A DNA stretch of 64,000 nt. Origin: Pirellulales bacterium. Its GTDB lineage: Bacteria > Planctomycetota > Planctomycetia > Pirellulales > JADZDJ01. How positions within the stretch are numbered: position 1 is the first letter of the stretch; each line of letters opens with the position of its first letter. The stretch covers positions 1-64,000 of the forward strand of contig DATJYL010000064.1 in assembly GCA_035499655.1 (NCBI GenBank), read 5' to 3'. Shown here in pieces: positions 1 through 64,000 of the stretch. The position numbers and the translations under genes were made by a program. The notes below the pieces were generated by a model. It saw only the letters and a program-made list of their open reading frames with translations. It did no database searches and had not been told where the DNA came from.

Positions 1-10
1 AGCCAACGGC

Positions 11-1147
11 ATGAATCAAACCGAATCTAATTTCGTCTGGCTGACGTGTCCTAAATGCCGCTGGCGTCGGGAATTTCCACAGTCGGCGGTAAAAGGCGAT
101 GCCCGTTGCCGCCAGTGCGGAACTGCAGTGATCGTCAGCCCACCGCCGGCCGTCGAAGCAATCCTTCCCGAGGACACACTGATGATGGAGGAACCGGTCG
201 AGCTTCCGCCGGCGTCCGGCGTGCAACATGTCACCACGCCAAGCGAGGTTGAATATCAATTGGCGCCGTCCCCCCTGCCACGGCCTCCCATGATGGTCCG
301 TTCCGACGTCGCGCGCGGGTCGGTTTCGGAAGAGAAACCGCGCGAAGACGTGGTGACGCCGCCGCGCCGAGCAGGCCTGGCTTGGGCATTCACTAATAAT
401 GTGTTCGATTTCCCCTTCCAAAAGTATTCGCTGGCGCAATGGGTTTGTGCTTCGCTCGGGCTCATCGTGGGAGATGAGCTAGCGCTGTTGGCTCTGATGG
501 GATTGTACAGTGGCACCGAAGCGGGGGCGCTGCAGGCCGGGTGCTTCGGTATCGCTGCGTTTTTCGCGCTGTTGTTCAGCCTTTCTTATCTGGCCGCCAG
601 TTTCCTCGATATTACGGTCAATGCGGCCCACAACGTCGACAAAGCCCATGATTGGCCCGATTCCAATTGGCGCGATCGGATGTGGAGTTTGGTGCGTGTG
701 GTTTGGTGGGAAGTAATTGCCGGCACGTTGGCGGCGGCCATCGCCGGATTAGCCAGCTTTATCGGAGATTTTTTCGGTTGGGCTTGTTTGGTTTTTACTT
801 TCCTACTGACGCCGATTGTCGTGCTGTCGGCATTGGAGGCCGACGTCATTTTGTTTCCTATTTCGCGGCCCATTTTTCGCACCCTGCGAATGGCTTGGTC
901 CGCCTGGGCTTTGTTCTACGTGCTGACGGCAATTTTATGGACGCCCAACGAGTTGGTCACACGGCTGCTCTACAACCGCTCTCCTTTTCTGATGCCCCTT
1001 GCCGCCGGCCCGGTGCTGGCGGCGACGGTTTTTATTTATGGGAGATTGCTCGGCCGCTTGGCATGGTTTATCTTGCGCAGCAGCGATTCGGAGCAGGACC
1101 GTAAAACCGAGCAGCGCATGGTCGAGCAGGAGCGATGGGAAATGTAA
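11..1147 (+). CDS. Zinc-ribbon multi-spanning membrane protein, function unknown
   Basis: A 378-residue protein. The N-terminus carries a CPKC...CRQC pair (about residues 13-36) that looks like a small zinc ribbon of the kind often found at the start of planctomycete membrane proteins. A Pro/Glu-rich linker follows (about 45-120). The C-terminal half has roughly five or six hydrophobic segments (about 140-165, 175-200, 235-280, 300-312 and 330-355), so it should sit in the inner membrane with the ribbon in the cytoplasm. The ATG at 11 is the first start in the window; sequence further upstream is missing, so an earlier start is possible. I do not recognise a specific family. The next gene starts 43 bp downstream on the same strand. 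Confidence 0.7.
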   Translation: MNQTESNFVWLTCPKCRWRREFPQSAVKGDARCRQCGTAVIVSPPPAVEAILPEDTLMMEEPVELPPASGVQHVTTPSEVEYQLAPSPLPRPPMMVRSDVARGSVSEEKPREDVVTPPRRAGLAWAFTNNVFDFPFQKYSLAQWVCASLGLIVGDELALLALMGLYSGTEAGALQAGCFGIAAFFALLFSLSYLAASFLDITVNAAHNVDKAHDWPDSNWRDRMWSLVRVVWWEVIAGTLAAAIAGLASFIGDFFGWACLVFTFLLTPIVVLSALEADVILFPISRPIFRTLRMAWSAWALFYVLTAILWTPNELVTRLLYNRSPFLMPLAAGPVLAATVFIYGRLLGRLAWFILRSSDSEQDRKTEQRMVEQERWEM

Positions 1148-1190
1148 ATGGCGTACATATCATTTCGATTCCGCATCCATTGAACACGCT

Positions 1191-2564
1191 ATGACAACAC
1201 TCGATTTCAATCCGATACGACGCAATCTTGCGGCATTGCTGTTTCTGCTACTGGTCGGGGTCGCGTTCAGCATTAGCGGGCATGGGCGGAGTGCCACAGC
1301 GGCCGAAAGCGCTCCGACCGCGACCGATTCGGCGCTTTCTTTGCCGCCCGATATTACCGTTGCTGCCGACGGCACTGGCGATTTTAAGACCGTGCAGGAA
1401 GCCGTGGCTTCGATTCCGCGCGGCAACCGTGAGCGGAAAATTGTTCTCATCAAGCCGGGCGTGTATAAAGAAAAAGTGCGCGTGGATGCCAGTAACGTTA
1501 CCCTGCGGGGAGAAAATCGCGAAAACACCCGCCTGGAGTTTTCGCAATTGGCCGACGATTTTACGAGCCATCCCGACGACATCGGCCGCGCTGTGCTCAA
1601 CGTGCGTGGCGACGACTTCGTGATGGATAATCTCACGGTGGTCAATACGGCGGGCGTCATCGGTAAGCATGCCTTTGCCATTTTCGGCAATGCCGACCGC
1701 ACGGTCATTATCAATAGCGACGTGCTGAGCGAAGGAAACGACACCGTATCGTTGTGGAAGGGGGACAGCGGCCGCTATTATCATGCTAATTGTAATTTTC
1801 GCGGCTCGGTCGATTTTGTTTGTCCGCGCGGCTGGTGCTACGTGACCGATTGCACGTTCTACGAGGTGAAACCCACGGCGGCCGTTTGGCACGACGGCCA
1901 CGTGAACGAAGACATGAAATACGTGCTGCGCAATTGCAAGTTCGACGGCGTCAAGGGCTGGTGCTTGGCCCGCCATCATGTCGATGCCCAGTTTTATTTT
2001 CTCGATTGCACGTTTTCCAACACCATGGCCGACCGACCGCCGCGACGAGTGATTTATCCGCTCAGTGGCGCGGCGGCCACCGATGCGGACAAAAAACGCA
2101 ATGCCGATTTGGATAAGCAAAACATCTGGGGCGAGCGTGTTTATTTTTACAACTGCCATCGCGACGGCGGCGATTACGCTTGGTTTGCCGATAATCTTTC
2201 GACAGCCCCCGGTTCCCCCACCGATGCCCAAATTACGCCGGCCTGGACATTCAACCATACGTGGGACCCGGAACATCCTGGGCCGATTGCGATCAAGGAA
2301 TTGAAACCGCAGGACGGGAAAATCTCGTTGACGTTTAACGCCTCGGTCACCGTCAAAGGGAAGCCCCGTTTGACGCTCCAGGGGAGCGAACCCGCCGAAT
2401 ACGTCAGTGGGAGTGGAACCGATACGCTCATTTTCAAATTGCCAAGCAAAGAGAGCACTGCCAAAGTTTCGGCCGTCGACTTGAACGGCGGCGTCATCGT
2501 CAACAGCGAAGCCAGCGCGACGCTTGTTCAGGCCGACCTTACACTTCCTGCAACCAAAAACTGA
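1191..2564 (+). CDS. Secreted pectinesterase-family beta-helix protein
   Basis: A right-handed beta-helix protein of the pectin methylesterase type (CE8). The ATG at 1191 was chosen because it gives an N-terminal signal peptide (hydrophobic LAALLFLLLVGVAFSI stretch, Ala-rich cleavage region), whereas the longer reading frame overlaps the preceding gene. The family opening GDFKTVQEAV follows, then a SVDF motif matching the family's catalytic Asp region (GxVDFIFG). Other active-site positions differ: GNDT replaces the usual GQDT, KHAFAI replaces the QAVAL block, and the RxW motif is not evident. The last 90 or so residues form an Ig-like beta domain. Export to the periplasm or outside is likely. 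Substrate and activity are uncertain because of the changed residues. Confidence 0.8.
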   Translation: MTTLDFNPIRRNLAALLFLLLVGVAFSISGHGRSATAAESAPTATDSALSLPPDITVAADGTGDFKTVQEAVASIPRGNRERKIVLIKPGVYKEKVRVDASNVTLRGENRENTRLEFSQLADDFTSHPDDIGRAVLNVRGDDFVMDNLTVVNTAGVIGKHAFAIFGNADRTVIINSDVLSEGNDTVSLWKGDSGRYYHANCNFRGSVDFVCPRGWCYVTDCTFYEVKPTAAVWHDGHVNEDMKYVLRNCKFDGVKGWCLARHHVDAQFYFLDCTFSNTMADRPPRRVIYPLSGAAATDADKKRNADLDKQNIWGERVYFYNCHRDGGDYAWFADNLSTAPGSPTDAQITPAWTFNHTWDPEHPGPIAIKELKPQDGKISLTFNASVTVKGKPRLTLQGSEPAEYVSGSGTDTLIFKLPSKESTAKVSAVDLNGGVIVNSEASATLVQADLTLPATKN

Positions 2565-2575
2565 CTCTCGATTGT

Positions 2576-3013
2576 ATGGATCCATTCATGCAAGCGGCCA
2601 TTGATGAAGCGGCGGCGGGTTATGCCGAAGGGGGCATTCCCATCGGCTCGGTGATTGTGCATGCCGGAAAAATCATCGGCCGCGGGCATAACCGTCGTGT
2701 TCAGAAAGGCAGCGCTATTCTACACGGCGAAATGGATGCCCTGGAAAACGCCGGCCGCCAGCCAGCCAGTGTTTATCGCCAGTGCGTACTGTATACGACG
2801 CTTTCCCCCTGCCCCATGTGCAGCGGCACCATTTTGCTGTATGGCATTCCTCGGGTCATCGTCGGCGAAAATCAAACTTTTATGGGCGAGGAAGAACTGC
2901 TCCGCAGCCGCGGGGTCAAAGTCGAAGTGCTGCAAAACCCGCATTGCATTGAACTCATGCGCCGCTTCATTCGCGAAAAGCCGGAGTTGTGGAATGAAGA
3001 CATCGGCGTGTGA
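2576..3013 (+). CDS. Cytosine deaminase, fungal (Fcy1) type
   Basis: A 145-residue zinc-dependent deaminase of the CDA fold. HGE (residues 50-52) supplies the zinc-binding His and catalytic Glu, and SPCPMC supplies the two zinc Cys. Resemblance to yeast cytosine deaminase Fcy1 runs along the whole chain: GYAEGGIPIG near the start, RGHNRR, QKGSAILHGE, TLSPC, YGIPRVIVGEN, and a C-terminal WNEDIG matching the yeast C-terminal WFEDIG that closes over the pyrimidine ring. The predicted reaction is cytosine to uracil, a salvage step. Bacteria usually use the unrelated amidohydrolase CodA, so this type is notable here. It starts 11 bp after the pectinesterase-like gene. Guanine deaminase or TadA activity is less likely given the C-terminus. 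Confidence 0.88.
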   Translation: MDPFMQAAIDEAAAGYAEGGIPIGSVIVHAGKIIGRGHNRRVQKGSAILHGEMDALENAGRQPASVYRQCVLYTTLSPCPMCSGTILLYGIPRVIVGENQTFMGEEELLRSRGVKVEVLQNPHCIELMRRFIREKPELWNEDIGV

Positions 3014-3048
3014 AACGATAGCCGCACACAGTTGTCATCTTCCGCAAA

Positions 3049-3070
3049 CCCAGGGGTTGCAACTCCTGGG
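3049..3070. terminator. 22-bp palindrome between convergent genes
   Basis: The arms CCCAGGGGTTG and CAACTCCTGGG pair with one mismatch. The palindrome lies between the ends of the deaminase gene (plus strand) and the ABC permease gene (minus strand). It could act as a bidirectional terminator, but there is no clear T tract. It may also be a dispersed intergenic palindrome. Confidence 0.4.
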
Positions 3071-3084
3071 CTTGTGTAACACTT

Positions 3085-4437
3085 TCATCCAAACTCCGTC
3101 TGCATCCAGCGCCGATAGGCATCCCACATAATCAAAACTCCGGCGAGAATAATTCCCGGCGTAATCGGGAGCAGCGCGCCTAGCGAAGCGTTACGCCAAT
3201 CAACAAACGGTGTTAGCATTAGCACTGCGACGAAAAATGCGCACAATGCAGTCGAAAATGTGAAGTAAGCATACCGCATCATCCAAACTGCCAGGCCGAA
3301 CGATAACACTTGTAGCGCAGCTGTCGGCGCCAGCACAGTTAACAGCTTGCTCCAATTCGGCGCACCCGCCGAAAGCACAAATGCAAGCACACACCAGGCA
3401 ATACTCAACGATAGGCATTCCTTGGCCGCTCGATAGGCATACGTTAGCCCCATCTCAACCAAAAATTGCGATCGCCCCACCGGTCGCAGCGACTCGATGA
3501 TTGTCATTGGGCGTTGCTGCTGCCACACAAGCGCCACATTGAAAACGGGGGCAAATACCATGTAAAATGCACAAACTATCAGGATGCTTGATCGCAGGTT
3601 GGGCGGCTCCAAGAAGGAGACGCCCCAAAAGGTCGCAAAAAACAGGACACCGCTAAACCACCCATCCGTTCTAAGCACCACACTCCGCTGCCTGATGCGC
3701 TGCCAAAGCGAACCTCTGGCCCATTGCGGCCACATCGGAACTTGCCGCTCGGAAGGCGTTCCAAATCGCCAAAGAAACGATGCCATCCGCGTTGGCGAGA
3801 CTTCAGGTCTTGGATCACACCGCGAATAAATCTTGGGGTCCGATAGATCAAAATTTCCTGATCCCTCATCGCTCAGTTGCAACAGCCACACCAGCGTTGC
3901 CGCAATGCCGCACATGCTCGCGGTCAGAAGCAGCACCCCTAACACTTCCTGCCGCCCCTGGCTAAGTTCTTGAAACCACTTTTGAACCGGAGAGAGGCAG
4001 GCCATCAAAATTATAAGTGGAATGAATAATACGACAAATGGCGTTGGAGTCGTGAAATAGGTAAACGTCACCGCTGATATGGCGAGGCAAAGACCCGAGA
4101 GCCCCCAACTCCAATTGCCAAAGGCCATATTTGCCGCGGGTAGCACCACCGCCAGCAGAATTAAAAATCCGACCACAACCACCACATGAGCAGCAGCCCC
4201 GTTTGGAAATCGCCGCTGGCGAATCTGAATGACCTGCTGCTTGAAATGGAGCCCGACGAAAGCCGAACCAAGGAATGCCGTGCATATTGCCATCTCGGTC
4301 GTCATCGTGCCATCAAGTGCTGACGCGACAGTCGCAATCGCGGAAAACGCCAACAGGCCAACCGCCACCATGGCAATGGGACCGGATATCGCACGTCGCC
4401 AATACGTCGCCAGTACTTGGCCTATTTGCGCGGTCAT
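3085..4437 (-). CDS. ABC transporter permease subunit
   Basis: A 450-residue integral membrane protein with about ten to twelve hydrophobic segments spread along its length (for example near residues 18-35, 88-110, 120-150, 170-195, 275-310 and 340-440). It has no ATPase motif, and it follows directly after the ABC ATPase gene, whose last four bases overlap its start (ATGA). With the GntR regulator and ATPase it forms a three-gene operon of the YtrA/YtrB/YtrC-like type, typically a drug- or cell-wall-stress exporter. The substrate cannot be read from the sequence. Periplasmic or cytoplasmic loops between 195 and 270 are hydrophilic. Confidence 0.75.
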   Translation of the reverse strand: MTAQIGQVLATYWRRAISGPIAMVAVGLLAFSAIATVASALDGTMTTEMAICTAFLGSAFVGLHFKQQVIQIRQRRFPNGAAAHVVVVVGFLILLAVVLPAANMAFGNWSWGLSGLCLAISAVTFTYFTTPTPFVVLFIPLIILMACLSPVQKWFQELSQGRQEVLGVLLLTASMCGIAATLVWLLQLSDEGSGNFDLSDPKIYSRCDPRPEVSPTRMASFLWRFGTPSERQVPMWPQWARGSLWQRIRQRSVVLRTDGWFSGVLFFATFWGVSFLEPPNLRSSILIVCAFYMVFAPVFNVALVWQQQRPMTIIESLRPVGRSQFLVEMGLTYAYRAAKECLSLSIAWCVLAFVLSAGAPNWSKLLTVLAPTAALQVLSFGLAVWMMRYAYFTFSTALCAFFVAVLMLTPFVDWRNASLGALLPITPGIILAGVLIMWDAYRRWMQTEFG

Positions 4438-5363
4438 GGTTGGTGCATCTCTAGGAATATGTCTTCCAGATTCAAATCTTCAATCTGCACCTTGGCTTTC
4501 CATTGGTTGCACAATGCCGAAATGAGTTCCGGCGACAGGTCGCGCGTGGCCACCATCGCTTGGCTGCCGTCAACGCGCGTCGACAGCGCGCCTGGCACAA
4601 CGAAAGTCTGAGGCAACGGAGCCGCCGCGGTAAAATGCAGCCGCTTGATCGAATCTTTCAGTTCGCCAAGCTCGCCGTGATAAACAATTTTTCCTTCCTT
4701 CAAAATCGCCACCGTGTCGGCCACACGCTCCAGGTCGCTAGTAATATGCGTCGAAAATAATATGGTCCGATCGTTTTGGCCGGCGATATTCAATACTTCA
4801 GCCAAGAATTCGCGGCGAGCAATCGGATCGAGGCTGGCGGCCGGTTCGTCGAGGATCAACAACTCCGGTTCGTGCCCCAATGCCAACACCAGCGCCAGTT
4901 TTTGCAATGTGCCCACGGAAAGCGTTCCCGCGCGATCGTCTATTGGTATTTCCCAGCGCTGCACCAATTCTGCCGCCAACGTGGCGTTCCAATTTCGGTA
5001 GAACGCCGCTGTGTATGCAATGATGTGCTTCACCTTCATCCATTGGTACAGTGTCACAATCTGTGGGACATAACCCAGCCGCTCCTTGGCTTCAGCCGAC
5101 AGGTCCCAAGCATTTTCTCCCAAGAGCATTGCCGTCCCGCCGGTCGGTTTCAGCAAGCCGAGCAGACATTTAATTAGAGTCGTTTTGCCCGCGCCGTTTT
5201 TCCCCAACAATCCCAGCACGGTGCCGCGTGGCACTTGCAGGTTGACTCCGCGCAGCACTTCCTTACCTGCCTTGAACTGTTTGCGCAGGCCGCCGACGTC
5301 AATCAGCAGTTCGGTCGAATCTATTTCCGTCGTTGACCCGCTTGCCGTTTCTAAATTATTCAC
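4434..5363 (-). CDS. ABC transporter ATP-binding protein
   Basis: A 309-residue ABC ATPase. The Walker A motif GKNGAGKT lies at residues 54-61, followed by the Q-loop region (YVPQI), a degenerate signature LSVGTLQK, Walker B LLILDEPAASLD and the switch His in FSTH. The C-terminal 80 residues (after LKDSIKRLHF) form an accessory domain, as in ABC-2 type exporter ATPases. Its start overlaps the end of the GntR gene by 8 bp and its end overlaps the permease start by 4 bp, so the three genes are translationally coupled. The probable role is energising export by the permease, repressed by the adjacent regulator. Confidence 0.9.
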   Translation of the reverse strand: MNNLETASGSTTEIDSTELLIDVGGLRKQFKAGKEVLRGVNLQVPRGTVLGLLGKNGAGKTTLIKCLLGLLKPTGGTAMLLGENAWDLSAEAKERLGYVPQIVTLYQWMKVKHIIAYTAAFYRNWNATLAAELVQRWEIPIDDRAGTLSVGTLQKLALVLALGHEPELLILDEPAASLDPIARREFLAEVLNIAGQNDRTILFSTHITSDLERVADTVAILKEGKIVYHGELGELKDSIKRLHFTAAAPLPQTFVVPGALSTRVDGSQAMVATRDLSPELISALCNQWKAKVQIEDLNLEDIFLEMHQP

Positions 5364-5748
5364 GATTGAGATCCTCCAGCATGGGTTCGAGCAATCGCAT
5401 TACATCCTGCGGCGAAAGTGACAATTGATAGGCCGTGGCGGCCACTTGCTCCAACAGGGGTTTGAGCGCCTGCCGCCTGTCGCGGATGGTGCCATTGCCT
5501 AGCGGTGTTTTTAAGCGCATGCCTTGACCGCGCACATTTTCCAATACCCCTTCCCGCTCCAAAATCGAATAAGCCTTGGAAACTGTCATGGGATTAATTT
5601 GCAATTCCTGAGCGACCTGCCGCACCGAAGGCAAAAAATCGTTGGACTGCAAGCGGCCGGTGGCGGCGTGCCGGCGCACTTGATCGACCAACTGTCGATA
5701 AATTGGCACACCGGAGCCGGGAAACGCCTGAAATAAGAAGCGCGACAT
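5356..5748 (-). CDS. GntR-family (YtrA-type) transcriptional regulator
   Basis: A 130-residue regulator with a GntR winged helix at about residues 15-80: IYRQLVDQVRR, then LPSVRQVAQEL, then NPMTVSKAYSILEREG. The C-terminal region is short, about 50 residues, as in the YtrA subfamily, which regulates adjacent ABC transporter genes. It is the first gene of the operon. A palindrome directly upstream of its start (5752-5769) looks like its own operator, suggesting autorepression relieved by an unknown ligand. Confidence 0.88.
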   Translation of the reverse strand: MSRFLFQAFPGSGVPIYRQLVDQVRRHAATGRLQSNDFLPSVRQVAQELQINPMTVSKAYSILEREGVLENVRGQGMRLKTPLGNGTIRDRRQALKPLLEQVAATAYQLSLSPQDVMRLLEPMLEDLNRE

Positions 5749-5751
5749 AGT

Positions 5752-5769
5752 GTATCACTATACTAATAC
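5752..5769. promoter_or_regulatory. Likely GntR/YtrA operator
   Basis: GTATCACTATACTAATAC is an imperfect palindrome (14 of 18 positions symmetric) with GTAT/ATAC ends. It lies only three bases upstream of the GntR start codon, so the transcript would have a very short or no leader. Its position and AT-rich symmetric form fit an autoregulatory site. Confidence 0.5.
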
Positions 5770-5877
5770 GCATGGGAGCCGTCAAGCCTCGCCTTTGCCA
5801 ACATCACCGAATTGGTTAAAATGCTTCTTTCGACCGACCAAGAACTCGCCATATCATCCAATTGATCACGGAGGTGC

Positions 5878-6186
5878 ATGATGCGCATGTTGATTCGAGC
5901 CAGTTTTCCCAACGAGCCATTCAATACCCTGGTGCGAAAAGGGACCGCCGGGGAGATCATGGGTAAAATTCTGGCGGCGATTAAGCCGGAATCGGTCTAT
6001 TTCACCGACATGGAAGGCAAGCGGACGGGCCTGCTGGTGGTGAATATGGAAAACGCCTCGCAAATTCCGGCCTTGGCCGAGCCATTCTTTTTGAACTTCC
6101 ACGCCGAATGCCATTTTCACCCTGTCATGACCCCCGACGATCTGCAAAAGGCCGGGCTGGCCGAGCTGGGCAAAAAATGGGGCTAA
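5878..6186 (+). CDS. Conserved hypothetical protein, small single domain
   Basis: A 102-residue soluble protein without a signal peptide or membrane segment. The pattern MLIRASFPNEPFN, then GKILAAIKPESVYF, then GLLVVNMENASQIPALAEPFF suggests a ferredoxin-like alpha/beta fold related to small stress-response or isomerase-like domains, but this is inference from apparent secondary structure. A GGAGGTG ribosome binding site at 5870-5876 runs up to the first ATG; ATG at 5881 or 5887 is equally likely on spacing. It lies 60 bp upstream of ispG on the same strand. I do not recognise the family. Confidence 0.65.
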   Translation: MMRMLIRASFPNEPFNTLVRKGTAGEIMGKILAAIKPESVYFTDMEGKRTGLLVVNMENASQIPALAEPFFLNFHAECHFHPVMTPDDLQKAGLAELGKKWG

Positions 6187-6246
6187 GGATGCCTGCCGTT
6201 TTTCAACGCCCTGATCCCCGGCCCAAATGAATTTCATCAAGCGATT

Positions 6247-7398
6247 ATGGTTTCCATCAAACGCAACCCAACACGCGCGGTGCAGATCGGTTCGATAACG
6301 ATCGGCGCCGGAAATCTCATTGCAGTGCAAAGCATGACGGCCACCGCTACGCAAGATGTAGCTGCCACGGTCGGCCAAGTGCGCGATTTGGAACAGGCCG
6401 GCGCCGACGTGGTGCGGATCGCTGTCGATAACCGAAAGGATGCCGAAGCGCTGGCCGAAATTCGCCGCCAAACCCGCGCAAATCTGGCGGTTGATTTGCA
6501 AGAGAATTACCGTCTGGTGACCGATGTCGCTCCGCATGTCGACAAAGTTCGTTACAACCCAGGCCACTTATATCATCACGAGCGCGAAAAGCCGTGGCAG
6601 GAAAAGGTGAAGTTCATTGTCGAAACGGCGGCTAAACATGACTGCGCCATTCGCATCGGCGTGAATTGCGGCAGTGTCGATCCGGCCAAGAAGGAAAAGT
6701 ACGATCCGGCCGATTCCATCACTCCCATGCTGGAAAGCGCTTGGGAACATTGCGAGCTGCTGGACGATCTCAGCTTTACGCGCTACTGCGTGTCACTGAA
6801 AGATTCCGATCCCAAAAAAGTGATCGAAGTCAACCGCCGCTTTGCGGAGCGCCGGCCCGATGTGCCGCTGCACTTGGGCGTCACCGAGGCCGGCTTGCCG
6901 CCGGATGGCATTATTAAAACCCGGATTGCGTTCGAGCAGCTCATTGGCCGGGGCATTGGTGACACCATTCGGGTTTCGCTCACCGTGCCCAATCCCCGCA
7001 AAGGGGAAGAAATTGCCGCGGGGCGTTCCATTCTGGCCGACATTGCCGCCGGTCGGGTCCGCAGCGTGGTCGATTTCGGGCTAACCACGCTCAACATCAT
7101 CAGTTGCCCCAGTTGTTCGCGTGTCGAAAACGAAGCCTTTGTGGAACTGGCCCAGCAAGTCAAGGAAATGACCCGTTTCGCTCAGGACCATCACATTACG
7201 ATTGCCGTGATGGGTTGCCGTGTGAACGGTCCCGGCGAAACCGACGACGCCGATCTGGGCCTATGGTGCGGTCCCAATTTCGTGAATCTCAAACGCCGCA
7301 GCGAAGAACTAGGCGCGTTTGCGTACGACAAAATTCTGCCACGGTTGCGAGAGGAACTGGATGCTTTAATTTCGCAGCGTTCTGGCGCGACTGCCTGA
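6247..7398 (+). CDS. ispG: 4-hydroxy-3-methylbut-2-enyl diphosphate synthase (flavodoxin/ferredoxin)
   Basis: IspG (GcpE) catalyses the penultimate step of the MEP isoprenoid pathway, reductive ring opening of MEcPP to HMBPP, using a [4Fe-4S] cluster. At 383 residues it has the short bacterial form. The N-terminal TIM barrel shows [12 protein letters not shown] and VRIAVDN, and KVRYNPGH is a family motif. The C-terminal iron-sulfur domain has CPSCSR and [10 protein letters not shown], supplying the three Cys ligands and the Glu. It shows that the organism makes isoprenoids by the MEP route. The enzyme is cytoplasmic. Confidence 0.96.
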
Positions 7399-7628
7399 TT
7401 ACGCAGCGGGACCATTTCGGGGCTTAATTCTCGACGATTTGCCGGTTTGCAAGCGGCCAATTCGCTCTTTGTCGGGTTGACCCACTGTGCTATCATCACC
7501 CGCTTTTCGGAAAGCCGGTTGGGCCATTAGTTCGCTTGCTCGTCGGGCTGAGTTCCCTAGAGCTTCATTGTGGGCTGAATCCGCCAACGGGCTGATCGCT
7601 CACAATTCCCGGGTCATGGAGGACCAGA

Positions 7629-8468
7629 ATGCACGTGGGGGCAACGTGGTTTCGCTTTCGATTCACTTGCAAATTTGCAAGTGCGGTGGCAATCTGCGCC
7701 GTGGTATGCGGCTGCGCAACTTGGCACACCACAACCAAGCCCGCCGTGGAACTGCCGGAGCGGTTTACGGTGACGCTGGATCAATTGGTGATTCACAGCA
7801 ATTTCGAGCTGCCCAGCCAACACAGGTTGCTGCAAGAACTGAATGCGGAACGGACCGATGTCAGCAGCAAACTGAACTTGCCGATCTCCGACGAAAAAAT
7901 CCACGTCTATCTGTTCAAAGAGCCGGAGCAGTTTTACGAATTCATCCGGCAAAAATATCCCAACTTTCCAGACCGTCGCGCGTTTTTCATCGAAACTGAC
8001 ACCAAGCTTTCAGTCTATGCTTATTGGGGCGATCGAGTCGCGGAAGATTTGCGGCACGAAGTGTGCCACGGATATTTACACTCGATGGTGCAAAGCCTGC
8101 CTCTCTGGCTGGATGAAGGATTGGCCAAATACTTCGAAGTGCCACGCGGCACGAACGGCCTGAATTCCACCCTGCTGGCGGAATTAAACAAGCAGGCGAA
8201 ACAAGGGCGCTGGCGGCCTGACATCCGCCGCTTGGAATCGCTCCGCTCGCCGGCCGAAATGACCGAATGCGATTACGCTGAAGCCTGGGCCTGGGTCCAT
8301 TGGCTGTTGGAAACCGATCCCACGCACAAGGCGCTATTGCAGGAGTATCTGGCCGATTTGCGCCGCACCGGCACACCCACGCCGTTATCGCTATACGTGC
8401 GTCGCATGGACGGCGATCCGGAACATCAGTTATTCGATTACATTGTCCGTTTGCAAGACCGGCCCTGA
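7629..8468 (+). CDS. Lipoprotein with gluzincin-type metallopeptidase motif
   Basis: A 279-residue protein with a hydrophobic N-terminal signal ending in a Cys-rich segment (VVCGCA, about residues 25-30), consistent with a lipoprotein. HEVCH at 143-147 is a zinc HExxH motif, and LDEGLAKYFE downstream contains Glu163, spaced as the third zinc ligand in gluzincins. The layout resembles planctomycete DUF1570-like peptidases. The start is supported by GGAGG at 7619-7623. It would act at the envelope, and the substrate is unknown. A 230-bp spacer separates it from ispG. Confidence 0.72.
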   Translation: MHVGATWFRFRFTCKFASAVAICAVVCGCATWHTTTKPAVELPERFTVTLDQLVIHSNFELPSQHRLLQELNAERTDVSSKLNLPISDEKIHVYLFKEPEQFYEFIRQKYPNFPDRRAFFIETDTKLSVYAYWGDRVAEDLRHEVCHGYLHSMVQSLPLWLDEGLAKYFEVPRGTNGLNSTLLAELNKQAKQGRWRPDIRRLESLRSPAEMTECDYAEAWAWVHWLLETDPTHKALLQEYLADLRRTGTPTPLSLYVRRMDGDPEHQLFDYIVRLQDRP

Positions 8469-8524
8469 GCGCTCGTCGCTTCTTACGCTCATTCGGCGGC
8501 ATCAAGAAATAGACCACGGCTTCG

Positions 8525-9478
8525 TCACGTTTCCTTCCGGAATACTGCACCTTGATCCACTTGCTGAAAACCGAGCTTGGCGTACATCGCCAAGGCCGCC
8601 GTGTTGTGTTGCATGGTTTGCACTTCGATCAGTCCAAATCCTTGCTCCGCGGCTTGTCGCAAAATTTCGCCCACCAGCCAAACTCCCATCCCCTGGCGGC
8701 GATAAGCTTCTCCGATGAATACATCGACCAAACCCGCCGTCCGAGCGCCCCACGTATGACTGAAGGCTTCCATGTCGATTAGGGTGGTCACCCCGGCGGG
8801 CTGCGGTTCGTCCTTCAAAAACAGCCGGTACTGTAGCCGCGTGAAATCGCCGAGGGTACAAGCTTCCCACCAGGTTCGCAGCGGCGGATCGCACACGCAA
8901 TCCACATGGAGGCGCCGCCGCAGCAACATTTGTTGTCGATCGACTACGGGCCGAAAATCCGACAGTTCACGATGCAGCACCGCAGTGTGGTCGATTTCGC
9001 GGTATCCTGCGGCGCGGAAAAAGCCCTGATGTTGCGCATCGGAATCCAGAATGCCCGGCAACTCGCTGCCGCCGTACAGCCCCACGTAAAATGCGTTCAG
9101 CGGTCTAATGCCCCCGCCATAAATTACCTTCGCCCCGTTTGCGCGCAGGTAGGCTTCACTACGGCCGATGAGTTCCGCGGCAATCGCAGCTTCGTCAGGA
9201 TGCGGCGACACCATGGTCAAGATGGAGGCCCCCATCTCGTGCGACAAGGCCGATTCGTCCTCCACCGGACCAAAACCGGCATGCGCAAAGCCCAGGGGCC
9301 GCTCTTCATCGGTGGCCAATACCAGGCCCGCCTGATCGAAATACGGCTTGGAAAATACAAGCCGCTCCAGCAGGGCACTAGTCATCGGCTGCACATAGCC
9401 CCGCAGACCGGAGCGGGTGCGCCAAATCTCGGCCAAGTGGGGCGGATCGCTGTTACGGAAAGAGCGAAAGCCAATCAA
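8525..9478 (-). CDS. Double-domain GNAT N-acetyltransferase
   Basis: A 317-residue cytoplasmic protein with two GNAT folds. In the C-terminal one (about 165-317), VDVFIGEAYRRQGMGVWLV contains the R-x-x-G-x-G/A acetyl-CoA pyrophosphate loop, followed by the helix and NTAALAMYAKLGF, the usual end of GNAT proteins. The N-terminal one (about 1-160) is weaker, with RPLGFAHAGF as its beta4 strand and FFRAAGYREID at its end, and may have lost catalysis. The acceptor substrate is unknown. It stands alone between convergent and divergent neighbours. Confidence 0.82.
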   Translation of the reverse strand: MIGFRSFRNSDPPHLAEIWRTRSGLRGYVQPMTSALLERLVFSKPYFDQAGLVLATDEERPLGFAHAGFGPVEDESALSHEMGASILTMVSPHPDEAAIAAELIGRSEAYLRANGAKVIYGGGIRPLNAFYVGLYGGSELPGILDSDAQHQGFFRAAGYREIDHTAVLHRELSDFRPVVDRQQMLLRRRLHVDCVCDPPLRTWWEACTLGDFTRLQYRLFLKDEPQPAGVTTLIDMEAFSHTWGARTAGLVDVFIGEAYRRQGMGVWLVGEILRQAAEQGFGLIEVQTMQHNTAALAMYAKLGFQQVDQGAVFRKET

Positions 9479-9613
9479 GACGCCAACTCGCAGGGTTCAT
9501 GTTGCTTATGTCCGTGTGCGGTCACAATAGCAAAAACTCCAATGGCGAAACAAGATGGATGCCGGAAAAGAGGGAATTCGAAGTCCCGCGTGACGAGTCG
9601 GGAGCGCCACGCA

Positions 9614-9922
9614 TCATTCCGGCACGTTTACCCACACCGCGCCCGCTTCCACTTTCGTTTCAAACCTCGGCTGCATCACGGTGCGATTCAATTGATGCTG
9701 GCCCGAACGCACGTCGAACTGCCAGCCATGCCATGGGCAAGTGACAATGCAGCCCGACAACTGCCCTTCCCCAAGTGGCCCACCTTGGTGCGGGCAAACA
9801 CCGTCCAAAGCAAAGAATTCTCCAGCCACGTTGAACAGCGCAATCATCCGCTCGCCGGCCACCGCTTCCAGGCAGTTTCCGGGGGAACAGTCTTCCACGG
9901 CTGCGATCCGCTGCCAGGCCAT
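9614..9922 (-). CDS. Rieske [2Fe-2S] ferredoxin-like protein
   Basis: A small soluble Rieske protein of 102 residues when started at the ATG at 9922 (MAWQRIAAVEDC); a longer frame exists but its extra N-terminus is unlike the family and overlaps thiL. The cluster ligands are CPHQGG and CPWHGW, the C-x-H and C-x2-H pairs of Rieske domains. NirD/biphenyl-dioxygenase-type ferredoxins have this size. It probably passes electrons in the cytoplasm to an oxygenase or reductase encoded elsewhere. It begins 25 bp after the end of thiL, so co-transcription is likely. Confidence 0.88.
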   Translation of the reverse strand: MAWQRIAAVEDCSPGNCLEAVAGERMIALFNVAGEFFALDGVCPHQGGPLGEGQLSGCIVTCPWHGWQFDVRSGQHQLNRTVMQPRFETKVEAGAVWVNVPE

Positions 9923-9947
9923 CAGTTTCTCTCGAATTAAGTGGACG

Positions 9948-10889
9948 CTAATCGAAACGGTGTTGAAATCCGCGCGGCGCCAGCGGTTTCCATTCGCCGG
10001 AGGCACGGTGTTGTAACAATTGTTGTTCCGCCACAAATTGGCCGATGTCTGTCAAACGTACATCTTCCAACGGTTGATCGACAAGCATTCGCTCCGCGGC
10101 TTCCGGCGGAACGGCCAAAATCAATTCAAAATCTTCCCCGTCGGTCAGAGCATGTTCTAGAGCATAGACTCCATCATTCCGCTGCGCTGCAAGTTGTTCC
10201 GCTGCCGCTGCAATGGGGACTTGATCAACGTCGATCACCGCCCCGCAACGGCTTTCCTCGCACAAGTGCCACAAATCAAGCGATAGGCCGTCGCTGCAAT
10301 CAACTCCGGCGTGCAGTGGATAACGCTGGTGCAATAGAAGTGCTTCGTTCACCCGTGGCGTAACATCCAAATGCCGTCCCAAAATGCTGCCGCCGAATTG
10401 GCCTGTTACAATAATTCGATCCCCAGGCAGTGCTCCGCGGCGGCATAACGGACTCCCGGCCGTGGCTTCGCCCAGCGCGGTGATGCTGACCACCAGCGGC
10501 CCGTCCCAACTGTTGGTGTCACCCCCGGCAATGGCGATGTGAAATTGCTCAGCCAGCGGCAACATTCCCTCGTACAGTTCCCTCGCCAGTTGCCCACCGT
10601 TTTGCCGAGGCAGGTTAAGCGCAATCACCGCCGCCAACGGACGCGCAGCCACGGCTGCCAAATCGCTCAGATTAATCGCCAAGGCCTTATGGCCGATCCG
10701 CTGCGGCGAATGAATTTTTAAATCAAAATCGATTCCGTCGGCAATTAAATCGGTCGTTACCGCCAGATCGCCACGTCCTGCGGTTGCCAACAGCGCCGCA
10801 TCGTCACCGATGCCCAATTTGAGCAGCGGATGCGGCGGCAACCGCTGACGCAGCCAACGCAGAAAATCGGCTTCCATGCCACCGACCAT
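9948..10889 (-). CDS. thiL: Thiamine-monophosphate kinase
   Basis: ThiL phosphorylates thiamine monophosphate with ATP to give the cofactor thiamine diphosphate. The 313-residue protein has the AIR synthase-like fold: GIGDDAALL near residue 27 (Mg-ATP binding Asp pair), TTDLIADGIDFD, the ALAINLSDLAAVAA helix, AGGDTN, and in the C-terminal domain GVDCSDGLSLDL and ALTDGEDFELIL, all family blocks. It is the first gene of a pair with the Rieske gene. A 52-bp gap separates it from the upstream htrA gene on the same strand. Confidence 0.95.
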   Translation of the reverse strand: MVGGMEADFLRWLRQRLPPHPLLKLGIGDDAALLATAGRGDLAVTTDLIADGIDFDLKIHSPQRIGHKALAINLSDLAAVAARPLAAVIALNLPRQNGGQLARELYEGMLPLAEQFHIAIAGGDTNSWDGPLVVSITALGEATAGSPLCRRGALPGDRIIVTGQFGGSILGRHLDVTPRVNEALLLHQRYPLHAGVDCSDGLSLDLWHLCEESRCGAVIDVDQVPIAAAAEQLAAQRNDGVYALEHALTDGEDFELILAVPPEAAERMLVDQPLEDVRLTDIGQFVAEQQLLQHRASGEWKPLAPRGFQHRFD

Positions 10890-10941
10890 ATCGGTGCGCC
10901 CCTAGCGACGCAAGTGGCGGCAGGCGATTTCGTTCGCAATC

Positions 10942-12312
10942 TTACCGCCGTTCCAGCGACACCGGCAGGTGGCCGTAAAGCGTGTCGTTGCCACGCAAAA
11001 TGTAGAACTTGATCGGCTGGATCTCGGCGAAGTCAGGCCGGTTCAGCACGTAATCAACGTTTTCCTGGCTGACCGTTTCCCAAATGTGCATTCCCACTAA
11101 CACGTCGCCGTGCCGAATGCCTTGCTTGGCTGCCGGACTGTCTGGCCGCACCGCCACGACCGACAAGCCTCCGTGGTACCGCGATTGATACAGCGCGAAC
11201 TGTTGCGGCGGAAGCGGTTGCAATTTCAATCCCAAAAGTTCCCACGTGGCGTCGCCCGGGGTGCTGGCCTTGCTTGGCAAATCGACCAGCGCCAGTTTCA
11301 GGTCCACCGGCTGATTGTTGCGCTGGACCGTGATCGAAACATCCTGATCGACCTTGCGACCCAGCATGGCTCGTTCAAAATCGGCCGAACGCGCCACCGG
11401 CTTGCTGTCGACCGCAGTGATAATGTCACCCGCCTTCAGCCCGCTTTTGGTGGCGGGACTGTCGTCGTCAAGGGCCGTGATCACCGCCCCGTCTGGATGT
11501 CCTGGCGTGTCGCTGGTTTTCACGCCGTGCCACTTACGCTCTACTTTTTCCACACTCAGCAGCTTGGCCGCCACGGCCATGGCTTTATCGATGGGAATGG
11601 TGAACCCAATTCCTTGGGCGCCGGCTCGCACGGCCACATTGATGCCGATCATTTCGCCGTCGATGTTCAACAGCGGTCCACCGGAATTGCCGGGATTGAT
11701 GCTGGCGTCGGTTTGAATTAAATCTTCGTAGCTTTGTGTGTCGCTAATTTGCACGTTGCGGTGCAAAGCGCTGACAATTCCCCGCGTAACGGTATTTTCG
11801 TATCCGAAGGCGTTCCCCAAAGCGATGACCGTTTCGCCCACCATCAAATCACTGGAAGTGCCGATGGTGATGACCGGTAATTTTCGCGGCACGTCAACTT
11901 TGACAATGGCCAAATCGTTCTTCGGATCGGTCGAAATCAACTGGCCGACACAGGAAGTGTTGTCCGCCAGCGTGACTTCCAGCTTCGTGACGCCGTCAAC
12001 CACGTGAAAGTTGGTAATGATGTAGCCCCGTTCATCAATAATAATTCCTGTGCCCATCCCGTTAACTTTGTGCGGGCCTTCTGGGCGAGATAAAGGGTCG
12101 TCGTCGCCGATCAACGTCTTCTGGCCGTGGATATTAACGACCGAATCGTGCGCCGCTTCGACCGCCTGAACAATCGCCGTGCGGCGCGCTTCGGAGGCGT
12201 GGCTGAAATGATTGCTGGCCAGTGGGGAATACCCCAACACGCCGCTCACGGCAATCCAGCACAGCGTGCTTCTAATACATCGAGGCACGCGACGAACTAG
12301 GCAGGTAGACAT
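10942..12312 (-). CDS. HtrA/DegP-type serine protease with two PDZ domains
   Basis: A 456-residue S1C protease exported by an N-terminal signal (about 1-35). The catalytic triad is visible: His in TNFHVVDG, Asp in PKNDLAIVKVD and Ser in NPGNSGGPL. The first PDZ domain covers about 255-350 (GAVITALDDDSPATKSGLKAGDII) and the second about 365-455 (LSVVAVRPDSPAAKQGIRHGDVL). It should work in the periplasm as a protease-chaperone for misfolded proteins. It is the first of two HtrA genes in the window; the one at 52.6 kb has a membrane anchor and one PDZ. The start is the first ATG of the frame. Confidence 0.92.
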   Translation of the reverse strand: MSTCLVRRVPRCIRSTLCWIAVSGVLGYSPLASNHFSHASEARRTAIVQAVEAAHDSVVNIHGQKTLIGDDDPLSRPEGPHKVNGMGTGIIIDERGYIITNFHVVDGVTKLEVTLADNTSCVGQLISTDPKNDLAIVKVDVPRKLPVITIGTSSDLMVGETVIALGNAFGYENTVTRGIVSALHRNVQISDTQSYEDLIQTDASINPGNSGGPLLNIDGEMIGINVAVRAGAQGIGFTIPIDKAMAVAAKLLSVEKVERKWHGVKTSDTPGHPDGAVITALDDDSPATKSGLKAGDIITAVDSKPVARSADFERAMLGRKVDQDVSITVQRNNQPVDLKLALVDLPSKASTPGDATWELLGLKLQPLPPQQFALYQSRYHGGLSVVAVRPDSPAAKQGIRHGDVLVGMHIWETVSQENVDYVLNRPDFAEIQPIKFYILRGNDTLYGHLPVSLERR

Positions 12313-12653
12313 GGAGGGCCGATTGGCGGTGGGTGGCGTCGCTGGAATTGGCCAGGCTATGTTGCCCGATCACCGGAAAATCACGGCGTCGCCAGGCAGG
12401 CAGTGCGTCGCGATACGCTGGTTAAATCGGTCCACCAGTTACAGCCGCTTAAAACGCTACCACGCGGCCCGAATAGCTTGCCTGATTGCGATTAACGCTG
12501 CTAAAAACTGACGATTAAACTCGCCAATTCTTCATAGAGAAGCTTTACGGGTTCGGCAAACATTGACGTATCAGCCGAGCCAATCGCCGTTTTCGCGGGG
12601 AAGTGCCCAGGACAACCGTCAAAATTCCCCCATTTTATCCCGGCTCGGCGTTG
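12313..12653. other. Intergenic spacer without a recognised gene
   Basis: A 341-bp gap upstream of the minus-strand htrA gene and downstream of the minus-strand oxidoreductase gene. I see no convincing reading frame, tRNA or strong hairpin. It should contain the htrA promoter and any terminator of the oxidoreductase gene, but no clear motif stands out. Confidence 0.5.
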
Positions 12654-13910
12654 TTATGATTCGCCATCCGGCCCTTGGCTCGACGATTGATTCGAGGGCG
12701 GCGCCGTCGTTTTCCGCTCCGACTTCCCGATGAATGCCAGCGGCTGCAATAACAAATAAATGCCGCAAACTAGCAACAGTAAATACGGCCAACGATCCAG
12801 CAAATTCGCTAACTGCACCCAGCCCGCTTGCACGGCCAGCAAATGCAACATCGCCACCAACACCACCAGGACCAAGCCTGCCACCAGCAGGCCGCAGCCG
12901 ATCGAAGTCATGGTCCCCTTGAACGTGCCGATGTCTGTGAATTCTTCCCGATGCAAATCAATCGTCCGTCCCCGCGCCAGGCTGCGATCAATTGTTTCTG
13001 CTAATTCCACCGTTCGGGCAGCTTCGGCCCAGGTGGGGTCAACGGGCTCGCCTTCGCGAGCGGCGGCAAGTTTTGCAAGCGCCGTGGAGGCTGGATCCCA
13101 ATCTACATAGTCTTTGACGGTCGCATTCGGTAATGTGCGAATTTCTAGCCGCCAGGGCGAATGGTCTTCCGGCATCCACAACACTGACTTTCCCTGCGAG
13201 CCAACCAGAGTCAACCGCCCCCCAGGCTGGTCTTCCACAGGCGATACGCACCATCGGCAAACCAGTTCCTGCTCGCACGTCATTTGCACCGTGAGATTGG
13301 CATACGGCCCCACCGAAGTACCTGTACCGCTGCCTAAGGCGTGCATCTTGGTCGCGTCGCCAGCGACGAACTGCATTAAATCCGCGTCGATCGCAAACTG
13401 CCGCAATACTCCCTCTCGATTCCGCTGCGGCAAAAAACGCTCGAACACAACTTGCTCAATGCCTCCCATCGCCGACGACTTTCCCTGCTCAACCAGCGAG
13501 TGCATTTCCGTTGCCACAGGATGCCACCGCGCGGGTAAATACGGCAAAACGATGGAGCGCGATTCTTCGCGGATCATTTCCAATTCGTAACATTCCAGCA
13601 TCGACAAATTGATCGGATGCGACACCAACGTCGGAATACCGGTCTGAATCAACCTCCGCAATTGTTCGATCCGCAAGTCTGGCTGATCGCCCGAAGGTTG
13701 GTTGGCAGCCACCACCACTGCGTCCACCGAATTAGTATCCAGCGCGTTTTCCCAATCGGCAATCATCCGCGCGCTTCGAGCAATGGACTTGGCTTCCGCC
13801 GCGCGGGCGGCCGACGCATCAATCATCACAATTTCGTCGTGGCCATCGCGCGCCGCTGCAGTCGCTACGGCAAGCGTTGCTTCGTCAACGCCAAGCAGGG
13901 CAATTCGCAT
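12654..13910 (-). CDS. Gfo/Idh/MocA-like oxidoreductase with C-terminal membrane tail
   Basis: A 418-residue protein. The first 120 residues form a Rossmann-like domain (RIALLGVDEATLAVA, with SVDAVVVAANQP as the beta4 region), but the classic GxGxxG is altered to GVDEAT and the EKP motif at the end of the nucleotide domain is replaced by SHPINLS. A substrate-like domain runs to about residue 320. The C-terminus has two hydrophobic helices (about 338-362 and 377-400) and a polar tail. The tail would hold the enzyme on the cytoplasmic face of the membrane. The lost motifs suggest changed or absent cofactor use. The biological role is unknown. Confidence 0.6.
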   Translation of the reverse strand: MRIALLGVDEATLAVATAAARDGHDEIVMIDASAARAAEAKSIARSARMIADWENALDTNSVDAVVVAANQPSGDQPDLRIEQLRRLIQTGIPTLVSHPINLSMLECYELEMIREESRSIVLPYLPARWHPVATEMHSLVEQGKSSAMGGIEQVVFERFLPQRNREGVLRQFAIDADLMQFVAGDATKMHALGSGTGTSVGPYANLTVQMTCEQELVCRWCVSPVEDQPGGRLTLVGSQGKSVLWMPEDHSPWRLEIRTLPNATVKDYVDWDPASTALAKLAAAREGEPVDPTWAEAARTVELAETIDRSLARGRTIDLHREEFTDIGTFKGTMTSIGCGLLVAGLVLVVLVAMLHLLAVQAGWVQLANLLDRWPYLLLLVCGIYLLLQPLAFIGKSERKTTAPPSNQSSSQGPDGES

Positions 13911-14020
13911 GATTATCGATTCACTTGCGGCTATAAATTGTCGCCCGCACTTCCTTCCGCTTGCGATTTATCACGACGGCCCAGTTACGATCGATTCCAC
14001 CGCACGATGCGTCCAATTTG

Positions 14021-14791
14021 TCACAGCCGCCGAATGTGAAACCCGCCGTCCACGTGAATGCGCTCCCCGGTGCTGAACGGAAACGCATCGCCCACAATGG
14101 CCGCCACCGCGTGGGCCACGTCTTCCGGACGCCCCCATCGCTTAATGGGCGTCAGGCCGCCGGCGATCAGGCGATCATACTTTTCCTTCACCGCCGCTGT
14201 CATGTCGCTCTCGATGATGCCCGGGCAAATTTCGAACACGCCAATCCGCTCCTCGGCCAATCGCACGGCAAACAACTGCGTCAACATTGGCAGTGCTGCT
14301 TTCGTCAGGCAGTAATCGCCCCGTTCGGTCGAGACGGCAAACGCCGAAATTGAAGAAATGTTGATGATTTTCCCCCCCGGCATCTTTCCCGCGCGGATCA
14401 ATTCCACCATTTTTTGCGCCGCCAACTGCGTCAGAAAAAACGGGCCCTTCAAATTGGTGTTGAACACCTGGTCCCACGACGCCTCGGTAACCTCCAGCAA
14501 ATCTTTGCGGCCAGGAGAAGTGATGCCCGCATTGTTAACCAACACATCGAGCCGGCCGAACTCGTTCAACATGGCCTCGACCAGCGCCCGCCGATCAGTT
14601 GCCGAACCCACGTCGCCCTTCAGCGCCACGGCCTGCCCACCGCTGTCGACAATTTCCTCCACCACTTGTTCTGCGGCCTCCCCCCGCGAAGCATAATTCA
14701 CTCCCACGGCATAGCCCGCCCGGGCCAATTCTTGGGCAATGGCCCGGCCTATTCCGCGAGAAGAGCCGGTCACCAACGCAGAAAGTGGCAT
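14021..14791 (-). CDS. Short-chain dehydrogenase/reductase, FabG-like
   Basis: A classical SDR of 256 residues from the ATG at 14791 (MPLSALVTGSS), chosen because the cofactor motif TGSSRGIG then falls at its usual place near residue 8; the longer frame adds 38 low-complexity residues. NNAG, the catalytic Ser in ISSISAF, and Y-x-x-x-K in DYCLTKAAL are all present, and the C-terminus ends with the usual GERIHVDGG. It probably reduces a 3-oxo group with NADPH. The exact substrate is open: fatty-acid synthesis, or sugar or polyketide reduction. Confidence 0.9.
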   Translation of the reverse strand: MPLSALVTGSSRGIGRAIAQELARAGYAVGVNYASRGEAAEQVVEEIVDSGGQAVALKGDVGSATDRRALVEAMLNEFGRLDVLVNNAGITSPGRKDLLEVTEASWDQVFNTNLKGPFFLTQLAAQKMVELIRAGKMPGGKIINISSISAFAVSTERGDYCLTKAALPMLTQLFAVRLAEERIGVFEICPGIIESDMTAAVKEKYDRLIAGGLTPIKRWGRPEDVAHAVAAIVGDAFPFSTGERIHVDGGFHIRRL

Positions 14792-15051
14792 GACAGAAGC
14801 AGGTGGTGAATGGTGAGAATGTGAGGGGTGTGTTAGCCGCGGCCTGGCCGGATGATCTGCGATTGTATGGTCTATTCGCTCCCGGTTTAGCACCAGCCAC
14901 AGCAACTCAGACTCGTGTTTTTACACTAACTCTTCGAGGACAACCTGACATTGCCGTGTAAAGCTAGCTTTGCTATGCTAGCACGAATTCAGCAGGCGCA
15001 AAAGAGACGACGCTTGCCGAACGACGAGGGATTTCGATTCGTATTTGAGTA
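14792..15051. other. Intergenic spacer between divergent SDR and csrA
   Basis: No gene is seen. The stretch contains a GCTAGC pair around 14962-14985 and a GGTTTAGCAC word near 14883 that echoes the palindromic repeats at 24220 and 41817. The right side runs into the 72-bp repeat at 15052. Confidence 0.45.
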
Positions 15052-15123
15052 GTGGGCCAATTTGAACATAGCCCGACTGTGTCAGTCGGGAAAAGCGGCT
15101 GTCGGAATTTCAAATTGTCCCAC
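15052..15123 (+). repeat. 72-bp MITE-like hairpin repeat, copy 1
   Basis: The element is bounded by near-perfect 15-bp inverted ends (GTGGGCCAATTTGAA at 15052-15066 and TTCAAATTGTCCCAC at 15109-15123, 14 of 15 paired). It holds an internal perfect hairpin CCCGACTG-tgt-CAGTCGGG. The same 72 bp occurs in inverted orientation at 63284-63355 with only two differences, and the central 23 bp recur at 51875-51897. It carries no reading frame and ends 55 bp before the csrA start. Confidence 0.85.
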
Positions 15124-15178
15124 ACCCGTATTTGACGCAGGGAAGCCAATAGCTTTTTCTGATCCAGGAGGGACGACC

Positions 15179-15406
15179 ATGCTTGTGCTATCGCGCCGGG
15201 CGGGTGAAAGAATTCAAATCGGCGAACAAATCGAGGTCACCGTGGTCCGGATCGGCCCGGGCGTTGTGCGCATTGGCATCGAAGCGCCCGTAGAAATGAC
15301 CGTGGTCCGCGAAGAAATTCGACCGGGATTTCTTCCCGCTTCTCGGCAACTCCCCGTCGCTCAGCCGGATGTGACTCAAACAGAAATTGAAACCCAGAAC
15401 GGTTAG
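15179..15406 (+). CDS. csrA: Carbon storage regulator CsrA
   Basis: CsrA is a small RNA-binding dimer that blocks or stabilises mRNAs by binding GGA motifs. The 75-residue protein starts at the ATG at 15179, placed behind an AGGAGGGA Shine-Dalgarno. It opens with MLVLSRRAGERIQIG and has the VVRIGPGVVRIGIEAP beta strands and a VVREEI segment before the C-terminal tail, matching the family; the usual GxxI binding loop is present. A longer frame from 15062 runs through the 72-bp repeat and is rejected. It stands alone, convergent with ftsQ (12-bp gap). Confidence 0.95.
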   Translation: MLVLSRRAGERIQIGEQIEVTVVRIGPGVVRIGIEAPVEMTVVREEIRPGFLPASRQLPVAQPDVTQTEIETQNG

Positions 15407-15418
15407 TGTGCTTCGAAC

Positions 15419-16315
15419 TCAACGGGCCGGGCTGTCGACCACATGCCGCAGGTCGCGCTGATTCGCCGGGGCCGTATCCAAAGTTTTATAGTCGCTGGCC
15501 AATTTCAGAAGCCGCGCCAGTTTTTCCGCCGCCTTGCTTTCGTCGCTGGCTTCCTCGCCAGGGGCTGCTCCCCACACAAACACGGTCCCCTGCCGGGTAA
15601 CAATCTGCAATCCCGCGCCCTCCGGGCTATTGCTATCCGCCGCCCGTTCAGACTGAATGTGGTGCAATCCGAGCGTCGGCCACGCATCGGTCAATAGCGC
15701 GGTCAGTTTGGCTCCTTGTTCCACGCTGGCATCGCCCCAGGGCGTTCCGATCAGTCCCCGGGGGCTCGTCGATATGCCGACGATGCGCGGATAGTTTTGC
15801 GCCTCGGTTGCGGAAAAGCCGGCGGTGGGCAACAGTACGCCTTGCGCATCGACCGGCAACAAACCGCCCGGCACTTCTACCATCGCCACGGGCTGGCGAT
15901 AAACCAAATCGATTCGAATGTGCGCCGGATAAGAAGTATGTACGCCCGACACGCGCTCCACCCAAGGATCAAGTCCAAACGCTTCAGACAAAAGTTCGGG
16001 AACGTGCTCGTCCAGGATCGATAGGTTTTTGTTTAATCCAGCTTCGTGAATCACCTCCGCTTTAATGTCGGTGTGAATCCAGGGCGGCACAGGCGTAATT
16101 TCTACATCGTCCACCGACACCAAGTACTCCGGCTGTGCCGCCACGTGCGCCCGTACTCTTCGCCACACCGCCACTGCGGCCGCCACGCCCGCAACAAGCA
16201 AACACATTATGACCAGAACGCGCCGCCCCCATGTCGACGTGCGAATCCATAAGAGCGGGCCGATCGGCAATCTACGCCGCACACCACGCGAATCCTTTTT
16301 GGCTGCTGTACTCAC
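15419..16315 (-). CDS. ftsQ: FtsQ-like POTRA-domain division protein
   Basis: A 298-residue protein with a basic cytoplasmic N-terminus, a single membrane helix (about 32-52, VLVIMCLLVAGVAAAVAVW) and a periplasmic POTRA-like domain (about 65-135: LVSVDDVEITPVPPWI and VERVSGVHTSYPAHIRIDLVYRQPVAMVEV). The last pattern, ending in R-x-P-x-A, is typical of FtsQ/DivIB. It is the last gene of the mur cluster, the usual ftsQ location after ddl. Since ftsA and ftsZ do not follow, its partners here are unclear. Confidence 0.8.
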   Translation of the reverse strand: MSTAAKKDSRGVRRRLPIGPLLWIRTSTWGRRVLVIMCLLVAGVAAAVAVWRRVRAHVAAQPEYLVSVDDVEITPVPPWIHTDIKAEVIHEAGLNKNLSILDEHVPELLSEAFGLDPWVERVSGVHTSYPAHIRIDLVYRQPVAMVEVPGGLLPVDAQGVLLPTAGFSATEAQNYPRIVGISTSPRGLIGTPWGDASVEQGAKLTALLTDAWPTLGLHHIQSERAADSNSPEGAGLQIVTRQGTVFVWGAAPGEEASDESKAAEKLARLLKLASDYKTLDTAPANQRDLRHVVDSPAR

Positions 16316-16324
16316 GCTGCCGCC

Positions 16325-17434
16325 TTATTGTTTCGTCCGCCATTTTCGACTGGTCTTCCGGCAATTCCTTCCTGCGCCAAGGATTGAACCGCTGCTGCTC
16401 GATGCCACTGGCTCTGCTGGTGTCGTACGCTTCTCATCATGACCATGTTTCCACCGCTGTCTGGCGTCGCGCACCATCCAATCCACAAGTGCCGGCATTT
16501 CTATTCCCGCTCCCCTCGCCGCCCGCGGCGCCAAGCTTCGCGCGGTCATGCCGGGAATGGTATTCACTTCCAGCACCCACGGCTGATGATGATGATCGAG
16601 TATGATATCGACCCGCACCAAGCCCGCGGTCCCCAGTGCCTCGGCCGCCGAAATTGCGGTCCGATAAAGTTCGGCCTCCACCGCCGCCGGCAGCCGCGCA
16701 TCCAGTCGATACTCAGTTTTCGGATTGGAGTATTTTGCATCGTAGGTGAATAACCGCTGCGGCGCGACAATCTCGATCATTGGCAACGGATCGCGCCCCA
16801 AGAGCGAAATCGTGATTTCTCTCCCCGTTACAAATGGCTCGGCCATTATCAAATCGTCAAATGTCGCCGCCACCGCCACACTTCGCGGCAAATCGCTCAC
16901 CCCGGCGGCAACGCTGATCCCCAAACTCGACCCTTGCCCTTCCGGCTTAATCACCAACGGAAAGCCGAGCGCCGCCAATTGCTGCCCCAAACGGCTGCTA
17001 AATCCCGTGCCGTTAGATGTCGCACTGCCGGGTACGCTGTACCGACGAAACTCGGCTGCTGAAAATACCACACTTGGCGGTGTCGGCACGCCGCACTGCG
17101 CAAACCGCGCTTTCGCCGCGGATTTGCTCATCGCCAATCCCGAAGTCGCTGGTCCGCTCCCCGTATACGGCACGCCCCATTGTTCTAATTCGTGTTGGAT
17201 GCGGCCATCTTCGCCGGCGCCGCCGTGCAGCGCCACAAAACAAACATCGAACGCCGGCCAATCGATCGCCGCCAAATTTATTTCCGCGGGATCCATCAAG
17301 ACCGGTTCATGTCCGGCCAGCGCCAATGCCAACGCCGTTTGACTTCCGCTGGCAAGACTGATTTCGCGCTCGGCAGAATCCCCGCCGGCTAGCAGTGCGA
17401 TGCGCAGGCCATGTGTAAAGGCGTCGCCATCCAT
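16325..17434 (-). CDS. ddl: D-alanine--D-alanine ligase
   Basis: Ddl makes the D-Ala-D-Ala dipeptide used by MurF. The 369-residue ATP-grasp enzyme shows LLAGGDSAEREISL at the N-terminus, FVALHGGAGEDG, GVPYTGSGPATSGLAMSKS, VIKPEGQGSSLGI and VNTIPGMT (metal and D-Ala binding). An insertion of about 18 residues between FSAAEF and GFPLVIKP and a basic 35-residue C-terminal tail exceed the usual length. The gene lies 9 bp before ftsQ and 46 bp after murB in the same orientation. The reaction takes place in the cytoplasm. Confidence 0.95.
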   Translation of the reverse strand: MDGDAFTHGLRIALLAGGDSAEREISLASGSQTALALALAGHEPVLMDPAEINLAAIDWPAFDVCFVALHGGAGEDGRIQHELEQWGVPYTGSGPATSGLAMSKSAAKARFAQCGVPTPPSVVFSAAEFRRYSVPGSATSNGTGFSSRLGQQLAALGFPLVIKPEGQGSSLGISVAAGVSDLPRSVAVAATFDDLIMAEPFVTGREITISLLGRDPLPMIEIVAPQRLFTYDAKYSNPKTEYRLDARLPAAVEAELYRTAISAAEALGTAGLVRVDIILDHHHQPWVLEVNTIPGMTARSLAPRAARGAGIEMPALVDWMVRDARQRWKHGHDEKRTTPAEPVASSSSGSILGAGRNCRKTSRKWRTKQ

Positions 17435-17480
17435 GGCGGTTATCCACGTAAGTTCGATTGGTCAGTTGGGAGCTGCCATA

Positions 17481-18374
17481 TCACCAAATCTCAATTTCCA
17501 GTTCCAACTCCACGCCCAAATGTTCCGCCACCCGGCTGCGCATCACGTCGATCAATTGCAGTACATCCTGGCTGGAAGCGTTGCGGTCGACCACGACAAA
17601 ATTCGCATGCCGGTCGCTCACTTCCGCCCCGCCGACCCGAGTTCCTTTTAGCCCGGCCTGGTCGATCAACATGCCGGCGCTAATGCCACGCGGATTTTTG
17701 AAAATGCAGCCGGCGCTTTGATGCGCCAACGGCTGCGCCGCCTTTTTCACAATCCATTGCTTTTGCATCCGCTTGGTCAATTCTTGCGGATCGTCGGTCT
17801 CCAATTGAAATTGCGCCGACAATATCGCCAACTCGTCCAAGCTGCTGTGGCGATAGGCAAACACCAAATCTTCTCGCTGGCGCGAAATCATCTCGCCGTC
17901 GCGTGTCATCACCTCGGCCCGGCAGGTCCATTGGCCGATGTCGCCGCTGCTGGAACCGGCGTTGCCATGCAAAGCGCCGCCGATGGTCCCTGGAATGCCC
18001 ACCATCGTTTCCAATCCGCCCAGGCCGGAGCGAACCGCTGTCGAAATAACATGCCCCAATCGCGCCCCGCCTCCAGCGGTCAGCAGTTGCTTTTCAACAT
18101 GGATTTGGTTGAACGCCGGCGCGGCCAACCGCACCACCACACCCGGCACGCCCTCGTCGCGCACCAGCAAGTTCGATCCGCCCCCCAGCAATCGAATCGA
18201 CAGCCCCTCGGCCGCCGCACGACGCACCAGCGTTTGCAACTCCTCGATGGTTCGTGGCTCGGCGAAATACTCTGCCGCTCCGCCAATGCCCATCCACGTA
18301 AGGGGCGCTAGCGGTTCATGCAACCGCACAATTTCGTCGAACCCGCTTTTGAAACTCGTCGAAGATTTTCCCAA
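17481..18374 (-). CDS. murB: UDP-N-acetylenolpyruvoylglucosamine reductase
   Basis: MurB reduces UDP-GlcNAc-enolpyruvate to UDP-MurNAc with NADPH and FAD. The 297-residue protein has TWMGIGG, IRLLGGGSNLLV (FAD binding), GIPGTIGGALHGNAG and SAGCIFKNP, where the Cys takes the place of the catalytic Ser seen in type I enzymes; the length and absence of the type I extra domain fit type II MurB. Its start overlaps the end of murC by 59 bp in another frame, so translation is probably coupled. An in-frame ATG 27 codons later would cut the conserved N-terminus. Confidence 0.94.
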   Translation of the reverse strand: MGKSSTSFKSGFDEIVRLHEPLAPLTWMGIGGAAEYFAEPRTIEELQTLVRRAAAEGLSIRLLGGGSNLLVRDEGVPGVVVRLAAPAFNQIHVEKQLLTAGGGARLGHVISTAVRSGLGGLETMVGIPGTIGGALHGNAGSSSGDIGQWTCRAEVMTRDGEMISRQREDLVFAYRHSSLDELAILSAQFQLETDDPQELTKRMQKQWIVKKAAQPLAHQSAGCIFKNPRGISAGMLIDQAGLKGTRVGGAEVSDRHANFVVVDRNASSQDVLQLIDVMRSRVAEHLGVELELEIEIW

Positions 18375-19884
18375 GATCGCCTGCTCCCATGGTCAGCAGC
18401 ACGTCGCCGGGCTGCAATTCGTTGCTTAACCGTTCCGCAATGGCCACCGGATGGTGTTCGTCCAATACCTCATTGCCGCCGGCCGTCAGCAAATCTGCCA
18501 CATCGGCCGCCGTGGCTTCGCCTTCCCCGCCCGCACTTTCCCGAGCCCGGTAGACATCAGCCACCGCAATTCTATCGGCATTGTGCAAACTTGCGGCCGT
18601 TTCGTCCAGTAAGGCTGCCAACCGCGAGGCTTGATGCGGCTGAAACACGCACCAAACCCGTCGTCGCGGGAACATTTGCCGCACCGTCGCCAGGGCCGCC
18701 TTCACCTCAGTGGGATGATGTGCATAATCGTCGACCCACGGCACTCCACCCCATCGGCCCCGCACTTCTAGCCGCCGCTTTAATCCCCGAAACGCCGCCA
18801 AACCCTGCGCAATTTGCTGGGCCGAGACCCCGCAGTGCCGCGCCATGCCCGCCGCCGCTACCGCATTCAACACATGATGCCGCCCAGTTACGCCCAGCGT
18901 GACGTGAGCCAATTTTTTATCGTGCCGCACCAGATCGAACCGGTATCGTCCCAGCCGATGTTCCAAATTTGTGGCCCGCCAATCCGCCGCGCGAGAAAAT
19001 CCGAACGTTGCCGCCCGACGTCCCGCCGCCGCCGCAATTTTCTGGGCCACACCGCATTCGTGTGATGCCATGATCCATCCGTCATCCACAATTTGCCGCA
19101 CAAACTGCAAAATCGCTTCATGCAGCTGCGCAGGGGTGCGATAGTAATCGAAATGATCGGGCTCCACGTTCAACAGCGCCGCCACGTTGGGCCGCAGGTG
19201 CAAAAAATTCTCGCGATATTCACAAGCTTCCACCAGCATCAGTTTTCCATCACCGTGCCGGCCCCCGGTTTCGCCGATGTTTTGTGCCGCGTTGCAGTTG
19301 CCGCCGGAATGAATGCCGCTAGCACCGGGATGAGTGACGTTAATGCCCGGAAGAGAATTGCTGCGGCCTATCGACGGCGATGCTTCCTCTTGAACTCCGC
19401 CGTTCAGCGCCGCCGCGCCACACACCACCGTCGGATCCAGTCCGGCGCGAATTAATATCTCCGCGGTCATCGCCGTCACGGTCGATTTTCCGTGCGTGCC
19501 GGCCACAGCCATCACCTGCCCGCCCCCAAGCTGGAACTCCGCCGCGACGGTTCCCAGCATTTGCGCGTAACTGCGCTCGGGAATGTCCCGCTGCCGAGCC
19601 AGCAGCCGTTCCGGATTATCCGCCGGCACGGCGTCGCTATAAATCAGCAATTCCGCATCCGCTGGCACGTTGCTGCTAGCATGGCCGACAAGCACGCGCA
19701 CGCCCCGCTCCATCAAACCTGCCGCTGCATCGGGCTGCAAGTCCGAACCCGAAATTTTCCAGCCACGTTCTGCCAACACGGTCGCCAAGGCGCGCATTCC
19801 CGAACCGCCAATGCCTACCAAATGGGCGCTGCGTTGTTTCTGCTGCGCCCCAGCCGGCGAATCATGATTGCTATCTACACGCAT
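18316..19884 (-). CDS. murC: UDP-N-acetylmuramate--L-alanine ligase
   Basis: MurC adds L-Ala to UDP-MurNAc using ATP. The 522 residues begin with a Rossmann-like domain (HLVGIGGSGMRALA), then the P-loop AGTHGKST at 128-135, DHFDYY, the linker N in GVTGRHHVLNA and VDDYAHHPTE. An insertion at about 165-213, rich in Gly, Ser, Asn and His, sits between CGAAALNG and LMLVEACEYRENF and is absent from standard MurC. It would form a loop near the active site. The gene overlaps murB by 59 bp. Confidence 0.94.
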   Translation of the reverse strand: MRVDSNHDSPAGAQQKQRSAHLVGIGGSGMRALATVLAERGWKISGSDLQPDAAAGLMERGVRVLVGHASSNVPADAELLIYSDAVPADNPERLLARQRDIPERSYAQMLGTVAAEFQLGGGQVMAVAGTHGKSTVTAMTAEILIRAGLDPTVVCGAAALNGGVQEEASPSIGRSNSLPGINVTHPGASGIHSGGNCNAAQNIGETGGRHGDGKLMLVEACEYRENFLHLRPNVAALLNVEPDHFDYYRTPAQLHEAILQFVRQIVDDGWIMASHECGVAQKIAAAAGRRAATFGFSRAADWRATNLEHRLGRYRFDLVRHDKKLAHVTLGVTGRHHVLNAVAAAGMARHCGVSAQQIAQGLAAFRGLKRRLEVRGRWGGVPWVDDYAHHPTEVKAALATVRQMFPRRRVWCVFQPHQASRLAALLDETAASLHNADRIAVADVYRARESAGGEGEATAADVADLLTAGGNEVLDEHHPVAIAERLSNELQPGDVLLTMGAGDLGKIFDEFQKRVRRNCAVA

Positions 19885-20000
19885 CGATGGGTTACCACAC
19901 GTATAAAAACGGTTTGTAATCCGTCAAACTGGTTCCAACGGGCCGCGGATCATACGAACTGCCGCGCGCCACGGTCAATGCCGGAGACCGTAAAAGTGCT

Positions 20001-20018
20001 AGCGAAGACAGCTTCGCT
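20001..20018 (-). terminator. Small hairpin in the murG-murC spacer
   Basis: The arms AGCGAAG and CTTCGCT pair perfectly around a four-base loop. On the minus strand the hairpin is followed within a few bases by a TTTT run, so it may cause partial termination between murG and murC. Confidence 0.35.
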
Positions 20019-20053
20019 TTCGGCGGCTCGTGCCCCCGCTGCAAGTGCCAGTC

Positions 20054-21226
20054 TTACGCTGCTTTACGAGTCGCCGTTTGGCCGGCTAATTCGTGAACCA
20101 TCATCGCCACTTGCCAGGCTGCGTCGGGCCGGGCCAATTGCAGCATGGCCGACGACATTTTGCTGCGGACTCCTGCGTCCGCCAACAAATCGAACAATGT
20201 TCTGGCCAAGGCATCGTCTAAGCGCGTAGAACGGTTTCGCTCGTCAACCATGCGCGCCGCGCCGCTGGATGTAAACATCTCGGCATTCAGCCGTTGATGA
20301 TCCTGCGCCGCATGCGGATACGGAACCAGAACCGCCGGCACGCCCGTGGCCGCCAGTTCCGCCAACGTCGTCCCTCCAGCCCGGCAAATCGCTACATCGG
20401 TTCGTCGCAGTACGGACGGCATGTTTTGCACAAACGGGGCCACCAACGCCTCAAGCGCCAATTTGTGATACAACTCTTCCGTGGCCGCCACATCCCGAGT
20501 GCCCGTTTGATGCACAATTTGCCAACCGTTTAGTTGATCGCGCAGCTTGTACAGCGCCCTGGGAACAAATTCGTTGAGCGACCCCGCCCCGCCGCTGCCC
20601 CCCAGCACAAGGATGCGATGTCGCCAACCGCGGCGCTGATTTCGTTCTGCTTCGCCAATGAAGCTGGCTGACGCCTCGCGCTCAGGCAAATTTGAATGCC
20701 GCCGGAATCCGGCTCGAATCGGATTTCCCGTCACCCGCACTGGGCCCACCTTATGAAAATGTTTCCGCGTTTCGGCCCAGGCTGCGCAAATCAATTCCGC
20801 GCCCGATGCCAACCACCGGTTCGCTTTGCCCGGATATACATTTTGCTCCAACAGAACCAGCGGAATTCCCATGGTTCGGGCTGCCCCGCAAGTCGGTAAG
20901 CTGGCGTATCCGCCCAATCCCACGACAAGGTTGCATTTGTTACGCTGCAAATATCGCCGCGCTGCTTGAAAACCCGACAGGTTACGTCCTACGAATCTCC
21001 ACATGCCGCGCATTCCGCGCGGCAAGGGAGCACAGCGTACCGGCAGGTATCCAAAGCCGGCGTCGGCCACCAGCCGCTCTTCCAGTGGCTTGCCGCTTCC
21101 GGCAAAGGTAATTTGCGGAGCATCAGGCAGTGCAGCCAATTCCGCCGCCACGGCCAGTCCGGGAAATAGATGTCCCGCCGTGCCGCCGCCGGCAAACACA
21201 ATGTGCAAATCATTTAGTGTTGGCAT
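20054..21226 (-). CDS. murG: Undecaprenyldiphospho-muramoylpentapeptide beta-N-acetylglucosaminyltransferase
   Basis: MurG converts lipid I to lipid II at the cytoplasmic face of the membrane. Started at the ATG at 21226 (MPTLNDLHIVFAGGG), which has GGAAAG just upstream, it is 390 residues and begins with the family motif GGGTAGHLFPG. LVVGLGGYAS, VLLEQNVYPGKANR, LVLGGSGGA and CRAGGTTLAELAA (acceptor and UDP-GlcNAc sites) follow. It overlaps the end of mraY by 17 bp, so ftsW and murD, which often lie between them, are absent here. Confidence 0.95.
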   Translation of the reverse strand: MPTLNDLHIVFAGGGTAGHLFPGLAVAAELAALPDAPQITFAGSGKPLEERLVADAGFGYLPVRCAPLPRGMRGMWRFVGRNLSGFQAARRYLQRNKCNLVVGLGGYASLPTCGAARTMGIPLVLLEQNVYPGKANRWLASGAELICAAWAETRKHFHKVGPVRVTGNPIRAGFRRHSNLPEREASASFIGEAERNQRRGWRHRILVLGGSGGAGSLNEFVPRALYKLRDQLNGWQIVHQTGTRDVAATEELYHKLALEALVAPFVQNMPSVLRRTDVAICRAGGTTLAELAATGVPAVLVPYPHAAQDHQRLNAEMFTSSGAARMVDERNRSTRLDDALARTLFDLLADAGVRSKMSSAMLQLARPDAAWQVAMMVHELAGQTATRKAA

Positions 21227-22412
21227 CACTTTCCACGACACGATTGGCGAAACGAGGTTCACCTCCCATACGAGTTCCGACTTCCGCCACCGGCTTGGCG
21301 TCTTCCCCGCGATTCATTTTCATCGCGCCCAAACCGACCAGCGCACACAACATCGACACAATCCAAAAGCGCGTGACGATTTTATTCTCCGCCCATCCCA
21401 AAAACTGAAAGTGATGATGCAGCGGCGCACACCGAAACACCCGCCGCCCCCGCCAGCGGCACGAAGCCACTTGCAACATCACGCTTGCCGCCTCGGCCAC
21501 AAACACCGCGCCCACCACCAACAGCAGCAACTCCTGTCGTGCAATCACCGCCAATAGCCCCAGCGTGCCGCCCAACGAAAGCGAGCCCGTATCGCCCATG
21601 AACACTTGCGCCGGCTGGCAATTGAACCACAAAAACCCCAGCGTGCCGCCGATCATCGCCCCGGCCACCACCACCGCCTCTCCTGCCTCCGGCACATGCG
21701 CCACGCCCAAGTAGTTGGCCAGGTCGACGTGCCCCGCCACATACACCATCACCGCCACGGCGGCCGTCGTCGTAATCAAACAACCCCCCGCGAGCCCATC
21801 CAGCCCGTCGGCCAAATTCACGGCGTTTGAACTTCCCACAATCACCAACATCGCCAGCGGTACAAACCACGCGCCCAAGGGCACGCTGGATCCCACCAGC
21901 GAAATCTGCAAATCGGTCCCGCCCGGCAAATTGTGCTGCACGCCATACAGCCATGTGGCTACAACCGCCGCCGCCACAAACTGAGCGGCCAATTTCGTGC
22001 GCGCTTTCAGTCCTGTGCTGCGCCCCGAAAGTTTTCGCAAATCGTCGATCGCCCCAATCGCCGCCAGCCCCAGCACATTTACCAGCACAATCGGCACGTA
22101 GCTGTTCTTCCAATTGCACAACAGCAGGGCCGCCGCCACGATGCCCGTGACCAAGAACAACCCGCCCATGGTCGGCGTGGCGGTTTTGTGGCGATGCAGC
22201 TCCCGCAGCTCCGGCGTTCGATCGTTCAATGGCTCGCGAAATCGCGCTTGCAACCACCTGATCACGTGCGGCCCCGACCACACGGCCAGCACAAAGCTGG
22301 CCAACGCCGCTAGCGCGGTGCGAAACGTGATTTTCGTAAAGCCGCCCATCGCGGACATCCACGCTGTATCCGGCCACAGTGCTGCAAGTCGATCGATAAT
22401 CCAAACAAGCAT
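21210..22412 (-). CDS. mraY: Phospho-N-acetylmuramoyl-pentapeptide transferase
   Basis: MraY transfers phospho-MurNAc-pentapeptide to undecaprenyl phosphate, giving lipid I. Started at the ATG at 22412 (MLVWIIDRLA), which matches the N-terminus of E. coli MraY, it is 400 residues with about ten membrane helices. KTATPTMGG, the Asp pair in GAIDDLRK, NLADGLDGLAGG, GDTGSLSLGG and PLHHHFQFLGW are all present. A frame 20 codons longer exists but has no counterpart in the family. It overlaps murG by 17 bp. Confidence 0.95.
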   Translation of the reverse strand: MLVWIIDRLAALWPDTAWMSAMGGFTKITFRTALAALASFVLAVWSGPHVIRWLQARFREPLNDRTPELRELHRHKTATPTMGGLFLVTGIVAAALLLCNWKNSYVPIVLVNVLGLAAIGAIDDLRKLSGRSTGLKARTKLAAQFVAAAVVATWLYGVQHNLPGGTDLQISLVGSSVPLGAWFVPLAMLVIVGSSNAVNLADGLDGLAGGCLITTTAAVAVMVYVAGHVDLANYLGVAHVPEAGEAVVVAGAMIGGTLGFLWFNCQPAQVFMGDTGSLSLGGTLGLLAVIARQELLLLVVGAVFVAEAASVMLQVASCRWRGRRVFRCAPLHHHFQFLGWAENKIVTRFWIVSMLCALVGLGAMKMNRGEDAKPVAEVGTRMGGEPRFANRVVESDANTK

Positions 22413-22486
22413 GACAAATAGAACGCAGAAAAGAAAATGACGAAAAGACAAACGACCGACGGAATAGGCCAATACGATTGCGAAAA

Positions 22487-22516
22487 CAGCCCACCCCAGC
22501 TATCGAGGGTGGGCTG
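22487..22516 (-). terminator. Hairpin upstream of mraY
   Basis: CAGCCCACCC and GGGTGGGCTG pair over ten bases around a ten-base loop. Read on the minus strand, the stem is followed directly by TTTT. It lies 74 bp upstream of the mraY start and could be an intrinsic terminator or attenuator separating murEF from the rest of the cluster. Confidence 0.6.
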
Positions 22517-22761
22517 CTTCGGTGTTCCCTGAGTCGCCGGAGCGGCGTTGTCGCCGCCCCGACGCTCAGTCTTGGCTCCGTCGCGAAGCACTTGCCCGCG
22601 CAATTGACCCAGAAACTGCGCCGGACAAGTTCAATGCTCCTACCCAGGAGGGAGGGTAACGCCTCGGTTCCCGCAAACTCTGGCGCTGCAAACGGAGCCA
22701 CAACTTGGCTCAAACTGCGGGTGAATAAGTGAGTGCCGAGAGAAAATCAGTGATCACCTTA

Positions 22762-22807
22762 TTTACCACCAACTCTCTCACCACTCACTAACTCACCCCT
22801 CACCTCC
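22762..22807. repeat. Degenerate CTCAC heptamer repeat
   Basis: Units such as TCTCACC, ACTCACT, AACTCAC and CCCTCAC follow each other with period seven just before the murF stop. It is a weaker example of the heptamer arrays at 42460 and 53762. Confidence 0.4.
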
Positions 22808-22808
22808 T

Positions 22809-24215
22809 TCATGCTGCTCGGCGAAGGTTCTCGTTTCGGATCGCTTCCACTACACGTTCCAAGCCCATCGCCCGCGAACCTTTCACCAATACCGCACTGC
22901 CCGGTTGTGTGGCATGTTTGGTCAGCGAAATCGTTTCTTCCACGGCTTGGCAGGCGGTGGCTCGGGCACGTGGCATTCCTGCCGCTCGCGCCGCAACCAC
23001 CACGTCATCGGCGTGGTCGCCATAGGCAATCAGCCTGTCGGCCCCGCAGCGAGTGACCACTTCCTCGCCAATTCGGCGATGCCACTGCTGGCTTTCCGTG
23101 CCCAGCTCCTTCATGTCGCCGCACACCACCACGCGCTCCCCTGGCGCGTCCACTTCTCGCAGCAGTTCCAGCGCCGCCCGCATGGCCGCAGGACTGGCGT
23201 TGTACGAATCGTCAATCACTTTCACGCCCGCGGCATCGGTCACCTGGCAACGCATGGATGGCGGTTGAAAGCCGGCCAGCGCGTCGGAAATTTCCGCAGG
23301 CGATAGTCCAAACTCCAAACCGACGGCGATGGCTGCCAAGGCCGATGTCAGATGATGCCGTCCCCATACCGCCACGTGATATCTCTGACCATCAACTCGA
23401 AACTGCAATCGACCGCCGCTCGCGCGTACCTCCACGGCTGTCAAATCGCAATCAACGCCTCGGCCGGTCCACACGATCCGCGCTGCCGTGCGGCTGGCCA
23501 TGGTTCGCAGCCAGGGGTCGTCGCCGTTGAGAACGGCTAAGCCGTCTTTTGGCAGAGCAGCAAGCAATTCAGCTTTTGCCGTCGCTAATTGTTGCTGATT
23601 GCCGAATCCTGCCAAATGCGCTTCGCCAATCCGCGTGATAATGCCGATCTGCGGCCGGCACAACTCCGCCAACTTGCCGATTTCGCCTGGCCCACTGGCG
23701 CCCAGTTCCAATGCCGCGTAATGATGTGTCTGCTCCAGCCGCAACAAGCTCAACGGCACCCCGATGTCGTTGTTGTAATTGTGCGGACTGGTCGTGCCAG
23801 GAAATTTGCTGTGTAGCACGGTGTCGATCATCAACCGTGTGGTTGTTTTACCCACGCTGCCGGTCACTGCCAGCACGCGCCCGCTAAACTGCTGTCGCTT
23901 CCAAGCCGCCAGCGACCACAGCGCTTTCAGCCCGTCCTCCACCCGCAGCGACCACCGACCCGCCCACGGTTCCACATCGCGTCCGGCTACCACCACGCCG
24001 GCTGCGCCGCGCACCAGCGCATCTTCCGCGAAGCAGGAGCCGTCAAAGCGCGGTCCCTTCAATCCCCAAAACACCATCTCCGCCTGCACCCGTCGGCTAT
24101 CCGTGGCAATCGGTCCTACGTGGGTGGTCTCGCCGTGGCGCGGAGGCATCGCGGCCAATCGCAATTGGCCGCCGGTAATTTCGCGAAGTTGTCCTAGCGT
24201 AAGCAACATCATCAT
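22809..24215 (-). CDS. murF: UDP-N-acetylmuramoyl-tripeptide--D-alanyl-D-alanine ligase
   Basis: MurF adds the D-Ala-D-Ala dipeptide to the UDP-MurNAc-tripeptide. The 468-residue Mur ligase has the P-loop VTGSVGKTTT near residue 117, HNYNNDIGVPL, ELGASGPGEI, NGDDPW, the linker GRHHLTSALAA and VIDDSYNASPAAM, all characteristic of MurF. It lies 62 bp after murE in the same orientation. The first in-frame ATG was kept; an internal ATG one or two codons on is equally possible. Confidence 0.95.
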   Translation of the reverse strand: MMMLLTLGQLREITGGQLRLAAMPPRHGETTHVGPIATDSRRVQAEMVFWGLKGPRFDGSCFAEDALVRGAAGVVVAGRDVEPWAGRWSLRVEDGLKALWSLAAWKRQQFSGRVLAVTGSVGKTTTRLMIDTVLHSKFPGTTSPHNYNNDIGVPLSLLRLEQTHHYAALELGASGPGEIGKLAELCRPQIGIITRIGEAHLAGFGNQQQLATAKAELLAALPKDGLAVLNGDDPWLRTMASRTAARIVWTGRGVDCDLTAVEVRASGGRLQFRVDGQRYHVAVWGRHHLTSALAAIAVGLEFGLSPAEISDALAGFQPPSMRCQVTDAAGVKVIDDSYNASPAAMRAALELLREVDAPGERVVVCGDMKELGTESQQWHRRIGEEVVTRCGADRLIAYGDHADDVVVAARAAGMPRARATACQAVEETISLTKHATQPGSAVLVKGSRAMGLERVVEAIRNENLRRAA

Positions 24216-24219
24216 TCAT

Positions 24220-24237
24220 CCGCTTGCGGTTTAGCAC
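24220..24237. repeat. Short palindromic repeat CCGCTTGCGGTTTAGCAC, copy 1
   Basis: The 18 bases are identical to 41819-41836. In the second copy the left side extends to a perfect AACCGC-tt-GCGGTT hairpin. It lies in the murE-murF gap, 4 bp from the murF start. Confidence 0.6.
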
Positions 24238-24277
24238 GTTCTGCTCAACCGCGATGATTTTCCTTCCCGTTTTCGCA

Positions 24278-25807
24278 CTATCCGGCTTTGGCCCGTCGCA
24301 ACTCTGCAAACGGTGGCGCACCCGCTCGTGGCCATGCGACGTTTTCGTACAGCCATTGCCGGCCAATTTCTCGATCGTCGAACCAATGTCGTTGGCCGCC
24401 GACCACTTGATAATCTTCATGCCCCTTGCCGGCGATCAGCACGCAATCGCCCGGCTCCGCTTGTCCCAGCGCCCAGCAAATGGCTTCCGCGCGATCGGGC
24501 TTCACCACCACGGCGCCGCTATGTTGAAAGCCACGCAAAATATCGCGGCGAATTTTCCCCGGATTTTCCCGCCGCGGATTGTCGTCGGTCACCACCGCTA
24601 AATCGGCGGCCGCTTCTACCGCTTCGGCCATCAGCGGTCGTTTCTCTTTATCACGCTGTCCGCCGGCGCCAAACACGCACAGCAATCGGCCGCTGGTGAT
24701 TGCCCGCAACGAGCGCAGCGCGCTCACCAGCGCATCGGGCGTGTGAGCGTAATCCACAAACACGCTAAACGGCTGCCCGCACTCCAGGCGTTCCATACGG
24801 CCGGGAATTTTATCCAACCGTTCCAACCCGCGCACGATGTCGGTCAACGGTATTCCATACAGCATCCCCACTGCCGCCGCCGTCAGGCAGTTGTAGACGT
24901 GCCCCTCGCCGATGATTTGTGTCCGAACCGGCACGGTGTCGCTGCCGGCGTGCAGTAAAAAAGTTTGCTCGCTGGCGTGTCGTTCCACAATCGTGGCCGT
25001 CAGCTCGGCGGAGTTCACCATCCCGATCGTCAGCGCCGCTCCATCGAACGCTTTCAGAAATCCGCAGCATGCCGGATCGTCCGCATTTAGCACCGCAAAA
25101 CCGTCCGGGCGAATTTGCTTCAGCAGCCGCGATTTCGCCTGCCGATAATTTTCGATCGAATTGTGAAAATCCAGATGATCGCGCCGCACGTTGGTGATGC
25201 AGGCCGCGTCAAATTCAATCCCCGCCGTTCGGGCTTGCGCCAACGCATGGCTGGAAACTTCCAGCACTGCGTGCGAGCAGCCGTTGGCCGCCGTTCGCGC
25301 CAGCCAATCGGCAAGCATCGGCGCCGGCGGCGTAGTCATCTCGCTAGGATCGACCGCAACGCCGTCGCTGTTCAAAATTGTGCCGGTTAGGCCTGCGTTA
25401 TAGCCGGCGGCTTCCAGCACGCTGGCAATCAGCCAGCAAGTGCTCGTTTTACCGTTCGTTCCGGTGACGCCGATCACTTTCAATTTTTCGCTCGGATTTC
25501 CCGCCAGCGCCTGGCAAATTTGGCCGAACGCCACCCGGCTGTCAGGCGCCACGCACACCGGCGCTCCGGCGGCGGGAACATACCGCTCGGTCAATATCGC
25601 CGCCGCCCCGCGACCCACGGCCTGCGAGACAAAGTCGTGACCGTCGACGTGCGAACCCACCAGCGCCGCATACAAATCGCCCGGCCGGCAGGTGCGCGAA
25701 TCGGCCGTGCAGGCTTGCACGACCACGTCGTCGGCTCCAAACAGCGCGGCCGTGGGCAATAATTGCCGCAAGCTAATGCCGCCAGCGCTGGAAATATTTT
25801 CCCGCAT
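24278..25807 (-). CDS. murE: UDP-N-acetylmuramoyl-L-alanyl-D-glutamate--2,6-diaminopimelate ligase
   Basis: MurE adds meso-diaminopimelate to the growing stem peptide. Started at the ATG at 25807, which follows AGGAGG at eight-base spacing, it is 509 residues. VTGTNGKTST is the P-loop, SSHALAQAR and NVRRDHLDFH follow, and VTDDNPRREN contains the DNPR motif diagnostic for diaminopimelate rather than lysine. YAHTPDAL and FGAGGQRDKEKR complete the ligase domain. A longer frame from 26074 adds 89 unrelated residues that coincide with a structured leader. It is the first gene of the mur cluster and shows that a DAP-type peptidoglycan can be made. Confidence 0.95.
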   Translation of the reverse strand: MRENISSAGGISLRQLLPTAALFGADDVVVQACTADSRTCRPGDLYAALVGSHVDGHDFVSQAVGRGAAAILTERYVPAAGAPVCVAPDSRVAFGQICQALAGNPSEKLKVIGVTGTNGKTSTCWLIASVLEAAGYNAGLTGTILNSDGVAVDPSEMTTPPAPMLADWLARTAANGCSHAVLEVSSHALAQARTAGIEFDAACITNVRRDHLDFHNSIENYRQAKSRLLKQIRPDGFAVLNADDPACCGFLKAFDGAALTIGMVNSAELTATIVERHASEQTFLLHAGSDTVPVRTQIIGEGHVYNCLTAAAVGMLYGIPLTDIVRGLERLDKIPGRMERLECGQPFSVFVDYAHTPDALVSALRSLRAITSGRLLCVFGAGGQRDKEKRPLMAEAVEAAADLAVVTDDNPRRENPGKIRRDILRGFQHSGAVVVKPDRAEAICWALGQAEPGDCVLIAGKGHEDYQVVGGQRHWFDDREIGRQWLYENVAWPRAGAPPFAELRRAKAG

Positions 25808-25959
25808 GACGCAAGGCCTCCTTGCCCTGCTCGGCCGTGAAAGCGGCATTCCGCCTGTTCCACGGCCTTTCCCGGCGGACCGGAATGCGCTCGAGTCTTC
25901 TTTGATCTGACAAGCTAGCGGCCGTTTCCTTCCTGGTTGCGGCGCTAGAAAGAAGACTC
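25808..25959 (-). ncRNA. Structured murE leader, candidate cis-regulatory RNA
   Basis: Three perfect stems follow each other before the murE start. The outermost one, with arms at 25949-25959 and 25893-25903, pairs GAGTCTTCTTT with AAAGAAGACTC and encloses an inner CTAGC/GCTAG-based stem. The second pairs GCATTCCG (25846-25853) with CGGAATGC (25881-25888). The third, GCAAGG-agg-CCTTGC (25811-25825), holds the AGGAGG ribosome binding site in its stem and loop. This arrangement fits translational control of the mur cluster. I do not recognise a known riboswitch class. Confidence 0.5.
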
Positions 25960-26217
25960 TTCCATTTCCATCCAAAACCGGGCCGGATTGTGGCGATTTC
26001 TGAATTTGTGTCAAGGCAGATTTCCACCCGCTTTGCGGGAACAAAGCACAAAGCACCGTGAACAAAAAGAACAATCAGCGAGCGTGCAATAATTTCGTCA
26101 ATTGTAATTTGGTTATTGCGTTTCTGTGTCATTGGTCATTGGGATTTGGTCATTGGGTCATTCTCCACCATTTTGTTTCCGTTGCCCAAAACATGCGTCT
26201 TCCGTTACGCTATCACC
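25960..26217. other. Spacer between divergent murE and HTH-PTS genes
   Basis: AT-richer spacer with no gene. A GGTCATTG-type repeat lies at about 26131-26165 (several copies of TCATTGG), just upstream of the HTH-PTS gene. Promoters for both divergent genes should lie here, but none is clear enough to name. Confidence 0.45.
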
Positions 26218-26928
26218 ATGGCTGATGAAGATTTTGATCTCGAACGTTTGGCCGTCTACCTGCACCTCACGCCGGCCCAAGTCAACCGCTTAGCGGAGCG
26301 CGGTAAACTTCCCGGCCGCAAAGTGCATGGCCAATGGCGATTTTCCCAGGCCCAGGTGCATCATTGGTTGGAAAACCGCATCGGCCTTTCGGACCAGGAA
26401 GAATTGCAGCACGTGGAAGCCATCGTGCGGCCCGCCACGGGTTATCTGCACAAGCTCAGCGCCATCGCAGAAATTCTGCCGCTAGCGGCCATCGAAGTTC
26501 CCCTGCTGGCAAAAACCCGCAATTCGGTCATCACTTCGATGACCGAAGTCGCTGCCCGCACCGGCCTGTTGTGGGATCCGCCAAAAATGGCCGAAGCGGT
26601 CCGAGCCCGGGAAGATATGCACCCCACCGCCTTGGAAATTGGCGTCGCGCTGATGCACCCACGCCGCCCCATGACCAGCATTTTGGGTGAAGCGTTTTTG
26701 GCCTTCGGGCGCACCGAAAAAGCCATTCCGTTTGGCGGCCGCAGCGGATTGCTCACTGATTTGTTCTTTCTCATCTGCTCGACCGACGACCGTGGCCACT
26801 TGCAAACTCTGGCGCGCTTGAGCCGCCTGATCGTCGATCCCTCACTGCTTGCGGCGCTGCGTGCCGCACCCGATGCCGCTATGGTTCATCAAGCCTTCCA
26901 GTCCGCCGAAGCAAAGTTGAGAGAATAA
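26218..26928 (+). CDS. HTH (excisionase-like) domain fused to PTS EIIA-Ntr-like domain
   Basis: The ATG at 26218 gives 236 residues. The first 55 (LERLAVYLHLTPAQVNRLAERG, then GQWRFSQAQVHHWLENR) form a MerR/excisionase-type DNA-binding helix-turn-helix. Residues from about 85 match the PtsN/EIIA nitrogen-type fold: VITSMTEVAARTGL, then ALEIGVALMHPRR, where the His lies where the phosphorylated His occurs (usual IPH context), and DLFFLICSTDDRGHLQTLARLSRLI. It is probably a regulator whose DNA binding responds to phosphotransfer or a ligand. No PTS transporter gene is nearby. The longer upstream frame lacks domain support. Confidence 0.82.
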   Translation: MADEDFDLERLAVYLHLTPAQVNRLAERGKLPGRKVHGQWRFSQAQVHHWLENRIGLSDQEELQHVEAIVRPATGYLHKLSAIAEILPLAAIEVPLLAKTRNSVITSMTEVAARTGLLWDPPKMAEAVRAREDMHPTALEIGVALMHPRRPMTSILGEAFLAFGRTEKAIPFGGRSGLLTDLFFLICSTDDRGHLQTLARLSRLIVDPSLLAALRAAPDAAMVHQAFQSAEAKLRE

Positions 26929-26978
26929 ACCGCCAAGCATTACACGTCGCTCGCGTCCATTCAACGGATCACACGTCC

Positions 26979-27890
26979 ATGTATTCTTCCTTTCCCATTC
27001 TGTTCGTCGGCCGCGCCGATCAACCCGAATTGCGCGCAGCCGCCGCTTGGCTTAGCACCCATGGCGCAACGCTGGCCGACGATTTTCCCGCCGCCTTAAA
27101 TCTCCTCAGCGACGGCGATTGTTCACCGGCCTTAATCGTACTGGCCGAGTTCTTCCCGCCCCGCCTTACCAATTGCCAACTGCACGCCTTGCGCCAATCC
27201 GCGCCGCTGGCCAAAATCTTCCGCTTGTTGGGCCCCTGGTTCGAGGGCGAAGTTCGCACCGCACACCCGCTCCCTGCCACGCTGCGAACGTATTGGCATC
27301 AATGGGCCCCCCGATTGCAGCGACCCCTGGAACAATTCTGCTCCAACCAGATTTCGGCACATACGCCTTTTGAATCCACATGGTCGTTGCCCATTACCGC
27401 CGGCGATGACGAGCAGTTGCTGGCCGCGCTCGACGATTGTGGGCTGCCTTGCGCCGAAGTCAAACGCAGCGATGTCCTAAGCGATAACTTTTCCGCCCCG
27501 CTCGCGCAGCCCGCCAATTTCTGCGCCCCATTGATTGCCGTCATCGCCCAGCATCGCGAAACCGCTCAATCGCTGCGCGATTTGTGCGCCCAGCGCGGGT
27601 GGAAAACGGTCTGGCTGCGGACGCCGCCGACTGAAACCCCATTAAAGGTCGACGTGATTTTATTCGATTCCATCTCCGGCTCGCCGGCGGAGCTGGAAAC
27701 CGTGGCGCGGCTAAAGGCCGTTTCCGGCGGTGCCCCACTCGTGGCGCTGCAAGGTTTTCCCCGGGCCGATGACATCCGCCGTTGGCAAACCGCCGGCGCC
27801 GCGGCACTCGTCTCCAAGCCATTCCTGGCCGAAGATCTGTTCTGGCAAATCGAGCAATTTCTCCCACATTCCGTCGCCGCAACCGTATGA
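26979..27890 (+). CDS. Degenerate response-regulator receiver-like protein
   Basis: A 303-residue soluble protein. The C-terminal 120 residues (APLIAVIAQHRETAQSLRDLC, VDVILFDSISGSPAELETVARLKA, GGAPLVALQGFPRADDIRRWQTAGAAALVSKPF) follow the beta-alpha pattern of a receiver domain, with Asp in LFDS and Lys in SKPF near the phosphorylation and switch-Lys positions. The N-terminal half (PILFVGRADQPELRAAAAW) may be a second, more decayed receiver. No output domain is seen. It starts 50 bp after the HTH-PTS gene, so the two may be one operon. The acidic pocket is incomplete, so phosphorylation is doubtful. Confidence 0.5.
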   Translation: MYSSFPILFVGRADQPELRAAAAWLSTHGATLADDFPAALNLLSDGDCSPALIVLAEFFPPRLTNCQLHALRQSAPLAKIFRLLGPWFEGEVRTAHPLPATLRTYWHQWAPRLQRPLEQFCSNQISAHTPFESTWSLPITAGDDEQLLAALDDCGLPCAEVKRSDVLSDNFSAPLAQPANFCAPLIAVIAQHRETAQSLRDLCAQRGWKTVWLRTPPTETPLKVDVILFDSISGSPAELETVARLKAVSGGAPLVALQGFPRADDIRRWQTAGAAALVSKPFLAEDLFWQIEQFLPHSVAATV

Positions 27891-27909
27891 ATAAAATCTG
27901 GTTCAAACG

Positions 27910-28644
27910 TCACGCTTCCGCAAACTCGTCCACTTCCACGCGCATAATTTCGCGTTGCCATTGCGGTTCGTGAATCGGCCAGGCACGAATGGCCGGCGGA
28001 CCGTCGTCGTAAATCGCCTGGCAAGTTTCATGGGCCTGGCGGCGACATCGAAGTTCGCGCTCCCCGGGCGGCGGCAAACGATAGGCGGCATTCGTCTTCC
28101 GCCAAGTTAGCTGATTCTGATCGTACACTGCTACAATCACCGGGGACGAAAAATCGAGCATCCGCCGCCCAAGCAGCTCGTGGCTGGCCGTGGCGTAAAT
28201 CTCCTTCAATCGAAATAAATCCCACCCACATTCGTTTCCGTCGCGCTGGAACTGCTTGTGCGGCAACAACAGCCGCGCGGCCATGCCGTTGGCAATCATC
28301 TCCCGCGCCTGCTGCGGAGCTAAATGGGCATCGACCTCCAATTCTGCAAACACGTGCTCCGCCAGGGCTTCGCCAATTTCATGCGCCACCGCCCAGTGCA
28401 GCCGTTCCGGGCGCGGATCGTGCTTCACAAAAATCGACGGCGCATTTCTCCCATTCGGCGTGGCTAAATTCACCAACCGCGCCCGCCCCTGCTGCCGATC
28501 GTCCCAGGCCACGTTCAATCCCAACCGCTGCGCCAACCCCACGGCGTCCACCGGCGGAGTCGCCCAGTGCGCCGTCTTCAGCGCTTCCCGGGCCACAATA
28601 TCCAGGGCCACAGCCATTTCTTCCTGAGAGATTTCCGGCAGCAT
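27910..28644 (-). CDS. ImmA/IrrE-like zinc peptidase
   Basis: A 244-residue protein of the ImmA/IrrE type. The motif HEIGE at 88-92 replaces the usual HEIGH, with another His at residue 97; AREMIANGMAARLLLPH after it matches the conserved helix that carries the third ligand region. An N-terminal helical segment (ALDIVAREALKTAH) resembles the DNA-binding-like start of these proteins. Such enzymes cut or sense XRE-type repressors. A XRE gene lies 3 kb away in the neighbouring island. The changed His means zinc binding may use His97, or be weak. Its GC content matches the chromosome rather than the island. Confidence 0.75.
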   Translation of the reverse strand: MLPEISQEEMAVALDIVAREALKTAHWATPPVDAVGLAQRLGLNVAWDDRQQGRARLVNLATPNGRNAPSIFVKHDPRPERLHWAVAHEIGEALAEHVFAELEVDAHLAPQQAREMIANGMAARLLLPHKQFQRDGNECGWDLFRLKEIYATASHELLGRRMLDFSSPVIVAVYDQNQLTWRKTNAAYRLPPPGERELRCRRQAHETCQAIYDDGPPAIRAWPIHEPQWQREIMRVEVDEFAEA

Positions 28645-28664
28645 GATAACGCCTCACAACGGCT

Positions 28665-28710
28665 TTGCACAACAAATAGTCGTTGCACAATAAAGAAAGA
28701 CGTTGCACAA
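28665..28710. promoter_or_regulatory. Three TTGCACAA direct repeats upstream of the ImmA-like gene
   Basis: TTGCACAA occurs at 28665-28672, 28683-28690 and 28703-28710, with 18- and 20-bp periods, so the copies face nearly the same side of the helix. They lie 21-66 bp upstream of the peptidase start and look like tandem regulator binding sites. Confidence 0.55.
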
Positions 28711-28730
28711 CAATTCAATTTTTTGAATTG
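28711..28730 (-). terminator. Perfect palindrome at the end of the restriction-modification operon
   Basis: CAATTCAA and TTGAATTG pair over eight bases around a four-base T/A loop, covering the stop codon of the specificity gene. It is the probable end of the island operon transcript, although no long T tract follows. Confidence 0.45.
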
Positions 28731-29672
28731 GGATGAAGCCGAGGGTGCAGATAATCCCAATACCGCGAAGAGCGCATTATATTTTCGATTGCGCTTTCGT
28801 CTAGCTTACCGGACTTCGCTGGCAGGGGCACAGTGACGCGCTCGAGCTTCTCTTTGAAGCATTTGCGGTAATAAGAAAATCTCCATTGCTCGCGCCGCAA
28901 CATCACCTGAATGAACAGCAGCGTTGTAATTCGAAGCGGTTGCTTCGGAATGCAAACTGCAACATCGTCCTTTGCGGCAAACTTATATGGATGATATTTC
29001 GCTGCCAACGTCGCTCCATTGAACGCAATGGTTAACCTGTGACTATAGGCATGCTCAACATCGAAATAACCACAAACGCCATTATTTTCCTCGCCGCAGG
29101 ATATAATCGGGACGTTTCCACGGGACAGCACGCCGACGCTGTGGTAGTCACCAGGATGCAGATCAAACAAGTGCCCAAGTGTTATGCGCTCCATTGTCAG
29201 CAACTTTCCATTGTCCTGCGCGGCATTATTATCTGAAACCTCTGGCATGACTTCAGAAATGCTGAATGGAACGTCATCCGGTATTGTAGATGGAATAGAA
29301 AGCCTGCCCAATCGCGATATCAGCGCACGCCAATACCACGAAAATCGCCAACGTAGGCCAAGATTGATATAAGCAGCAGCATAGGCGAGCTGGCTTGCAG
29401 TCATTGGACGTATCCGGCTCAAGCGCTATGATGGAAGTGCCTGCACAGCCATACCCAATGAACGGCGGTACCTGAATTGTTGCCTCACCAAATGCCGAAA
29501 CGGCAATGCCGCGAAATTGATGTACGGTGTCATTGGCCATTGGCCTCACCCAACCCATTACACCGTTATCTGATAAGCCACTAGCGACATAAGGAACGTC
29601 ACCGGGTTTGTGTTTACTAAATAACTCGGACCTTGATCGATGCAAACGAAATACTCTATCGAGTCTCTTCAT
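28715..29672 (-). pseudogene. Frameshifted restriction-modification specificity (S) subunit
   Basis: The reading frame opens with MKRLDRVFRL at 29672 and carries the first target recognition domain (GDVPYVASGLSDNGVMG, IAVSAFG, TSIIALEP). It then continues in a frame shifted by one base near 29410 (RPMTASQLAYAAAYINLGLRWRFSW), through a second recognition domain (LGHLFDLHPGDY, GNVPIISCGEENNGVCGYF, LTIAFNG, DDVAVCIP) to the stop at 28715. Together about 320 residues would form a two-TRD S subunit. Its ATG overlaps the stop of the nuclease-methyltransferase gene (ATGA). The break may be a real inactivation, phase variation or a sequencing error. If real, both cutting and methylation should be lost or altered. 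Confidence 0.78.
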
Positions 29673-31783
29673 TTGTCGAACTCCTCTACCAGCGCTTCTT
29701 TTCCGTATTGAACAAGGAACGCTGCCGTTTGCCTTGCCATTTGTTCTACGGCTTCCGCTAATACTGCTTTGCTTAGCGGTGCAGTATCAAGATAAGCTTC
29801 TGGGAGCAATTCAAGTTGCGGGTCTGAAAAATCTATAGGCGCGGTCTTGTAAAATTGGGGCACGTTAACATGCGTTGTAGGCGAGGCAATAAAACTTTTA
29901 AGAACAGGCAGTACTTCTGGGAGTTGATCGCGTTCTGAACGCGGTGGTACGAATTCTGTCGCTGGCAACCGCTTCGACTTAGAAATAATTTGCCCGTCGT
30001 GTTCAATCATTGCCCAAAACACGGGCTGCTCTGGCGAATGCGGCACCCCTTTTTTGACTATGATCGCGGCAACTTGCTTCATTGCAGCCGGATAGAAGAG
30101 TTTCTCGGGCAAGCTGACAACAGCGAGCAAGCTGTGCTTGGCCAATAGTTCGTCTCGTCGCCAAATAAGTTCGTCTCGTGATCCGAATAATATATTGAGC
30201 GGTAATAGGCAAAACAGTATTTTTCCATCAACCATAGTAGAAAGCGCTTGCGAGACAAAACGATATTCTTTGTCTGTGCTTCCCTTCAGCGCAAATGGTG
30301 GGTTCATCAAAACCCGCGTTATTGGCTCATTTCCTTCTGATGGTTGGTTTTGAGCATATTGCGCTGTCGCATGACCGTTAACAGATCGCTTTGTTAAGTA
30401 CGTACTAAAAGCATTGCCTTCGACAATGTTGTTTTTTCCATCACCTCGAAAAATCATATTCACAATTGCGAGTGCTGCGACAGCGGATTCCTGTTCTATG
30501 CCAAAAATATTGTATTTCTTAAACCGCTCTTGCTGTTGGCTTGTGCTGTTCCTGCGAACATGATCAAACGCGGCAACTAAAAATCCGCCAGTTCCGCATG
30601 CTGGATCGAGAACAATGTCATCGCTAGAAACACCGATTGCTTCCACGCCAAAACGTGTGATGTGTCTTGGCGTCAACACAATCCCGATTTCCTTCGCTCC
30701 ATTTCCGTACTTTAGAAATACCTCGTAGAACTGCCCAAGAACGTCAGTACTGGAATTCATAGCAGAACGAATGTTTAAGTTCTGCAATTCTTGTATCGTT
30801 TTTACTAATGCAGCTTTGAATTTAACGTGATTAGTTGTATTGGTTGGTGGAAGAATTCGAACAAATGGCGCGAAATCTGGCTTGCCGTGCTGCCGTAGTA
30901 TCGCTTCGCTGCGAGTGTTAATTTCGCCAATTAAGACCGAGAGTTTTGTATCTAGATTTGGCGGTTCGTCAATTACTGACAGAAGCAATGCCGCCATAGT
31001 TTTTGCGCGATCATTCTTATTGATTCCACCAATATGCAAAATCTCATTTATTCTCTCAGCGGCATTCAAAAATAACCGTTGTGGCGGCGAATATTCGTGA
31101 ACATCTTCGGTGTTGTTATCGACAAGGAACTGCGCTTGTTGCGGTGACAACAAACCAGTTGCCGGACGGCCATTGATTGTTACATCGTGCCATTCACCAT
31201 CAATCCGAATAGTTGTACGGATTAGATAGCCGTGATCCTCAGTTCCGGCCAAGCCGGTCGCTAGTACAGCCCGCAACTTTCCGGGAATGTCATTTATTTT
31301 TTGGCAATAATCGTCCTGCGCTTCCGAAAGTGCCTTAGATAAGTCTTTGCGAAGGGCCTTGGCTTCGATTACCCACAAAATGTCTTCGCGTACTTTGATT
31401 ACATTTTCTGGCCGACTTTTATCGAACGCACTTTTAATACCGGCATGGCCGAGGCATTGGTTTTGCGTCCAAACCTGCCCACCCGTATTAGAATTAGGGT
31501 TTTTTACAATCCAGCCAAGATCGCGTAATTGATCACGTATAAACCCGTAAGCTTCGACTTCAGTTGCCGGATCAACCAGCAGCCGTTGAATAGGCGGCGC
31601 TAGTCCTTTACCAGCTTGGTGATCTTCACGCCGATCGCCTTTGCGAACTTTCGTAGGGTTCCGATTTGCGGATTGTGGCTTTGAAGGAATTGCGATACCC
31701 CCTGTCGAGCGGAATTTACTTTGAAGCCCATTCGCTCCCCTAGCTCCTGCGTTTTCATTCCGGCGGCTTTTTTTCTTACCCAA
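29669..31783 (-). CDS. Restriction nuclease-adenine methyltransferase fusion, type IIB/IIG-like
   Basis: A polypeptide of up to 704 residues. About 65-160 is a nuclease domain with PE at 125-126 and EAK at 140-142, a PD-(D/E)XK pattern also related to the HsdR N-terminus. A helical region follows. The N6-adenine methyltransferase core has the SAM motif DPACGTGGF at 393-401 and the catalytic NPPF at 494-497. With the downstream S gene and no separate HsdR, this matches the BcgI-like architecture in which one chain cuts and methylates. The start is uncertain: only a TTG at 31783, inside the XRE gene, is available, and no ATG or GTG lies in frame before residue 70. Base composition is more AT-rich than in the surrounding genes. 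Confidence 0.85.
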   Translation of the reverse strand: MGKKKSRRNENAGARGANGLQSKFRSTGGIAIPSKPQSANRNPTKVRKGDRREDHQAGKGLAPPIQRLLVDPATEVEAYGFIRDQLRDLGWIVKNPNSNTGGQVWTQNQCLGHAGIKSAFDKSRPENVIKVREDILWVIEAKALRKDLSKALSEAQDDYCQKINDIPGKLRAVLATGLAGTEDHGYLIRTTIRIDGEWHDVTINGRPATGLLSPQQAQFLVDNNTEDVHEYSPPQRLFLNAAERINEILHIGGINKNDRAKTMAALLLSVIDEPPNLDTKLSVLIGEINTRSEAILRQHGKPDFAPFVRILPPTNTTNHVKFKAALVKTIQELQNLNIRSAMNSSTDVLGQFYEVFLKYGNGAKEIGIVLTPRHITRFGVEAIGVSSDDIVLDPACGTGGFLVAAFDHVRRNSTSQQQERFKKYNIFGIEQESAVAALAIVNMIFRGDGKNNIVEGNAFSTYLTKRSVNGHATAQYAQNQPSEGNEPITRVLMNPPFALKGSTDKEYRFVSQALSTMVDGKILFCLLPLNILFGSRDELIWRRDELLAKHSLLAVVSLPEKLFYPAAMKQVAAIIVKKGVPHSPEQPVFWAMIEHDGQIISKSKRLPATEFVPPRSERDQLPEVLPVLKSFIASPTTHVNVPQFYKTAPIDFSDPQLELLPEAYLDTAPLSKAVLAEAVEQMARQTAAFLVQYGKEALVEEFDK

Positions 31784-31854
31784 AGCTCTTTGGCTTTGAG
31801 CATTGCTGGATCGACTGGTTCGCCGTTTTTCCCATACCTATGTCTATATCTCAT
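31600..31854 (-). CDS. XRE-family helix-turn-helix regulator
   Basis: An 84-residue protein from the ATG at 31854 (MRYRHRYGKNGEP). KTQELGERMGFKVNSARQGVSQFLQ forms the helix-turn-helix, and NPQIGTLRKFAKAIGVKI is the typical closing part of Cro/CI-like domains. It lies directly upstream of the nuclease-methyltransferase gene and overlaps its annotated start, so it may be the control protein of this restriction-modification operon. Three palindromes around and upstream of its start could be its operators. Confidence 0.82.
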   Translation of the reverse strand: MRYRHRYGKNGEPVDPAMLKAKELWVRKKAAGMKTQELGERMGFKVNSARQGVSQFLQSHNPQIGTLRKFAKAIGVKITKLVKD

Positions 31855-31861
31855 AGACTTA
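31839..31861. promoter_or_regulatory. Imperfect operator overlapping the XRE start
   Basis: TATGTCTAT and ATAGACTTA pair with one mismatch across a short gap that overlaps the XRE start codon. The half-site TATGTCTAT is the same as in the perfect palindrome at 31912. Confidence 0.5.
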
Positions 31862-31884
31862 ATTATGTCAAATTCTCCTCGCCT

Positions 31885-31903
31885 TGTCAATATGTTATTG
31901 ACA
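31885..31903. promoter_or_regulatory. Palindrome TGTCAATA-tgt-TATTGACA
   Basis: A perfect eight-base inverted repeat with a three-base centre in the spacer between the divergent XRE and transposase genes. It may be a second regulator site or part of a promoter. Confidence 0.5.
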
Positions 31904-31911
31904 TATCAGAA

Positions 31912-31934
31912 TATGTCTATATGATATAGACATA
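31912..31934. promoter_or_regulatory. Perfect 23-bp palindrome in the divergent spacer
   Basis: TATGTCTATAT and ATATAGACATA form a perfect 11-base inverted repeat around a single G. It lies 26 bp before the transposase start and shares its half-site with the operator at 31839, so one regulator could control both divergent transcripts. Confidence 0.6.
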
Positions 31935-31960
31935 CGCAGCAAGCAAAAGGAGATTATCCA

Positions 31961-33361
31961 ATGAACGAACGTGAACAACGCGGGTTGATGATTGCGGCTT
32001 CATGCCGGATTAAAAAGAGGGGCCAAGTCTGGCTCGTGCCATCCCAAGCAGTCAATGGGAAGAAGTATACCGTTTCCCTCGATTCTGAACAGCCGCATTG
32101 CACTTGCCCCGATCACGAAACGCGCGGCTGCCTCTGTAAACACATTTATGCCGCTCGCATCGTCTACGAACGCGAATATTCCGATGACGGCGTGATGATG
32201 ACGGAAACGGAATCACTCACGATCCAAACGACACGAAAAACATATCCGCAGAATTGGACAGCCTATAACACTGCGCAAACTGGCGAAAAGGCGACGTTGC
32301 AGGTTTTGCTCCATGAACTGTGCTCTGGCATTCCGCAGCCCAAGGCAGGGATTGGACCGCCACGGCTACCAATCGGCGATGCAATTTTTGTTGCCTGCTT
32401 CAAAGTTTATTCCATGCTCAGCGGGAGGCGATGCATTAGCGACCTCTGCGACGCCCAAGCCAAAGGCTACATTCGCCGCGTTCCGCATTTTAACTCGATC
32501 TTCAATGTTTTCGACGCTCCAGGAACCGGGACGATCCTAACGCGGTTAATCGCTCAGTCAGCGGCACCGCTGGCGGCTTTGGAATCGAAGTTTGCGGTTG
32601 ATTCGTCTGGCTTCAGTGGTTGCAAGTTTGACCGCTGGTATGACTACCGCTGGGGCGGTGAAATCAAGGAAATGCGAAGCTGGGTTAAATGTCACGCAAT
32701 GATAGGCTGTTTAACTAACGTCGTCACAGCCTGCGAAGTGCTTGATAAAGAAAGCGCCGATTCGCCCATGCTAAAACCGCTAATGAACGAGACTGCCAAA
32801 CAGTTCAAGATCGGCGATTTGTGCGCCGACGCTGCCTATCTCAGCGAAAACAACCTGCAATCTATCGCCGATATCGGGGGCAGCGGCTTCATTGCCTTCA
32901 AAAGAAATTCCACTGCCTCACGCCCCGGTGTGTGGAATAAATCATTCCACTTATTCAACCTTCACCGCGAAGAGTTTTTGGCTCGCTATCATCAACGCAG
33001 CAACATTGAATCCACGTTCTCAATGATTAAGCGCAAGTTCGGCGACAGCGTAAGAAGCAAAGGCGACCTCGCAATGAAAAACGAAGTCCTGGCGAAAGTG
33101 CTGTGCCACAATTTGTGCTGCTTGATACAATCGATGGAAGAGTTTGGGCTTTGCATAATATCTCACGTCAAGCCACAAAATGATGAAGATTGCAGCGGTG
33201 CTGTCGCAACAGATCGCGACGGCACCATCGTTTTTGTGCAAAGCCGCCTCACAACTATACATATGTATATATCTAGAAGCCGGCTCTGTCAAGGAGTCCA
33301 GCGCGGGACTTTTCCAGCGTATTCGTCCACTCGCCAGCGCGTCCTCTTTCGGATAAGATGA
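31961..33361 (+). CDS. SWIM zinc-finger DDE transposase
   Basis: A 466-residue protein. The N-terminus has a SWIM motif, C47-x-C49 then C59-x-H61. The core is a DDE/RNase H-fold transposase resembling the IS4/IS5/IS1182 group: D214 in AVDSSGF, D290 in CADAAYLS and E350 in SNIESTFSMIKRKFG. AAAGGAG at 31946-31952 is its ribosome binding site. The last 25 residues look unlike a transposase and may read out of the element into chromosomal sequence. A weak 14-base similarity (12 matches) between the left spacer near 31923 and the inverted right side near 33260-33273 may mark element ends. I see no clear target duplication. Confidence 0.8.
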   Translation: MNEREQRGLMIAASCRIKKRGQVWLVPSQAVNGKKYTVSLDSEQPHCTCPDHETRGCLCKHIYAARIVYEREYSDDGVMMTETESLTIQTTRKTYPQNWTAYNTAQTGEKATLQVLLHELCSGIPQPKAGIGPPRLPIGDAIFVACFKVYSMLSGRRCISDLCDAQAKGYIRRVPHFNSIFNVFDAPGTGTILTRLIAQSAAPLAALESKFAVDSSGFSGCKFDRWYDYRWGGEIKEMRSWVKCHAMIGCLTNVVTACEVLDKESADSPMLKPLMNETAKQFKIGDLCADAAYLSENNLQSIADIGGSGFIAFKRNSTASRPGVWNKSFHLFNLHREEFLARYHQRSNIESTFSMIKRKFGDSVRSKGDLAMKNEVLAKVLCHNLCCLIQSMEEFGLCIISHVKPQNDEDCSGAVATDRDGTIVFVQSRLTTIHMYISRSRLCQGVQRGTFPAYSSTRQRVLFRIR

Positions 33362-33404
33362 AGAACTTGCACACACCGCCATAATTCCCGATCGAGGCCC
33401 CGTT

Positions 33405-34796
33405 TTGTCCACTTTGACCACCGTCGCCGCTAAACCCGTGCCTAACAATTGCAAAGGCACATACGCCTTCGTCAGCCTCGGCTGCCCCAAAAACCTGGTC
33501 GACAGCGAACGCATGCTGGGCTTGTTGCAGCTCGACGGCTACCGCCTGGTCCACGAACCGCAGGGGGCAGATTTCGTCGTCGTCAATACCTGCGGCTTTA
33601 TCGAACGGGCCCGCGAAGAATCGTACTCCACCATCCACGAAATGCTGGAACTCAAGCGCCGGGGTGATATCCGGGGCGTCATCGTTTCCGGCTGCCTGGC
33701 GGAGCGGGAAAAAGAAGTGCTGCTGGAAAAATGCCCAGAGGTCGATTACATCGTCGGCGTATTTGGCCGCGAACAAGTGACGCAGGTGGCCGATCGCTTG
33801 GTCGGCCGGCTGGCCGAACAGCGGAGCGTATTTCGACCCGCCCCGTCACGGCCGTTTTCTGATCGTTCTCGGTTGCGCATCACTCCGCGGCATTTCGCCT
33901 ATCTGAAAATCTCCGAAGGGTGCGACCGCCTTTGTACTTTCTGCGCCATTCCCAAAATGCGCGGCAAGCACGCCACCAAGCCCATGGAAGAAGTGCTTGC
34001 AGAAGCCGCCGAGTTGGCCGCCGACGGCGTGCGGGAGCTCATCATCGTCGCCCAAGATACCACGTATTACGGCCTCGACCTGTACGGCCAGCCGCGCCTG
34101 GCCGAACTGCTGCGGCAACTTGTCGAAGTGCCCGGCATCGATTGGATTCGGCTGATGTACCTGTACCCCATGTACTTCAGCGACGAACTGGTCGATGTCA
34201 TTTCCACCGGCGGAAAAATCCTCCCCTATCTCGATTTGCCGCTGCAGCACATTAACGACACCATGCTCCGCCGCATGCAGCGCCGTGTGAATCGGGCCGA
34301 AACCGAGCAACTGCTGTCCACGCTCCGCGCGCGCATTCCCAATCTGGTGCTCCGTACGACCTTCATCACGGGCTTTCCCGGCGAAACCGACGAGCAATTT
34401 GCGGAGCTCGTCGAGTTTTCCCAGCAGCAAAAATTTCAACGGCTCGGCGTGTTCACCTATTCCTACGAAGAAGGCACCCCGGCGATCCGCCTGCCCGATC
34501 ACCTTCCCGACGAAGTGAAAAATTCCCGCCGCGACCAATTGATGGCCGTCCAGCAAAATGTCGCCTTCCAGTGGAACCAATCGCAAGTCGGCCGCCGGCT
34601 CGATGTGCTCATCGACCGCGCCATTCCCGAGGAAAATAACGCCTGGCTGGGCCGTTCCTATGCCGACGCTCCCGATGTCGATGGCGTGGTCTACGTCACC
34701 GGCAAGCATCTCAAGCCGGGCAAAATTGTCCCCTGCGAAATTGTCGCCACCGCCGAATACGACCTGGTCGCCGCCGCCATTGGGCATGGAAAATAG
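33405..34796 (+). CDS. rimO: Ribosomal protein S12 methylthiotransferase
   Basis: RimO is a radical SAM enzyme that methylthiolates Asp of ribosomal protein S12. The 463 residues have the N-terminal UPF0004 domain with three cluster Cys (SLGCPKNLVDSE, VVNTCGFI, VSGCLAERE), the radical SAM motif CDRLCTFCAIP, and a C-terminal TRAM domain (about 400-460). LGCPKNLVDSE distinguishes RimO from MiaB. The start is a TTG at 33405 behind GAGG at 33393-33396; no nearby ATG fits. It is the first chromosomal gene after the mobile island. Confidence 0.95.
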   Translation: MSTLTTVAAKPVPNNCKGTYAFVSLGCPKNLVDSERMLGLLQLDGYRLVHEPQGADFVVVNTCGFIERAREESYSTIHEMLELKRRGDIRGVIVSGCLAEREKEVLLEKCPEVDYIVGVFGREQVTQVADRLVGRLAEQRSVFRPAPSRPFSDRSRLRITPRHFAYLKISEGCDRLCTFCAIPKMRGKHATKPMEEVLAEAAELAADGVRELIIVAQDTTYYGLDLYGQPRLAELLRQLVEVPGIDWIRLMYLYPMYFSDELVDVISTGGKILPYLDLPLQHINDTMLRRMQRRVNRAETEQLLSTLRARIPNLVLRTTFITGFPGETDEQFAELVEFSQQQKFQRLGVFTYSYEEGTPAIRLPDHLPDEVKNSRRDQLMAVQQNVAFQWNQSQVGRRLDVLIDRAIPEENNAWLGRSYADAPDVDGVVYVTGKHLKPGKIVPCEIVATAEYDLVAAAIGHGK

Positions 34797-34870
34797 CAAG
34801 CGCTGGGATTGCGATGCTCAGCACATTTGGGATTCGCCATTGCTCTTCGCTGATCTACAATTGAATAGCC

Positions 34871-35524
34871 ATGTCGATCACCAGCCAACCGCCGACCCGG
34901 GCCGCCAAATACGACGAGCGCACCATCGTCAACTTTCCCAACGAAGTAACGACCATCCGTCTGGCCCTGTCCGTCCTCCTGTTCGTATTGCTGCATTTTC
35001 ATTGGTACTGGGCCGGCTTTTGGCTGTTTCTGCTCGCCGCCGGCACAGATTGGCTCGATGGTTTTTGGGCCCGCCGCTATGGGCAAATCACCATCTTAGG
35101 TCGCATGCTTGATCCGTTTGTCGATAAGGTCATTATTTGCGGCACGTACATTTTTTTGGCCGCCGATCCCCATTCTGGATTGGTCGCTTGGATGGCCGTC
35201 CTGGTGCTGGGCCGCGAATTGCTCGTTACCGCCCTGCGCAGTTTTTTCGAACAGCACGGCTCCGATTTTTCCGCCGCCATTTCCGGCAAGCTGAAGTTTA
35301 TTTTGCAATGTGCGGCTGTGGCCGCTAGTTTGTATTGGCTCAGTTACCAGCCGATCACCGCGCCCACCATCCCGCCCACGACGGCCGTCGGCGACCTGCA
35401 CCTCGACTATCCCACCTGGGTGCAATCCGTCGTGGTAATTTCCGTTTGGTCGATGATCGCCATCACCATCTATTCCGGATATGCCTATGTGCGGGCGGCC
35501 ATCGGGTTGATTCGTCGAATGTAG
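34871..35524 (+). CDS. pgsA: CDP-diacylglycerol--glycerol-3-phosphate 3-phosphatidyltransferase
   Basis: PgsA makes phosphatidylglycerol phosphate in the inner membrane. The CDP-alcohol phosphotransferase motif DWLDGFWARRYG, followed at the right distance by GRMLDPFVDK, is intact (D-x2-D-G-x2-A-R-x8-G-x3-D-x3-D). Four to five membrane helices are seen, starting with NFPNEVTTIRLALSVLLFVLL. At 217 residues it is slightly longer than usual, with an insertion (QPITAPTIPPTTAVGDLHLD) between the last helices. It lies 74 bp after rimO. Confidence 0.92.
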   Translation: MSITSQPPTRAAKYDERTIVNFPNEVTTIRLALSVLLFVLLHFHWYWAGFWLFLLAAGTDWLDGFWARRYGQITILGRMLDPFVDKVIICGTYIFLAADPHSGLVAWMAVLVLGRELLVTALRSFFEQHGSDFSAAISGKLKFILQCAAVAASLYWLSYQPITAPTIPPTTAVGDLHLDYPTWVQSVVVISVWSMIAITIYSGYAYVRAAIGLIRRM

Positions 35525-35537
35525 CCATCCCCTGGCA

Positions 35538-36503
35538 ATGCTTGGCATGGAAATCACGCCCGCTGAACTGATCGAACAAGTCTGCATGCTCCTGGCCATG
35601 GGCCTGCCCGTTTGGCTGTGGCTGGTTTGGCGCTGGCGAAACGACGGTGTACTTTTACCGTACGAACCACGTTCCCCCGTCCCTTGGCAAGGGGTCGATT
35701 TGCTGCTTGTCTTGGCGTTGTTTTTTCTGGCCGAAGTGTTCTGCCTTAGCCTCGGTTTCCGTATCGCAGGCCTCAAACCCGCGATCGACGGGCAACCCCA
35801 AACGGCCGCGGAACAGTTGGTCGCCATCACGGGCGACGGCGCTGCACGTCTCGTTGCGCTCTGTCTTGCCCTGGTTGTTCTCACACGCCGCGCCCACGCC
35901 ACGGCGGCCAATTTAGGTTTCCAGCCAACGAAAATTGTCTTCGATCTGACATGCGGAGCGATTGCTTTTGCGGCCATCGCGCCCGTCGTCTATGCCGTCC
36001 AAATCGTATCGGAAGCGTTCATCACTCAATACCATCATCCATTGATCAAGGCCGTCCAGCAGCACCCGGACCCCGTCACCTGGATCATGGTCACCCTTTC
36101 CGCTGTCATCGTGGCGCCGGTGACCGAAGAATTTTTCTTCCGCGGATTGCTGCAGGGCTGGCTGGAAAAAATCGAACTGGATTATTGCCGGCGGCTCGGT
36201 CGAGTCGCTGCCACTTCTGCGGCCGAAGATTATCCCGCCGATGCGGCTCATGAGGCCCACACTCAACCCCAGTTTTTGCAGCACGGCCTGCTGAATCTGC
36301 CCTTAGGGACTGTGCCCATTTTGCTTAGCTCCACGTTATTTGCACTCACGCATTTAGGGCAGGGCGCGGCCCACATTCCGCTGTTTGTGCTGGCCTTGGT
36401 GCTGGGTTTTCTCTACCAACGCACCCACCGTTTGCTGCCGTCCGTGGTCGTCCACTTTCTGCTCAATGCCATCACCATGGGCCTGCTGTTCGCCTCCACG
36501 TAA
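35538..36503 (+). CDS. CPBP-family intramembrane metalloprotease
   Basis: A 321-residue membrane protein of the CAAX protease/bacteriocin-processing (CPBP, Abi) family. The motifs are EEFFFRG near residue 197, LFALTHLGQGAAH and VVHFLLNAI, giving the catalytic Glu pair and His residues. About seven hydrophobic segments are present. An insertion of some 45 polar residues lies between the first motif and the second. The roles of bacterial members vary (prenyl protein processing, bacteriocin immunity), so the substrate is unknown. It starts 13 bp after pgsA, with a second ATG three codons on. Confidence 0.88.
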   Translation: MLGMEITPAELIEQVCMLLAMGLPVWLWLVWRWRNDGVLLPYEPRSPVPWQGVDLLLVLALFFLAEVFCLSLGFRIAGLKPAIDGQPQTAAEQLVAITGDGAARLVALCLALVVLTRRAHATAANLGFQPTKIVFDLTCGAIAFAAIAPVVYAVQIVSEAFITQYHHPLIKAVQQHPDPVTWIMVTLSAVIVAPVTEEFFFRGLLQGWLEKIELDYCRRLGRVAATSAAEDYPADAAHEAHTQPQFLQHGLLNLPLGTVPILLSSTLFALTHLGQGAAHIPLFVLALVLGFLYQRTHRLLPSVVVHFLLNAITMGLLFAST

Positions 36504-36512
36504 TGCGAGCAT

Positions 36513-36536
36513 GCCGGATGCCGGCTAAGTTTTTTT
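36513..36536 (+). terminator. Intrinsic terminator after the CPBP gene
   Basis: GCCGG-atg-CCGGC forms a short GC stem followed within four bases by a run of seven T. It begins 9 bp after the CPBP stop and probably ends the rimO-pgsA-CPBP transcript. Confidence 0.6.
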
Positions 36537-36552
36537 CCACCGGCGTCAGGGT

Positions 36553-36653
36553 GATCGGGGTCGAGTGCCGCCGAGCCTCCAGAAATGTGCCGCTGGGGTT
36601 CGCTATATTCCACCCCAGCCAGCCGTCAATGCAAGTGCATTAAGACCCCGATC
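36553..36653. ncRNA. Multi-stem structured element, candidate small RNA
   Basis: A perfect ten-base outer stem (GATCGGGGTC at 36553-36562 with GACCCCGATC at 36644-36653) encloses a perfect eight-base hairpin (GCTGGGGT/ACCCCAGC, 36592-36619) and a perfect six-base hairpin (AATGCA/TGCATT, 36628-36641). It lies between a terminator and the promoter at 36667, so it would be a separate transcript or a DNA-level structure. No known RNA family is recognised; the SRP RNA tetraloop motif and known riboswitch cores are absent. Confidence 0.45.
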
Positions 36654-36666
36654 TTCCCCAGGCACT

Positions 36667-36695
36667 TTCGACCACCCCCCTACTCTGTTTATAAT
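36667..36695 (+). promoter_or_regulatory. Sigma-70-type promoter for the Gfo/Idh gene
   Basis: TTCGAC at 36667-36672 and TATAAT at 36690-36695 are separated by 17 bp. The -10 is consensus. The oxidoreductase ATG at 36783 lies 88 bp downstream, after a C-rich leader nearly free of G. Confidence 0.55.
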
Positions 36696-36782
36696 CAACC
36701 GCTCATCGCTTCTCGCAACTCTTTTCTTCGCTCACCGCTTTTCCACGAACCACACACCCCTCACCACGAACTCCACATACCC

Positions 36783-37874
36783 ATGCCCTACGGTTTCGGA
36801 ATTATCGGCTGCGGAATGATCGCTCGTTTTCATGCCAAGGCCATTGCCGAGGTGCCCGACGCCAAGCTTGTGGCATGTTTTGATAGTTACGCTCCGGCAG
36901 TGGAAAAATTCTCTGCCGAAGTTGGCTGCCGCGGATACACCAAGCTGGACGAAATGCTGGCCGACCCGGCCGTGCACGTCGTCACCATTGGCACGCCCAG
37001 CGGCGCCCACATGGAGCCTGCCGTCGCCGCCGCCGCGGCCGGCAAGCACGTCATCGTGGAAAAACCATTGGAAATTACGCTCACCCGCTGCGACGCCATC
37101 ATCTCCGCCTGCGAAAAAAATAAAGTCAAGCTCTCGGCCGTGTTCCCGTCTCGATTCCACGAATCAAGCCGGCAAATGAAATGGGCTGTCGACGAACAAC
37201 GCTTCGGCCGCCTCACCCTGGGCGATGCTTATGTGAAATGGTTCCGCACGCAGCAGTATTACGACAGCGGCGCTTGGCGCGGCACCTGGCAGCTCGACGG
37301 CGGCGGCGCGCTGATGAATCAGGCCGTCCACAGCGTCGATTTGCTCACCTGGTTCATGGGCCCCGTGGCCGAAGTCACGGCCCACACCGCCACCCTGGCC
37401 CACCAACGTATCGCCGTGGAAGATACGTGTGTGGCCACGCTCCGCTTTTCCAATGGAGCCCTGGGCATTATTGAAGCCACCACGGCGGTATATCCTGGTT
37501 ATCTCAAGCGCATCGAACTTCACGGCGACCAAGGCACCGCCGTGATGGAAGAGGAAGACATCAAAACCTGGGATTTCGCCCAGCCGCATCCGCGCGACGA
37601 AGCCATTCGCAAACACATGGCCCAAGCTCGCAGCACCGGCGGCGGCGCTAGCGACCCGGCCGCCATCGGTCATCACGGCCATGCCCTGCAGTTTGCCGAC
37701 GTGCTGAGCGCGATCAAAAACAATGGCGTCCCCGCCATCGATGGCCACGAAGGGCGCCGTTCGGTCGAAATCATTCTGGCCATTTACAAATCGGCCGAAA
37801 CGCGCCAGGCCGTGCAATTGCCCTTGAAAGACGATCCCGCACTCGCCGCCCGCCAGCGCGATAAATCTTCCTAA
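36783..37874 (+). CDS. Gfo/Idh/MocA-family oxidoreductase
   Basis: A 363-residue NAD(P)-dependent sugar or inositol dehydrogenase-like enzyme from the ATG at 36783; a longer frame upstream reads through the promoter and is rejected. GIIGCGMIARFHAKAI is the dinucleotide fold, VIVEKPLEI contains the EKP motif, and GGGALMNQAVHSVDLLTWFMG contains the H-x3-D of the catalytic region. No signal peptide is seen, so it acts in the cytoplasm. Planctomycetes carry many paralogues acting on different sugars; the substrate here is unknown. Confidence 0.9.
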   Translation: MPYGFGIIGCGMIARFHAKAIAEVPDAKLVACFDSYAPAVEKFSAEVGCRGYTKLDEMLADPAVHVVTIGTPSGAHMEPAVAAAAAGKHVIVEKPLEITLTRCDAIISACEKNKVKLSAVFPSRFHESSRQMKWAVDEQRFGRLTLGDAYVKWFRTQQYYDSGAWRGTWQLDGGGALMNQAVHSVDLLTWFMGPVAEVTAHTATLAHQRIAVEDTCVATLRFSNGALGIIEATTAVYPGYLKRIELHGDQGTAVMEEEDIKTWDFAQPHPRDEAIRKHMAQARSTGGGASDPAAIGHHGHALQFADVLSAIKNNGVPAIDGHEGRRSVEIILAIYKSAETRQAVQLPLKDDPALAARQRDKSS

Positions 37875-38008
37875 TCAAGCCGACGATGCCATCGCCGGTG
37901 GACTGCATCTGCCGTCATTTTGCACTCTGCAATTTGCACTCGCTCCGTTGGCGCGTCGCGGCTAAAATCTGCCCTTCATGGGTCATTCGTGCTGGTTCTT
38001 GGCCCTTG

Positions 38009-38036
38009 GTCATTCGTCATTAGACATTAGACATTC
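38009..38036 (+). repeat. Short heptamer repeat upstream of the acyltransferase
   Basis: Four units, GTCATTC, GTCATTA, GACATTA and GACATTC, follow each other with period seven and end 10 bp before the next start codon. Confidence 0.5.
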
Positions 38037-38045
38037 GAAATCTCC

Positions 38046-38969
38046 ATGTCCTCCCGCCTTACCGCTGCCGGCCATTTCGCGGTTTATTTGGTCGTTCGTA
38101 TTTTCGTCTGCCTGCTGCAGGCGGTCAGTATCGAAACATGCAAGCGCTTGGCCCAGGGTTTAGCCTGGCTGGTGACCGTAGTCATCCCGCTTCGTTTTGA
38201 CGTTATCGACGACAATCTTCGCCTTGCTTTTCCTACGCTGTCTCCTGCAGCCCGCCGCCAAACGGCTCGCCGCATGTGGGAACATCTGTTTTTAATGTTG
38301 GCCGAAATTGCCCACTTTCCACGCAAAGTGCACGACACCAATTGGCGCGATTACATCCGCTTCAAAAACGAATCGTGGATGATGCGTGAACTTTTCCGCA
38401 ACCGGCCGCGCGTGTTCGTCTCCGGGCATTACGGCAATTTCGAACTAGCCGGATATACCCTCGGCCTGTTCGGTTTCCCCACGTTCACGGTGGCCCGACC
38501 TCTAGACAATCCGTACTTGGACCGCTTTGTAAACCACTTTCGCGCGCTTAAAGGGCAATACGTATTGCCCAAGCAAGGCAGCGCCCAGGAAGCGGCCGCA
38601 CTATTGGAAGGACGCGGCACACTTGGGGTGTTGGCCGATCAACACGCCGGTCCGAAAGGCTGTTGGGTGAACTTTTTCAACCGCCCCGCCTCCACGCACA
38701 AGGCCATTGCCGTATTCGCGCTGACCCATGATGCACCGCTCATGGTCGGTTATGCCCGTCGCCTGAGCCGCCCGCTGCAATACGAAATGGCGATGGAAAC
38801 GATGCTGGAACCAGCCACTATGAACCCCGCGTTGAAAGACGTTGCCTCGCTAACGCAGTGGTACACGAGCGTACTGGAGACCGTTGTCCGTCGCGCGCCG
38901 GAGCAATACTGGTGGGTCCACCGCCGCTGGAGAGACAACCGCCCGTCAAAAAAACGCGCCGCCGCGTAA
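38046..38969 (+). CDS. LpxL/HtrB-like lysophospholipid or lipid A acyltransferase
   Basis: A 307-residue membrane-bound acyltransferase. An N-terminal hydrophobic segment (FAVYLVVRIFVCLLQAVSI) is followed by the catalytic H-x4-E motif in GHYGNFELAG, then VARPLDNPYLDRF and LADQHAGPKG, where family members usually have DQ(D/S). The C-terminal YWWVHRRW matches the WxHRRF block of LpxL/LpxM. It probably adds a secondary acyl chain to a lipid A-like molecule, consistent with a diderm envelope. No other lpx genes lie nearby. Confidence 0.88.
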   Translation: MSSRLTAAGHFAVYLVVRIFVCLLQAVSIETCKRLAQGLAWLVTVVIPLRFDVIDDNLRLAFPTLSPAARRQTARRMWEHLFLMLAEIAHFPRKVHDTNWRDYIRFKNESWMMRELFRNRPRVFVSGHYGNFELAGYTLGLFGFPTFTVARPLDNPYLDRFVNHFRALKGQYVLPKQGSAQEAAALLEGRGTLGVLADQHAGPKGCWVNFFNRPASTHKAIAVFALTHDAPLMVGYARRLSRPLQYEMAMETMLEPATMNPALKDVASLTQWYTSVLETVVRRAPEQYWWVHRRWRDNRPSKKRAAA

Positions 38970-39128
38970 CCGGCTGTCCAGCTTTCTAGTAGGGAACCTT
39001 GGCAGGTTTGTGGACGCTTGCCACAATGATCGTCGGCAAGGTTGAAGCGGTCTCCATTTGCAATCTACATTCTGCAATCAGTAACCAGTCAACTTCCCGC
39101 ATTCTGCAATCCAAACCCTCCTGCTTCG

Positions 39129-40304
39129 ATGCATCCCGATCTTAATCCTCCGGTCCGCATCCTGCTCGGTCCTGGTCCCAGCGACATTCATCCCCGCGTG
39201 TTGGCAGCGATGGCCAAGCCCACTGTCGGCCATTTAGATCCGTACTATTTGGAGCTGATGAACCGCATGCAGGAGATGCTGCGTGAAGTGTTCCGCACCA
39301 AAAACGAAATGACCCTGGCCATCAGCGGCACGGGTTCCGCCGGTATGGAAACGGCCGTGGTCAATGTCGTCGAGCCCGGCGATTCGATGCTCGTTTGCAT
39401 CAACGGCGTGTTTGGCGGCCGCATGGCCGATGTGGCTCAGCGCGCCGGCGCCAACGTCGTCAAAGTGGAGCGCTCCTGGGGCGAAGTGTTTTCTCCCGCC
39501 GATCTGAAAGACGCGCTCGCCAAATCCAAACCCAAAATCGTGGGCATCGTCATGGCCGAAACTTCCACCGGCGCTCGCCAACCCCTGGAAGAAATCAGCC
39601 GCCTCGTTCACGATGCCGGCGCGCTATTGCTCGTCGATGCTGTCACCGCCCTGGGGGGCATTCCCGTCGAAACCGATCGCTGGCAGCTCGATGTCGTCTA
39701 CTCCGGCACGCAAAAATGTCTGAGTTGCCCGCCGGGTTTGGCGCCCATAACCTTCGGACCGCTGGCGATGGAAAAAATCCGCGCCCGCAAAACGAAAGTA
39801 CAAAGCTGGTATCTCGACGTGACCCTGCTTTCGCAATACTGGGGCCAAGAGCGGGTCTATCATCACACAGCACCCATTAACATGACTTATGGTCTCTACG
39901 AGGCCGTTCAGATCATTCTCGAAGAAGGCTTGGAAAACTGCTGGGCGCGCCATGCCCGGAATCACGCTGCGCTGAAAGCTGGCCTGGCCGCCATTGGCAT
40001 CGGCTATTCCGCTCAGGAAGGCCATCAACTGCCGATGCTCAACGCCGTGAAAATCCCCGCAGGCGTGGACGATGTCGCCGTTCGCCGCGGATTGCTGGAG
40101 CGCTTCGGCATCGAAATCGGCGGCGGCCTGGGTGCTTTCAAAGGCAAAGTTTGGCGCATCGGACTGATGGGCTACGGCGCCCGCCCCAACAACGTGCTGC
40201 TGGTGCTTTCCGCCCTGGAGCAACTTCTCGCTAAGCAAGGTTGCAAGTTTCCCCACGGCGCATCGCTCGCCGCCGCCAACAAGTTTTATCAATCGCACAA
40301 ATAA
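39129..40304 (+). CDS. Class V aminotransferase, alanine--glyoxylate/serine--pyruvate type
   Basis: A 391-residue PLP enzyme from the ATG at 39129 ([20 protein letters not shown]); the longer frame begins in low-complexity spacer. [40 protein letters not shown] and [15 protein letters not shown] are present, the last containing the PLP-binding Lys. The C-terminal [14 protein letters not shown] is typical of AGXT proteins. It probably moves amino groups between alanine or serine and glyoxylate, connecting one-carbon or glyoxylate metabolism. The preceding spacer has ATTCTGCAATC-type repeats. Confidence 0.92.
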
Positions 40305-41812
40305 TTCAAGCTTCCGACCTTTTCAGGAGCCTCGCCACGTTAACGCCGCTGGAAGAACTGGGCCTCAGTGGTTTAAGCCTCGACAGCCGAGTGCGCAAGG
40401 TCTTCTACGCGCTTTCGCAGCAAGAACTGGCCGACTTAATGACCCGCGTTCATGAAGAGGCCCGCCGCCGCAGCATGATCTACGAGCGCGACGGCCAGGT
40501 GGAAACCATCCGCGTGCTGTTGCGCCCCAGCGCCGTCATGCCCGACCAGGCGGCCTATCTCCACTTCGTGTCGCTCACATTGCTCAACGCTTTGAAGCGG
40601 TTACCGGAAATGTATCTGGCTGATGCCGAAGTGCGCCGCATTGTTCCTCTGTCGGAAGATGAGGAAGCCTGGCTGCACGACAGTTGGGGCCCCAGCCAGC
40701 GCGACAACAATCCGGTTTTCGGCAGGCTCGACGGGGTAATTGAATTCACCAGCCCCATGTGGAAAGATTCGCTCCGGTTCATCGAGCCTAATCTGTCGGG
40801 CGTGGGCGGCATTCATCTCGCTCCCACCTGCGATCGCTTGATTGCCGATTTCGTCGTGCCGGTGCTGCAGCGGTTCGATCCCACGTTACAACTGGAGCCT
40901 GGCCCCGATCTGCGCGAGCTGTTCATTCAAGACTTGCTGGATCATCTGGAAGCCATTGGCCGCCCCGGGCAACATGTCTGCTTCGTCGAGCCGAAGTACG
41001 CCGGCAGCGGAATCGACGAACAGACCGCTCTGGCCGAGTATTATTTGCATCGCCACGGGCTGAAAATTCTACACGCCGATCCGGCGGAACTGTACATCGA
41101 AGGCGATGAAGTCATGTACGAAGGCTCGTCGATCGACGTGGCATACCGCGATTACGAAGTCCGCGATCTCATTGCCTTGTCCCGTGACGAAGGCGTGAAC
41201 GTGGAGCCGATGCGCAAGCTGTTTCGCGAAAACCGCATGATTTCCTCCTTGGCCGGCGATTTCGACCACAAAAGCACGTGGGAAATTCTCACCGAGCCCA
41301 CACTCGCCCGCCGGTACTTCAACGCGGACGAACGGCAAGTTTTTCGCCGCCACGTGGCCTGGACACGGCTGTTGTACGATCGCCGCACCACGCTTCCAGA
41401 CGGCGAAACCGGCGATTTGTTGAAGTTCGCCCGCAATCATCAAGACATGCTGGTGCTTAAACCCAATCGCAGCTACGGCGGCGACCGCGTCCTGCTGGGG
41501 CACTTGCTGGAAGCGCATGAATGGGAGCAGGCCATCGAAAAGGCGCTCGCCGCAGGCGATTGGGTCGTCCAACGGTTGGCAGCCATTCCCGTAGGCGAGT
41601 TTCCGTTCCTCGGCGACGATGGCACGGTTCACGTGGAACCGTTTTACACCGTGATGGGCTTTGCAGCCACGAAATATGGGCTGGCACTGTTGGGCCGCGC
41701 TTCGCAAAAGCAAGTGGTCAACGTCGCCCAACGCGGCGGCATGTGCAGCGTGCTGGTCGGCCGCCCCCCCAGCCGCTTAATCGGCCCCGGTGCGACGGCG
41801 CCAAAAACGTAA
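40241..41812 (+). CDS. ATP-grasp-like protein, function unknown
   Basis: A soluble protein of up to 523 residues. Its middle and end resemble circularly permuted ATP-grasp enzymes: IEFTSPMWKDSLRFIEPNLSG, then GIDEQTALAEYY, LVLKPNRSYGGDRVLLG as the nucleotide-binding Lys/Gly region, and WVVQRLAAIPVGEFPF. The TTG at 40241 overlaps the aminotransferase by 64 bp. No ATG, GTG or TTG follows until residue 66, and AGGAG at 40325-40329 stands seven bases before an in-frame ACG at 40337, so a non-standard start is possible. The next gene (DUF4202) lies 45 bp on. Confidence 0.65.
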   Translation: MQVSPRRIARRRQQVLSIAQIIQASDLFRSLATLTPLEELGLSGLSLDSRVRKVFYALSQQELADLMTRVHEEARRRSMIYERDGQVETIRVLLRPSAVMPDQAAYLHFVSLTLLNALKRLPEMYLADAEVRRIVPLSEDEEAWLHDSWGPSQRDNNPVFGRLDGVIEFTSPMWKDSLRFIEPNLSGVGGIHLAPTCDRLIADFVVPVLQRFDPTLQLEPGPDLRELFIQDLLDHLEAIGRPGQHVCFVEPKYAGSGIDEQTALAEYYLHRHGLKILHADPAELYIEGDEVMYEGSSIDVAYRDYEVRDLIALSRDEGVNVEPMRKLFRENRMISSLAGDFDHKSTWEILTEPTLARRYFNADERQVFRRHVAWTRLLYDRRTTLPDGETGDLLKFARNHQDMLVLKPNRSYGGDRVLLGHLLEAHEWEQAIEKALAAGDWVVQRLAAIPVGEFPFLGDDGTVHVEPFYTVMGFAATKYGLALLGRASQKQVVNVAQRGGMCSVLVGRPPSRLIGPGATAPKT

Positions 41813-41816
41813 CCCA

Positions 41817-41836
41817 AACCGCTTGCGGTTTAGCAC
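41817..41836. repeat. Palindromic repeat AACCGC-tt-GCGGTT, copy 2
   Basis: A perfect six-base hairpin continues into TTAGCAC; 18 bases match 24220-24237 exactly. It lies directly after the ATP-grasp-like stop and could act as a weak terminator or a REP-like element. Confidence 0.6.
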
Positions 41837-41857
41837 TGAAGCGCAACCCCATTTCCA

Positions 41858-42457
41858 ATGCCCTATTCCGAACTATTCACCACCGCGATTGCCCGCATCG
41901 ACGCCGCCAACGCCGCCGATCCCAATCGCGAAATGTTTCAAAGCCGCGAGCAGCCCAAGGAACTGCTCTACTCTCAGCGAATGACCGGTTGGCTCAATCG
42001 GCTCTCGCCCGACGCTTCCGAAGCACTCCGTTTGGCCGCCCGCGGCCAACACATTTGCCGCTGGACCATTCCGCGCAACCATTATCCGCTGGATCGCGCC
42101 GGCTACCATCGCTGGCGAAGCGCCTGCCAGCGAATGCACGCCGAAAAGCTGGGCGAAATCTTGCACGCGGTCGGCTACGATGAATCGACCATCGGTCGCG
42201 TCCAATCGCTGGTCCGTAAGGAACGGCTCAAACTCGATCCCGAAGCTCAACTTTTGGAAGACGTGGTCTGTCTCGTGTTCTTGGAAAACTACTTCGCCGA
42301 ATTTTCGCGTCAACACGACGAGGCCAAACTCATCGACATCGTCCGTAAAACCTGGAAAAAAATGTCCGCACGTGGGCATCAAGCGGCGCTTCAATTGCCG
42401 CTTTCAGATGAAATCAAATCCATCGTCGAAAAAGCACTGAACCAGCCTCACAGCTAA
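41858..42457 (+). CDS. DUF4202-family protein
   Basis: A 199-residue soluble, mostly helical protein that I recognise as DUF4202: FTTAIARIDAANAADPNREMFQ at the start, LYSQRMTGWLNRLSPDASEALRLAARGQHICRW (a helix with a conserved His-Cys), then HYPLDRAGYHRWR and DVVCLVFLENYFAEF. The conserved His/Asp pattern recalls HD-type metal-binding enzymes, but no function is established. It follows the ATP-grasp-like gene by 45 bp, and the pair may be one operon. Confidence 0.82.
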   Translation: MPYSELFTTAIARIDAANAADPNREMFQSREQPKELLYSQRMTGWLNRLSPDASEALRLAARGQHICRWTIPRNHYPLDRAGYHRWRSACQRMHAEKLGEILHAVGYDESTIGRVQSLVRKERLKLDPEAQLLEDVVCLVFLENYFAEFSRQHDEAKLIDIVRKTWKKMSARGHQAALQLPLSDEIKSIVEKALNQPHS

Positions 42458-42459
42458 TC

Positions 42460-42508
42460 GCTAATTGCTCATTGCTCATTGCTCATTGCTAATTGCTAAT
42501 TGCTAATT
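42460..42508 (+). repeat. Heptamer tandem repeat GCT[A/C]ATT x7
   Basis: Seven consecutive 7-bp units, alternating only between GCTAATT and GCTCATT, end four bases before the cinA start codon. There is no room for a separate Shine-Dalgarno sequence. Confidence 0.85.
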
Positions 42509-42512
42509 ACCA

Positions 42513-43766
42513 ATGCACGCCGAAGTCATTTCCATAGGCGACGAACTCACCAGCGGCCAGCGGCTCGATACCAACAGCCAGTGGCTCAGCACTCGGCTAG
42601 GCGAGTTGGGCGTCAGCGTGCTGTATCACACCACCGTTGCCGATAATCTCGACGCTAACGTGCAGGTGTTTCGTCAAGCTGCCCAGCGTGTCGACATTGT
42701 CGTTGCCACCGGCGGCTTGGGACCAACGGCCGATGATCTCACCCGCGATGCCCTGGCCGCCGCCGCCGGCGTGGAATTGGTTCTTGATCCGGACGCGCTG
42801 GCGTACATCGAAAGTTTGTTTGCCCGCCGCAAACGGCCCATGCCGGAGCGAAATAAAGTGCAGGCCATGTTTCCTCGGGGTAGTCGAGTGATTCCAAACC
42901 CTGCCGGCACGGCGCCTGGCATCGACCTCGAACTGCCAGGGCCCAATCGTAAATCAACTCGCATTTTTGCACTGCCCGGCGTCCCGGCCGAAATGCGCGA
43001 AATGTGGGACCAAACCGTCGCCCCCGCAATTTCGGCCTTGCTTGGTTCGCCGCGTGTCATTCGCCACAAGCAAATCAAATGTTTCGGCGTGGGCGAAAGC
43101 GATTTGGAAGCCATGCTGCCCGATTTAATCCGCCGAGGCCGCGAGCCGCAGGTCGGCATCACCGTCCATGGCGCAACCATCACACTCCGCATTACCACTG
43201 CCGGCAACACGGCGGAAGATTGTTATCGGGTCATGAAACCGACTATCGCTACCATTCACGAGTGCCTGGGCGATTTGGTGTTTGGCGAAGGCGACGATGA
43301 ACTCGAACACGCCGTGATGCGACTGCTCCATGCTCAACGTAAAACTTTGGCCACCGCCGAATGGGGCTCCGGCGGCATGATCTCACATTGGCTGGCCGAA
43401 GTGCCCGCTAGCGCCGAGCATTTTTTAGGCGGCGTGGTCGTGCGAAATTCCGCGGCGTTAACTTCACTATTGGGAATCCAGCCTTCGCCAGCTTCATCGC
43501 CGCAAGAAGCAGAACGAATGGTCCGCGAAATGGCCCAGGCTTGTCGCGAAAAACTGGGCGCCGATTACGGTCTGGCCCTCGGTCAGTTGCCCACGGTCGG
43601 TCCGCAGGCCGCCGAGCCGCCGCTGTTATATTTTGCCGTGGCCGGCCCGCACAAAGTAAGCGCGAAATCGTCCCCCTACGCCGGCCATCCCGAAATTCTC
43701 AAAACCCGCGGCGGCAAGCAGGCGCTCAACTTGCTGCGGCTGACGTTGCTGCACGCCCAGGAATAA
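42513..43766 (+). CDS. cinA: CinA-like protein
   Basis: A 417-residue protein. The N-terminal 170 residues form the MoCF/COG1058 domain: VISIGDELTSGQRLDTNSQWL, VATGGLGPTADDLT, and NPAGTAPGI with IFALPGVPAEM; this domain has ADP-ribose pyrophosphatase activity in known CinA. The C-terminal 160 residues correspond to the nicotinamide-nucleotide amidase domain, but the catalytic Ser motif, normally ESCTGG, reads EWGSGG, and the following conserved Tyr/Lys positions are changed. The second activity is therefore probably lost. The enzyme is cytoplasmic and acts in NAD metabolite repair. Confidence 0.9.
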   Translation: MHAEVISIGDELTSGQRLDTNSQWLSTRLGELGVSVLYHTTVADNLDANVQVFRQAAQRVDIVVATGGLGPTADDLTRDALAAAAGVELVLDPDALAYIESLFARRKRPMPERNKVQAMFPRGSRVIPNPAGTAPGIDLELPGPNRKSTRIFALPGVPAEMREMWDQTVAPAISALLGSPRVIRHKQIKCFGVGESDLEAMLPDLIRRGREPQVGITVHGATITLRITTAGNTAEDCYRVMKPTIATIHECLGDLVFGEGDDELEHAVMRLLHAQRKTLATAEWGSGGMISHWLAEVPASAEHFLGGVVVRNSAALTSLLGIQPSPASSPQEAERMVREMAQACREKLGADYGLALGQLPTVGPQAAEPPLLYFAVAGPHKVSAKSSPYAGHPEILKTRGGKQALNLLRLTLLHAQE

Positions 43767-43770
43767 CCGC

Positions 43771-44391
43771 TTATTTTTCGCGGCGAATTTTCGCGAACCA
43801 GGCCTGCGGACCGCCGGGGCTGAATTGCATGTGCCGCGGCAACGTGGCAGAAATTTCGAAGTGAACCGCCTCGATCGATTCAATTTTCCAGCCGTGAGTA
43901 AAAGCGGCCCCGATTTCTGCTTTCGAAACACGCCGCGGCCCTTCCGTTCCCGGTTCTTTGTCGCTAAAGCACATCACGAAATATTTTCCGCCGGGCTTCA
44001 AAACGGCGGCCAATTCGGCGACGTAGCGTTTACGATCATCGTCTGAAAATACGTGGAATAGACCGCTGTCGATGGCGTTGTCGAACTGCTGACCCAGCGC
44101 GCTTAATTTTAACGCATCATGCACCAAAAATGTGGCCTGAATTTTGCGCTGAGCAGCTTTTTGCTTGGCTCGCTGTATCGGCTCCTCCAAAAAATCGACG
44201 CCGGTGACCGTGCAGCCACGCTCGGCAAAAAACAGGGCCGTGTCGCCCGTGCCGCAGCCGGCATCCAAAACCAATCCTTGAATTTCCCCAGCCGCCTGCA
44301 CAAAGGGCTGTTGCGGGCGGCCAATATCCCACGGCGCCGCCTGGGCATACATCTCGCGAAAGGTGTCTTTAGTCGGGACCGGCGTGCTCAT
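43771..44391 (-). CDS. Class I SAM-dependent methyltransferase
   Basis: A 206-residue methyltransferase from the ATG at 44391, which has GAGGAG upstream; a longer frame is rejected on this basis. VLDAGCGTGDTALFFAERG is SAM motif I, VTGVDF motif II, and FDNAIDSGLFHVF with LKPGGKYFVMCFSD the later motifs. The sequence resembles thiopurine/tellurite-type and small-molecule methyltransferases. It is convergent with cinA (4-bp gap). The substrate is unknown. Confidence 0.88.
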   Translation of the reverse strand: MSTPVPTKDTFREMYAQAAPWDIGRPQQPFVQAAGEIQGLVLDAGCGTGDTALFFAERGCTVTGVDFLEEPIQRAKQKAAQRKIQATFLVHDALKLSALGQQFDNAIDSGLFHVFSDDDRKRYVAELAAVLKPGGKYFVMCFSDKEPGTEGPRRVSKAEIGAAFTHGWKIESIEAVHFEISATLPRHMQFSPGGPQAWFAKIRREK

Positions 44392-44443
44392 GAAATAACT
44401 CCTCAATGTTAAGCCACTGCAAAACCTCAATTGGCTGCCTGCC

Positions 44444-45040
44444 TTACGTAGGCGGCTTTTCTTGCACCATTTTGCTGATTTGTTTGAACTGCGGCGCTTT
44501 GGAATCTTGACACCATTCGAACAGCGCCGCTTCGACCGTCGTCAACGTAGCGCCGGCCGCTTCCAGCCGTCGCAAGGCAATTTCGTAATCGAACCGTGAT
44601 CGCGAACCCACAGCGTCAGCCGCCACGTAAACACTAAATCCCTCGGCCAGCAAATCCAGCACCGTTTGCTGAATGCAAACGTGCGCCTCGATCCCGCACA
44701 CCATCCACTTGCGCTTCCCTGCCTTTTCCAATTCGCGGCACAATGCGGGACAGCCGCCGCAGCTAAATGCCGTTTTATCGAACACATGATCCAACCCTGA
44801 CGCCAACTCCGCTGCTGTAGGACCCAAACCCTGCGGATATTGCTCGGTTGCAAAAATCGGCAATCCCAACAGTTTCGCTCCATCGATCAGTCGGCGGATG
44901 TTCCACACGATCTGCGCGTGTCCATCGATCAGGCCGATCAGCTTTTGCTGCACGTCTACAACTAGCAAGCCCGTGTCGCCGGCTGTCATCAATTCAGGAC
45001 TGCGCGGAAGCGTTGATTTCTCATCCATGCTTGCGAGCAT
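44444..45040 (-). CDS. Isochorismatase-family cysteine hydrolase
   Basis: A 198-residue hydrolase from the ATG at 45040. The catalytic triad is Asp in LLVVDVQQ, Lys in DKTAF and Cys in CGIEAHVC. A cluster of extra Cys (SCGGCPALC) after the Lys is unusual. The overall pattern, with EQYPQGLG and a cis-peptide-like VCGIEAH, resembles YcaC/ISOC-type hydrolases rather than true isochorismatases. Alternative starts (TTG at 45049, ATG at 45028) exist. The physiological substrate is unknown. Confidence 0.88.
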   Translation of the reverse strand: MLASMDEKSTLPRSPELMTAGDTGLLVVDVQQKLIGLIDGHAQIVWNIRRLIDGAKLLGLPIFATEQYPQGLGPTAAELASGLDHVFDKTAFSCGGCPALCRELEKAGKRKWMVCGIEAHVCIQQTVLDLLAEGFSVYVAADAVGSRSRFDYEIALRRLEAAGATLTTVEAALFEWCQDSKAPQFKQISKMVQEKPPT

Positions 45041-45123
45041 AGCGATCAAAACGGCCGGTTTCTAGTGGTGATCTGCAACCGATCTTGCCCGATTTTCCCG
45101 CTTCATGTTAAACACGGTTCACT

Positions 45124-45948
45124 ATGAATCAGCTGATTGATCATTCTGGCCCTAAGACTGAGTCTGAAGGTGCCGTCTCAGCGTCCGGCGCCTTCGGCCG
45201 GAAATGGGTGCCGATTTCCATCAACCGCCGCTTAGTGCTGGATGGTCTGTTTTTCGCGCGCCATGTGCCCTTGTATCCGATCGAAAAAGCGTTTGACTTG
45301 GCCAATGTTGCTCAACTGCGGAAATCAGCAAACCGACGAATTTCTTGGGCCGTCATTTTTGTAAAGGCCTATGCCATCGCCGTGAAACAGCATAGCCCCT
45401 TGCGGCAAGCCTACATTCGCTGGCCTTGGCCGCACCTTATGGAAGAGTCGCATAGCACGGCCATGGTCGTCGTTAATCGGAAATATTTGGGGGAAGATCG
45501 CATCTGCTGGGGCAGCTTAGTAAGGCCGGAGAACAGGTCGTTGGCCGACTTGCAAGACGCTCTGGACGCTTACCAAAATGAGCCCGTCGAAGCCGTGTTC
45601 CGTCGGCACGTATTGTTAAGCCGACTGCCCATGCCGCTGCGTCGTTTTCTCTACTGGTGGAATATGAACTTCGCCGGCGGCAAACGTGCCAGGCGATTAG
45701 GCACGTTCACCATGAGCACGCTCGCAGGGCAAGGAGTGCTGAATCGCATGCACCAAACTTGCTTAACGTCCAGCCTCACCTACGGTCCGCTGGATGAAAG
45801 TGGCCACACCTTGGTTACGCTGCTGTGCGATCACAGAGTTGTCGACGGCATCGTAGCTGCCCGCGCCATGACCGATTTAGAAGCCGCGCTCCACGGACCG
45901 ATTACCGTGGAATTGAAAACTATGCAAACCGGCCGCGTCGCCGCATGA
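45124..45948 (+). CDS. Stand-alone 2-oxoacid dehydrogenase E2-type acyltransferase domain
   Basis: A 274-residue protein consisting only of the catalytic acyltransferase domain of dihydrolipoamide acyltransferases. The catalytic His and Asp are in LLCDHRVVDG; RISWAVIFVKAYAIAVKQH and TFTMSTLAGQGV, the latter similar to the usual TxSNxG block, also match. There is no lipoyl or subunit-binding domain and no E1 or E3 gene nearby, so it may be a CAT-like acetyl or acyltransferase acting on a small molecule rather than part of a dehydrogenase complex. Confidence 0.8.
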   Translation: MNQLIDHSGPKTESEGAVSASGAFGRKWVPISINRRLVLDGLFFARHVPLYPIEKAFDLANVAQLRKSANRRISWAVIFVKAYAIAVKQHSPLRQAYIRWPWPHLMEESHSTAMVVVNRKYLGEDRICWGSLVRPENRSLADLQDALDAYQNEPVEAVFRRHVLLSRLPMPLRRFLYWWNMNFAGGKRARRLGTFTMSTLAGQGVLNRMHQTCLTSSLTYGPLDESGHTLVTLLCDHRVVDGIVAARAMTDLEAALHGPITVELKTMQTGRVAA

Positions 45949-45963
45949 TGCACTCTTCAATCA

Positions 45964-48132
45964 TCACAGCGGCTTCTGCCATTTGATGATCCGCAGGCTG
46001 TTGGCAATCACCAGCATGCTTGCTCCCACGTCGGCCGCAACGGCCATCCACATGTTGGCGTCGCCAAATGCGGCCAGAATCATCACTCCCAATTTGGTCG
46101 CCAAAGCAAAACCGATGTTTTGCTGGAGTATTCTACGGCAGCGCCGGCTAAGGCGAATCAAATCGGCGACCTTTGATAAATCCGGATTCATCACCACGAC
46201 GTCGGCCGTTTCCAGGGCGGTATCGCTCGATTGTCCACCCAGCGCAATTCCCACATCGGCGGCAGCGAGTGCCGGCGCATCATTGACGCCGTCGCCCACC
46301 ATCGCTAAGCCGCCCTTCCCAGCCAGCGTTTTCACCCGCTCGATTTTATCCTGGGGCAGCAAATCAGCGTGAACCTCTTCGATGCCAATCTCGCGCGCTA
46401 TCGCCTTGGCTACCGTTGTATTGTCGCCCGTAAGCATAACAATCCGCTCGACTCCCTGGCCGCGGAGTTGTGCAATGGCTTCGGCAACGCCTTGCCGCGG
46501 CTGATCGGCCAGCCGAATCACGCCCAGCAATCGGTCGAAAGTGCCAATCCATGCCATGGTGGCCGCCGACACGTCGAATTCCTTAAGTCGAGCGGCATCT
46601 TCGTTCGACAATTGGAATTCCGAGCCAGCGAATATTCTGGCGTTTCCCAAAAAATACGAATTGCCGCTGATTTCCCCGCGCACTCCGAGTCCACGCAGGG
46701 CCGTTACCGATGTAGCGGTAAAAGACGCAAACCCGCTTTCAACGGCTGCCGCACTAATCGCTCGTGCCAGCGGATGCTCGCTGTCTCGCTCCAGCGCCGC
46801 CGCAAGTTTTATAACTTCTTCACTCGATCGGCCGTTGAATGCCTCCACGCCCACTACCTTCATGCTGCCGGTGGTGATGGTCCCCGTTTTGTCCAGCGCC
46901 ACGCACCTGATGCCCGCAGCCTTCTCCAAAAATTCTCCCCCTTTCACCAAAATGCCTGCATGTGCAGCCTGATGCAGTCCGCTCACAATCGTGACCGGCG
47001 TCGAAATCACCAAAGCGCACGGGCAGGCAATCACCAACAGCACCAGCCCGCGCTGAATCCAATCGAAAGTTCCGACGGCTGAAGCCCAGTGGACTCCGGC
47101 CACTGCCAACAGCGGCGGCATCATCATCATCGCCAGCGCCAGTGCGATGACCACTGGCGTGTAACGGCGGGCAAATGCATCGACAAAACGTTCCGTGGGC
47201 GAACGGGTGGCTCGGGCTTCGTTCACCAGCCGCGCAATGTGAGCCAGCGTACTGTTTTCGGCAGTGCGGGTGACTGCCAACACCAGCGCCCCTTCTCCGT
47301 TGAGCGTGCCGGCAAACACTTTTTCGCCGGGGCGCTTTTCAACCGGAACGCTCTCGCCGGTGATCGGCGCTTGGTTAACCGCCGATTCACCCGTCAACAC
47401 ATCGCCATCGGTCGGAATACGCTCGCCGGGACGCACCAGCACTTGCTCGCCGATGGTCAAATCCACCGGATTCACATCGGCGACACTCTCCGCTGACGTG
47501 CCGTGATTCAATAATCGATGCGCAACATTGGGCGCCAGTTCCACCAACGAACGGATCGCACGTTGGGCACGCGATAAGCTCAATCGTTCCAGCCACAACG
47601 ACACGGCGAATAAAAACATCGCCGTCGCGGCTTCGAAATAGTCTCCAATGGCAATGGCCCCGGTGGCGGCAACAGTCATAAGTACATTCATGTCCAGCCC
47701 GCGCAACCGCACGGCCCGCCAAGCTGCCGCGGCCACCGGAATTCCTGCCACGATCGTCGCCGCAATGGTCAGCGCAACCACGGGAAAAGTCGTACTTCCA
47801 GCGAGCACACGCGCCGCCGTGGCTGCCAGCAGCAGCAAACCGCTGGCGATCATCGGGCGGGGCATCCTGCTCGACCCGCTTTCCCCTGCAGCCTGAAGTT
47901 GCACGGAGGTGACCGGAAGCGCGATCTGCGCGGGAAATCCCGCTGCTTCGATGGCTTGTTGAATGGAAGCCGGTTTTGTTTTTGCTGGATCGTACTCGAC
48001 ATGTAAATTGCGGGACAAATAATCGGGAACAATTTGCGCAATGCCGGGCGTGCCGCGCAAACTGCGCTGAATGAGCGCCAGTTCGTCGGGACAATCGAGC
48101 GCGGGAATATGATATGTCGTGGTTTGCGGCAT
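45964..48132 (-). CDS. Heavy-metal-translocating P-type ATPase, Zn/Cd/Pb type
   Basis: A 722-residue P1B ATPase. The N-terminal metal domain has DCPDE rather than CxxC, as in CadA-type pumps. Eight membrane helices, the transport motif CPCALVIS, the phosphorylation site DKTGTIT, the TGES actuator motif, HPLARA and GDGVNDAPALAAADVG are all present. It should export divalent soft metals from the cytoplasm. It faces hslV divergently across 182 bp. No metal-responsive regulator lies beside it. Confidence 0.93.
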   Translation of the reverse strand: MPQTTTYHIPALDCPDELALIQRSLRGTPGIAQIVPDYLSRNLHVEYDPAKTKPASIQQAIEAAGFPAQIALPVTSVQLQAAGESGSSRMPRPMIASGLLLLAATAARVLAGSTTFPVVALTIAATIVAGIPVAAAAWRAVRLRGLDMNVLMTVAATGAIAIGDYFEAATAMFLFAVSLWLERLSLSRAQRAIRSLVELAPNVAHRLLNHGTSAESVADVNPVDLTIGEQVLVRPGERIPTDGDVLTGESAVNQAPITGESVPVEKRPGEKVFAGTLNGEGALVLAVTRTAENSTLAHIARLVNEARATRSPTERFVDAFARRYTPVVIALALAMMMMPPLLAVAGVHWASAVGTFDWIQRGLVLLVIACPCALVISTPVTIVSGLHQAAHAGILVKGGEFLEKAAGIRCVALDKTGTITTGSMKVVGVEAFNGRSSEEVIKLAAALERDSEHPLARAISAAAVESGFASFTATSVTALRGLGVRGEISGNSYFLGNARIFAGSEFQLSNEDAARLKEFDVSAATMAWIGTFDRLLGVIRLADQPRQGVAEAIAQLRGQGVERIVMLTGDNTTVAKAIAREIGIEEVHADLLPQDKIERVKTLAGKGGLAMVGDGVNDAPALAAADVGIALGGQSSDTALETADVVVMNPDLSKVADLIRLSRRCRRILQQNIGFALATKLGVMILAAFGDANMWMAVAADVGASMLVIANSLRIIKWQKPL

Positions 48133-48314
48133 GCAATCAACGGTGGCTGCGCGATGCTGGTGGCAAGGCTTTTGGGTAACTGCGGAATTATACGTTGCGG
48201 CTCCTCCCCCTGGCAGACGAGCGTTTTTTGGGCCATACTGATTTCCGTTAGTCTGAACGTTCGCACAGAAAAAGTTTTTTAGCTCCGCACTCCTAGCTGC
48301 CTTCCTGCTACGCC

Positions 48315-48857
48315 ATGAAAATCCGCTCCACGACCATTCTCACCGTGCGGCATCAGGGCAAAGTGGCCATCGGCGGCGATGGTCAAGTGACGTTGGGCAC
48401 CGCCGTGATGAAGGCCGACGCGGTCAAAATTCGACGCCTGGCCGAAGGAAAAGTCATTTGCGGTTTCGCCGGTTCCAGCGCCGACGCCTTCGCCCTGTTG
48501 GAACGATTTGAAGCCAAGCTGAAAGATTTTCCATCCAACGTGCCCCGCGCCGCTACCGAGCTGGCCAAGGAATGGCGCACCGATCGGGTGTTGCGACGGC
48601 TGGAAGCACTGTTGGCCGTGGTCGATTCCAAGCATACCCTGCTGGTCACCGGGACCGGGGATGTGATTCAACCCACCGATGGCGTACTGGGGATTGGCTC
48701 GGGCGGTTCTTACGCCGTGGCGGCGGCCCGGGCGTTGGTGGCCAATTCGACGTTGGGGGCCGGGGAAATCGTTCGCAAGGCGTTGGAAATTGCCGCGGGG
48801 ATCGACATTTACACGAACATGAACATCAACGTTGAGGAATTCGCCGGCGAGAACTGA
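48315..48857 (+). CDS. hslV: ATP-dependent protease HslV peptidase subunit
   Basis: HslV forms the proteolytic double ring of HslUV. The 180-residue protein starts [11 protein letters not shown]: the Thr aligned with the catalytic Thr of E. coli HslV is residue 6, so a five-residue propeptide must be removed, as in other HslV with short extensions. [23 protein letters not shown] and [10 protein letters not shown] follow the family pattern. It is followed 60 bp later by hslU and works with it in cytoplasmic protein quality control. Confidence 0.95.
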
Positions 48858-48917
48858 ATCGATTTCAATCCTAAGCCTGTTCCGTTGCCGTTTCGATTTG
48901 ACGAGACCTGCTTCCCC

Positions 48918-50252
48918 ATGCAAGAACTCACCCCACGCCAAATAGTTGCTGAGTTGGATCGGCACATTGTCGGGCAGGCCGATGCCAAGCGCGCCGTAGC
49001 CATCGCGATTCGCAATCGCTGGCGGCGGCAGCAACTGCCAGACGATATGAAGGCCGAAGTTGCGCCCAAAAATATTTTGATGATTGGACCCACGGGCGTC
49101 GGCAAAACGGAGATCGCCCGCCGCCTGGCCAAGTTGACCGGTGCGCCGTTCATTAAAGTCGAAGCCACCAAGTACACCGAGGTTGGCTACTACGGGCGCG
49201 ATGTCGAAAGCATGGTGCGAGAATTGGTTGAAAATGCCATCACGCTGGTCACGGAGCGCGAGCGAAAGAACGTTGAGGAGGAAGCCAAACGGCGCGTTGG
49301 CGAACGCCTGCTTGATCTGCTGGCTCCTGCGCCCCCCAGTTACGACACCGCTCCCGACAGCCCCGATTCTCCCCAGCGCCACGAACGCACGCGGGAAAAA
49401 ATGCGGGCCATGTTGGCTGCCGGAGAAATGGAACAGCGCAAAGTGGAACTGACTATCGAGCAAAAAGCCGTGCCGATGATGTTCACCGGCATGGGGATGG
49501 AGCAAGTCGATTTCGATCTGCAGGGCATGTTCGAGAAAATTTTGCCCAAGAACACCACCCGCCGCGAAGTTACCGTGGCCGAAGCCCGAAAAATTTTGTT
49601 CGACCATGAATGCGAGGCCTTGTTGAACAAGGAGAACATTCATCAGCAGGCGATTGAATTGGCGGAGAACTTGGGGATCATTTTCCTGGACGAGGTCGAT
49701 AAAATTGTGGCCAGCGAAGGCAAAGGGGCCGACGTTTCGCGCCAGGGCGTGCAGCGCGATTTGCTGCCGATTGTCGAGGGCACCACCATTCAAACTCGTT
49801 ACGGCTATGTTCATACCGATCACGTGCTGTTTATCGCCGCCGGTGCATTTCATCGGGCCAAGCCCAGCGACCTGATGCCGGAGTTGCAGGGCCGGTTTCC
49901 CATCCGCGTGGAACTGACCGATCTGACGAAGGACGATTTCATCCGGATTCTCAAGGAACCCAAAAGTGCGCTCACCAAACAATACATCGCACTGTTGGGC
50001 ACCGAAGGCGTGGAATTGGAATTTACGACCGATGCCATCGAAACGCTGGCGGATTTTGCTTTTCGCGTCAACCAAACGACGCAGAACATCGGCGCTCGGC
50101 GGCTGTACACGATCATGGAGCGATTATTGGAAGAGTTGAGCTTCGAGGCGCCTGACATGCACAATGGCCACGTGCCGATCAACGCGCCCTACGTCAGTCA
50201 AAAACTTTCTGCTTTGGCCGAAGATGAAGATTTGAGCAAATTCATTTTGTAA
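48918..50252 (+). CDS. hslU: HslU unfoldase (ATPase subunit of HslUV)
   Basis: HslU unfolds substrates and feeds them to HslV. From the ATG at 48918 (MQELTPRQIVAELDRHIVGQ) it is 444 residues, as usual. Walker A GPTGVGKTE, VEATKYTEVGYYGRDVESMVREL (pore loop region), the I-domain, Walker B IIFLDEVDKI, GVQRDLLPIVEG and the C-terminal EDLSKFIL that inserts into HslV are all present. The longer frame from 48885 lacks support. It is co-transcribed with hslV. Confidence 0.96.
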   Translation: MQELTPRQIVAELDRHIVGQADAKRAVAIAIRNRWRRQQLPDDMKAEVAPKNILMIGPTGVGKTEIARRLAKLTGAPFIKVEATKYTEVGYYGRDVESMVRELVENAITLVTERERKNVEEEAKRRVGERLLDLLAPAPPSYDTAPDSPDSPQRHERTREKMRAMLAAGEMEQRKVELTIEQKAVPMMFTGMGMEQVDFDLQGMFEKILPKNTTRREVTVAEARKILFDHECEALLNKENIHQQAIELAENLGIIFLDEVDKIVASEGKGADVSRQGVQRDLLPIVEGTTIQTRYGYVHTDHVLFIAAGAFHRAKPSDLMPELQGRFPIRVELTDLTKDDFIRILKEPKSALTKQYIALLGTEGVELEFTTDAIETLADFAFRVNQTTQNIGARRLYTIMERLLEELSFEAPDMHNGHVPINAPYVSQKLSALAEDEDLSKFIL

Positions 50253-50268
50253 GGTACGCAATTTGCTC
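50234..50268. terminator. Inverted repeat across the hslU stop
   Basis: GAGCAAATT and AATTTGCTC pair perfectly over nine bases with a 17-base loop covering the hslU stop codon. It may slow or end the hslVU transcript; no strong T tract follows. An ACAAACGTTTGT palindrome lies just after it at 50272-50283. Confidence 0.35.
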
Positions 50269-50317
50269 AGCACAAACGTTTGTCTAGGCGGATGTTTTCT
50301 CTTTTTGGAGCCTAATC

Positions 50318-50521
50318 ATGAAGCGCTTTACACTGGCTGCTTTTGTCGCGGTTTTGTTGCCCATGGCGGCCTGCAATAATCCGAATCCACAGCCGAATCC
50401 GACTCCGCCGCCGAACAATCCGGCCGTGGAAGTGCAAGGACCGGGAACGACCGTGCAGTCGGATAAAAATGGAACGGAAGTGAAAACTCCCGGAGCTGAT
50501 GTCGAGGTTAATAAAAAGTAA
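50318..50521 (+). CDS. Small Pro/Asn-rich lipoprotein
   Basis: A 67-residue protein with a signal peptide and the lipobox LPMAAC, so Cys19 would be lipidated. The mature part is low-complexity (NPNPQPNPTPPPNNP) followed by a short acidic/Lys region with two similar segments (VEVQGPGTTVQSDKNG and TEVKTPGADVEVNKK). No enzymatic motif is visible. It is preceded by TTTTTGGAGCC, a likely ribosome binding site. Its end overlaps the end of tsaE on the other strand by 14 bp. The function is unknown. Confidence 0.7.
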   Translation: MKRFTLAAFVAVLLPMAACNNPNPQPNPTPPPNNPAVEVQGPGTTVQSDKNGTEVKTPGADVEVNKK

Positions 50522-51002
50522 GCCGGCGATTTAATTCGTCGAGCGTTTTTTCATACGGCGCGCCAAGCGCCCGGATGGTTAACTGCCGCGCCGTCTGGCC
50601 GGTTGGCAAAATGGAAATCTCCAACCGGTTGGACGGCAGGCAATTCGGCACGCGATCGGCCCATTCGACAAACGACCAACCTGGTTGCGCAAAGTACTCC
50701 TCGGGCCCGAGCGCCATAAATTCGACTTCGCTGCGCAGCCGGTAGGCGTCGAAGTGGAAAATTGGCACATGGCCCATGTATTCGTGAATGAGCACGAACG
50801 TGGGACTGGCGATGGCTGCCTGTTCCACACCGGCGGCATGCGCTACGGCCTGCACCAACCGGGTTTTGCCGGCCCCCAAAGGGCCAATTAGCGCGACGAT
50901 TGCATTGTGCTTCTGTGTGGCCAGAAGTGATTCTGCCAATGCCGCACCGAAAGCCAGCGTGGCCGTTTCATCGGCCGCTTCAAATTGAAGAACGTCAGTC
51001 AT
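50508..51002 (-). CDS. tsaE: tRNA threonylcarbamoyladenosine biosynthesis protein TsaE
   Basis: TsaE is the small ATPase needed with TsaB/TsaD for t6A37 tRNA modification. From the ATG at 51002 (MTDVLQFEAADE) it is 164 residues. Walker A GPLGAGKTRLVQAVA, ASPTFVLIHEY, PIFHFDAYRL and GWSFVEWADRVPNCLP are family blocks. A longer frame overlaps aat and is rejected. Its start overlaps the end of aat by 8 bp, so the two are coupled. Confidence 0.95.
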   Translation of the reverse strand: MTDVLQFEAADETATLAFGAALAESLLATQKHNAIVALIGPLGAGKTRLVQAVAHAAGVEQAAIASPTFVLIHEYMGHVPIFHFDAYRLRSEVEFMALGPEEYFAQPGWSFVEWADRVPNCLPSNRLEISILPTGQTARQLTIRALGAPYEKTLDELNRRLTFY

Positions 51003-51681
51003 GGATGGATTCCAAGTTGGCGAACTGGACGGATTGTTCCAAGGCATCGGCCAATCGCTGCAGATATTGGTCGCGGGGGATTTCCACCGCGCCCAGACTG
51101 GCCGTGTGGTCAGTAAGCTGCTGGATATCGAACAACTGGTAGTGTCGTCGGTGCAGGTGCCGGATGAGATGGTATAGCGCCACTTTGGAGGCATCGCGCT
51201 GGCGGTAAAACATCGATTCGGCGGCAAAAAAACCGCCGACCGCCACGCCGTATACGCCGCCGGCCAGTTCGCCGGCTGCCCAGGCCTCCACGCTATGGGC
51301 GTGTCCCAGCCGATGCAGTTCCTGATAAGCTGCAATCATCTCCGGCGTGAGCCATGTTTTTCCGCGCCGATCGCCCGTGGAGGCACAACCGCGGATAACT
51401 CCGACGAAATCTTTGTCGCTGGTAATCTTAAATTTTCGGCCACGAATCACATCGGCTAAGCGCCGGGAAACGTGGAATTGGTCGAGTTCGAAAATCGCGC
51501 GTGGGTCGGGGGACCACCATTGCGGCTCGTCGACGCCGTGAATTAAGGGCCACGGAAACAATCCGTGCCGGTAAGCATCGAGCAGCCATTCAGGCGATAG
51601 ATCTCCGCCGATGCACACCAGCCCGAATTCGTCGGCCGATTCGGCGGAGGGAAACCATCGAGATGGCGGCAGTCCGGGCAT
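50995..51681 (-). CDS. aat: Leucyl/phenylalanyl-tRNA--protein transferase
   Basis: Aat adds Leu or Phe to N-terminal Lys/Arg of proteins to mark them for ClpAP (N-degron pathway). From the ATG at 51681 (MPGLPPSRWFPSA) it is 228 residues, the usual length; the 60 residues of the longer frame are unlike the family. LVCIGGDLSPEWLLDAYRHGLFPW, EPQWWSPDPR, HSVEAWAAGELAGGVYGVAVGGFFAAESMF and FDIQQLTDHTASLGAVEIPR are conserved blocks. It is coupled to tsaE. Confidence 0.95.
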   Translation of the reverse strand: MPGLPPSRWFPSAESADEFGLVCIGGDLSPEWLLDAYRHGLFPWPLIHGVDEPQWWSPDPRAIFELDQFHVSRRLADVIRGRKFKITSDKDFVGVIRGCASTGDRRGKTWLTPEMIAAYQELHRLGHAHSVEAWAAGELAGGVYGVAVGGFFAAESMFYRQRDASKVALYHLIRHLHRRHYQLFDIQQLTDHTASLGAVEIPRDQYLQRLADALEQSVQFANLESIHD

Positions 51682-52072
51682 AAATTCAACCTTAATCCAC
51701 CGGTGGACAATGAGGAATAAGCATAGCACATCGAACACATCAAAAAACTTATTCGAGAATTGGGCCACGGGTTTGTTATGCTTCTTTTTGTTACGTGCAA
51801 CGTATTGAACGTAACACCCTTCGTGATTCGACTGCTTGATGGATTGGAGTGGTGCAGCCAATGCTTCGACGAATATAGCCCGACTGTGTCAGTCGGGCGT
51901 TGGCGGCACAAACTCACGGTTTTCTAGAAGCCGATCCATGACAAAAGGCAAACCCGCCGGGATGGTAGCCCGGCCACTGTTACGTTGGAACCAGGATATG
52001 AACGACGTGACGCCTTGCAGTACGTGCCTCTGCGGAGTTTATCCTCCGGAAGTAAGAAGCGAAAAGCAAATA
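51682..52072. other. Spacer upstream of aat with a partial copy of the 72-bp repeat
   Basis: No gene is supported. The stretch should hold the aat promoter on the minus strand. It contains the 23-bp repeat core at 51875-51897 and, at about 51940-52050, a sequence without recognisable features. Confidence 0.5.
51875..51897 (+). repeat. Core of the 72-bp repeat, copy 3
   Basis: A 23-bp match to the centre of the elements at 15052 and 63284, including the perfect CCCGACTG-tgt-CAGTCGGG hairpin. The flanking inverted ends are absent, so it is a remnant or a separate minimal hairpin. Confidence 0.75.
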
Positions 52073-52140
52073 GCAATTAGCAACTAGCTTTGCTGATTGC
52101 TCTGCTGCTGGCTCATTGCTAGCCGCTAGTTGCTAATCGC
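52073..52140. repeat. Heptamer-based inverted repeat
   Basis: GCAATTAGCAACTAGC and GCTAGTTGCTAATCGC pair at 15 of 16 positions around a 36-base loop. Both arms are built of 7-bp units (GCAATTA, GCAACTA; GTTGCTA, GCCGCTA), so the hairpin seems to have arisen from a heptamer array and its inverse. Confidence 0.6.
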
Positions 52141-52238
52141 TTCCCAAGAACGTCGGCCCGACAAAGCGCCTCTGCCTGCGATCTGCCGTTGCAACGGACC
52201 GTCGCACGGAGAAAACGAGCGCCGGGGTCGTGATAGGT

Positions 52239-52354
52239 CGATCGGCAACCGAAGTTTTAATGGGTGGGTTAGGCATTCCCCCCGCCGATCGGAGCAACCG
52301 AGCACGATTGCCCTAACGGCAATCGTGCGCAGGGCGGTAGTCCGTCCTCGGTTG
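52239..52354. ncRNA. Nested-stem element upstream of the second htrA, candidate RNA
   Basis: CGATCGGC (52239-52246) pairs with GCCGATCG (52284-52291). Next, CAACCGAG (52295-52302) pairs with CTCGGTTG (52347-52354) and encloses a perfect 11-base hairpin, GCACGATTGCC/GGCAATCGTGC with loop CTAAC, plus a small GGCGG/CCGTC stem, giving a three-way junction. The element lies 214 bp before the plus-strand htrA gene. No known family (RNase P, tmRNA, 6S, SRP) could be matched by eye, and its direction is unknown. Confidence 0.5.
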
Positions 52355-52567
52355 TAGACATCATCCAAAAACGCACGACCCCTCGGGGCCGACGAAACCG
52401 GAAACTTTTTACAAAGGCTTCCCAAGTGCAATGCCGCGCGCCAGCTGTGCCCAAGTGTAGCCAGAATACATGGCGGGAGCTTTCGACCAGCCAACGCATG
52501 CGGTATACTGTGGTTCTCTTGGGGAATAAACGCGAACTACATCGGGCCGAAAACCCTCCCTTGCCTC

Positions 52568-53755
52568 ATGGATTCTTTCAATAATCCGGCTTACTCTGGG
52601 CAAGCCGCCACGCCGCAGCAGGACCGGCGGGAACGCCCGCCCAATCGGTTGCCGTGGTTACTGTTGTTGCTATTGGGCGTGATTGTGTTGGCCTTTTTGC
52701 CCGTGCTGTTGGGGCAAATTGAATACGCCCGGACGAAAAAAGAAGTGCAGGCTTTACAGGAGTCGCTGCCGGAACTGAATTTGAAATCGCTGAGCAAGGC
52801 CTTTTCGCTGGTCTACCGCAAGGTGAAGCCCAGCGTGGTGCACATTGATACGCGGCGTGAACTACGCGCCGGACGGAATGGGTTTGCGCCCTTTTTTGGA
52901 GGTCGGCCGAATTCCCTCGAGGAAGAAGGAGAGGCGTCAGGCTGCGTCGTGGATGCGGACGGATACCTGCTCACGAACTTGCACGTCGTGGAAAACGCCA
53001 CGGAGATTACCGTCACGCTGGATGATGGACGGACGGTCACGGCGGAAGTGGTGGGAGTCGATCCGGCGCTGGATTTGGCGGTGCTGAAAATCGACGCATC
53101 GGGGTTAACTCCTATCACGTGGGGTGATAGCGACAAATTGGACGTGGGCGAAATGGTGTGGGCCATCGGCGATCCGTTTGGGTTGGATCAAACCATTACG
53201 GCGGGTATCGTCAGCGCCAAAAACCGGCGCGACTTGGGGAACAGCCCGCTGCAGGAATTTTTACAGACCGATGTGCCCATTAACCCGGGTTCCAGCGGCG
53301 GGCCGCTGGTGGATGTGAACGGCGATGTGGTGGGAATTAATTCGGCAATTTTCGGACGGACGTATCAGGGAATTAGCTTCGCCATTCCCAGCAACGTGGC
53401 CAAAGAGGTGTACGAAAAAATTCGGGCCAATGGCAAAGTGATCCGTGGATATTTGGGCGTGAGCCTGGCAACGATTACGCCCGAGCTGGCCGGGCAGTTG
53501 AAAGTGCCGGCCGAGCGAACCAATGGCGCGGTAATTATGGCCGTGACCGGCGGCTCGCCGGCGGAAAAAGCAGGACTGGAACCGGGCGATATTATCGTGG
53601 AATGGAACGGACGACCGGTGAACGAAGACCGGGAATTGCGGTTGTTAATTGCCCGCACGGAGATAGGAACTAAAGTGCCCGTGAAGTTATATCGCGATGG
53701 GAAAGAGATGATGTTGGATGTGGACGTGGTGGAGCGGCCGGCACAGTTGCAGTGA
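52568..53755 (+). CDS. Membrane-anchored HtrA/DegS-type serine protease
   Basis: A 395-residue S1C protease anchored by a single helix (about residues 29-52, PWLLLLLLGVIVLAFLPVLL) with no cleavage site, so the protease faces the periplasm. A coiled stretch follows. The triad is His in TNLHVVEN, Asp in ALDLAVLKID and Ser in NPGSSGGPL. One PDZ domain (about 300-390: GAVIMAVTGGSPAEKAGLEPGDII) closes the chain. It resembles DegS/HtrA regulators of envelope stress. It is convergent with the FtsK-like gene, from which a heptamer array separates it. Confidence 0.92.
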   Translation: MDSFNNPAYSGQAATPQQDRRERPPNRLPWLLLLLLGVIVLAFLPVLLGQIEYARTKKEVQALQESLPELNLKSLSKAFSLVYRKVKPSVVHIDTRRELRAGRNGFAPFFGGRPNSLEEEGEASGCVVDADGYLLTNLHVVENATEITVTLDDGRTVTAEVVGVDPALDLAVLKIDASGLTPITWGDSDKLDVGEMVWAIGDPFGLDQTITAGIVSAKNRRDLGNSPLQEFLQTDVPINPGSSGGPLVDVNGDVVGINSAIFGRTYQGISFAIPSNVAKEVYEKIRANGKVIRGYLGVSLATITPELAGQLKVPAERTNGAVIMAVTGGSPAEKAGLEPGDIIVEWNGRPVNEDRELRLLIARTEIGTKVPVKLYRDGKEMMLDVDVVERPAQLQ

Positions 53756-53761
53756 TGAAGT

Positions 53762-53849
53762 GCAGAGGGCAGAAGGTAGAAGACAGAAAGCAGAAGGCAG
53801 AAAGCAGAAGGCAGAAAGCAGAAAGCAGAGGGCAGAAGGCAGAAGGCAG
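53762..53849 (+). repeat. Heptamer tandem repeat GCAGAA[A/G] x12
   Basis: Twelve 7-bp units (GCAGAAA, GCAGAAG and close variants) plus four bases of a thirteenth. The array lies between the convergent ends of the htrA gene and the FtsK-like gene and is purine-only on the plus strand apart from C at unit position two. Confidence 0.9.
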
Positions 53850-53889
53850 TGAGCGATGGTCGCGGAGCCGAAAAAAAAGAGGTTCAACT

Positions 53890-56800
53890 CTATACGTTTT
53901 CGGCGGGGACGCGCAAGTTGAAGCGTTCCTGAACGATGGCCAGCCAATCGAGCGGGGGCCAAGCGTAGGGGCGGAATTTTTCCAGTCGGCCTTCTTCTTC
54001 GTTGTGGAACAGCGCCACGTTGGGCCCCAATTTGCTGGCCACGGGGGAATCGATGAGATGACTGCTGTCGTTGGCGCTCATTTGCAACAGCACGCGGAGG
54101 GCGAATTCGCGCAGAGCTTGGCGATCGAACGAGCGCTGCACGGCGGTGAACGAATCGCACCAAGCCAATGTATACACGCCGACGGCGGGCCCGTCGCGCA
54201 GAATGTTGCCCAGCAGTTGGGCGGGGGATGGTGCTTTTTCGCCGCCGCGGAAGGAATAGCCCAGGTCGCTTTCGTCTTTTCTCAAATCGCGGAAGCGGCC
54301 GAGATCGGAAATGAATAGGTAAATGGCCGCAGCCTGGCGGTCATCGGCCCCTTGCCGCCGATCCACTTCCTGAGCGATTTCGGCCAAAGTTGCGGGCAAT
54401 TCGCGCCGGCTGGCGGATTGCAGCGGGTGGGGCAACACGGTGGAAAACGCCGCCAAACCACCGCGGTAGTCAGCCAAGGGTAGATCGATGGGCAAATCGG
54501 CCGGGCGATCGTGCTCCAAAATGTAGAACCGCGCAGGGCTGCCGGCGGCCAAGCTGGCTGCCGCTCCCCCTTGCGAACGGGGCCGATGTTGGGCCGCCAG
54601 GCTTATCAGGGCGGAAGCCAGCAAGCCGATTGCAGGCTCGGCTCGCTGGCCGACAATGAGCATGTTGTCGCCGCTTTGCGGACGGAACACCGCGGCGGTG
54701 GGATCTTTGATGGCGATGGCTTCGCCCAGCCAGGCATGCACGGGGGTCGATTGCACGGGCCAATCGGCGGCGCGAAGCAGGTCGCTTAAACCGCGATTGT
54801 TGCGGATATCGGCGGGGAGATTGCCTTCGAACACAATCGGCGCGGGCTGGGGTTTAAGGGTTTGTTCCGCCACGCGCTGCTGGGTAAGTTGTTGCAAACC
54901 GTGCAAGTAAATTTCGCGTCGCTCCTCGCCCAGCCAGACAATTTGAAACGGATGGTTGCCCTGGACGGTGCCGTTGGAATCGTTGTAAATGGCTTCGCCG
55001 GGGCGCGACAACAAGCGGGCGGCGGAGTTTTCTTCGCTCAAAATCAGATGGGCGTCGGCCTCGCTGCACTGCAGCGCGATGCGGACGGCCATTTGCCCCA
55101 ACGTGCTGCGGGCCAGGCTGTAGGCACCGCCGAGAGTTTGTGAACCCAAGAGGACGTGCATGCCGAAGGCACGGCCTTGGCGAACGAGTCGATCCAAAAG
55201 CAGGGCGGCGTCCTGGGCGAGTTTATCGTCGTCAGTGAAGAGTTCTTGAAATTCGTCGACGATGAGCATGATGCGGGGCATCGAATTCGCGCCGGCGGCC
55301 GCGCGGTAGCCGGCGATATCTTGCGCGCCGACTTTACGGTACAAATCGCCGCGGCGTTTCAACTCGGCATCGAGCCGTTCGATGACGCTGAGGCCGAATT
55401 CCCGTTCGCTTTCGATGGCGATGACTCTGGCATGCGGCAAATGATGCGTGGCATAGGTTTTGAATTCGACCCCTTTTTTGAAATCGATGAGGTACAGTTC
55501 GATTTGCTCCGGGCTGTATGTCAGGGCGAGATTCGTGACCAGCGCGTGGAGGAAGGTAGATTTTCCGGATCCGGTTTTTCCTGCAATGAGTGCATGCTGC
55601 GAAGTGCCTTCGCCCAGTTGCAAGTATTGGAGCTTGGTGGCGCCGGCGCGGCCCAGCGGCACGCGGATATTTCCGGCGGTATCGCCGGTCCACCATTTAT
55701 CGCGCGACGGAGCGACGTAATCGAAGGGCACTTCCACGCGCTTGGCGGCCTTTGCGCCACGACCGACGATTTGCACCAGCGGCGTGAATTGCTCTTCCGG
55801 CGGCGGCGATTCCAAACGGAGCGGATATTTTTCGAAATCGGCATCCTGCCATACGAATTGCTTGCCGTTCCAATTGAGCGTAAGCGTGTGACGCTCCACG
55901 TCTTTCATTTCGAAGGCGGGCGGGAGCGGCAGCTTGACATCGTTCACCACTAGCACGTATACGCCGCAGCGAGCGCCGCTGCTGGCAATGCTGGTGAGGC
56001 GACGGGCCGCGGTTTCGGTAAAGTTGACCGGGAAATTGGCGACTACCAATACACGGAAGGGCTCGGCCACTTCGCCGGCAAAGACGTTGTATTCGTCGAT
56101 CGAGTGGAATTCGTTTCGCAAATACTTTTGGATGACATTTTCCATTTGCTCAGTCAAATCGGAAAGCCGGGCTTCAATGTGCGCCGGCTCCGTCCAAATG
56201 CGATTGGTGACCAGCAGTTCGTCGTGGTCGGCCAGGTGCATGAAGCCGGCAAAGTTTTCGCCCAGGCCCACGGGATCGATAATGGTAAAGCGCACCTTGC
56301 CCGGCGGAATGGAGGTGAGCATTCGCAGCATCATGTCCTGGACGGCTTCGATGGCGATGTGGCGGCCCTCGCCGGCGGCCTTGAACAACAGCGAGGCATT
56401 TTGCGGAAAGGGCAGCAGCGCAGGAAGATCGAACTGCGTGGGAATGAGCCCATTGAGCTGCGCGTCGGTGGAGATAGCGCCGGGGATGGCGTGCAAATCG
56501 ACGTGATATAGTCCGAAGGGCAAGGTGGGTGGGGCAGCAGTGGGAGGTTGCCAGGTATTCCAGCGGGGATCGTTCCAGGCGGGAAAGAAGTGCTGATGTT
56601 GCCGCACGTTTTCTTCGATGATGGCGCGGACCTTAGCCATGCCGGAGCGCCATGTTTCGGCCAGGTTGTTCCAGGCCTGATCGCGCCGCCCGCGGTTGGC
56701 CAGCGTGGCGGCGGCTGCGTGTTCTTGGGCGGAGCGAAGATCGGACTGGTAGCGCTGCTGGATTTCGTCCAGCCGGTGGGGATAAAAAGCGTGGGCCTCG

Positions 56801-57912
56801 GCCAGGGCGGAATCGCGGGTTTGTAAGAGCTCCGCTTCCGTGTGTTTGTGCTTTTCGTGAGCGGCCTGCAGAGCGGAATCGTGGCGGGCAGTGACCTCGG
56901 TGATGCTGGTTTCGAATTTTTCGCGAGAGGCTTTCAGCTCGTTGTCGCGGCGCTCGACAATTTTTCGGGATTCCTCTTTGCAGCGAGTTTTGGCTTGTTC
57001 CAACGCAGCGAAGCGGAGCCCTTCGGATTGATGCAGCATGGTGTGAAACAGCTCGTACGGTTCTACTGCGGTAGCCTTGGCTTGGCGATACAGCCAAACG
57101 AGGAGCGTTACCGAAGCTGCCGCGCCGACGGATGCACCCACAATGAGCCACGTCCAGCTTGTCCAGTTGCGGGTACCGAAAATCAGGTAACCCAAACCAC
57201 ATCCCAGGGCCAGCAGCAGAAATACGAATCCAGCCGGCCGCTTGCCAATTAGTAATTTGGGCCAGCGGAGTTGGCGGAACGCTTCTAAGTGTTTGACGGC
57301 GGCCACAGCCAGGTCGCCGAGCTGCACAGCGGCATTTTCGGGAGGAGTTTCTTCCGTGCGCCATGTTTGAGCCGGATCCGAGGCGGCAGTTTCGGCCTGC
57401 ATGGTTGGAGCCCGCCGCAGGCGTCCCAAGCGGCAGACGGCGAGATACCGATTCGCCACTTCGACCGCCTGCCGCAACACATCGTGCCGGGCCAGAATCT
57501 CTTGGTGGTCTTGATCGAATTGCAATTTGGGAGCGGTGTGCGTGGCTTCGTATACGGTGTTGGTTTCCCAGTTTTCCTCGGTCAGCCTTTTCTTGGCCTT
57601 GTTTTGGGATTTGGTGAACTCGGACTCGATGTGTTTGAGGGATGACTGCAACTCGCCGGCGGCGATGTCGTGGCGGGTTTCGTAGGCGGCTTGGGCTCCG
57701 GCCAGAGCGGAATCGAATTCGCGCTGCGTGTTGTCGCGGTCCATTTGGAACCGCATGATGGCGGATTGGCGGGCGTCGCTTAGCTCGCGTTGAATGCGGG
57801 CCGTGACGGTTTCGAACTCGGCGCGCATGTGCCGCTCCGCCTGTTCGCGTTCGGCGGAGAACCGATACAGCTCGGCCAGCATTTCACGTTGAGCGGCGGT
57901 GGAAAAAGACAT
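53890..57912 (-). CDS. EssC/EccC-like FtsK/SpoIIIE ATPase with coiled-coil and membrane segments
   Basis: A 1340-residue protein. Residues 1-160 form coiled coil, about 226-246 and 253-275 are two membrane helices, and 285-435 is again coiled coil. Three ATPase-like modules follow. The first (about 485-720) has lost its P-loop (KAAGEGRH at 511-518). The second (about 735-1010) is a full FtsK/SpoIIIE domain with Walker A GKTGSGKS at 778-785, YLIDFKKGVEF, and Walker B IMLIVDEFQE with D886/E887. The third (about 1040-1340) is degenerate (GQRAEP at 1088-1093). This three-module, two-helix plan is that of EccC/EssC motors of type VII secretion, but FHA domains are lacking. It is the last gene of a minus-strand operon with three small WXG100-like proteins. 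DNA translocation is an alternative role, though no gamma domain is seen. Confidence 0.8.
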   Translation of the reverse strand: MSFSTAAQREMLAELYRFSAEREQAERHMRAEFETVTARIQRELSDARQSAIMRFQMDRDNTQREFDSALAGAQAAYETRHDIAAGELQSSLKHIESEFTKSQNKAKKRLTEENWETNTVYEATHTAPKLQFDQDHQEILARHDVLRQAVEVANRYLAVCRLGRLRRAPTMQAETAASDPAQTWRTEETPPENAAVQLGDLAVAAVKHLEAFRQLRWPKLLIGKRPAGFVFLLLALGCGLGYLIFGTRNWTSWTWLIVGASVGAAASVTLLVWLYRQAKATAVEPYELFHTMLHQSEGLRFAALEQAKTRCKEESRKIVERRDNELKASREKFETSITEVTARHDSALQAAHEKHKHTEAELLQTRDSALAEAHAFYPHRLDEIQQRYQSDLRSAQEHAAAATLANRGRRDQAWNNLAETWRSGMAKVRAIIEENVRQHQHFFPAWNDPRWNTWQPPTAAPPTLPFGLYHVDLHAIPGAISTDAQLNGLIPTQFDLPALLPFPQNASLLFKAAGEGRHIAIEAVQDMMLRMLTSIPPGKVRFTIIDPVGLGENFAGFMHLADHDELLVTNRIWTEPAHIEARLSDLTEQMENVIQKYLRNEFHSIDEYNVFAGEVAEPFRVLVVANFPVNFTETAARRLTSIASSGARCGVYVLVVNDVKLPLPPAFEMKDVERHTLTLNWNGKQFVWQDADFEKYPLRLESPPPEEQFTPLVQIVGRGAKAAKRVEVPFDYVAPSRDKWWTGDTAGNIRVPLGRAGATKLQYLQLGEGTSQHALIAGKTGSGKSTFLHALVTNLALTYSPEQIELYLIDFKKGVEFKTYATHHLPHARVIAIESEREFGLSVIERLDAELKRRGDLYRKVGAQDIAGYRAAAGANSMPRIMLIVDEFQELFTDDDKLAQDAALLLDRLVRQGRAFGMHVLLGSQTLGGAYSLARSTLGQMAVRIALQCSEADAHLILSEENSAARLLSRPGEAIYNDSNGTVQGNHPFQIVWLGEERREIYLHGLQQLTQQRVAEQTLKPQPAPIVFEGNLPADIRNNRGLSDLLRAADWPVQSTPVHAWLGEAIAIKDPTAAVFRPQSGDNMLIVGQRAEPAIGLLASALISLAAQHRPRSQGGAAASLAAGSPARFYILEHDRPADLPIDLPLADYRGGLAAFSTVLPHPLQSASRRELPATLAEIAQEVDRRQGADDRQAAAIYLFISDLGRFRDLRKDESDLGYSFRGGEKAPSPAQLLGNILRDGPAVGVYTLAWCDSFTAVQRSFDRQALREFALRVLLQMSANDSSHLIDSPVASKLGPNVALFHNEEEGRLEKFRPYAWPPLDWLAIVQERFNLRVPAENV

Positions 57913-57990
57913 GCGTGATTTGAAGAGAGTGGCCCAGCGGGCGGTGCGTTATCGATTTTCGGCTGGATGAAGTTTCGAATGATTTGGAGT

Positions 57991-58212
57991 CTATTCGCAT
58001 TCACGTTCGGCGCGGCCCAGCACTTCGGCCAGGGCGGCGATGGCGTCCAAGGCGGCCGATAATTGCGGTTCCAGCGGATCGAGATAGTTTTCCTCGAAGC
58101 GGAGCCGGTTGTCGTCGTGCCAGTGTTCTTTGGTCGACTCCCACTGCAGGCGCAAGGTTTTGTAGGCGGAGGCAATTTTCGCGGAGCCGCTCGTTAAATC
58201 GGCAATTTTCAT
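57991..58212 (-). CDS. Short WXG100-like helical protein
   Basis: A 73-residue, highly charged helical protein. The central HWHDDNRLRF places Trp, Asp at +2 and Phe at +8, the spacing of the WXG100 turn, and it is nearly superimposable on TWRDQEHERF of the 90-residue protein upstream in the operon. Helices precede (AKIASAYKTLRLQWEST) and follow (LEPQLSAALDAIAALAEVLG). Its ATG overlaps the stop of the 222-residue gene (ATGA). It may pair with another small protein of the operon as a substrate or assembly factor. Confidence 0.7.
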   Translation of the reverse strand: MKIADLTSGSAKIASAYKTLRLQWESTKEHWHDDNRLRFEENYLDPLEPQLSAALDAIAALAEVLGRAERECE

Positions 58213-58877
58213 GGGAGGCTGGACTCCGCGGCGCGGGGGTTAACGCTGCCGGCTGGCTGGGGCGATGAGCTGTTTTGAGGTGTAGATTGATCCGCATTTT
58301 TTTCGGCCGGCGAGGCGGCAAGCTCGTCGGTTGGCCGAGCCATCGACTGGCCAGGCTTGTTGGCGGCGAGCTCTTCCCAGGTGATGGCCGCGGGAGTTCT
58401 GCCCGAGGTGTACTGTTCCAAGGCCATGCTCATCCGCTCCAAAAGGACCATAGCGTGTGGAATATCGCCGTCGAGCAGGCCCATGAGTTGTTGCACGGGT
58501 CCTTGAAATTCGTCGACGGCGCGGCGGGCGGCCATGGTCCAGCGCCGCACGGTCTGAAGCTTCTCTTCGGCGTGTTCCAGGCGATGCTTGGCCATTTCGA
58601 CCGCTTTTTTTTCGTCGTCGCAGGAGGGAATGTAATCGCCAATTTGCTTGTAAGTGCGGGCGTGGGCCAATTCGTCTTTGGCACGAGCCACGGCATCATA
58701 ACCGCGGCGGACTTCCGCTTGCCAATGGCCGGGTTGCTCCACGGTAATCCAATCCATGGCGCGGCGGACTTCCAATTGGATGTCGGTCAGCGCGCGGCGG
58801 ACGGCGCCGGCAAAATCGACCAGGTCGGCGCGAAATTCGCCAATGGCGGCAACCTCGGTGACGCGGGCTTCAGACAT
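58209..58877 (-). CDS. Helical protein with WXG100-like turn and disordered tail
   Basis: A 222-residue soluble protein. The first 150 residues are long amphipathic helices with coiled-coil character. GHWQAEVRRGYD places a Trp, Ala at +2 and Tyr at +8, like the WXG100 turn, between two helices (VRRALTDIQLEVRRAMDW and AVARAKDELAHAR). The last 60 residues are rich in Ser, Pro, Gln and Asn and probably disordered. No signal peptide is present. It could be a longer WXG/LXG-type secreted partner or a cytoplasmic adaptor. It lies second in the operon, 49 bp after the WXG100-like gene. Confidence 0.65.
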   Translation of the reverse strand: MSEARVTEVAAIGEFRADLVDFAGAVRRALTDIQLEVRRAMDWITVEQPGHWQAEVRRGYDAVARAKDELAHARTYKQIGDYIPSCDDEKKAVEMAKHRLEHAEEKLQTVRRWTMAARRAVDEFQGPVQQLMGLLDGDIPHAMVLLERMSMALEQYTSGRTPAAITWEELAANKPGQSMARPTDELAASPAEKNADQSTPQNSSSPQPAGSVNPRAAESSLP

Positions 58878-58926
58878 GAATGGCCCTGCTCAGAAGTGAT
58901 AGAAATCGGAAAGGATCGGTACTTTT

Positions 58927-59199
58927 TTAGCGCTGCTGCAAATACTCTTCAATTCGCTCCGCCTTTCGCAGCAAGAACGGAACGTACTGATTGGTGATGT
59001 CAACGAACCGTGATAAGGTGCGCAGTTGTTGCTCGAATTCTTCGAGGAAGCGTTCGTGCTCTTGGTCGCGCCAGGTGGAGCCGAGGGTGGTCAATTGCCG
59101 TTGGGCGTTTTGCATTTGCTCCAGCATTTCGTCGTTGAATTGCTTGAGATGTTGCACAAAGCGGCGCAATTCAGCCGGATCGACAATGGCCTGCGGCAT
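58927..59199 (-). CDS. WXG100-like protein
   Basis: A 90-residue protein from the ATG at 59199 (MPQAIVDPAELRRFVQHL), behind GAGGAA; the longer frame is rejected. It is a helical hairpin: helix 1 (DPAELRRFVQHLKQFNDEMLEQM), a turn TWRDQEHERF with Trp and Phe at +8 as in ESAT-6-type proteins but Asp in place of Gly, and helix 2 (LEEFEQQLRTLSRFVDIT) ending in a charged tail. Size and plan match WXG100 substrates of type VII secretion. It is the first gene of the operon that ends with the EssC-like ATPase. Confidence 0.78.
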   Translation of the reverse strand: MPQAIVDPAELRRFVQHLKQFNDEMLEQMQNAQRQLTTLGSTWRDQEHERFLEEFEQQLRTLSRFVDITNQYVPFLLRKAERIEEYLQQR

Positions 59200-59239
59200 A
59201 GGAAAATTCCTCGCGAATTTGAAATTCCACCCTAACTCT

Positions 59240-59245
59240 ATCATA
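59240..59245 (-). promoter_or_regulatory. Possible -10 element of the WXG100-like operon
   Basis: On the minus strand this reads TATGAT, 41 bp upstream of the start of the first operon gene. A -35 match is weak, so the assignment is tentative. Confidence 0.3.
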
Positions 59246-59313
59246 CCCGCTGGGGGGCGAAAAAAACGACCTCTAGCCAAGGTTTTCCGTGCTGGCAGAG
59301 ATGATTTATCGGC

Positions 59314-59343
59314 TTGACCCAGCGTCGGAAACGGTCCTATAAT
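59314..59343 (+). promoter_or_regulatory. Sigma-70 promoter of dnaG-rpoD
   Basis: TTGACC at 59314-59319 and a consensus TATAAT at 59338-59343 are separated by 18 bp. The spacing and sequence fit the housekeeping sigma factor, which the second gene of the transcript encodes. About 165 bp of leader precede dnaG. Confidence 0.75.
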
Positions 59344-59510
59344 CGACGCGTTGCCACGGATGGCAAGCCGGTTTTCATTCAGAGGGTTGAAAATTGGCAA
59401 TGGTAGGGTCAGGGTGGGCCCTCGGGCCGAGTTCTTTGCATCGATGACCTAGAAGTTCGACGCCGGCCACATCCCCCTTTCCCCCCGTAAGCACCGCAAA
59501 GGAGTTGTCG

Positions 59511-61415
59511 GTGGCTTCCCCCGCGTTGTTCGATACCAAAGAGCGAGTCCGGCAGGCGATCGACATTGTCGAGCTCGTCGGCAGCTATCTGCAATTGCGA
59601 CGCGAAGGGCGCAACTACAAGGCCCTGTGCCCGTGGCACGATGACACCCGGCCCAGTCTGCACGTAAATCCCCAGCGGCAATCGTTCAAATGCTGGGTGT
59701 GTAACGTGGGAGGCGACATTTTCAGCTTCATGATGAAGATGGAAAATGTGGAATTTCCGGAAGCCCTGGCCATGTTGGCCGAGCGGGCCGGCGTTCCGCT
59801 TCGGGCGGCGGGCGGCAGGCAGCAGGCAACAGGCGGTGGGGAGAAAGACGAAAAGCGTCCGCTTTACCAGGCCATGGCTTGGGCGCAAGAACAATTCCAT
59901 CGATTCCTAGTCAGTGCGCCGGAAGCGGAACCGGCGCGCAGCTATTTGGCCGAACGAAAAATCACCGCCGACAGCATTCGTCGCTTTAATTTGGGGTACG
60001 CTCCCGACCGTTGGGATTGGCTGCTGAAGCAAGCGGTCAGCACTGAGATTGCCGCCAAATCGTTGGAAAGCGTCGGCTTGATTGTCCGCAAACAGGATGG
60101 GCCGGGGCATTACGATCGGTTCCGAGGCCGGGTGCTGTTTCCGATTCACGATTTGCAGGGTCGACCGGTGGCCATTGGCGGGCGAATCCTTCCGCAACTG
60201 GCCGCGGAGAATCCGGCAAAATACGTCAACTCGCCGGAGACGCCGCTGTTTTCCAAAAGCAGCATGTTGTACGGGCTGGATACAGCGCGCGATGCCATCG
60301 GCCGCAATCGGGTGGCGATTGTGATGGAAGGTTACACCGACACCATCGTGGCGCGACAGTTTGGATTTGAGAACACCGTGGCCGTACTGGGAACGGCGCT
60401 GGGAGAGCGGCACATTCGGTTGTTAAAGCGATTTGCCGATTCCATCACCTTGGTGTTGGACGGCGACGAGGCGGGGCAGCGTCGGGCCAACGAAATTTTG
60501 GGTTTATTTGTGGCCGAACAGGCCGATTTGCGAATCGTTACGTTGCCTGATGGGCTCGATCCGGCTGATTTTTTGCTGCAGCGCGGGGCGGACGCATTTC
60601 GTCAATTTTTAGATGGAGCCGTCGATGCGTTGGAGCACAAGCTGAATGTGATGACGGATAAGCTGGGCGACCGGCCGGCCATGCACCAAATCAATCAGAC
60701 CTTGGAGGACATGCTCACGACGCTGGCCCGGGCGCCGCGGTTGCAATCGGGCACTTCGGCCCAGGCGCGGCTTCGTGAACATCAAGTGCTGTCGCGGTTG
60801 GCACGGCAATTTAGCGTGGCGGAAGAAGAATTGCGGATGCGGTTGCGCGATTTGCGTCGACGGGCTGCTTCTTCGCCAATCGCCCAGAGTGAACAAACTA
60901 CTGATTTGGAATCGGCGAATGCAGCGGTGGCTGCGGCGGCAGTTTCGCTGCAAATGTGGGAGCGCGAGTTGCTGGAAATCATATTGTTGGAACCCGAGAG
61001 CGTTCCGGCGGCCGCGGAAGTCGTTTCGGCGGAGCAGATGGAATCGCCCGCCGCCAAAATAATTTTCACGCGCTGTTGCCTTTTGAGCCAGGCAGGTGTT
61101 ACACCTGATTTTGATCGCCTGCTGCTGGAATTCGACGAGCAGGAAATCAAGAGCCTGTTGGTCGATTTGGACGAGCAAGGGCGAGCCAAAACATACGACG
61201 ACAACGGCAATATGAAGCCGTCGGCGGAACCCGCCACGAGATTGCGCGATTTGCTGGCCACGCTGCGGCGCAGCCAGCAAGACCGCACTCTCGATAACCA
61301 TGCCCGGCGGTTGCGCGATAAAAATTTAGGGGCCGAGGAAGAGTTGGCCCTATTGAAACAAATGATCGAACAAGAGCGAACACGACAAGGCATTTCTTCG
61401 CCCATGGAGGGGTGA
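59511..61415 (+). CDS. dnaG: DNA primase
   Basis: DnaG makes RNA primers at the replication fork. The GTG at 59511 is preferred because AAAGGAG ends at 59504, six bases before it; the TTG at 59505 would touch the binding site. The 634-residue protein has the zinc-binding CPWHDD...CWVC set (residues about 40-64), the catalytic TOPRIM core (VMEGYTDTIVA and LVLDGDEAGQRR) and a C-terminal DnaB-interacting helical region. A small linker insertion (GGRQQATGGGEKDEK) follows the zinc domain. It is followed by rpoD at 102 bp, the classic macromolecular synthesis arrangement without rpsU. Confidence 0.96.
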   Translation: MASPALFDTKERVRQAIDIVELVGSYLQLRREGRNYKALCPWHDDTRPSLHVNPQRQSFKCWVCNVGGDIFSFMMKMENVEFPEALAMLAERAGVPLRAAGGRQQATGGGEKDEKRPLYQAMAWAQEQFHRFLVSAPEAEPARSYLAERKITADSIRRFNLGYAPDRWDWLLKQAVSTEIAAKSLESVGLIVRKQDGPGHYDRFRGRVLFPIHDLQGRPVAIGGRILPQLAAENPAKYVNSPETPLFSKSSMLYGLDTARDAIGRNRVAIVMEGYTDTIVARQFGFENTVAVLGTALGERHIRLLKRFADSITLVLDGDEAGQRRANEILGLFVAEQADLRIVTLPDGLDPADFLLQRGADAFRQFLDGAVDALEHKLNVMTDKLGDRPAMHQINQTLEDMLTTLARAPRLQSGTSAQARLREHQVLSRLARQFSVAEEELRMRLRDLRRRAASSPIAQSEQTTDLESANAAVAAAAVSLQMWERELLEIILLEPESVPAAAEVVSAEQMESPAAKIIFTRCCLLSQAGVTPDFDRLLLEFDEQEIKSLLVDLDEQGRAKTYDDNGNMKPSAEPATRLRDLLATLRRSQQDRTLDNHARRLRDKNLGAEEELALLKQMIEQERTRQGISSPMEG

Positions 61416-61517
61416 GAGCCTTGTCGCGGTGGGCCGTGCAACTCCCGCAAACTTGTTGCCCGGCCGGCCGGAATGTTGTTAGCCTAACGTGCCGGTGGAA
61501 CTGGCGCGGAGGAGGGA

Positions 61518-63203
61518 ATGGTGGACCACGCAATCACGGATTTGAACGAACTTGTTGCCAAAGGAAAAACGCAAGGTTATCTGACGTACGATCAGGTCAA
61601 TGCCTACCTGCCCGATGAGGCAGTCAACCCAGAGAAGCTCGATAACCTGCTGATGGCGTTGGACGAAGCGGGAATCGAGCTGCTGAACGATCCGCCGGCC
61701 GGTTCGACGCCGCCGGATGGTCAGGCAGGACCGGCGCAGCCCGCCGAAGAAGAAACGCTGGCGGCGCCGGCCGAGGGTTTGCCCAAGCTCAGCGACGATC
61801 CGGTGCGGATGTATTTGAGCCAAATGGCGGTGATCCCACTGCTCACGCGGGAGCAGGAGATTTCGCTGGCGAAGAAGATCGAAGTGACGCGGAAACGGTT
61901 CCGCCGCTCCGTGTTGGGCTGCAACTTCGCCATGCAAGTGACGATCGACACGCTGGAGAAGGTGCAACAGGGCGTGTTGCCGTTCGATCGCACCATCAAG
62001 GTGTCGCTGACGGAATGCCTGACCAAAGATCAGATTTTGGCGCGGATGCCGCACAACTTGAGCACGTTGCGACAGATTCGGCAGCACAATCGGGACGATT
62101 TCCGCAAGCTCATTCGCCGCAGCACGGAGCGACAGGAACGGCAAGAAGCGCGACGCCGATTTTGCCGCCGCCGCCGCAAGGCGCTGCAATTGGTGGAGGA
62201 ATTGAGTTTGCGGACTCGGCGCGTGCAGCCGCTGGTAAAGCAGTTGCAAGAATTTTCGCGGCGGATGGATTTTATCCGCCGTCGCATGAAAGAATTGGCT
62301 GTCGATCCGAACGATCGTGACGAATGGGTTTCTTTCCGCAAAGAGCTGCGCGACTTGATGATGCTGACTTGGGAAAGCCCGCGCAGCTTGCGAAATCGCC
62401 TGGCGGTCGTGACCCGGCAGTTCACCGATTACGAGCTGGTGAAACGACAGCTTTCCAGCGGCAATTTGCGGCTGGTGGTAAGCATTGCCAAAAAGTATCG
62501 CAATCGCGGGCTGAGCTTTTTGGATTTAATCCAGGAAGGCAACACCGGGCTGATGCGAGCGGTCGATAAGTACGAGTATCGTCGCGGGTTCAAATTCAGC
62601 ACCTATGCCACGTGGTGGATTCGCCAGGCGATTACCCGGGCGATTGCCGACCAGGCGCGCACGATTCGCATTCCGGTGCATATGATCGACGTGCTTTCCA
62701 AGCTGCGCAATGTGGCCAAGCAGTTGCAGCAAAAAATGGGTCGCGAGCCGACGCCGGAAGAAATTTCCGCGGCTTCAGATATTTGCCTGGAAGAAACCCG
62801 GCGGGTGCTGAACATTGGGCGGCATCCGGTGAGTTTAGATCGGCCGGTCGGCGAGAGTGAAGACGCCAGTTTCGGCGAATTCATCGAAGACTCCGGCACC
62901 GAAAGCCCGGTGTATTCGGCCAGCAATGGTTTGCTGCGGCAAAAGATTGAATCGCTTCTTAAAACCTTAACGTATCGAGAACGCGAAATCATTCGCCTGC
63001 GGTATGGACTGGGAGACGGTTACACTTACACTTTGGAAGAAGTGGGGCGGATATTCAAAGTGACCCGCGAGCGCGTGCGACAGATTGAGGCCAAAGCGGT
63101 GAAAAAGCTGCAACATCCGGTGCGGAGCCAGCATTTGGAAGGTTTTTTGGGCGGCCTGCCGGTGGCACTGCCCGAGGAAGTGGCTACTCCGCTGGCCGGG
63201 TAG
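61518..63203 (+). CDS. rpoD: RNA polymerase sigma factor RpoD (sigma-70)
   Basis: The primary sigma factor, 561 residues. The ATG at 61518 follows GGAGGAGGGA. Region 1.1 (about 1-75) is present, region 1.2 begins at [11 protein letters not shown], and a non-conserved basic stretch ([13 protein letters not shown]) replaces the long insert of E. coli. Region 2 ([33 protein letters not shown]), region 3 ([12 protein letters not shown]) and region 4 ([23 protein letters not shown]) are intact. It is the second gene of the dnaG transcript and ends at an intrinsic terminator. Confidence 0.96.
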
Positions 63204-63250
63204 ACGAACACGAAGAAATGGAGAAATTCAAGTCAATCATCGAGAAAACG

Positions 63251-63279
63251 CCGCCGGTCCTGCGACCGGCGGTTTTTTT
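63251..63279 (+). terminator. Intrinsic terminator of dnaG-rpoD
   Basis: CCGCCGGTC-ctgc-GACCGGCGG forms a perfect nine-base stem followed directly by seven T. It lies 47 bp after the rpoD stop. Confidence 0.9.
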
Positions 63280-63283
63280 GGTG

Positions 63284-63355
63284 GTGGGTCAGTTTGAAAT
63301 TCCGACAGCCGCTTTTCCCGACTGACACAGTCGGGCTATGTTCAAATTGGCCCAC
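63284..63355 (-). repeat. 72-bp MITE-like hairpin repeat, copy 2
   Basis: Read on the minus strand it is identical to 15052-15123 at 70 of 72 positions. The ends are GTGGGTCAGTTTGAA and TTCAAATTGGCCCAC. It lies five bases after the rpoD terminator and 107 bp before the next gene. Confidence 0.88.
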
Positions 63356-63405
63356 TACCGTTTTTTTGTTTGGAAATTCTTGCTACATTAGTTTTTTAAG
63401 TACGG

Positions 63406-63422
63406 ATACCCGCCGCGGGTAT
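63406..63422. promoter_or_regulatory. Palindrome upstream of the zinc-ribbon gene
   Basis: ATACCCG-ccg-CGGGTAT is a perfect seven-base inverted repeat 40 bp before the start codon, placed as an operator or leader hairpin would be. Confidence 0.45.
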
Positions 63423-63461
63423 GCTGTTGATCCTTGGCACCTCAAAGCGAAGTTAAACATC

Positions 63462-64000
63462 ATGGCCGTTAATGCCGTCGCCTTGCGTGAATTGCACCGC
63501 ATTCACCGGCAACTTTCCGATTTACGCGAACGGCTCGAAAGCGGGCCCAAACAAGTGCGGTCGCGCACGGCGGGCGTGGCCCAAGCGGAAGAGCAATTGG
63601 CGAAGATTCAGGCCGACTTGAAGGCTAACCGCGTGGCGCTGGATCAAAAACAATTGCAGCTTAAAACCGCCGAAGGAAAAGTGGTGGACCTGAAAGTTAA
63701 GCTCAACCAGGCCAACACGAACCGGGAATATCAGGCGCTAAAGGACCAGATTGCCGCCGACGAAATGGCCGGCAGTGTTTTGGCTGACGAGATTCTGGAG
63801 GCGATGGAAAAGCTGGATGGCATGAAAGCCCTGGTGCCGGAGGCGGAAGGCCGGGTGACGAAGGCCAAAGAAGAGCTGACGAAAATCCAGCAGCAAATTC
63901 GCGCTGAAGAGGAAATGCTGCGGACGGACGTAAAACGTTTGGAAAAGGAATTGGCGGAGGCCGAAACGGCATTGCCGGAAGATTTTCGCGCTTTGTATCA
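63462..64000 (+). CDS. Coiled-coil protein of the C4 zinc-ribbon family (partial)
   Basis: The reading frame opens at the ATG at 63462 (MAVNAVALRELHRIHRQL) and runs open to the window end, so only the first 179 residues are seen. They form one long charged coiled coil (LRERLE, QAEEQLAKIQADLK, KEELTKIQQQIRAEEEM) with a short NREYQALKDQI break. The motif NREYQALKDQI is typical of bacterial proteins whose C-terminus is a four-Cys zinc ribbon (PF02591-like); that domain would lie beyond the window. The role of the family is not settled. Confidence 0.75.
   Translation, partial: MAVNAVALRELHRIHRQLSDLRERLESGPKQVRSRTAGVAQAEEQLAKIQADLKANRVALDQKQLQLKTAEGKVVDLKVKLNQANTNREYQALKDQIAADEMAGSVLADEILEAMEKLDGMKALVPEAEGRVTKAKEELTKIQQQIRAEEEMLRTDVKRLEKELAEAETALPEDFRALY

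What the first reader, a model, noticed from the sequence alone, without database searches (positions are those of the whole stretch)
53890..59199. Type VII-like secretion operon in a planctomycete
Four minus-strand genes in tight order encode a 90-residue WXG100-like protein, a 222-residue helical protein, a 73-residue WXG100-like protein and a 1340-residue membrane FtsK/SpoIIIE ATPase with three tandem ATPase-like modules. The combination of WXG100-type partners and a three-module two-helix motor is the core of ESX/Ess systems, best known from Actinobacteria and Firmicutes. No EccB/D/E, EsaA, EssA/B or YukD homologue is visible, so this would be a minimal or divergent version in a diderm cell.
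Basis: partly seen in the sequence, partly recalled or inferred. Interest (0 to 1): 0.88.

Follow-up and report, generated by a model that had tools for sequence, protein, structure and literature searches.

The report
Type VII-like motor operon of planctomycetes
Most planctomycete bacteria of this class carry a four-gene set resembling the core of the type VII protein exporter of Gram-positive bacteria (one membrane motor and three small helical proteins), inherited like a household gene set; relatives were reported in 2012, but what it moves is unknown.

Summary
Four minus-strand genes encode a 90-aa WXG100-family protein (W; Pfam PF06013 above its cut-off), a 222-aa helical hairpin with a disordered tail (P2), a 73-aa W-x-D hairpin (P3) and a 1340-aa two-helix membrane ATPase.

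The ATPase is EccC/EssC-like: Foldseek ranks T. curvata EccC first. Only its middle module has Walker motifs. W carries WRD, not WXG, and its closest solved relative is H. pylori HP0062.

The gene order holds in 55 of 59 loci with enough upstream sequence. ATPase, W and P2 co-occur across 298 class genomes (232, 225 and 226) and are absent together in at least five families. They persist when scattered to different loci. Isosphaeraceae with two motors have two P2 genes but one W. The motor tree follows taxonomic families, so inheritance is mainly vertical.

The kind is not new. Zhang et al. 2012 already listed planctomycetes with solo WXG proteins and a one-active-module ATPase, calling them mobile T7SS versions; CoCoNuT loci carry a relative without transmembrane helices. 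New here are the membrane anchor, the fixed P2/P3 partners, the single shared W and the chromosomal, vertically inherited state. Membership in ESX/Ess is not shown: YukC and YukD are absent and no YxxxD/E signal is visible. Secretion is inferred, not shown.

The parts
58927..59199 (-). W: 90-aa WXG100-family protein with W-R-D in place of W-x-G; first gene of the operon
   Evidence: PF06013 29.9 bits > cut-off 27.3; all 16 aligned homologues match PF06013; profile best solved match H. pylori HP0062 3fx7 E 7e-10, then EsxB E 4e-7; WRD in 91/92
58209..58877 (-). P2: 222-aa long helical hairpin (H5-79, H87-137, H139-157) with a disordered C-terminal tail
   Evidence: AlphaFold2 mean pLDDT 78.9, block means of 84 or more in residues 11-150; no significant fold match in the PDB; family present in 226/298 class genomes
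57991..58212 (-). P3: 73-aa WXG-like hairpin with invariant W31-x-D33; starts inside the P2 stop (ATGA overlap)
   Evidence: profile similarity to W E 3e-4 at 41% probability; W and D invariant in 129/129 hits
53890..57912 (-). ATPase: 1340-aa EccC/EssC-like membrane motor
   Evidence: PF01580 E 8e-35; TIGR03924 EccCa E 8e-38 but 131 bits against a cut-off of 509; homologues in 232/298 class genomes
57403..57912 (-). ATPase residues 1-170: charged, probably coiled-coil N-terminal region
   Evidence: sequence inspection; among the least conserved parts of the protein; no structure predicted for it here
57199..57255 (-). ATPase residues 220-238: first hydrophobic (transmembrane) segment
   Evidence: hydropathy scan; 43 of 60 planctomycete homologues show two such segments and the rest mostly one, often longer, stretch
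57088..57153 (-). ATPase residues 254-275: second hydrophobic (transmembrane) segment
55708..56535 (-). ATPase module 1 (residues 460-735): degenerate, no P-loop, carries IDPVGLGENF
   Evidence: weak EssC match in 13/18 members (best E 1.9e-5)
54913..55695 (-). ATPase module 2 (residues 740-1000): the only module with Walker A (GKTGSGKS, 55558-55581) and Walker B (IVDEF)
   Evidence: exactly one GxxxxGK[ST] in 64 of 65 homologues
53908..54855 (-). ATPase module 3 (residues 1020-1335): degenerate, no P-loop
   Evidence: weak EccCb match in 3/18 members

Best explanation
This is a compact, membrane-anchored, type VII-like protein translocation module. The ATPase sits in the cytoplasmic membrane through its helix pair, with the coiled coils and the three-module motor in the cytoplasm. 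Only the middle module burns ATP; the flanking degenerate modules are docking or regulatory rings. W and P3, two W-x-D helical hairpins, most likely pair as an Esx-type dimer that docks on the motor. W is the shared adaptor. P2, a long hairpin with a fast-evolving disordered tail, is the motor-specific partner or cargo that W and P3 escort. ATP hydrolysis then drives the hairpin complex across or into the inner membrane. Shown: gene set, order, co-occurrence, module states, hydrophobic segments, fold similarity, mainly vertical inheritance. Inferred: dimer partners, docking and export to the periplasm.
For: The fold of residues 455-1340 ranks T. curvata EccC first (E 1.6e-30 over 977 columns); other EccC/EssC structures come next, ahead of FtsK (best about E 3e-16). 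W passes the WXG100 cut-off and its profile finds HP0062 and EsxB. Four-gene order in 55 of 59 loci with more than 2 kb upstream. ATPase, W and P2 in 232, 225 and 226 of 298 genomes, absent in the same genomes in families f2, f3, f9, f13 and f17. All parts are kept when unlinked: G029 and G073 on one contig, the g69 genomes. In 26 genomes of family f16 there are two or more P2 genes, usually with two ATPases, but one W. W is more conserved (about 60% identity to the window protein) than P3 (about 35%) and P2 (about 29%), which suits an adaptor.
Against: No EssB/YukC or YukD in the genome; EccB was not found, but its control was silent; no pore component is known. W ends in YxxxR, not YxxxD/E. 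No toxin, immunity or other effector gene is conserved next to the operon, and W is the only PF06013 protein in the genome. The fold alignment to EccC has a high overall rmsd (16 A; TM-score 0.39), so the geometry between modules is not reproduced. Secretion was never tested in this lineage, and outer-membrane passage is unaddressed. The N-terminal third of the ATPase was not modelled.
Confidence: 0.5

Rival explanations
1. A non-secretory, membrane-tethered motor. W, P3 and P2 are permanent subunits or adaptors of an ATP-driven machine that remodels proteins or nucleic acids at the membrane (stress or surveillance role), as suspected for relatives embedded in stress and defence loci.
For: Exactly one W per genome even with two motors and two P2 genes; W is the most conserved of the small proteins; no cargo genes nearby. 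Plasmid relatives sit beside VWA, PP2C, kinase and CARF genes, TerD genes or Hsp70/GrpE genes. CoCoNuT loci carry the same kind of motor and WXG100 pair (PMC11090510).
Against: The closest folds are protein exporters. The planctomycete motors have a hydrophobic helix pair. The planctomycete operons are not next to defence genes.
Confidence: 0.28
2. A toxin delivery system: the motor exports polymorphic toxins encoded elsewhere, with W as chaperone, for competition between bacteria.
For: A Helicobacter plasmid relative pairs W-like and FtsK genes with an HNH endonuclease and an SMI1/KNR4 (immunity-type) gene. Zhang et al. 2012 file the kind under toxin trafficking.
Against: No linked toxin or immunity family; no further PF06013 protein in the genome; mainly vertical inheritance of the motor is unlike toxin loci.
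Confidence: 0.12
3. A DNA translocase for chromosome segregation or division in a lineage with unusual cell division.
For: FtsK/SpoIIIE ATPase core; membrane helices; planctomycete division is unusual (general knowledge).
Against: A separate canonical FtsK lies elsewhere in the genome (contig C110, 218 bits). No FtsK gamma domain match. Closer by sequence and fold to EccC/EssC than to FtsK. Several genera lack the system altogether.
Confidence: 0.05
4. A mobile module recently acquired, as the 2012 footnote suggested for such operons in several phyla.
For: Relatives exist on plasmids of Helicobacter, Caballeronia, Rhodococcus and Deinococcus.
Against: The motor tree needs 19 changes for 18 groups (minimum 17; shuffled mean 48.1). 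Present in about three quarters of the class sample. The planctomycete rows form one set apart from the five long-branched plasmid rows.
Confidence: 0.05

Closest known systems
'Solo WXG' plus YueA-like ATPase with only the middle of three HerA/FtsK domains active (Zhang et al. 2012, PMC3482391, Table 1 footnote 6)
   Same: Planctomycetes are named there; WXG protein plus a three-module ATPase with only the middle one active, as found here.
   Different: Described there as mobile versions of T7SS. Here the set is chromosomal, mainly vertical, class-wide and fixed with two further partners, P2 and P3. The footnote gives no anatomy, so which planctomycete loci were meant cannot be checked.
EssC-like ATPase and two WXG100 proteins in Type III-A CoCoNuT loci (eLife 2024, PMC11090510)
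   Same: Three ATPase domains with only the central one active, an N-terminal coiled coil, and two WXG100-type proteins, one without the motif.
   Different: Those motors lack transmembrane helices and sit between VWA genes in a predicted RNA-targeting restriction system. The planctomycete motor has a helix pair and no such neighbours.
H. pylori HP0062 (PDB 3fx7, 2gts)
   Same: Closest solved relative of W by profile (E 7e-10); same W-R-D turn; a hairpin dimer whose gene clusters with one for an FtsK/SpoIIIE-domain protein (PMC3397514).
   Different: HP0062's function is unknown. Its motor and any P2/P3 equivalents were not compared here.
T7SSa EccC and T7SSb EssC/YukB with EsxA/EsxB
   Same: Best fold and sequence match of the motor; WXG100 partner; membrane helices N-terminal to the motor.
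   Different: One active module; probable coiled coils on both sides of the helices; no accessory membrane proteins found; W-R-D motif; no YxxxD/E signal; curated model cut-offs missed.

Membership tests
Type VII secretion system (ESX/Ess) | EccC/EssC-type membrane ATPase with tandem FtsK/SpoIIIE domains | tested here: inconclusive
   Fold and sequence closest to EccC/EssC, helix pair present, but NCBIfam EccCa and EssC scores (131 and 102 bits) are far below their cut-offs of 509 and 778
Type VII secretion system (ESX/Ess) | WXG100 partner or substrate | tested here: met
   PF06013 above cut-off; NCBIfam TIGR03930 below its cut-off (23.1 against 44.85)
Type VII secretion system (ESX/Ess) | Accessory proteins YukC/EssB and YukD | tested here: not met
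   PF10140 and PF08817 absent from the genome while the B. subtilis control rang
Type VII secretion system (ESX/Ess) | EccB | tested here: inconclusive
   PF05108 not found, but no control genome rang
Type VII secretion system (ESX/Ess) | EccD, EccE, EsaA, EssA | not tested
   searches were kept for other questions; no such gene is conserved beside the operon
Type VII secretion system (ESX/Ess) | YxxxD/E export signal at the C-terminus of a partner | tested here: not met
   W ends in EEYLQQR-type sequences, YxxxR; P2 and P3 not scanned systematically
Type VII secretion system (ESX/Ess) | Motor-dependent secretion | not testable with these tools
   needs a secretome experiment
WXG100 protein family | Protein of about 100 residues matching the family profile | tested here: met
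WXG100 protein family | W-x-G motif in the turn | tested here: not met
   W-R-D in 91 of 92 and W-Q-D in one
Solo WXG plus one-active-module YueA-like ATPase (Zhang 2012) | Three FtsK/HerA modules, only the middle one active, with a WXG protein | tested here: met
Solo WXG plus one-active-module YueA-like ATPase (Zhang 2012) | Mobile occurrence | tested here: not met
   motor tree follows taxonomic families; class-wide presence
CoCoNuT-associated EssC-like ATPase | No transmembrane helices; VWA/CoCoNuT gene context | tested here: not met
   helix pair; no such conserved neighbours
Chromosomal FtsK/SpoIIIE | FtsK gamma/4TM domains; sole FtsK of the genome | tested here: not met
   no such domain match; separate canonical FtsK on C110

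The most novel reading that the evidence does not exclude
A vertically inherited, housekeeping type VII-like exporter of a diderm phylum that works with a single membrane motor and three hairpin proteins, without any EccB/D/E or Ess membrane partner: the simplest known type VII-type machine, in which one adaptor (W) serves two motors while each motor has its own P2/P3 pair.
Probability: 0.2. Interest if true: 0.82.

Novelty: new variant of a known kind. Interest (0 to 1): 0.58.

Why it matters
Type VII secretion is usually treated as a system of Actinobacteria and Firmicutes with a large membrane complex. A four-protein version kept by most members of a diderm class, lost as a unit and retained even when its genes are scattered, would define what the core of such a machine is and offer a small system for studying how WXG100 adaptors and one-active-module motors work. 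The shared-W, private-P2/P3 arrangement in Isosphaeraceae makes the adaptor-against-cargo question directly testable.

Tried and rejected
Chromosome or division translocase: rejected, because a separate canonical FtsK is present and the motor is nearer EccC/EssC.

Conjugation coupling ATPase: TcpA and VirB4 score far below EccC.

Defence system: PADLOC gives only ATPase-core cross-matches (SspH, mad8, HerA) and only weak, coiled-coil-like matches for the small proteins; no conserved defence neighbours.

Extra conserved neighbour gene (pore or effector): none found. The large clusters in the neighbour analysis are shadow ORFs of the operon itself.

P2 as a WXG100 or LXG domain: profile comparison with W weak (7% probability); Pfam only noise; no PDB fold match. 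Its class stays open.

Matching the flanking modules to particular EccC domains (D0-D1-D2 or D1-D2-D3): unresolved, weak matches only.

Literature searches for WXG100 in Verrucomicrobia and for ESX in planctomycetes gave nothing further of use.

Full report
Observation. The four genes are present exactly as described, on the minus strand, tightly spaced (49 nt, 4-nt overlap, 78 nt). On one side they are divergent from dnaG and rpoD, and on the other convergent with an HtrA-type protease gene. W passes Pfam's WXG100 cut-off and is the only PF06013 protein in the genome. P3 has no database match of its own, but its family shares the W-x-D core with W: the profile comparison gives E 3e-4 at only 41% probability, and W and D are invariant in 129 of 129 hits. 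P2 is predicted as a long helical hairpin followed by a disordered tail and resembles no solved fold significantly.

The motor. The 1340-aa protein has a low-conservation N-terminal part with two hydrophobic segments (residues 220-238 and 254-275) followed by three modules. Only the middle module carries GKTGSGKS and a Walker B DE. Across 65 homologues, 64 have exactly one GxxxxGK[ST]. The AlphaFold model of residues 455-1340 (mean pLDDT 79.9) finds T. curvata EccC as best PDB match (E 1.6e-30 over 977 columns), then other EccC and EssC structures, then FtsK and TcpA at E 3e-16 and weaker. Overall TM-scores are modest (0.39), so the modules resemble those of EccC but their relative placement is not reproduced. 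NCBIfam EccCa and EssC models match but far below their cut-offs.

Conservation. In a class-wide sample of 298 genomes, 232 have the motor, 225 W and 226 P2. Comparing the lists by hand, the motor is present without W in 8 genomes, mostly fragmented assemblies, and W without the motor in one. Families f2, f3, f9, f13 and f17 each contain genomes with the set and genomes without it, which implies several separate joint losses or gains. Of 59 named loci with more than 2 kb upstream, 55 hold all four genes in order (54 by script, plus L040, where one search shows the three small genes but the ORF start misled the distance rule). No other gene family is conserved nearby. In a phylum-wide sample 62 of 392 genomes match, including families outside the class.

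Broken operons are informative. In genus g69 of family f16, W, P2 and P3 sit together without a motor, and the motor lies about 1 Mb away in G104. G029 and G073, each a single-contig genome, keep the motor and P2 at distant sites. In 26 genomes of family f16 there are two or more P2 genes, usually with two motors, but only one W. The seven second-copy loci examined have P2-P3-motor without W. Family f16 contains Singulisphaera acidiphila: G164 contig C1 has the same length as NC_019892.1. The simplest reading is that W is a shared adaptor while P2 and P3 belong to a particular motor.

Inheritance. A tree of 65 motor sequences needs 19 changes to explain 18 group labels (minimum 17, shuffled mean 48.1). 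This is mostly vertical. The five plasmid rows have very long branches and their placement is unsafe. The second copies form one fully supported clade; its exact origin is unresolved.

Relatives elsewhere. Plasmids of Caballeronia, Helicobacter, Rhodococcus and Deinococcus carry motors matching this family (E 2e-34 to 7e-98). Four of the five loci have a W-like protein (E 1e-25 to 1e-6). Their contexts are conflict or stress loci: VWA, PP2C, kinase and CARF; HNH endonuclease with SMI1/KNR4; TerD; Hsp70 with GrpE. The closest solved relative of W is H. pylori HP0062, reported to have WRD and to lie in a cluster with an FtsK/SpoIIIE-domain protein (PMC3397514).

Prior art. Zhang et al. 2012 (PMC3482391, Table 1 footnote 6) state that planctomycetes among others have solo WXG domains with a distinct YueA-like ATPase of three domains with only the middle one active, and call these mobile versions of T7SS. 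The CoCoNuT paper (PMC11090510) describes the same motor type with an N-terminal coiled coil, no transmembrane helices and two WXG100 proteins, and cites Anantharaman et al. 2012 for the operon as a mobile stand-alone secretion system. The kind is therefore known. What this work adds is the membrane-anchored, chromosomal, mainly vertical branch with two fixed extra partners, its joint losses, its retention when scattered and its single shared W.

Function. Export by a type VII-like mechanism is the best-supported reading (about 0.5). A non-secretory membrane-tethered machine is the main rival (about 0.28). Absence of YukC and YukD was tested with a working control. Absence of EccB is not firmly shown, and EccD, EccE, EsaA and EssA were not searched. 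A separate canonical FtsK makes a segregation role unlikely. Nothing computed here shows secretion.

Noticed in passing
L112 (Helicobacter sp. NHP19-012 plasmid), 5734-10136: Compact plasmid version: an 89-aa W-like protein, HNH endonuclease, SMI1/KNR4 family protein, 77-aa protein and an 823-aa FtsK-type motor, which looks like a toxin-immunity pair inside the module.
   Followed up: partly
L113 (Caballeronia sp. SBC2 plasmid), 4873-17695: W (89 aa, E 1e-25 to the planctomycete profile), motor, CARF protein, two VWA proteins, PP2C and kinase in one run: a TerY-P/CoCoNuT-like extended locus.
   Followed up: partly
L116 (Rhodococcus pseudokoreensis plasmid), 4472-11342: A related FtsK-type motor directly after Hsp70-family, TPR and GrpE genes; no clear W homologue.
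   Followed up: no
L117-L122, L127 (second copies in family f16): Second operon P2-P3-motor without W; its motors form their own fully supported clade, not placed next to the first-copy motors.
   Followed up: partly
L124-L126 (genus g69 of family f16): W-P2-P3 cluster with no motor beside it; the only detected motor of G104 (L123) is elsewhere and groups weakly with the second-copy clade.
   Followed up: partly
   Followed up: partly
window 59199-59505: The operon shares its upstream region with divergently transcribed dnaG-rpoD genes; a sigma-70-like match (TTGACC-18-TATAAT) on the + strand at 59314-59343 would serve dnaG.
   Followed up: no

What the first reader, a model, noticed from the sequence alone, without database searches (positions are those of the whole stretch)
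57991..59199. Three neighbouring small proteins share a W-x-[D/A]-x5-[F/Y] turn
WRDQEHERF, WHDDNRLRF and WQAEVRRGY occur in three consecutive genes, each between two predicted helices, with the aromatic at +8 exactly as in WXG100 proteins (W-x-G-x5-F). Gly is replaced by Asp or Ala. This suggests duplicated family members that may form heterodimers, and a lineage-specific version of the motif that standard profiles could miss.
Basis: seen in the sequence. Interest (0 to 1): 0.7.

Follow-up and report, generated by a model that had tools for sequence, protein, structure and literature searches.

The report
Minimal planctomycete type VII secretion module
Two of the three small proteins are hairpin relatives of the WXG100 proteins that type VII secretion systems export, the third is a long helical rod, and together with the neighbouring ATPase they form a four-gene set that related planctomycete bacteria almost always keep or lose as a whole.

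Summary
The three motifs are present, but only two are the same thing. In 90 loci recruited by the downstream ATPase D, A (90 aa) keeps W, D(+2), F(+8) in 71 of 71 and C (73 aa) keeps W and D in 79 of 79. In B (222 aa) W is kept (77 of 79), but +2 and +8 vary freely, and W52 lies inside a 71-residue helix. A passes Pfam WXG100; C escapes it but has the fold (HP0062, Z 9.1). A, B, C and D form a unit: of 148 genomes 104 have all four, 40 none, 4 a part, even where genes are scattered; 20 genomes have two B and two C but one A. Plasmid relatives elsewhere carry effector-like proteins in B's place; B's profile matches two of them. Best reading: a membrane-anchored minimal type VII-like export module, with A and C as Esx-like partners and B as a stand-alone effector-trafficking domain. 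Similar modules are published for CoCoNuT loci (PMC11090510), and planctomycete WXG plus ATPase was noted in 2012 (PMC3482391). New here: the toxin-less, membrane-anchored version and its co-inheritance. Secretion is untested.

The parts
58927..59199 (-). Gene A, 90 aa WXG100-type helical hairpin; WRDQEHERF at 59047-59073
   Evidence: PF06013 29.9 bits, cut-off 27.3; W/R/D/E/F invariant in 71 of 71; PDB relatives HP0062 3fx7 (E 3.4e-11) and B. anthracis EsxB
58209..58877 (-). Gene B, 222 aa: two helices of about 71 residues (9-79, 87-157) and a disordered A/P/S-rich tail; WQAEVRRGY at 58698-58724 lies inside helix 1 and is not a WXG turn
   Evidence: AlphaFold on 53 sequences, helices mostly pLDDT above 90; motif not conserved; profile matches N-terminal domains of effector-slot proteins in Rhodococcus and Caballeronia
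57991..58212 (-). Gene C, 73 aa truncated WXG100-fold hairpin; WHDDNRLRF at 58096-58122; start overlaps the stop of B by 4 bases
   Evidence: AlphaFold pLDDT 94.9; HP0062 Z 9.1, rmsd 1.2 over 71 residues, best of 165 chains aligned; W and D 79 of 79
53890..57912 (-). [quoted passage not shown]
   Evidence: PF01580 120.7 bits; TIGR03924 130.6 bits, below its cut-off 509; alignment of 89 homologues; TM count; coiled coil and domain borders judged by eye

Best explanation
Genes A-B-C-D encode a minimal type VII-like export module of the planctomycete inner membrane. D is a membrane-anchored EccC/EssC-type ATPase with one active motor domain. A and C are Esx/WXG100-fold hairpins with a W-x-D turn that act as two targeting partners. 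B is a stand-alone version of the long helical domain that carries effectors in related systems; A and C would pack against it, and the complex would be recognised and pumped by D. Shown by computation: the folds of B and C, the kinship of A and C, invariance of the turn, co-inheritance of the four genes, and B's match to two effector-slot N-termini. Inferred: complex formation, secretion, the cargo role of B, and what the exported complex does.
For: Co-occurrence in 148 genomes: ABCD 104, none 40, CD 3, BCD 1. It persists where genes are scattered: in 15 of 104, A-B or B-C do not lie within 5 kb on one contig, including the single-contig genomes G002, G021, G136, G142. Order A-B-C-D in 52 of 80 named loci, plus 4 that differ only through ORF-start or splitting effects. 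A is WXG100 by Pfam and by PDB match; C by fold. D: only the central FtsK domain keeps Walker motifs in 89 homologues; at least two TM-like segments in 53 of 62. B profile against the Rhodococcus 314 aa protein P 1.7e-5 and the Caballeronia 436 aa protein P 2.6e-4, each with 0 of 60 heptad-block shuffles reaching the score, while coiled coils of D score as noise. In the Helicobacter plasmid the B slot holds a WHH nuclease followed by an SMI1/KNR4 protein.
Against: No secretion data. YukD found in 1 of 40 relatives, YukC in 0 of 40; the EccB search is uninformative because no control rang. No Y-x3-[DE] export signal near the C-terminus of A (0 of 71) or B (0 of 79), 1 of 79 for C. B does not match the Helicobacter effector (7 of 60 shuffles reach its score). 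The 76-77 aa proteins of the Caballeronia and Helicobacter loci do not match C significantly. No outer-membrane route is known.
Confidence: 0.6

Rival explanations
1. The module does not export protein: A, B and C are structural or regulatory subunits of a membrane FtsK-like motor acting on DNA or on cell-envelope organisation, tied to planctomycete biology.
For: B has no toxin or enzyme domain, its tail is disordered, and no immunity gene or other neighbour is shared by all loci. Retained by 108 of 148 genomes in whole or part, more like a housekeeping than a weapon system. Accessory T7SS parts not found.
Against: A belongs to a family whose tested members are mostly T7SS substrates (established knowledge); D is nearest to EccC (130.6 bits) and EssC (102.5), far above DNA translocase FtsK (32.8); relatives carry nuclease-type cargo in B's slot.
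Confidence: 0.25
2. An interbacterial weapon whose effectors are encoded elsewhere and recruited through B.
For: Helicobacter and Caballeronia relatives carry nuclease or nuclease-like domains in the B slot; effector export with dedicated helical partners is known for T7SSb (PMC9600955, passages).
Against: Only one or two B copies per genome, no toxin-like tail among the 79 B proteins examined; exactly one A per positive genome.
Confidence: 0.12
3. The motif is a coincidence in three coiled-coil proteins.
For: True for B: +2 and +8 vary freely.
Against: W and D are invariant in A (71) and C (79), which match each other in register.
Confidence: 0.03

Closest known systems
CoCoNuT-associated WXG100/EssC-like module (PMC11090510, passages read)
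   Same: EssC-like ATPase with three domains of which only the central one is predicted active, N-terminal coiled coil, two WXG100-fold proteins of which one lacks the motif, and a coiled-coil protein in one operon
   Different: There the ATPase lacks TM helices, the coiled-coil protein is fused to a D-ExK nuclease and the module sits in TerY-P/CoCoNuT loci. Here D has two TM-like segments, B has no nuclease, and the loci examined hold only A-D in common
Solo-WXG plus YueA-like ATPase of planctomycetes and others (PMC3482391, Table 1 note 6, passage read)
   Same: A and D fit this description, including a single active middle domain
   Different: That note names neither C nor B and calls the systems mobile; here co-inheritance across a class is shown
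Helicobacter pylori HP0062/HP0066 (PMC3397514, PMC4978471, passages read)
   Same: WRD bend, hairpin fold, FtsK/SpoIIIE gene in the cluster
   Different: HP0062 was solved as a homodimer; its cluster includes an HNH/Endo VII nuclease
T7SSb LXG effector with Lap1 and Lap2 (PMC9600955, passages read)
   Same: Long helical domain plus two small WXG100-like hairpins as a likely pre-secretion complex
   Different: No FxxxD or YxxxD/E signal recognised here (only YxxxD/E was scanned), no toxin domain on B; an LXG motif was not looked for by profile

Membership tests
WXG100 (PF06013): protein A | Profile match over the curated cut-off | tested here: met
   29.9 bits against 27.3 for the window protein
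WXG100: protein A | Literal W-x-G in the bend | tested here: not met
   W-x-D in 71 of 71; HP0062 also has WRD
WXG100: protein C | Profile match over the curated cut-off | tested here: not met
   No hit for the window protein; 10 of 53 members at E 0.1, best 4.8e-4. Called WXG100-fold, not filed as a Pfam member
WXG100: protein C | Helix-turn-helix fold with W in the turn | tested here: met
   (HP0062 Z 9.1, rmsd 1.2, 71 residues)
WXG100: protein B | Conserved W and aromatic at +8 in the turn between helices | tested here: not met
WXG100 dimers | Homo- or heterodimer of A and C | not testable with these tools
   No complex prediction available
Type VII secretion system (T7SSa/T7SSb) | EccC/EssC ATPase at the curated equivalog cut-off | tested here: not met
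   TIGR03924 130.6 of 509; TIGR03928 102.5 of 778
Type VII secretion system (T7SSb) | YukD and YukC/EssB components | tested here: not met
   1 of 40 and 0 of 40 relatives; B. subtilis control rang in both
Type VII secretion system (T7SSa) | EccB | tested here: inconclusive
   0 of 40 relatives, but no control rang
Type VII secretion system | Secretion of the WXG100 protein | not testable with these tools
   Needs an experiment
CoCoNuT-type WXG100/EssC-like module | Three ATPase domains, only the central one with Walker motifs | tested here: met
   Alignment of 89 D homologues
CoCoNuT-type WXG100/EssC-like module | ATPase without transmembrane helices | tested here: not met
   At least two TM-like segments in 53 of 62 homologues; none in the first 400 residues of the Caballeronia D
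CoCoNuT-type WXG100/EssC-like module | Coiled coil fused to a nuclease | tested here: not met
   B tails are 1-138 aa, A/P/S/E-rich; B has no Pfam hit above cut-off

The most novel reading that the evidence does not exclude
Planctomycetes have turned a mobile toxin-delivery cassette into a resident, toxin-less, membrane-anchored type VII machine of a diderm bacterium, whose cargo is the long rod B with its disordered tail; in one family a single A protein serves two distinct B-C-D machines.
Probability: 0.3. Interest if true: 0.75.

Novelty: new variant of a known kind. Interest (0 to 1): 0.5.

Why it matters
Type VII secretion is studied in Bacillota and Actinomycetota. A four-gene version, with one active motor domain and no recognised accessory part, present in 104 of 148 sampled genomes of one class of diderm bacteria, would give a small testable model of what the ATPase and Esx-like partners do on their own. 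Its toxin-less B also raises the question of what such systems do outside warfare.

Tried and rejected
Three-way duplication of one family: rejected, B fails by conservation, fold and profile comparison (A-B hhalign probability 2.3, C-B 0.5). My first iterative profiles for A and C merged and hit each other; I rebuilt them from position-defined sets.

B against solved structures by sequence: only weak hits to MHC and coiled coils; by fold: long-helix proteins at Z about 10-11 (HlyD, VIPP1, YscO), which the tool's note treats as a common arrangement. LXG, PPE and EspB do not appear in that list; this does not exclude them.

Conserved partners beyond A-D: the best shared neighbours are in 18 and 17 of 81 loci (80 named loci and the window) upstream, an HtrA-type protease in 13 and a further downstream cluster in 14; read as local synteny. 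Virus or phage copies of A: viral contigs, 42 pattern matches, none confirmed; phages, no match. Poulsen's C-terminal pattern: in 24 of 71 A, 13 of 79 B, 50 of 79 C, not diagnostic. Direct repeats in the region: only short two-copy families.

Literature: searches returned no paper that I recognised as describing the planctomycete A-B-C-D set; the library is open-access only. [quoted passage not shown]

Rows dropped: of 90 D loci, 19 lack an assigned A and 11 lack B and C. They are contig-end or short-flank loci, second cassettes, or loci with no A-C beside D (two of the latter, G136 and G146, carry scattered or split genes; the others were not traced individually). L003 and L091 are the same locus. 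D presence was read by me with a limit of E 1e-40; among G000-G147 the weakest positive is 1.1e-41 and the strongest negative 7.1e-18.

Full report
What is there. On the minus strand lie A (58927-59199, 90 aa), B (58209-58877, 222 aa), C (57991-58212, 73 aa) and D (53890-57912, 1340 aa). The stop of B and start of C share ATGA. The motifs are real in all three small proteins.

Is the motif shared? I fetched loci around D homologues in genomes of the same class: 90 loci, L002 being the window. A was assigned in 71, B in 79, C in 79, all three in 71. In A, W, R(+1), D(+2), E(+4) and F(+8) are each 71 of 71. In C, W and D are 79 of 79 and +8 is F 68, H 7, Y 2, L 2. In B, W is 77 of 79 but +2 holds 16 residue types and +8 is F, Y or W in 8 of 79. 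In 80 named GTDB loci the picture is the same: C W and D 73 of 73, F 66 of 73; B +8 aromatic in 6 of 76. A there is 80 of 80, but one recruitment pattern contained WRD, so only the D-recruited set is unbiased for A.

Folds and kinship. AlphaFold with 53 aligned sequences gives C two helices, 3-28 and 34-72, with W31-x-D33 in the turn (pLDDT 94.9); its best solved match is H. pylori HP0062 (Z 9.1, rmsd 1.2, 71 residues), with EsxA, EsxB and related WXG100 entries among the next rows. B is one long hairpin (9-79, 87-157) with W52 inside helix 1, then a tail of low confidence. A and C match in register (P 6.7e-5, probability 64%). The C profile scores the Caballeronia A protein at 25 bits (E 5.5e-6 among about 7,800 ORFs); the best ORF unrelated to A scores 9.9. 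A against B and C against B give probabilities 2.3 and 0.5.

D. Pfam FtsK_SpoIIIE 120.7 bits; EccCa 130.6 and EssC 102.5 bits, both far below equivalog cut-offs. In 89 homologues the central domain keeps AGKTGSGKST and vDEFQE, while the flanking domains show no conserved GK[ST]. At least two TM-like segments precede the first FtsK-like domain in 53 of 62 homologues where a landmark was found; the plasmid-borne Caballeronia D has none in its first 400 residues.

A functional unit. Scanning the same 148 genomes for A, B and C and reading D gives 104 ABCD, 40 none, 3 with C and D only, 1 with B, C and D. The four partial genomes are draft assemblies of 320-1430 contigs. Presence and absence are mixed within at least four families (f2, f9, f17, f18), so the pattern is not one clade split, although the 148 genomes are not independent. 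In 15 of 104 genomes A-B or B-C are not within 5 kb on one contig, yet all are kept; in the single-contig genomes G021, G136 and G142 A, B and C lie far apart. A is single in all 104; B and C are double in the same 20 genomes, and only one of the two B copies has A nearby. A search of the phylum found A in 53 of 294 genomes, and named loci include Phycisphaerales.

Relatives elsewhere. On plasmids, tblastn with A found Caballeronia sp. SBC2 and Helicobacter sp. NHP19-012; with D also two Rhodococcus and one Deinococcus. Caballeronia: A-like, 436 aa, 113 aa, 76 aa, ATPase. Helicobacter: A-like, 340 aa, 140 aa, 77 aa, ATPase. Rhodococcus AH-ZY2: ATPase, 314 aa, 73 aa, 87 aa A-like. The A-like proteins read WQD, WGD and WKD with F at +8, and the Rhodococcus 73 aa protein contains WRD. 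The 340 aa protein ends in a WHH nuclease (44.6 bits, cut-off 25.1) and is followed by an SMI1/KNR4 protein (29.1, cut-off 25.4). The 436 aa protein ends in a stretch with FEVKCG that I read as nuclease-like by eye; Pfam has no hit. The B profile matches the N-terminus of the 314 aa protein (score 38.1, P 1.7e-5) and of the 436 aa protein (32.6, P 2.6e-4), with 0 of 60 heptad-block shuffles reaching either; the 340 aa protein is not matched (18.4; 7 of 60 reach it); coiled coils of D score 12-14. So B looks like the trafficking half of an effector without the effector.

How it may work (inference). By analogy with LXG-Lap1-Lap2 and PE-PPE pairs (PMC9600955, passages), A and C would bundle with B and present a composite signal to D. 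No Y-x3-[DE] arm was found near the C-termini (A 0 of 71, B 0 of 79, C 1 of 79), so recognition would differ. YukD and YukC are absent from nearly all relatives searched; EccB could not be judged.

What is known. PMC3482391 (Table 1 note 6) states that planctomycetes and other lineages have solo WXG domains with a YueA-like ATPase whose middle domain alone is active. PMC11090510 describes, in Type III-A CoCoNuT loci, an EssC-like ATPase of that kind with two WXG100-fold proteins, a coiled-coil nuclease fusion and no TM helices. PMC3397514 notes WRD in HP0062 and its FtsK neighbour; PMC4978471 speaks of a WXG100 secretion system in H. pylori and lists an HNH/Endo VII nuclease with the FtsK gene. 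All four were read as passages. The general kind is therefore known. The planctomycete variant differs by TM-anchored D, toxin-less B, co-inheritance across a class and one A beside two cassettes. I found no paper on that variant in the searches named under Tried and rejected.

Verdict. The larger result is a conserved four-gene type VII-like module. Export is likely but unproven.

Noticed in passing
L223:9001-13403: Helicobacter sp. NHP19-012 plasmid: A-like WXG protein, helical protein ending in a WHH nuclease, SMI1/KNR4 immunity-like gene, 77 aa protein, FtsK ATPase: a toxin-immunity pair inside a minimal type VII-like locus of a diderm bacterium.
   Followed up: partly
L222:8267-18264: Caballeronia sp. 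SBC2 plasmid: the same module lies beside VWA, CARF, PP2C and kinase genes, matching the published CoCoNuT/TerY-P context.
   Followed up: partly
Genomes of family f16, e.g. G135 (L008/L149 and L049): 20 of 148 genomes carry two B and two C genes but only one A; one search lists two full-length D matches in several of them. Why one A suffices is unexplained.
   Followed up: partly
L145, L169, L173, L178: Named-genome loci with A (L169 also B, L173 and L178 also B and C) but no D ORF detected in the 9 kb downstream; not checked whether D lies elsewhere.
   Followed up: no
C C-terminus (about 57994-58000) and B loop residues 80-86: C has a near-terminal Cys in 63 of 79 homologues, and the loop of B's hairpin has Cys in 31 of 79; a Cys followed by E at +3 also appears in the Rhodococcus and Caballeronia effector-slot proteins.
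   Followed up: no
window 53752-53900: Repetitive QKAESR-type reading between D and the HtrA-type protease gene, perhaps a dispersed intergenic repeat.
   Followed up: no
L192 (G236:C1:1770757-1770966): The one relative of 40 with a YukD-family match over the cut-off; its context was not examined.
   Followed up: no
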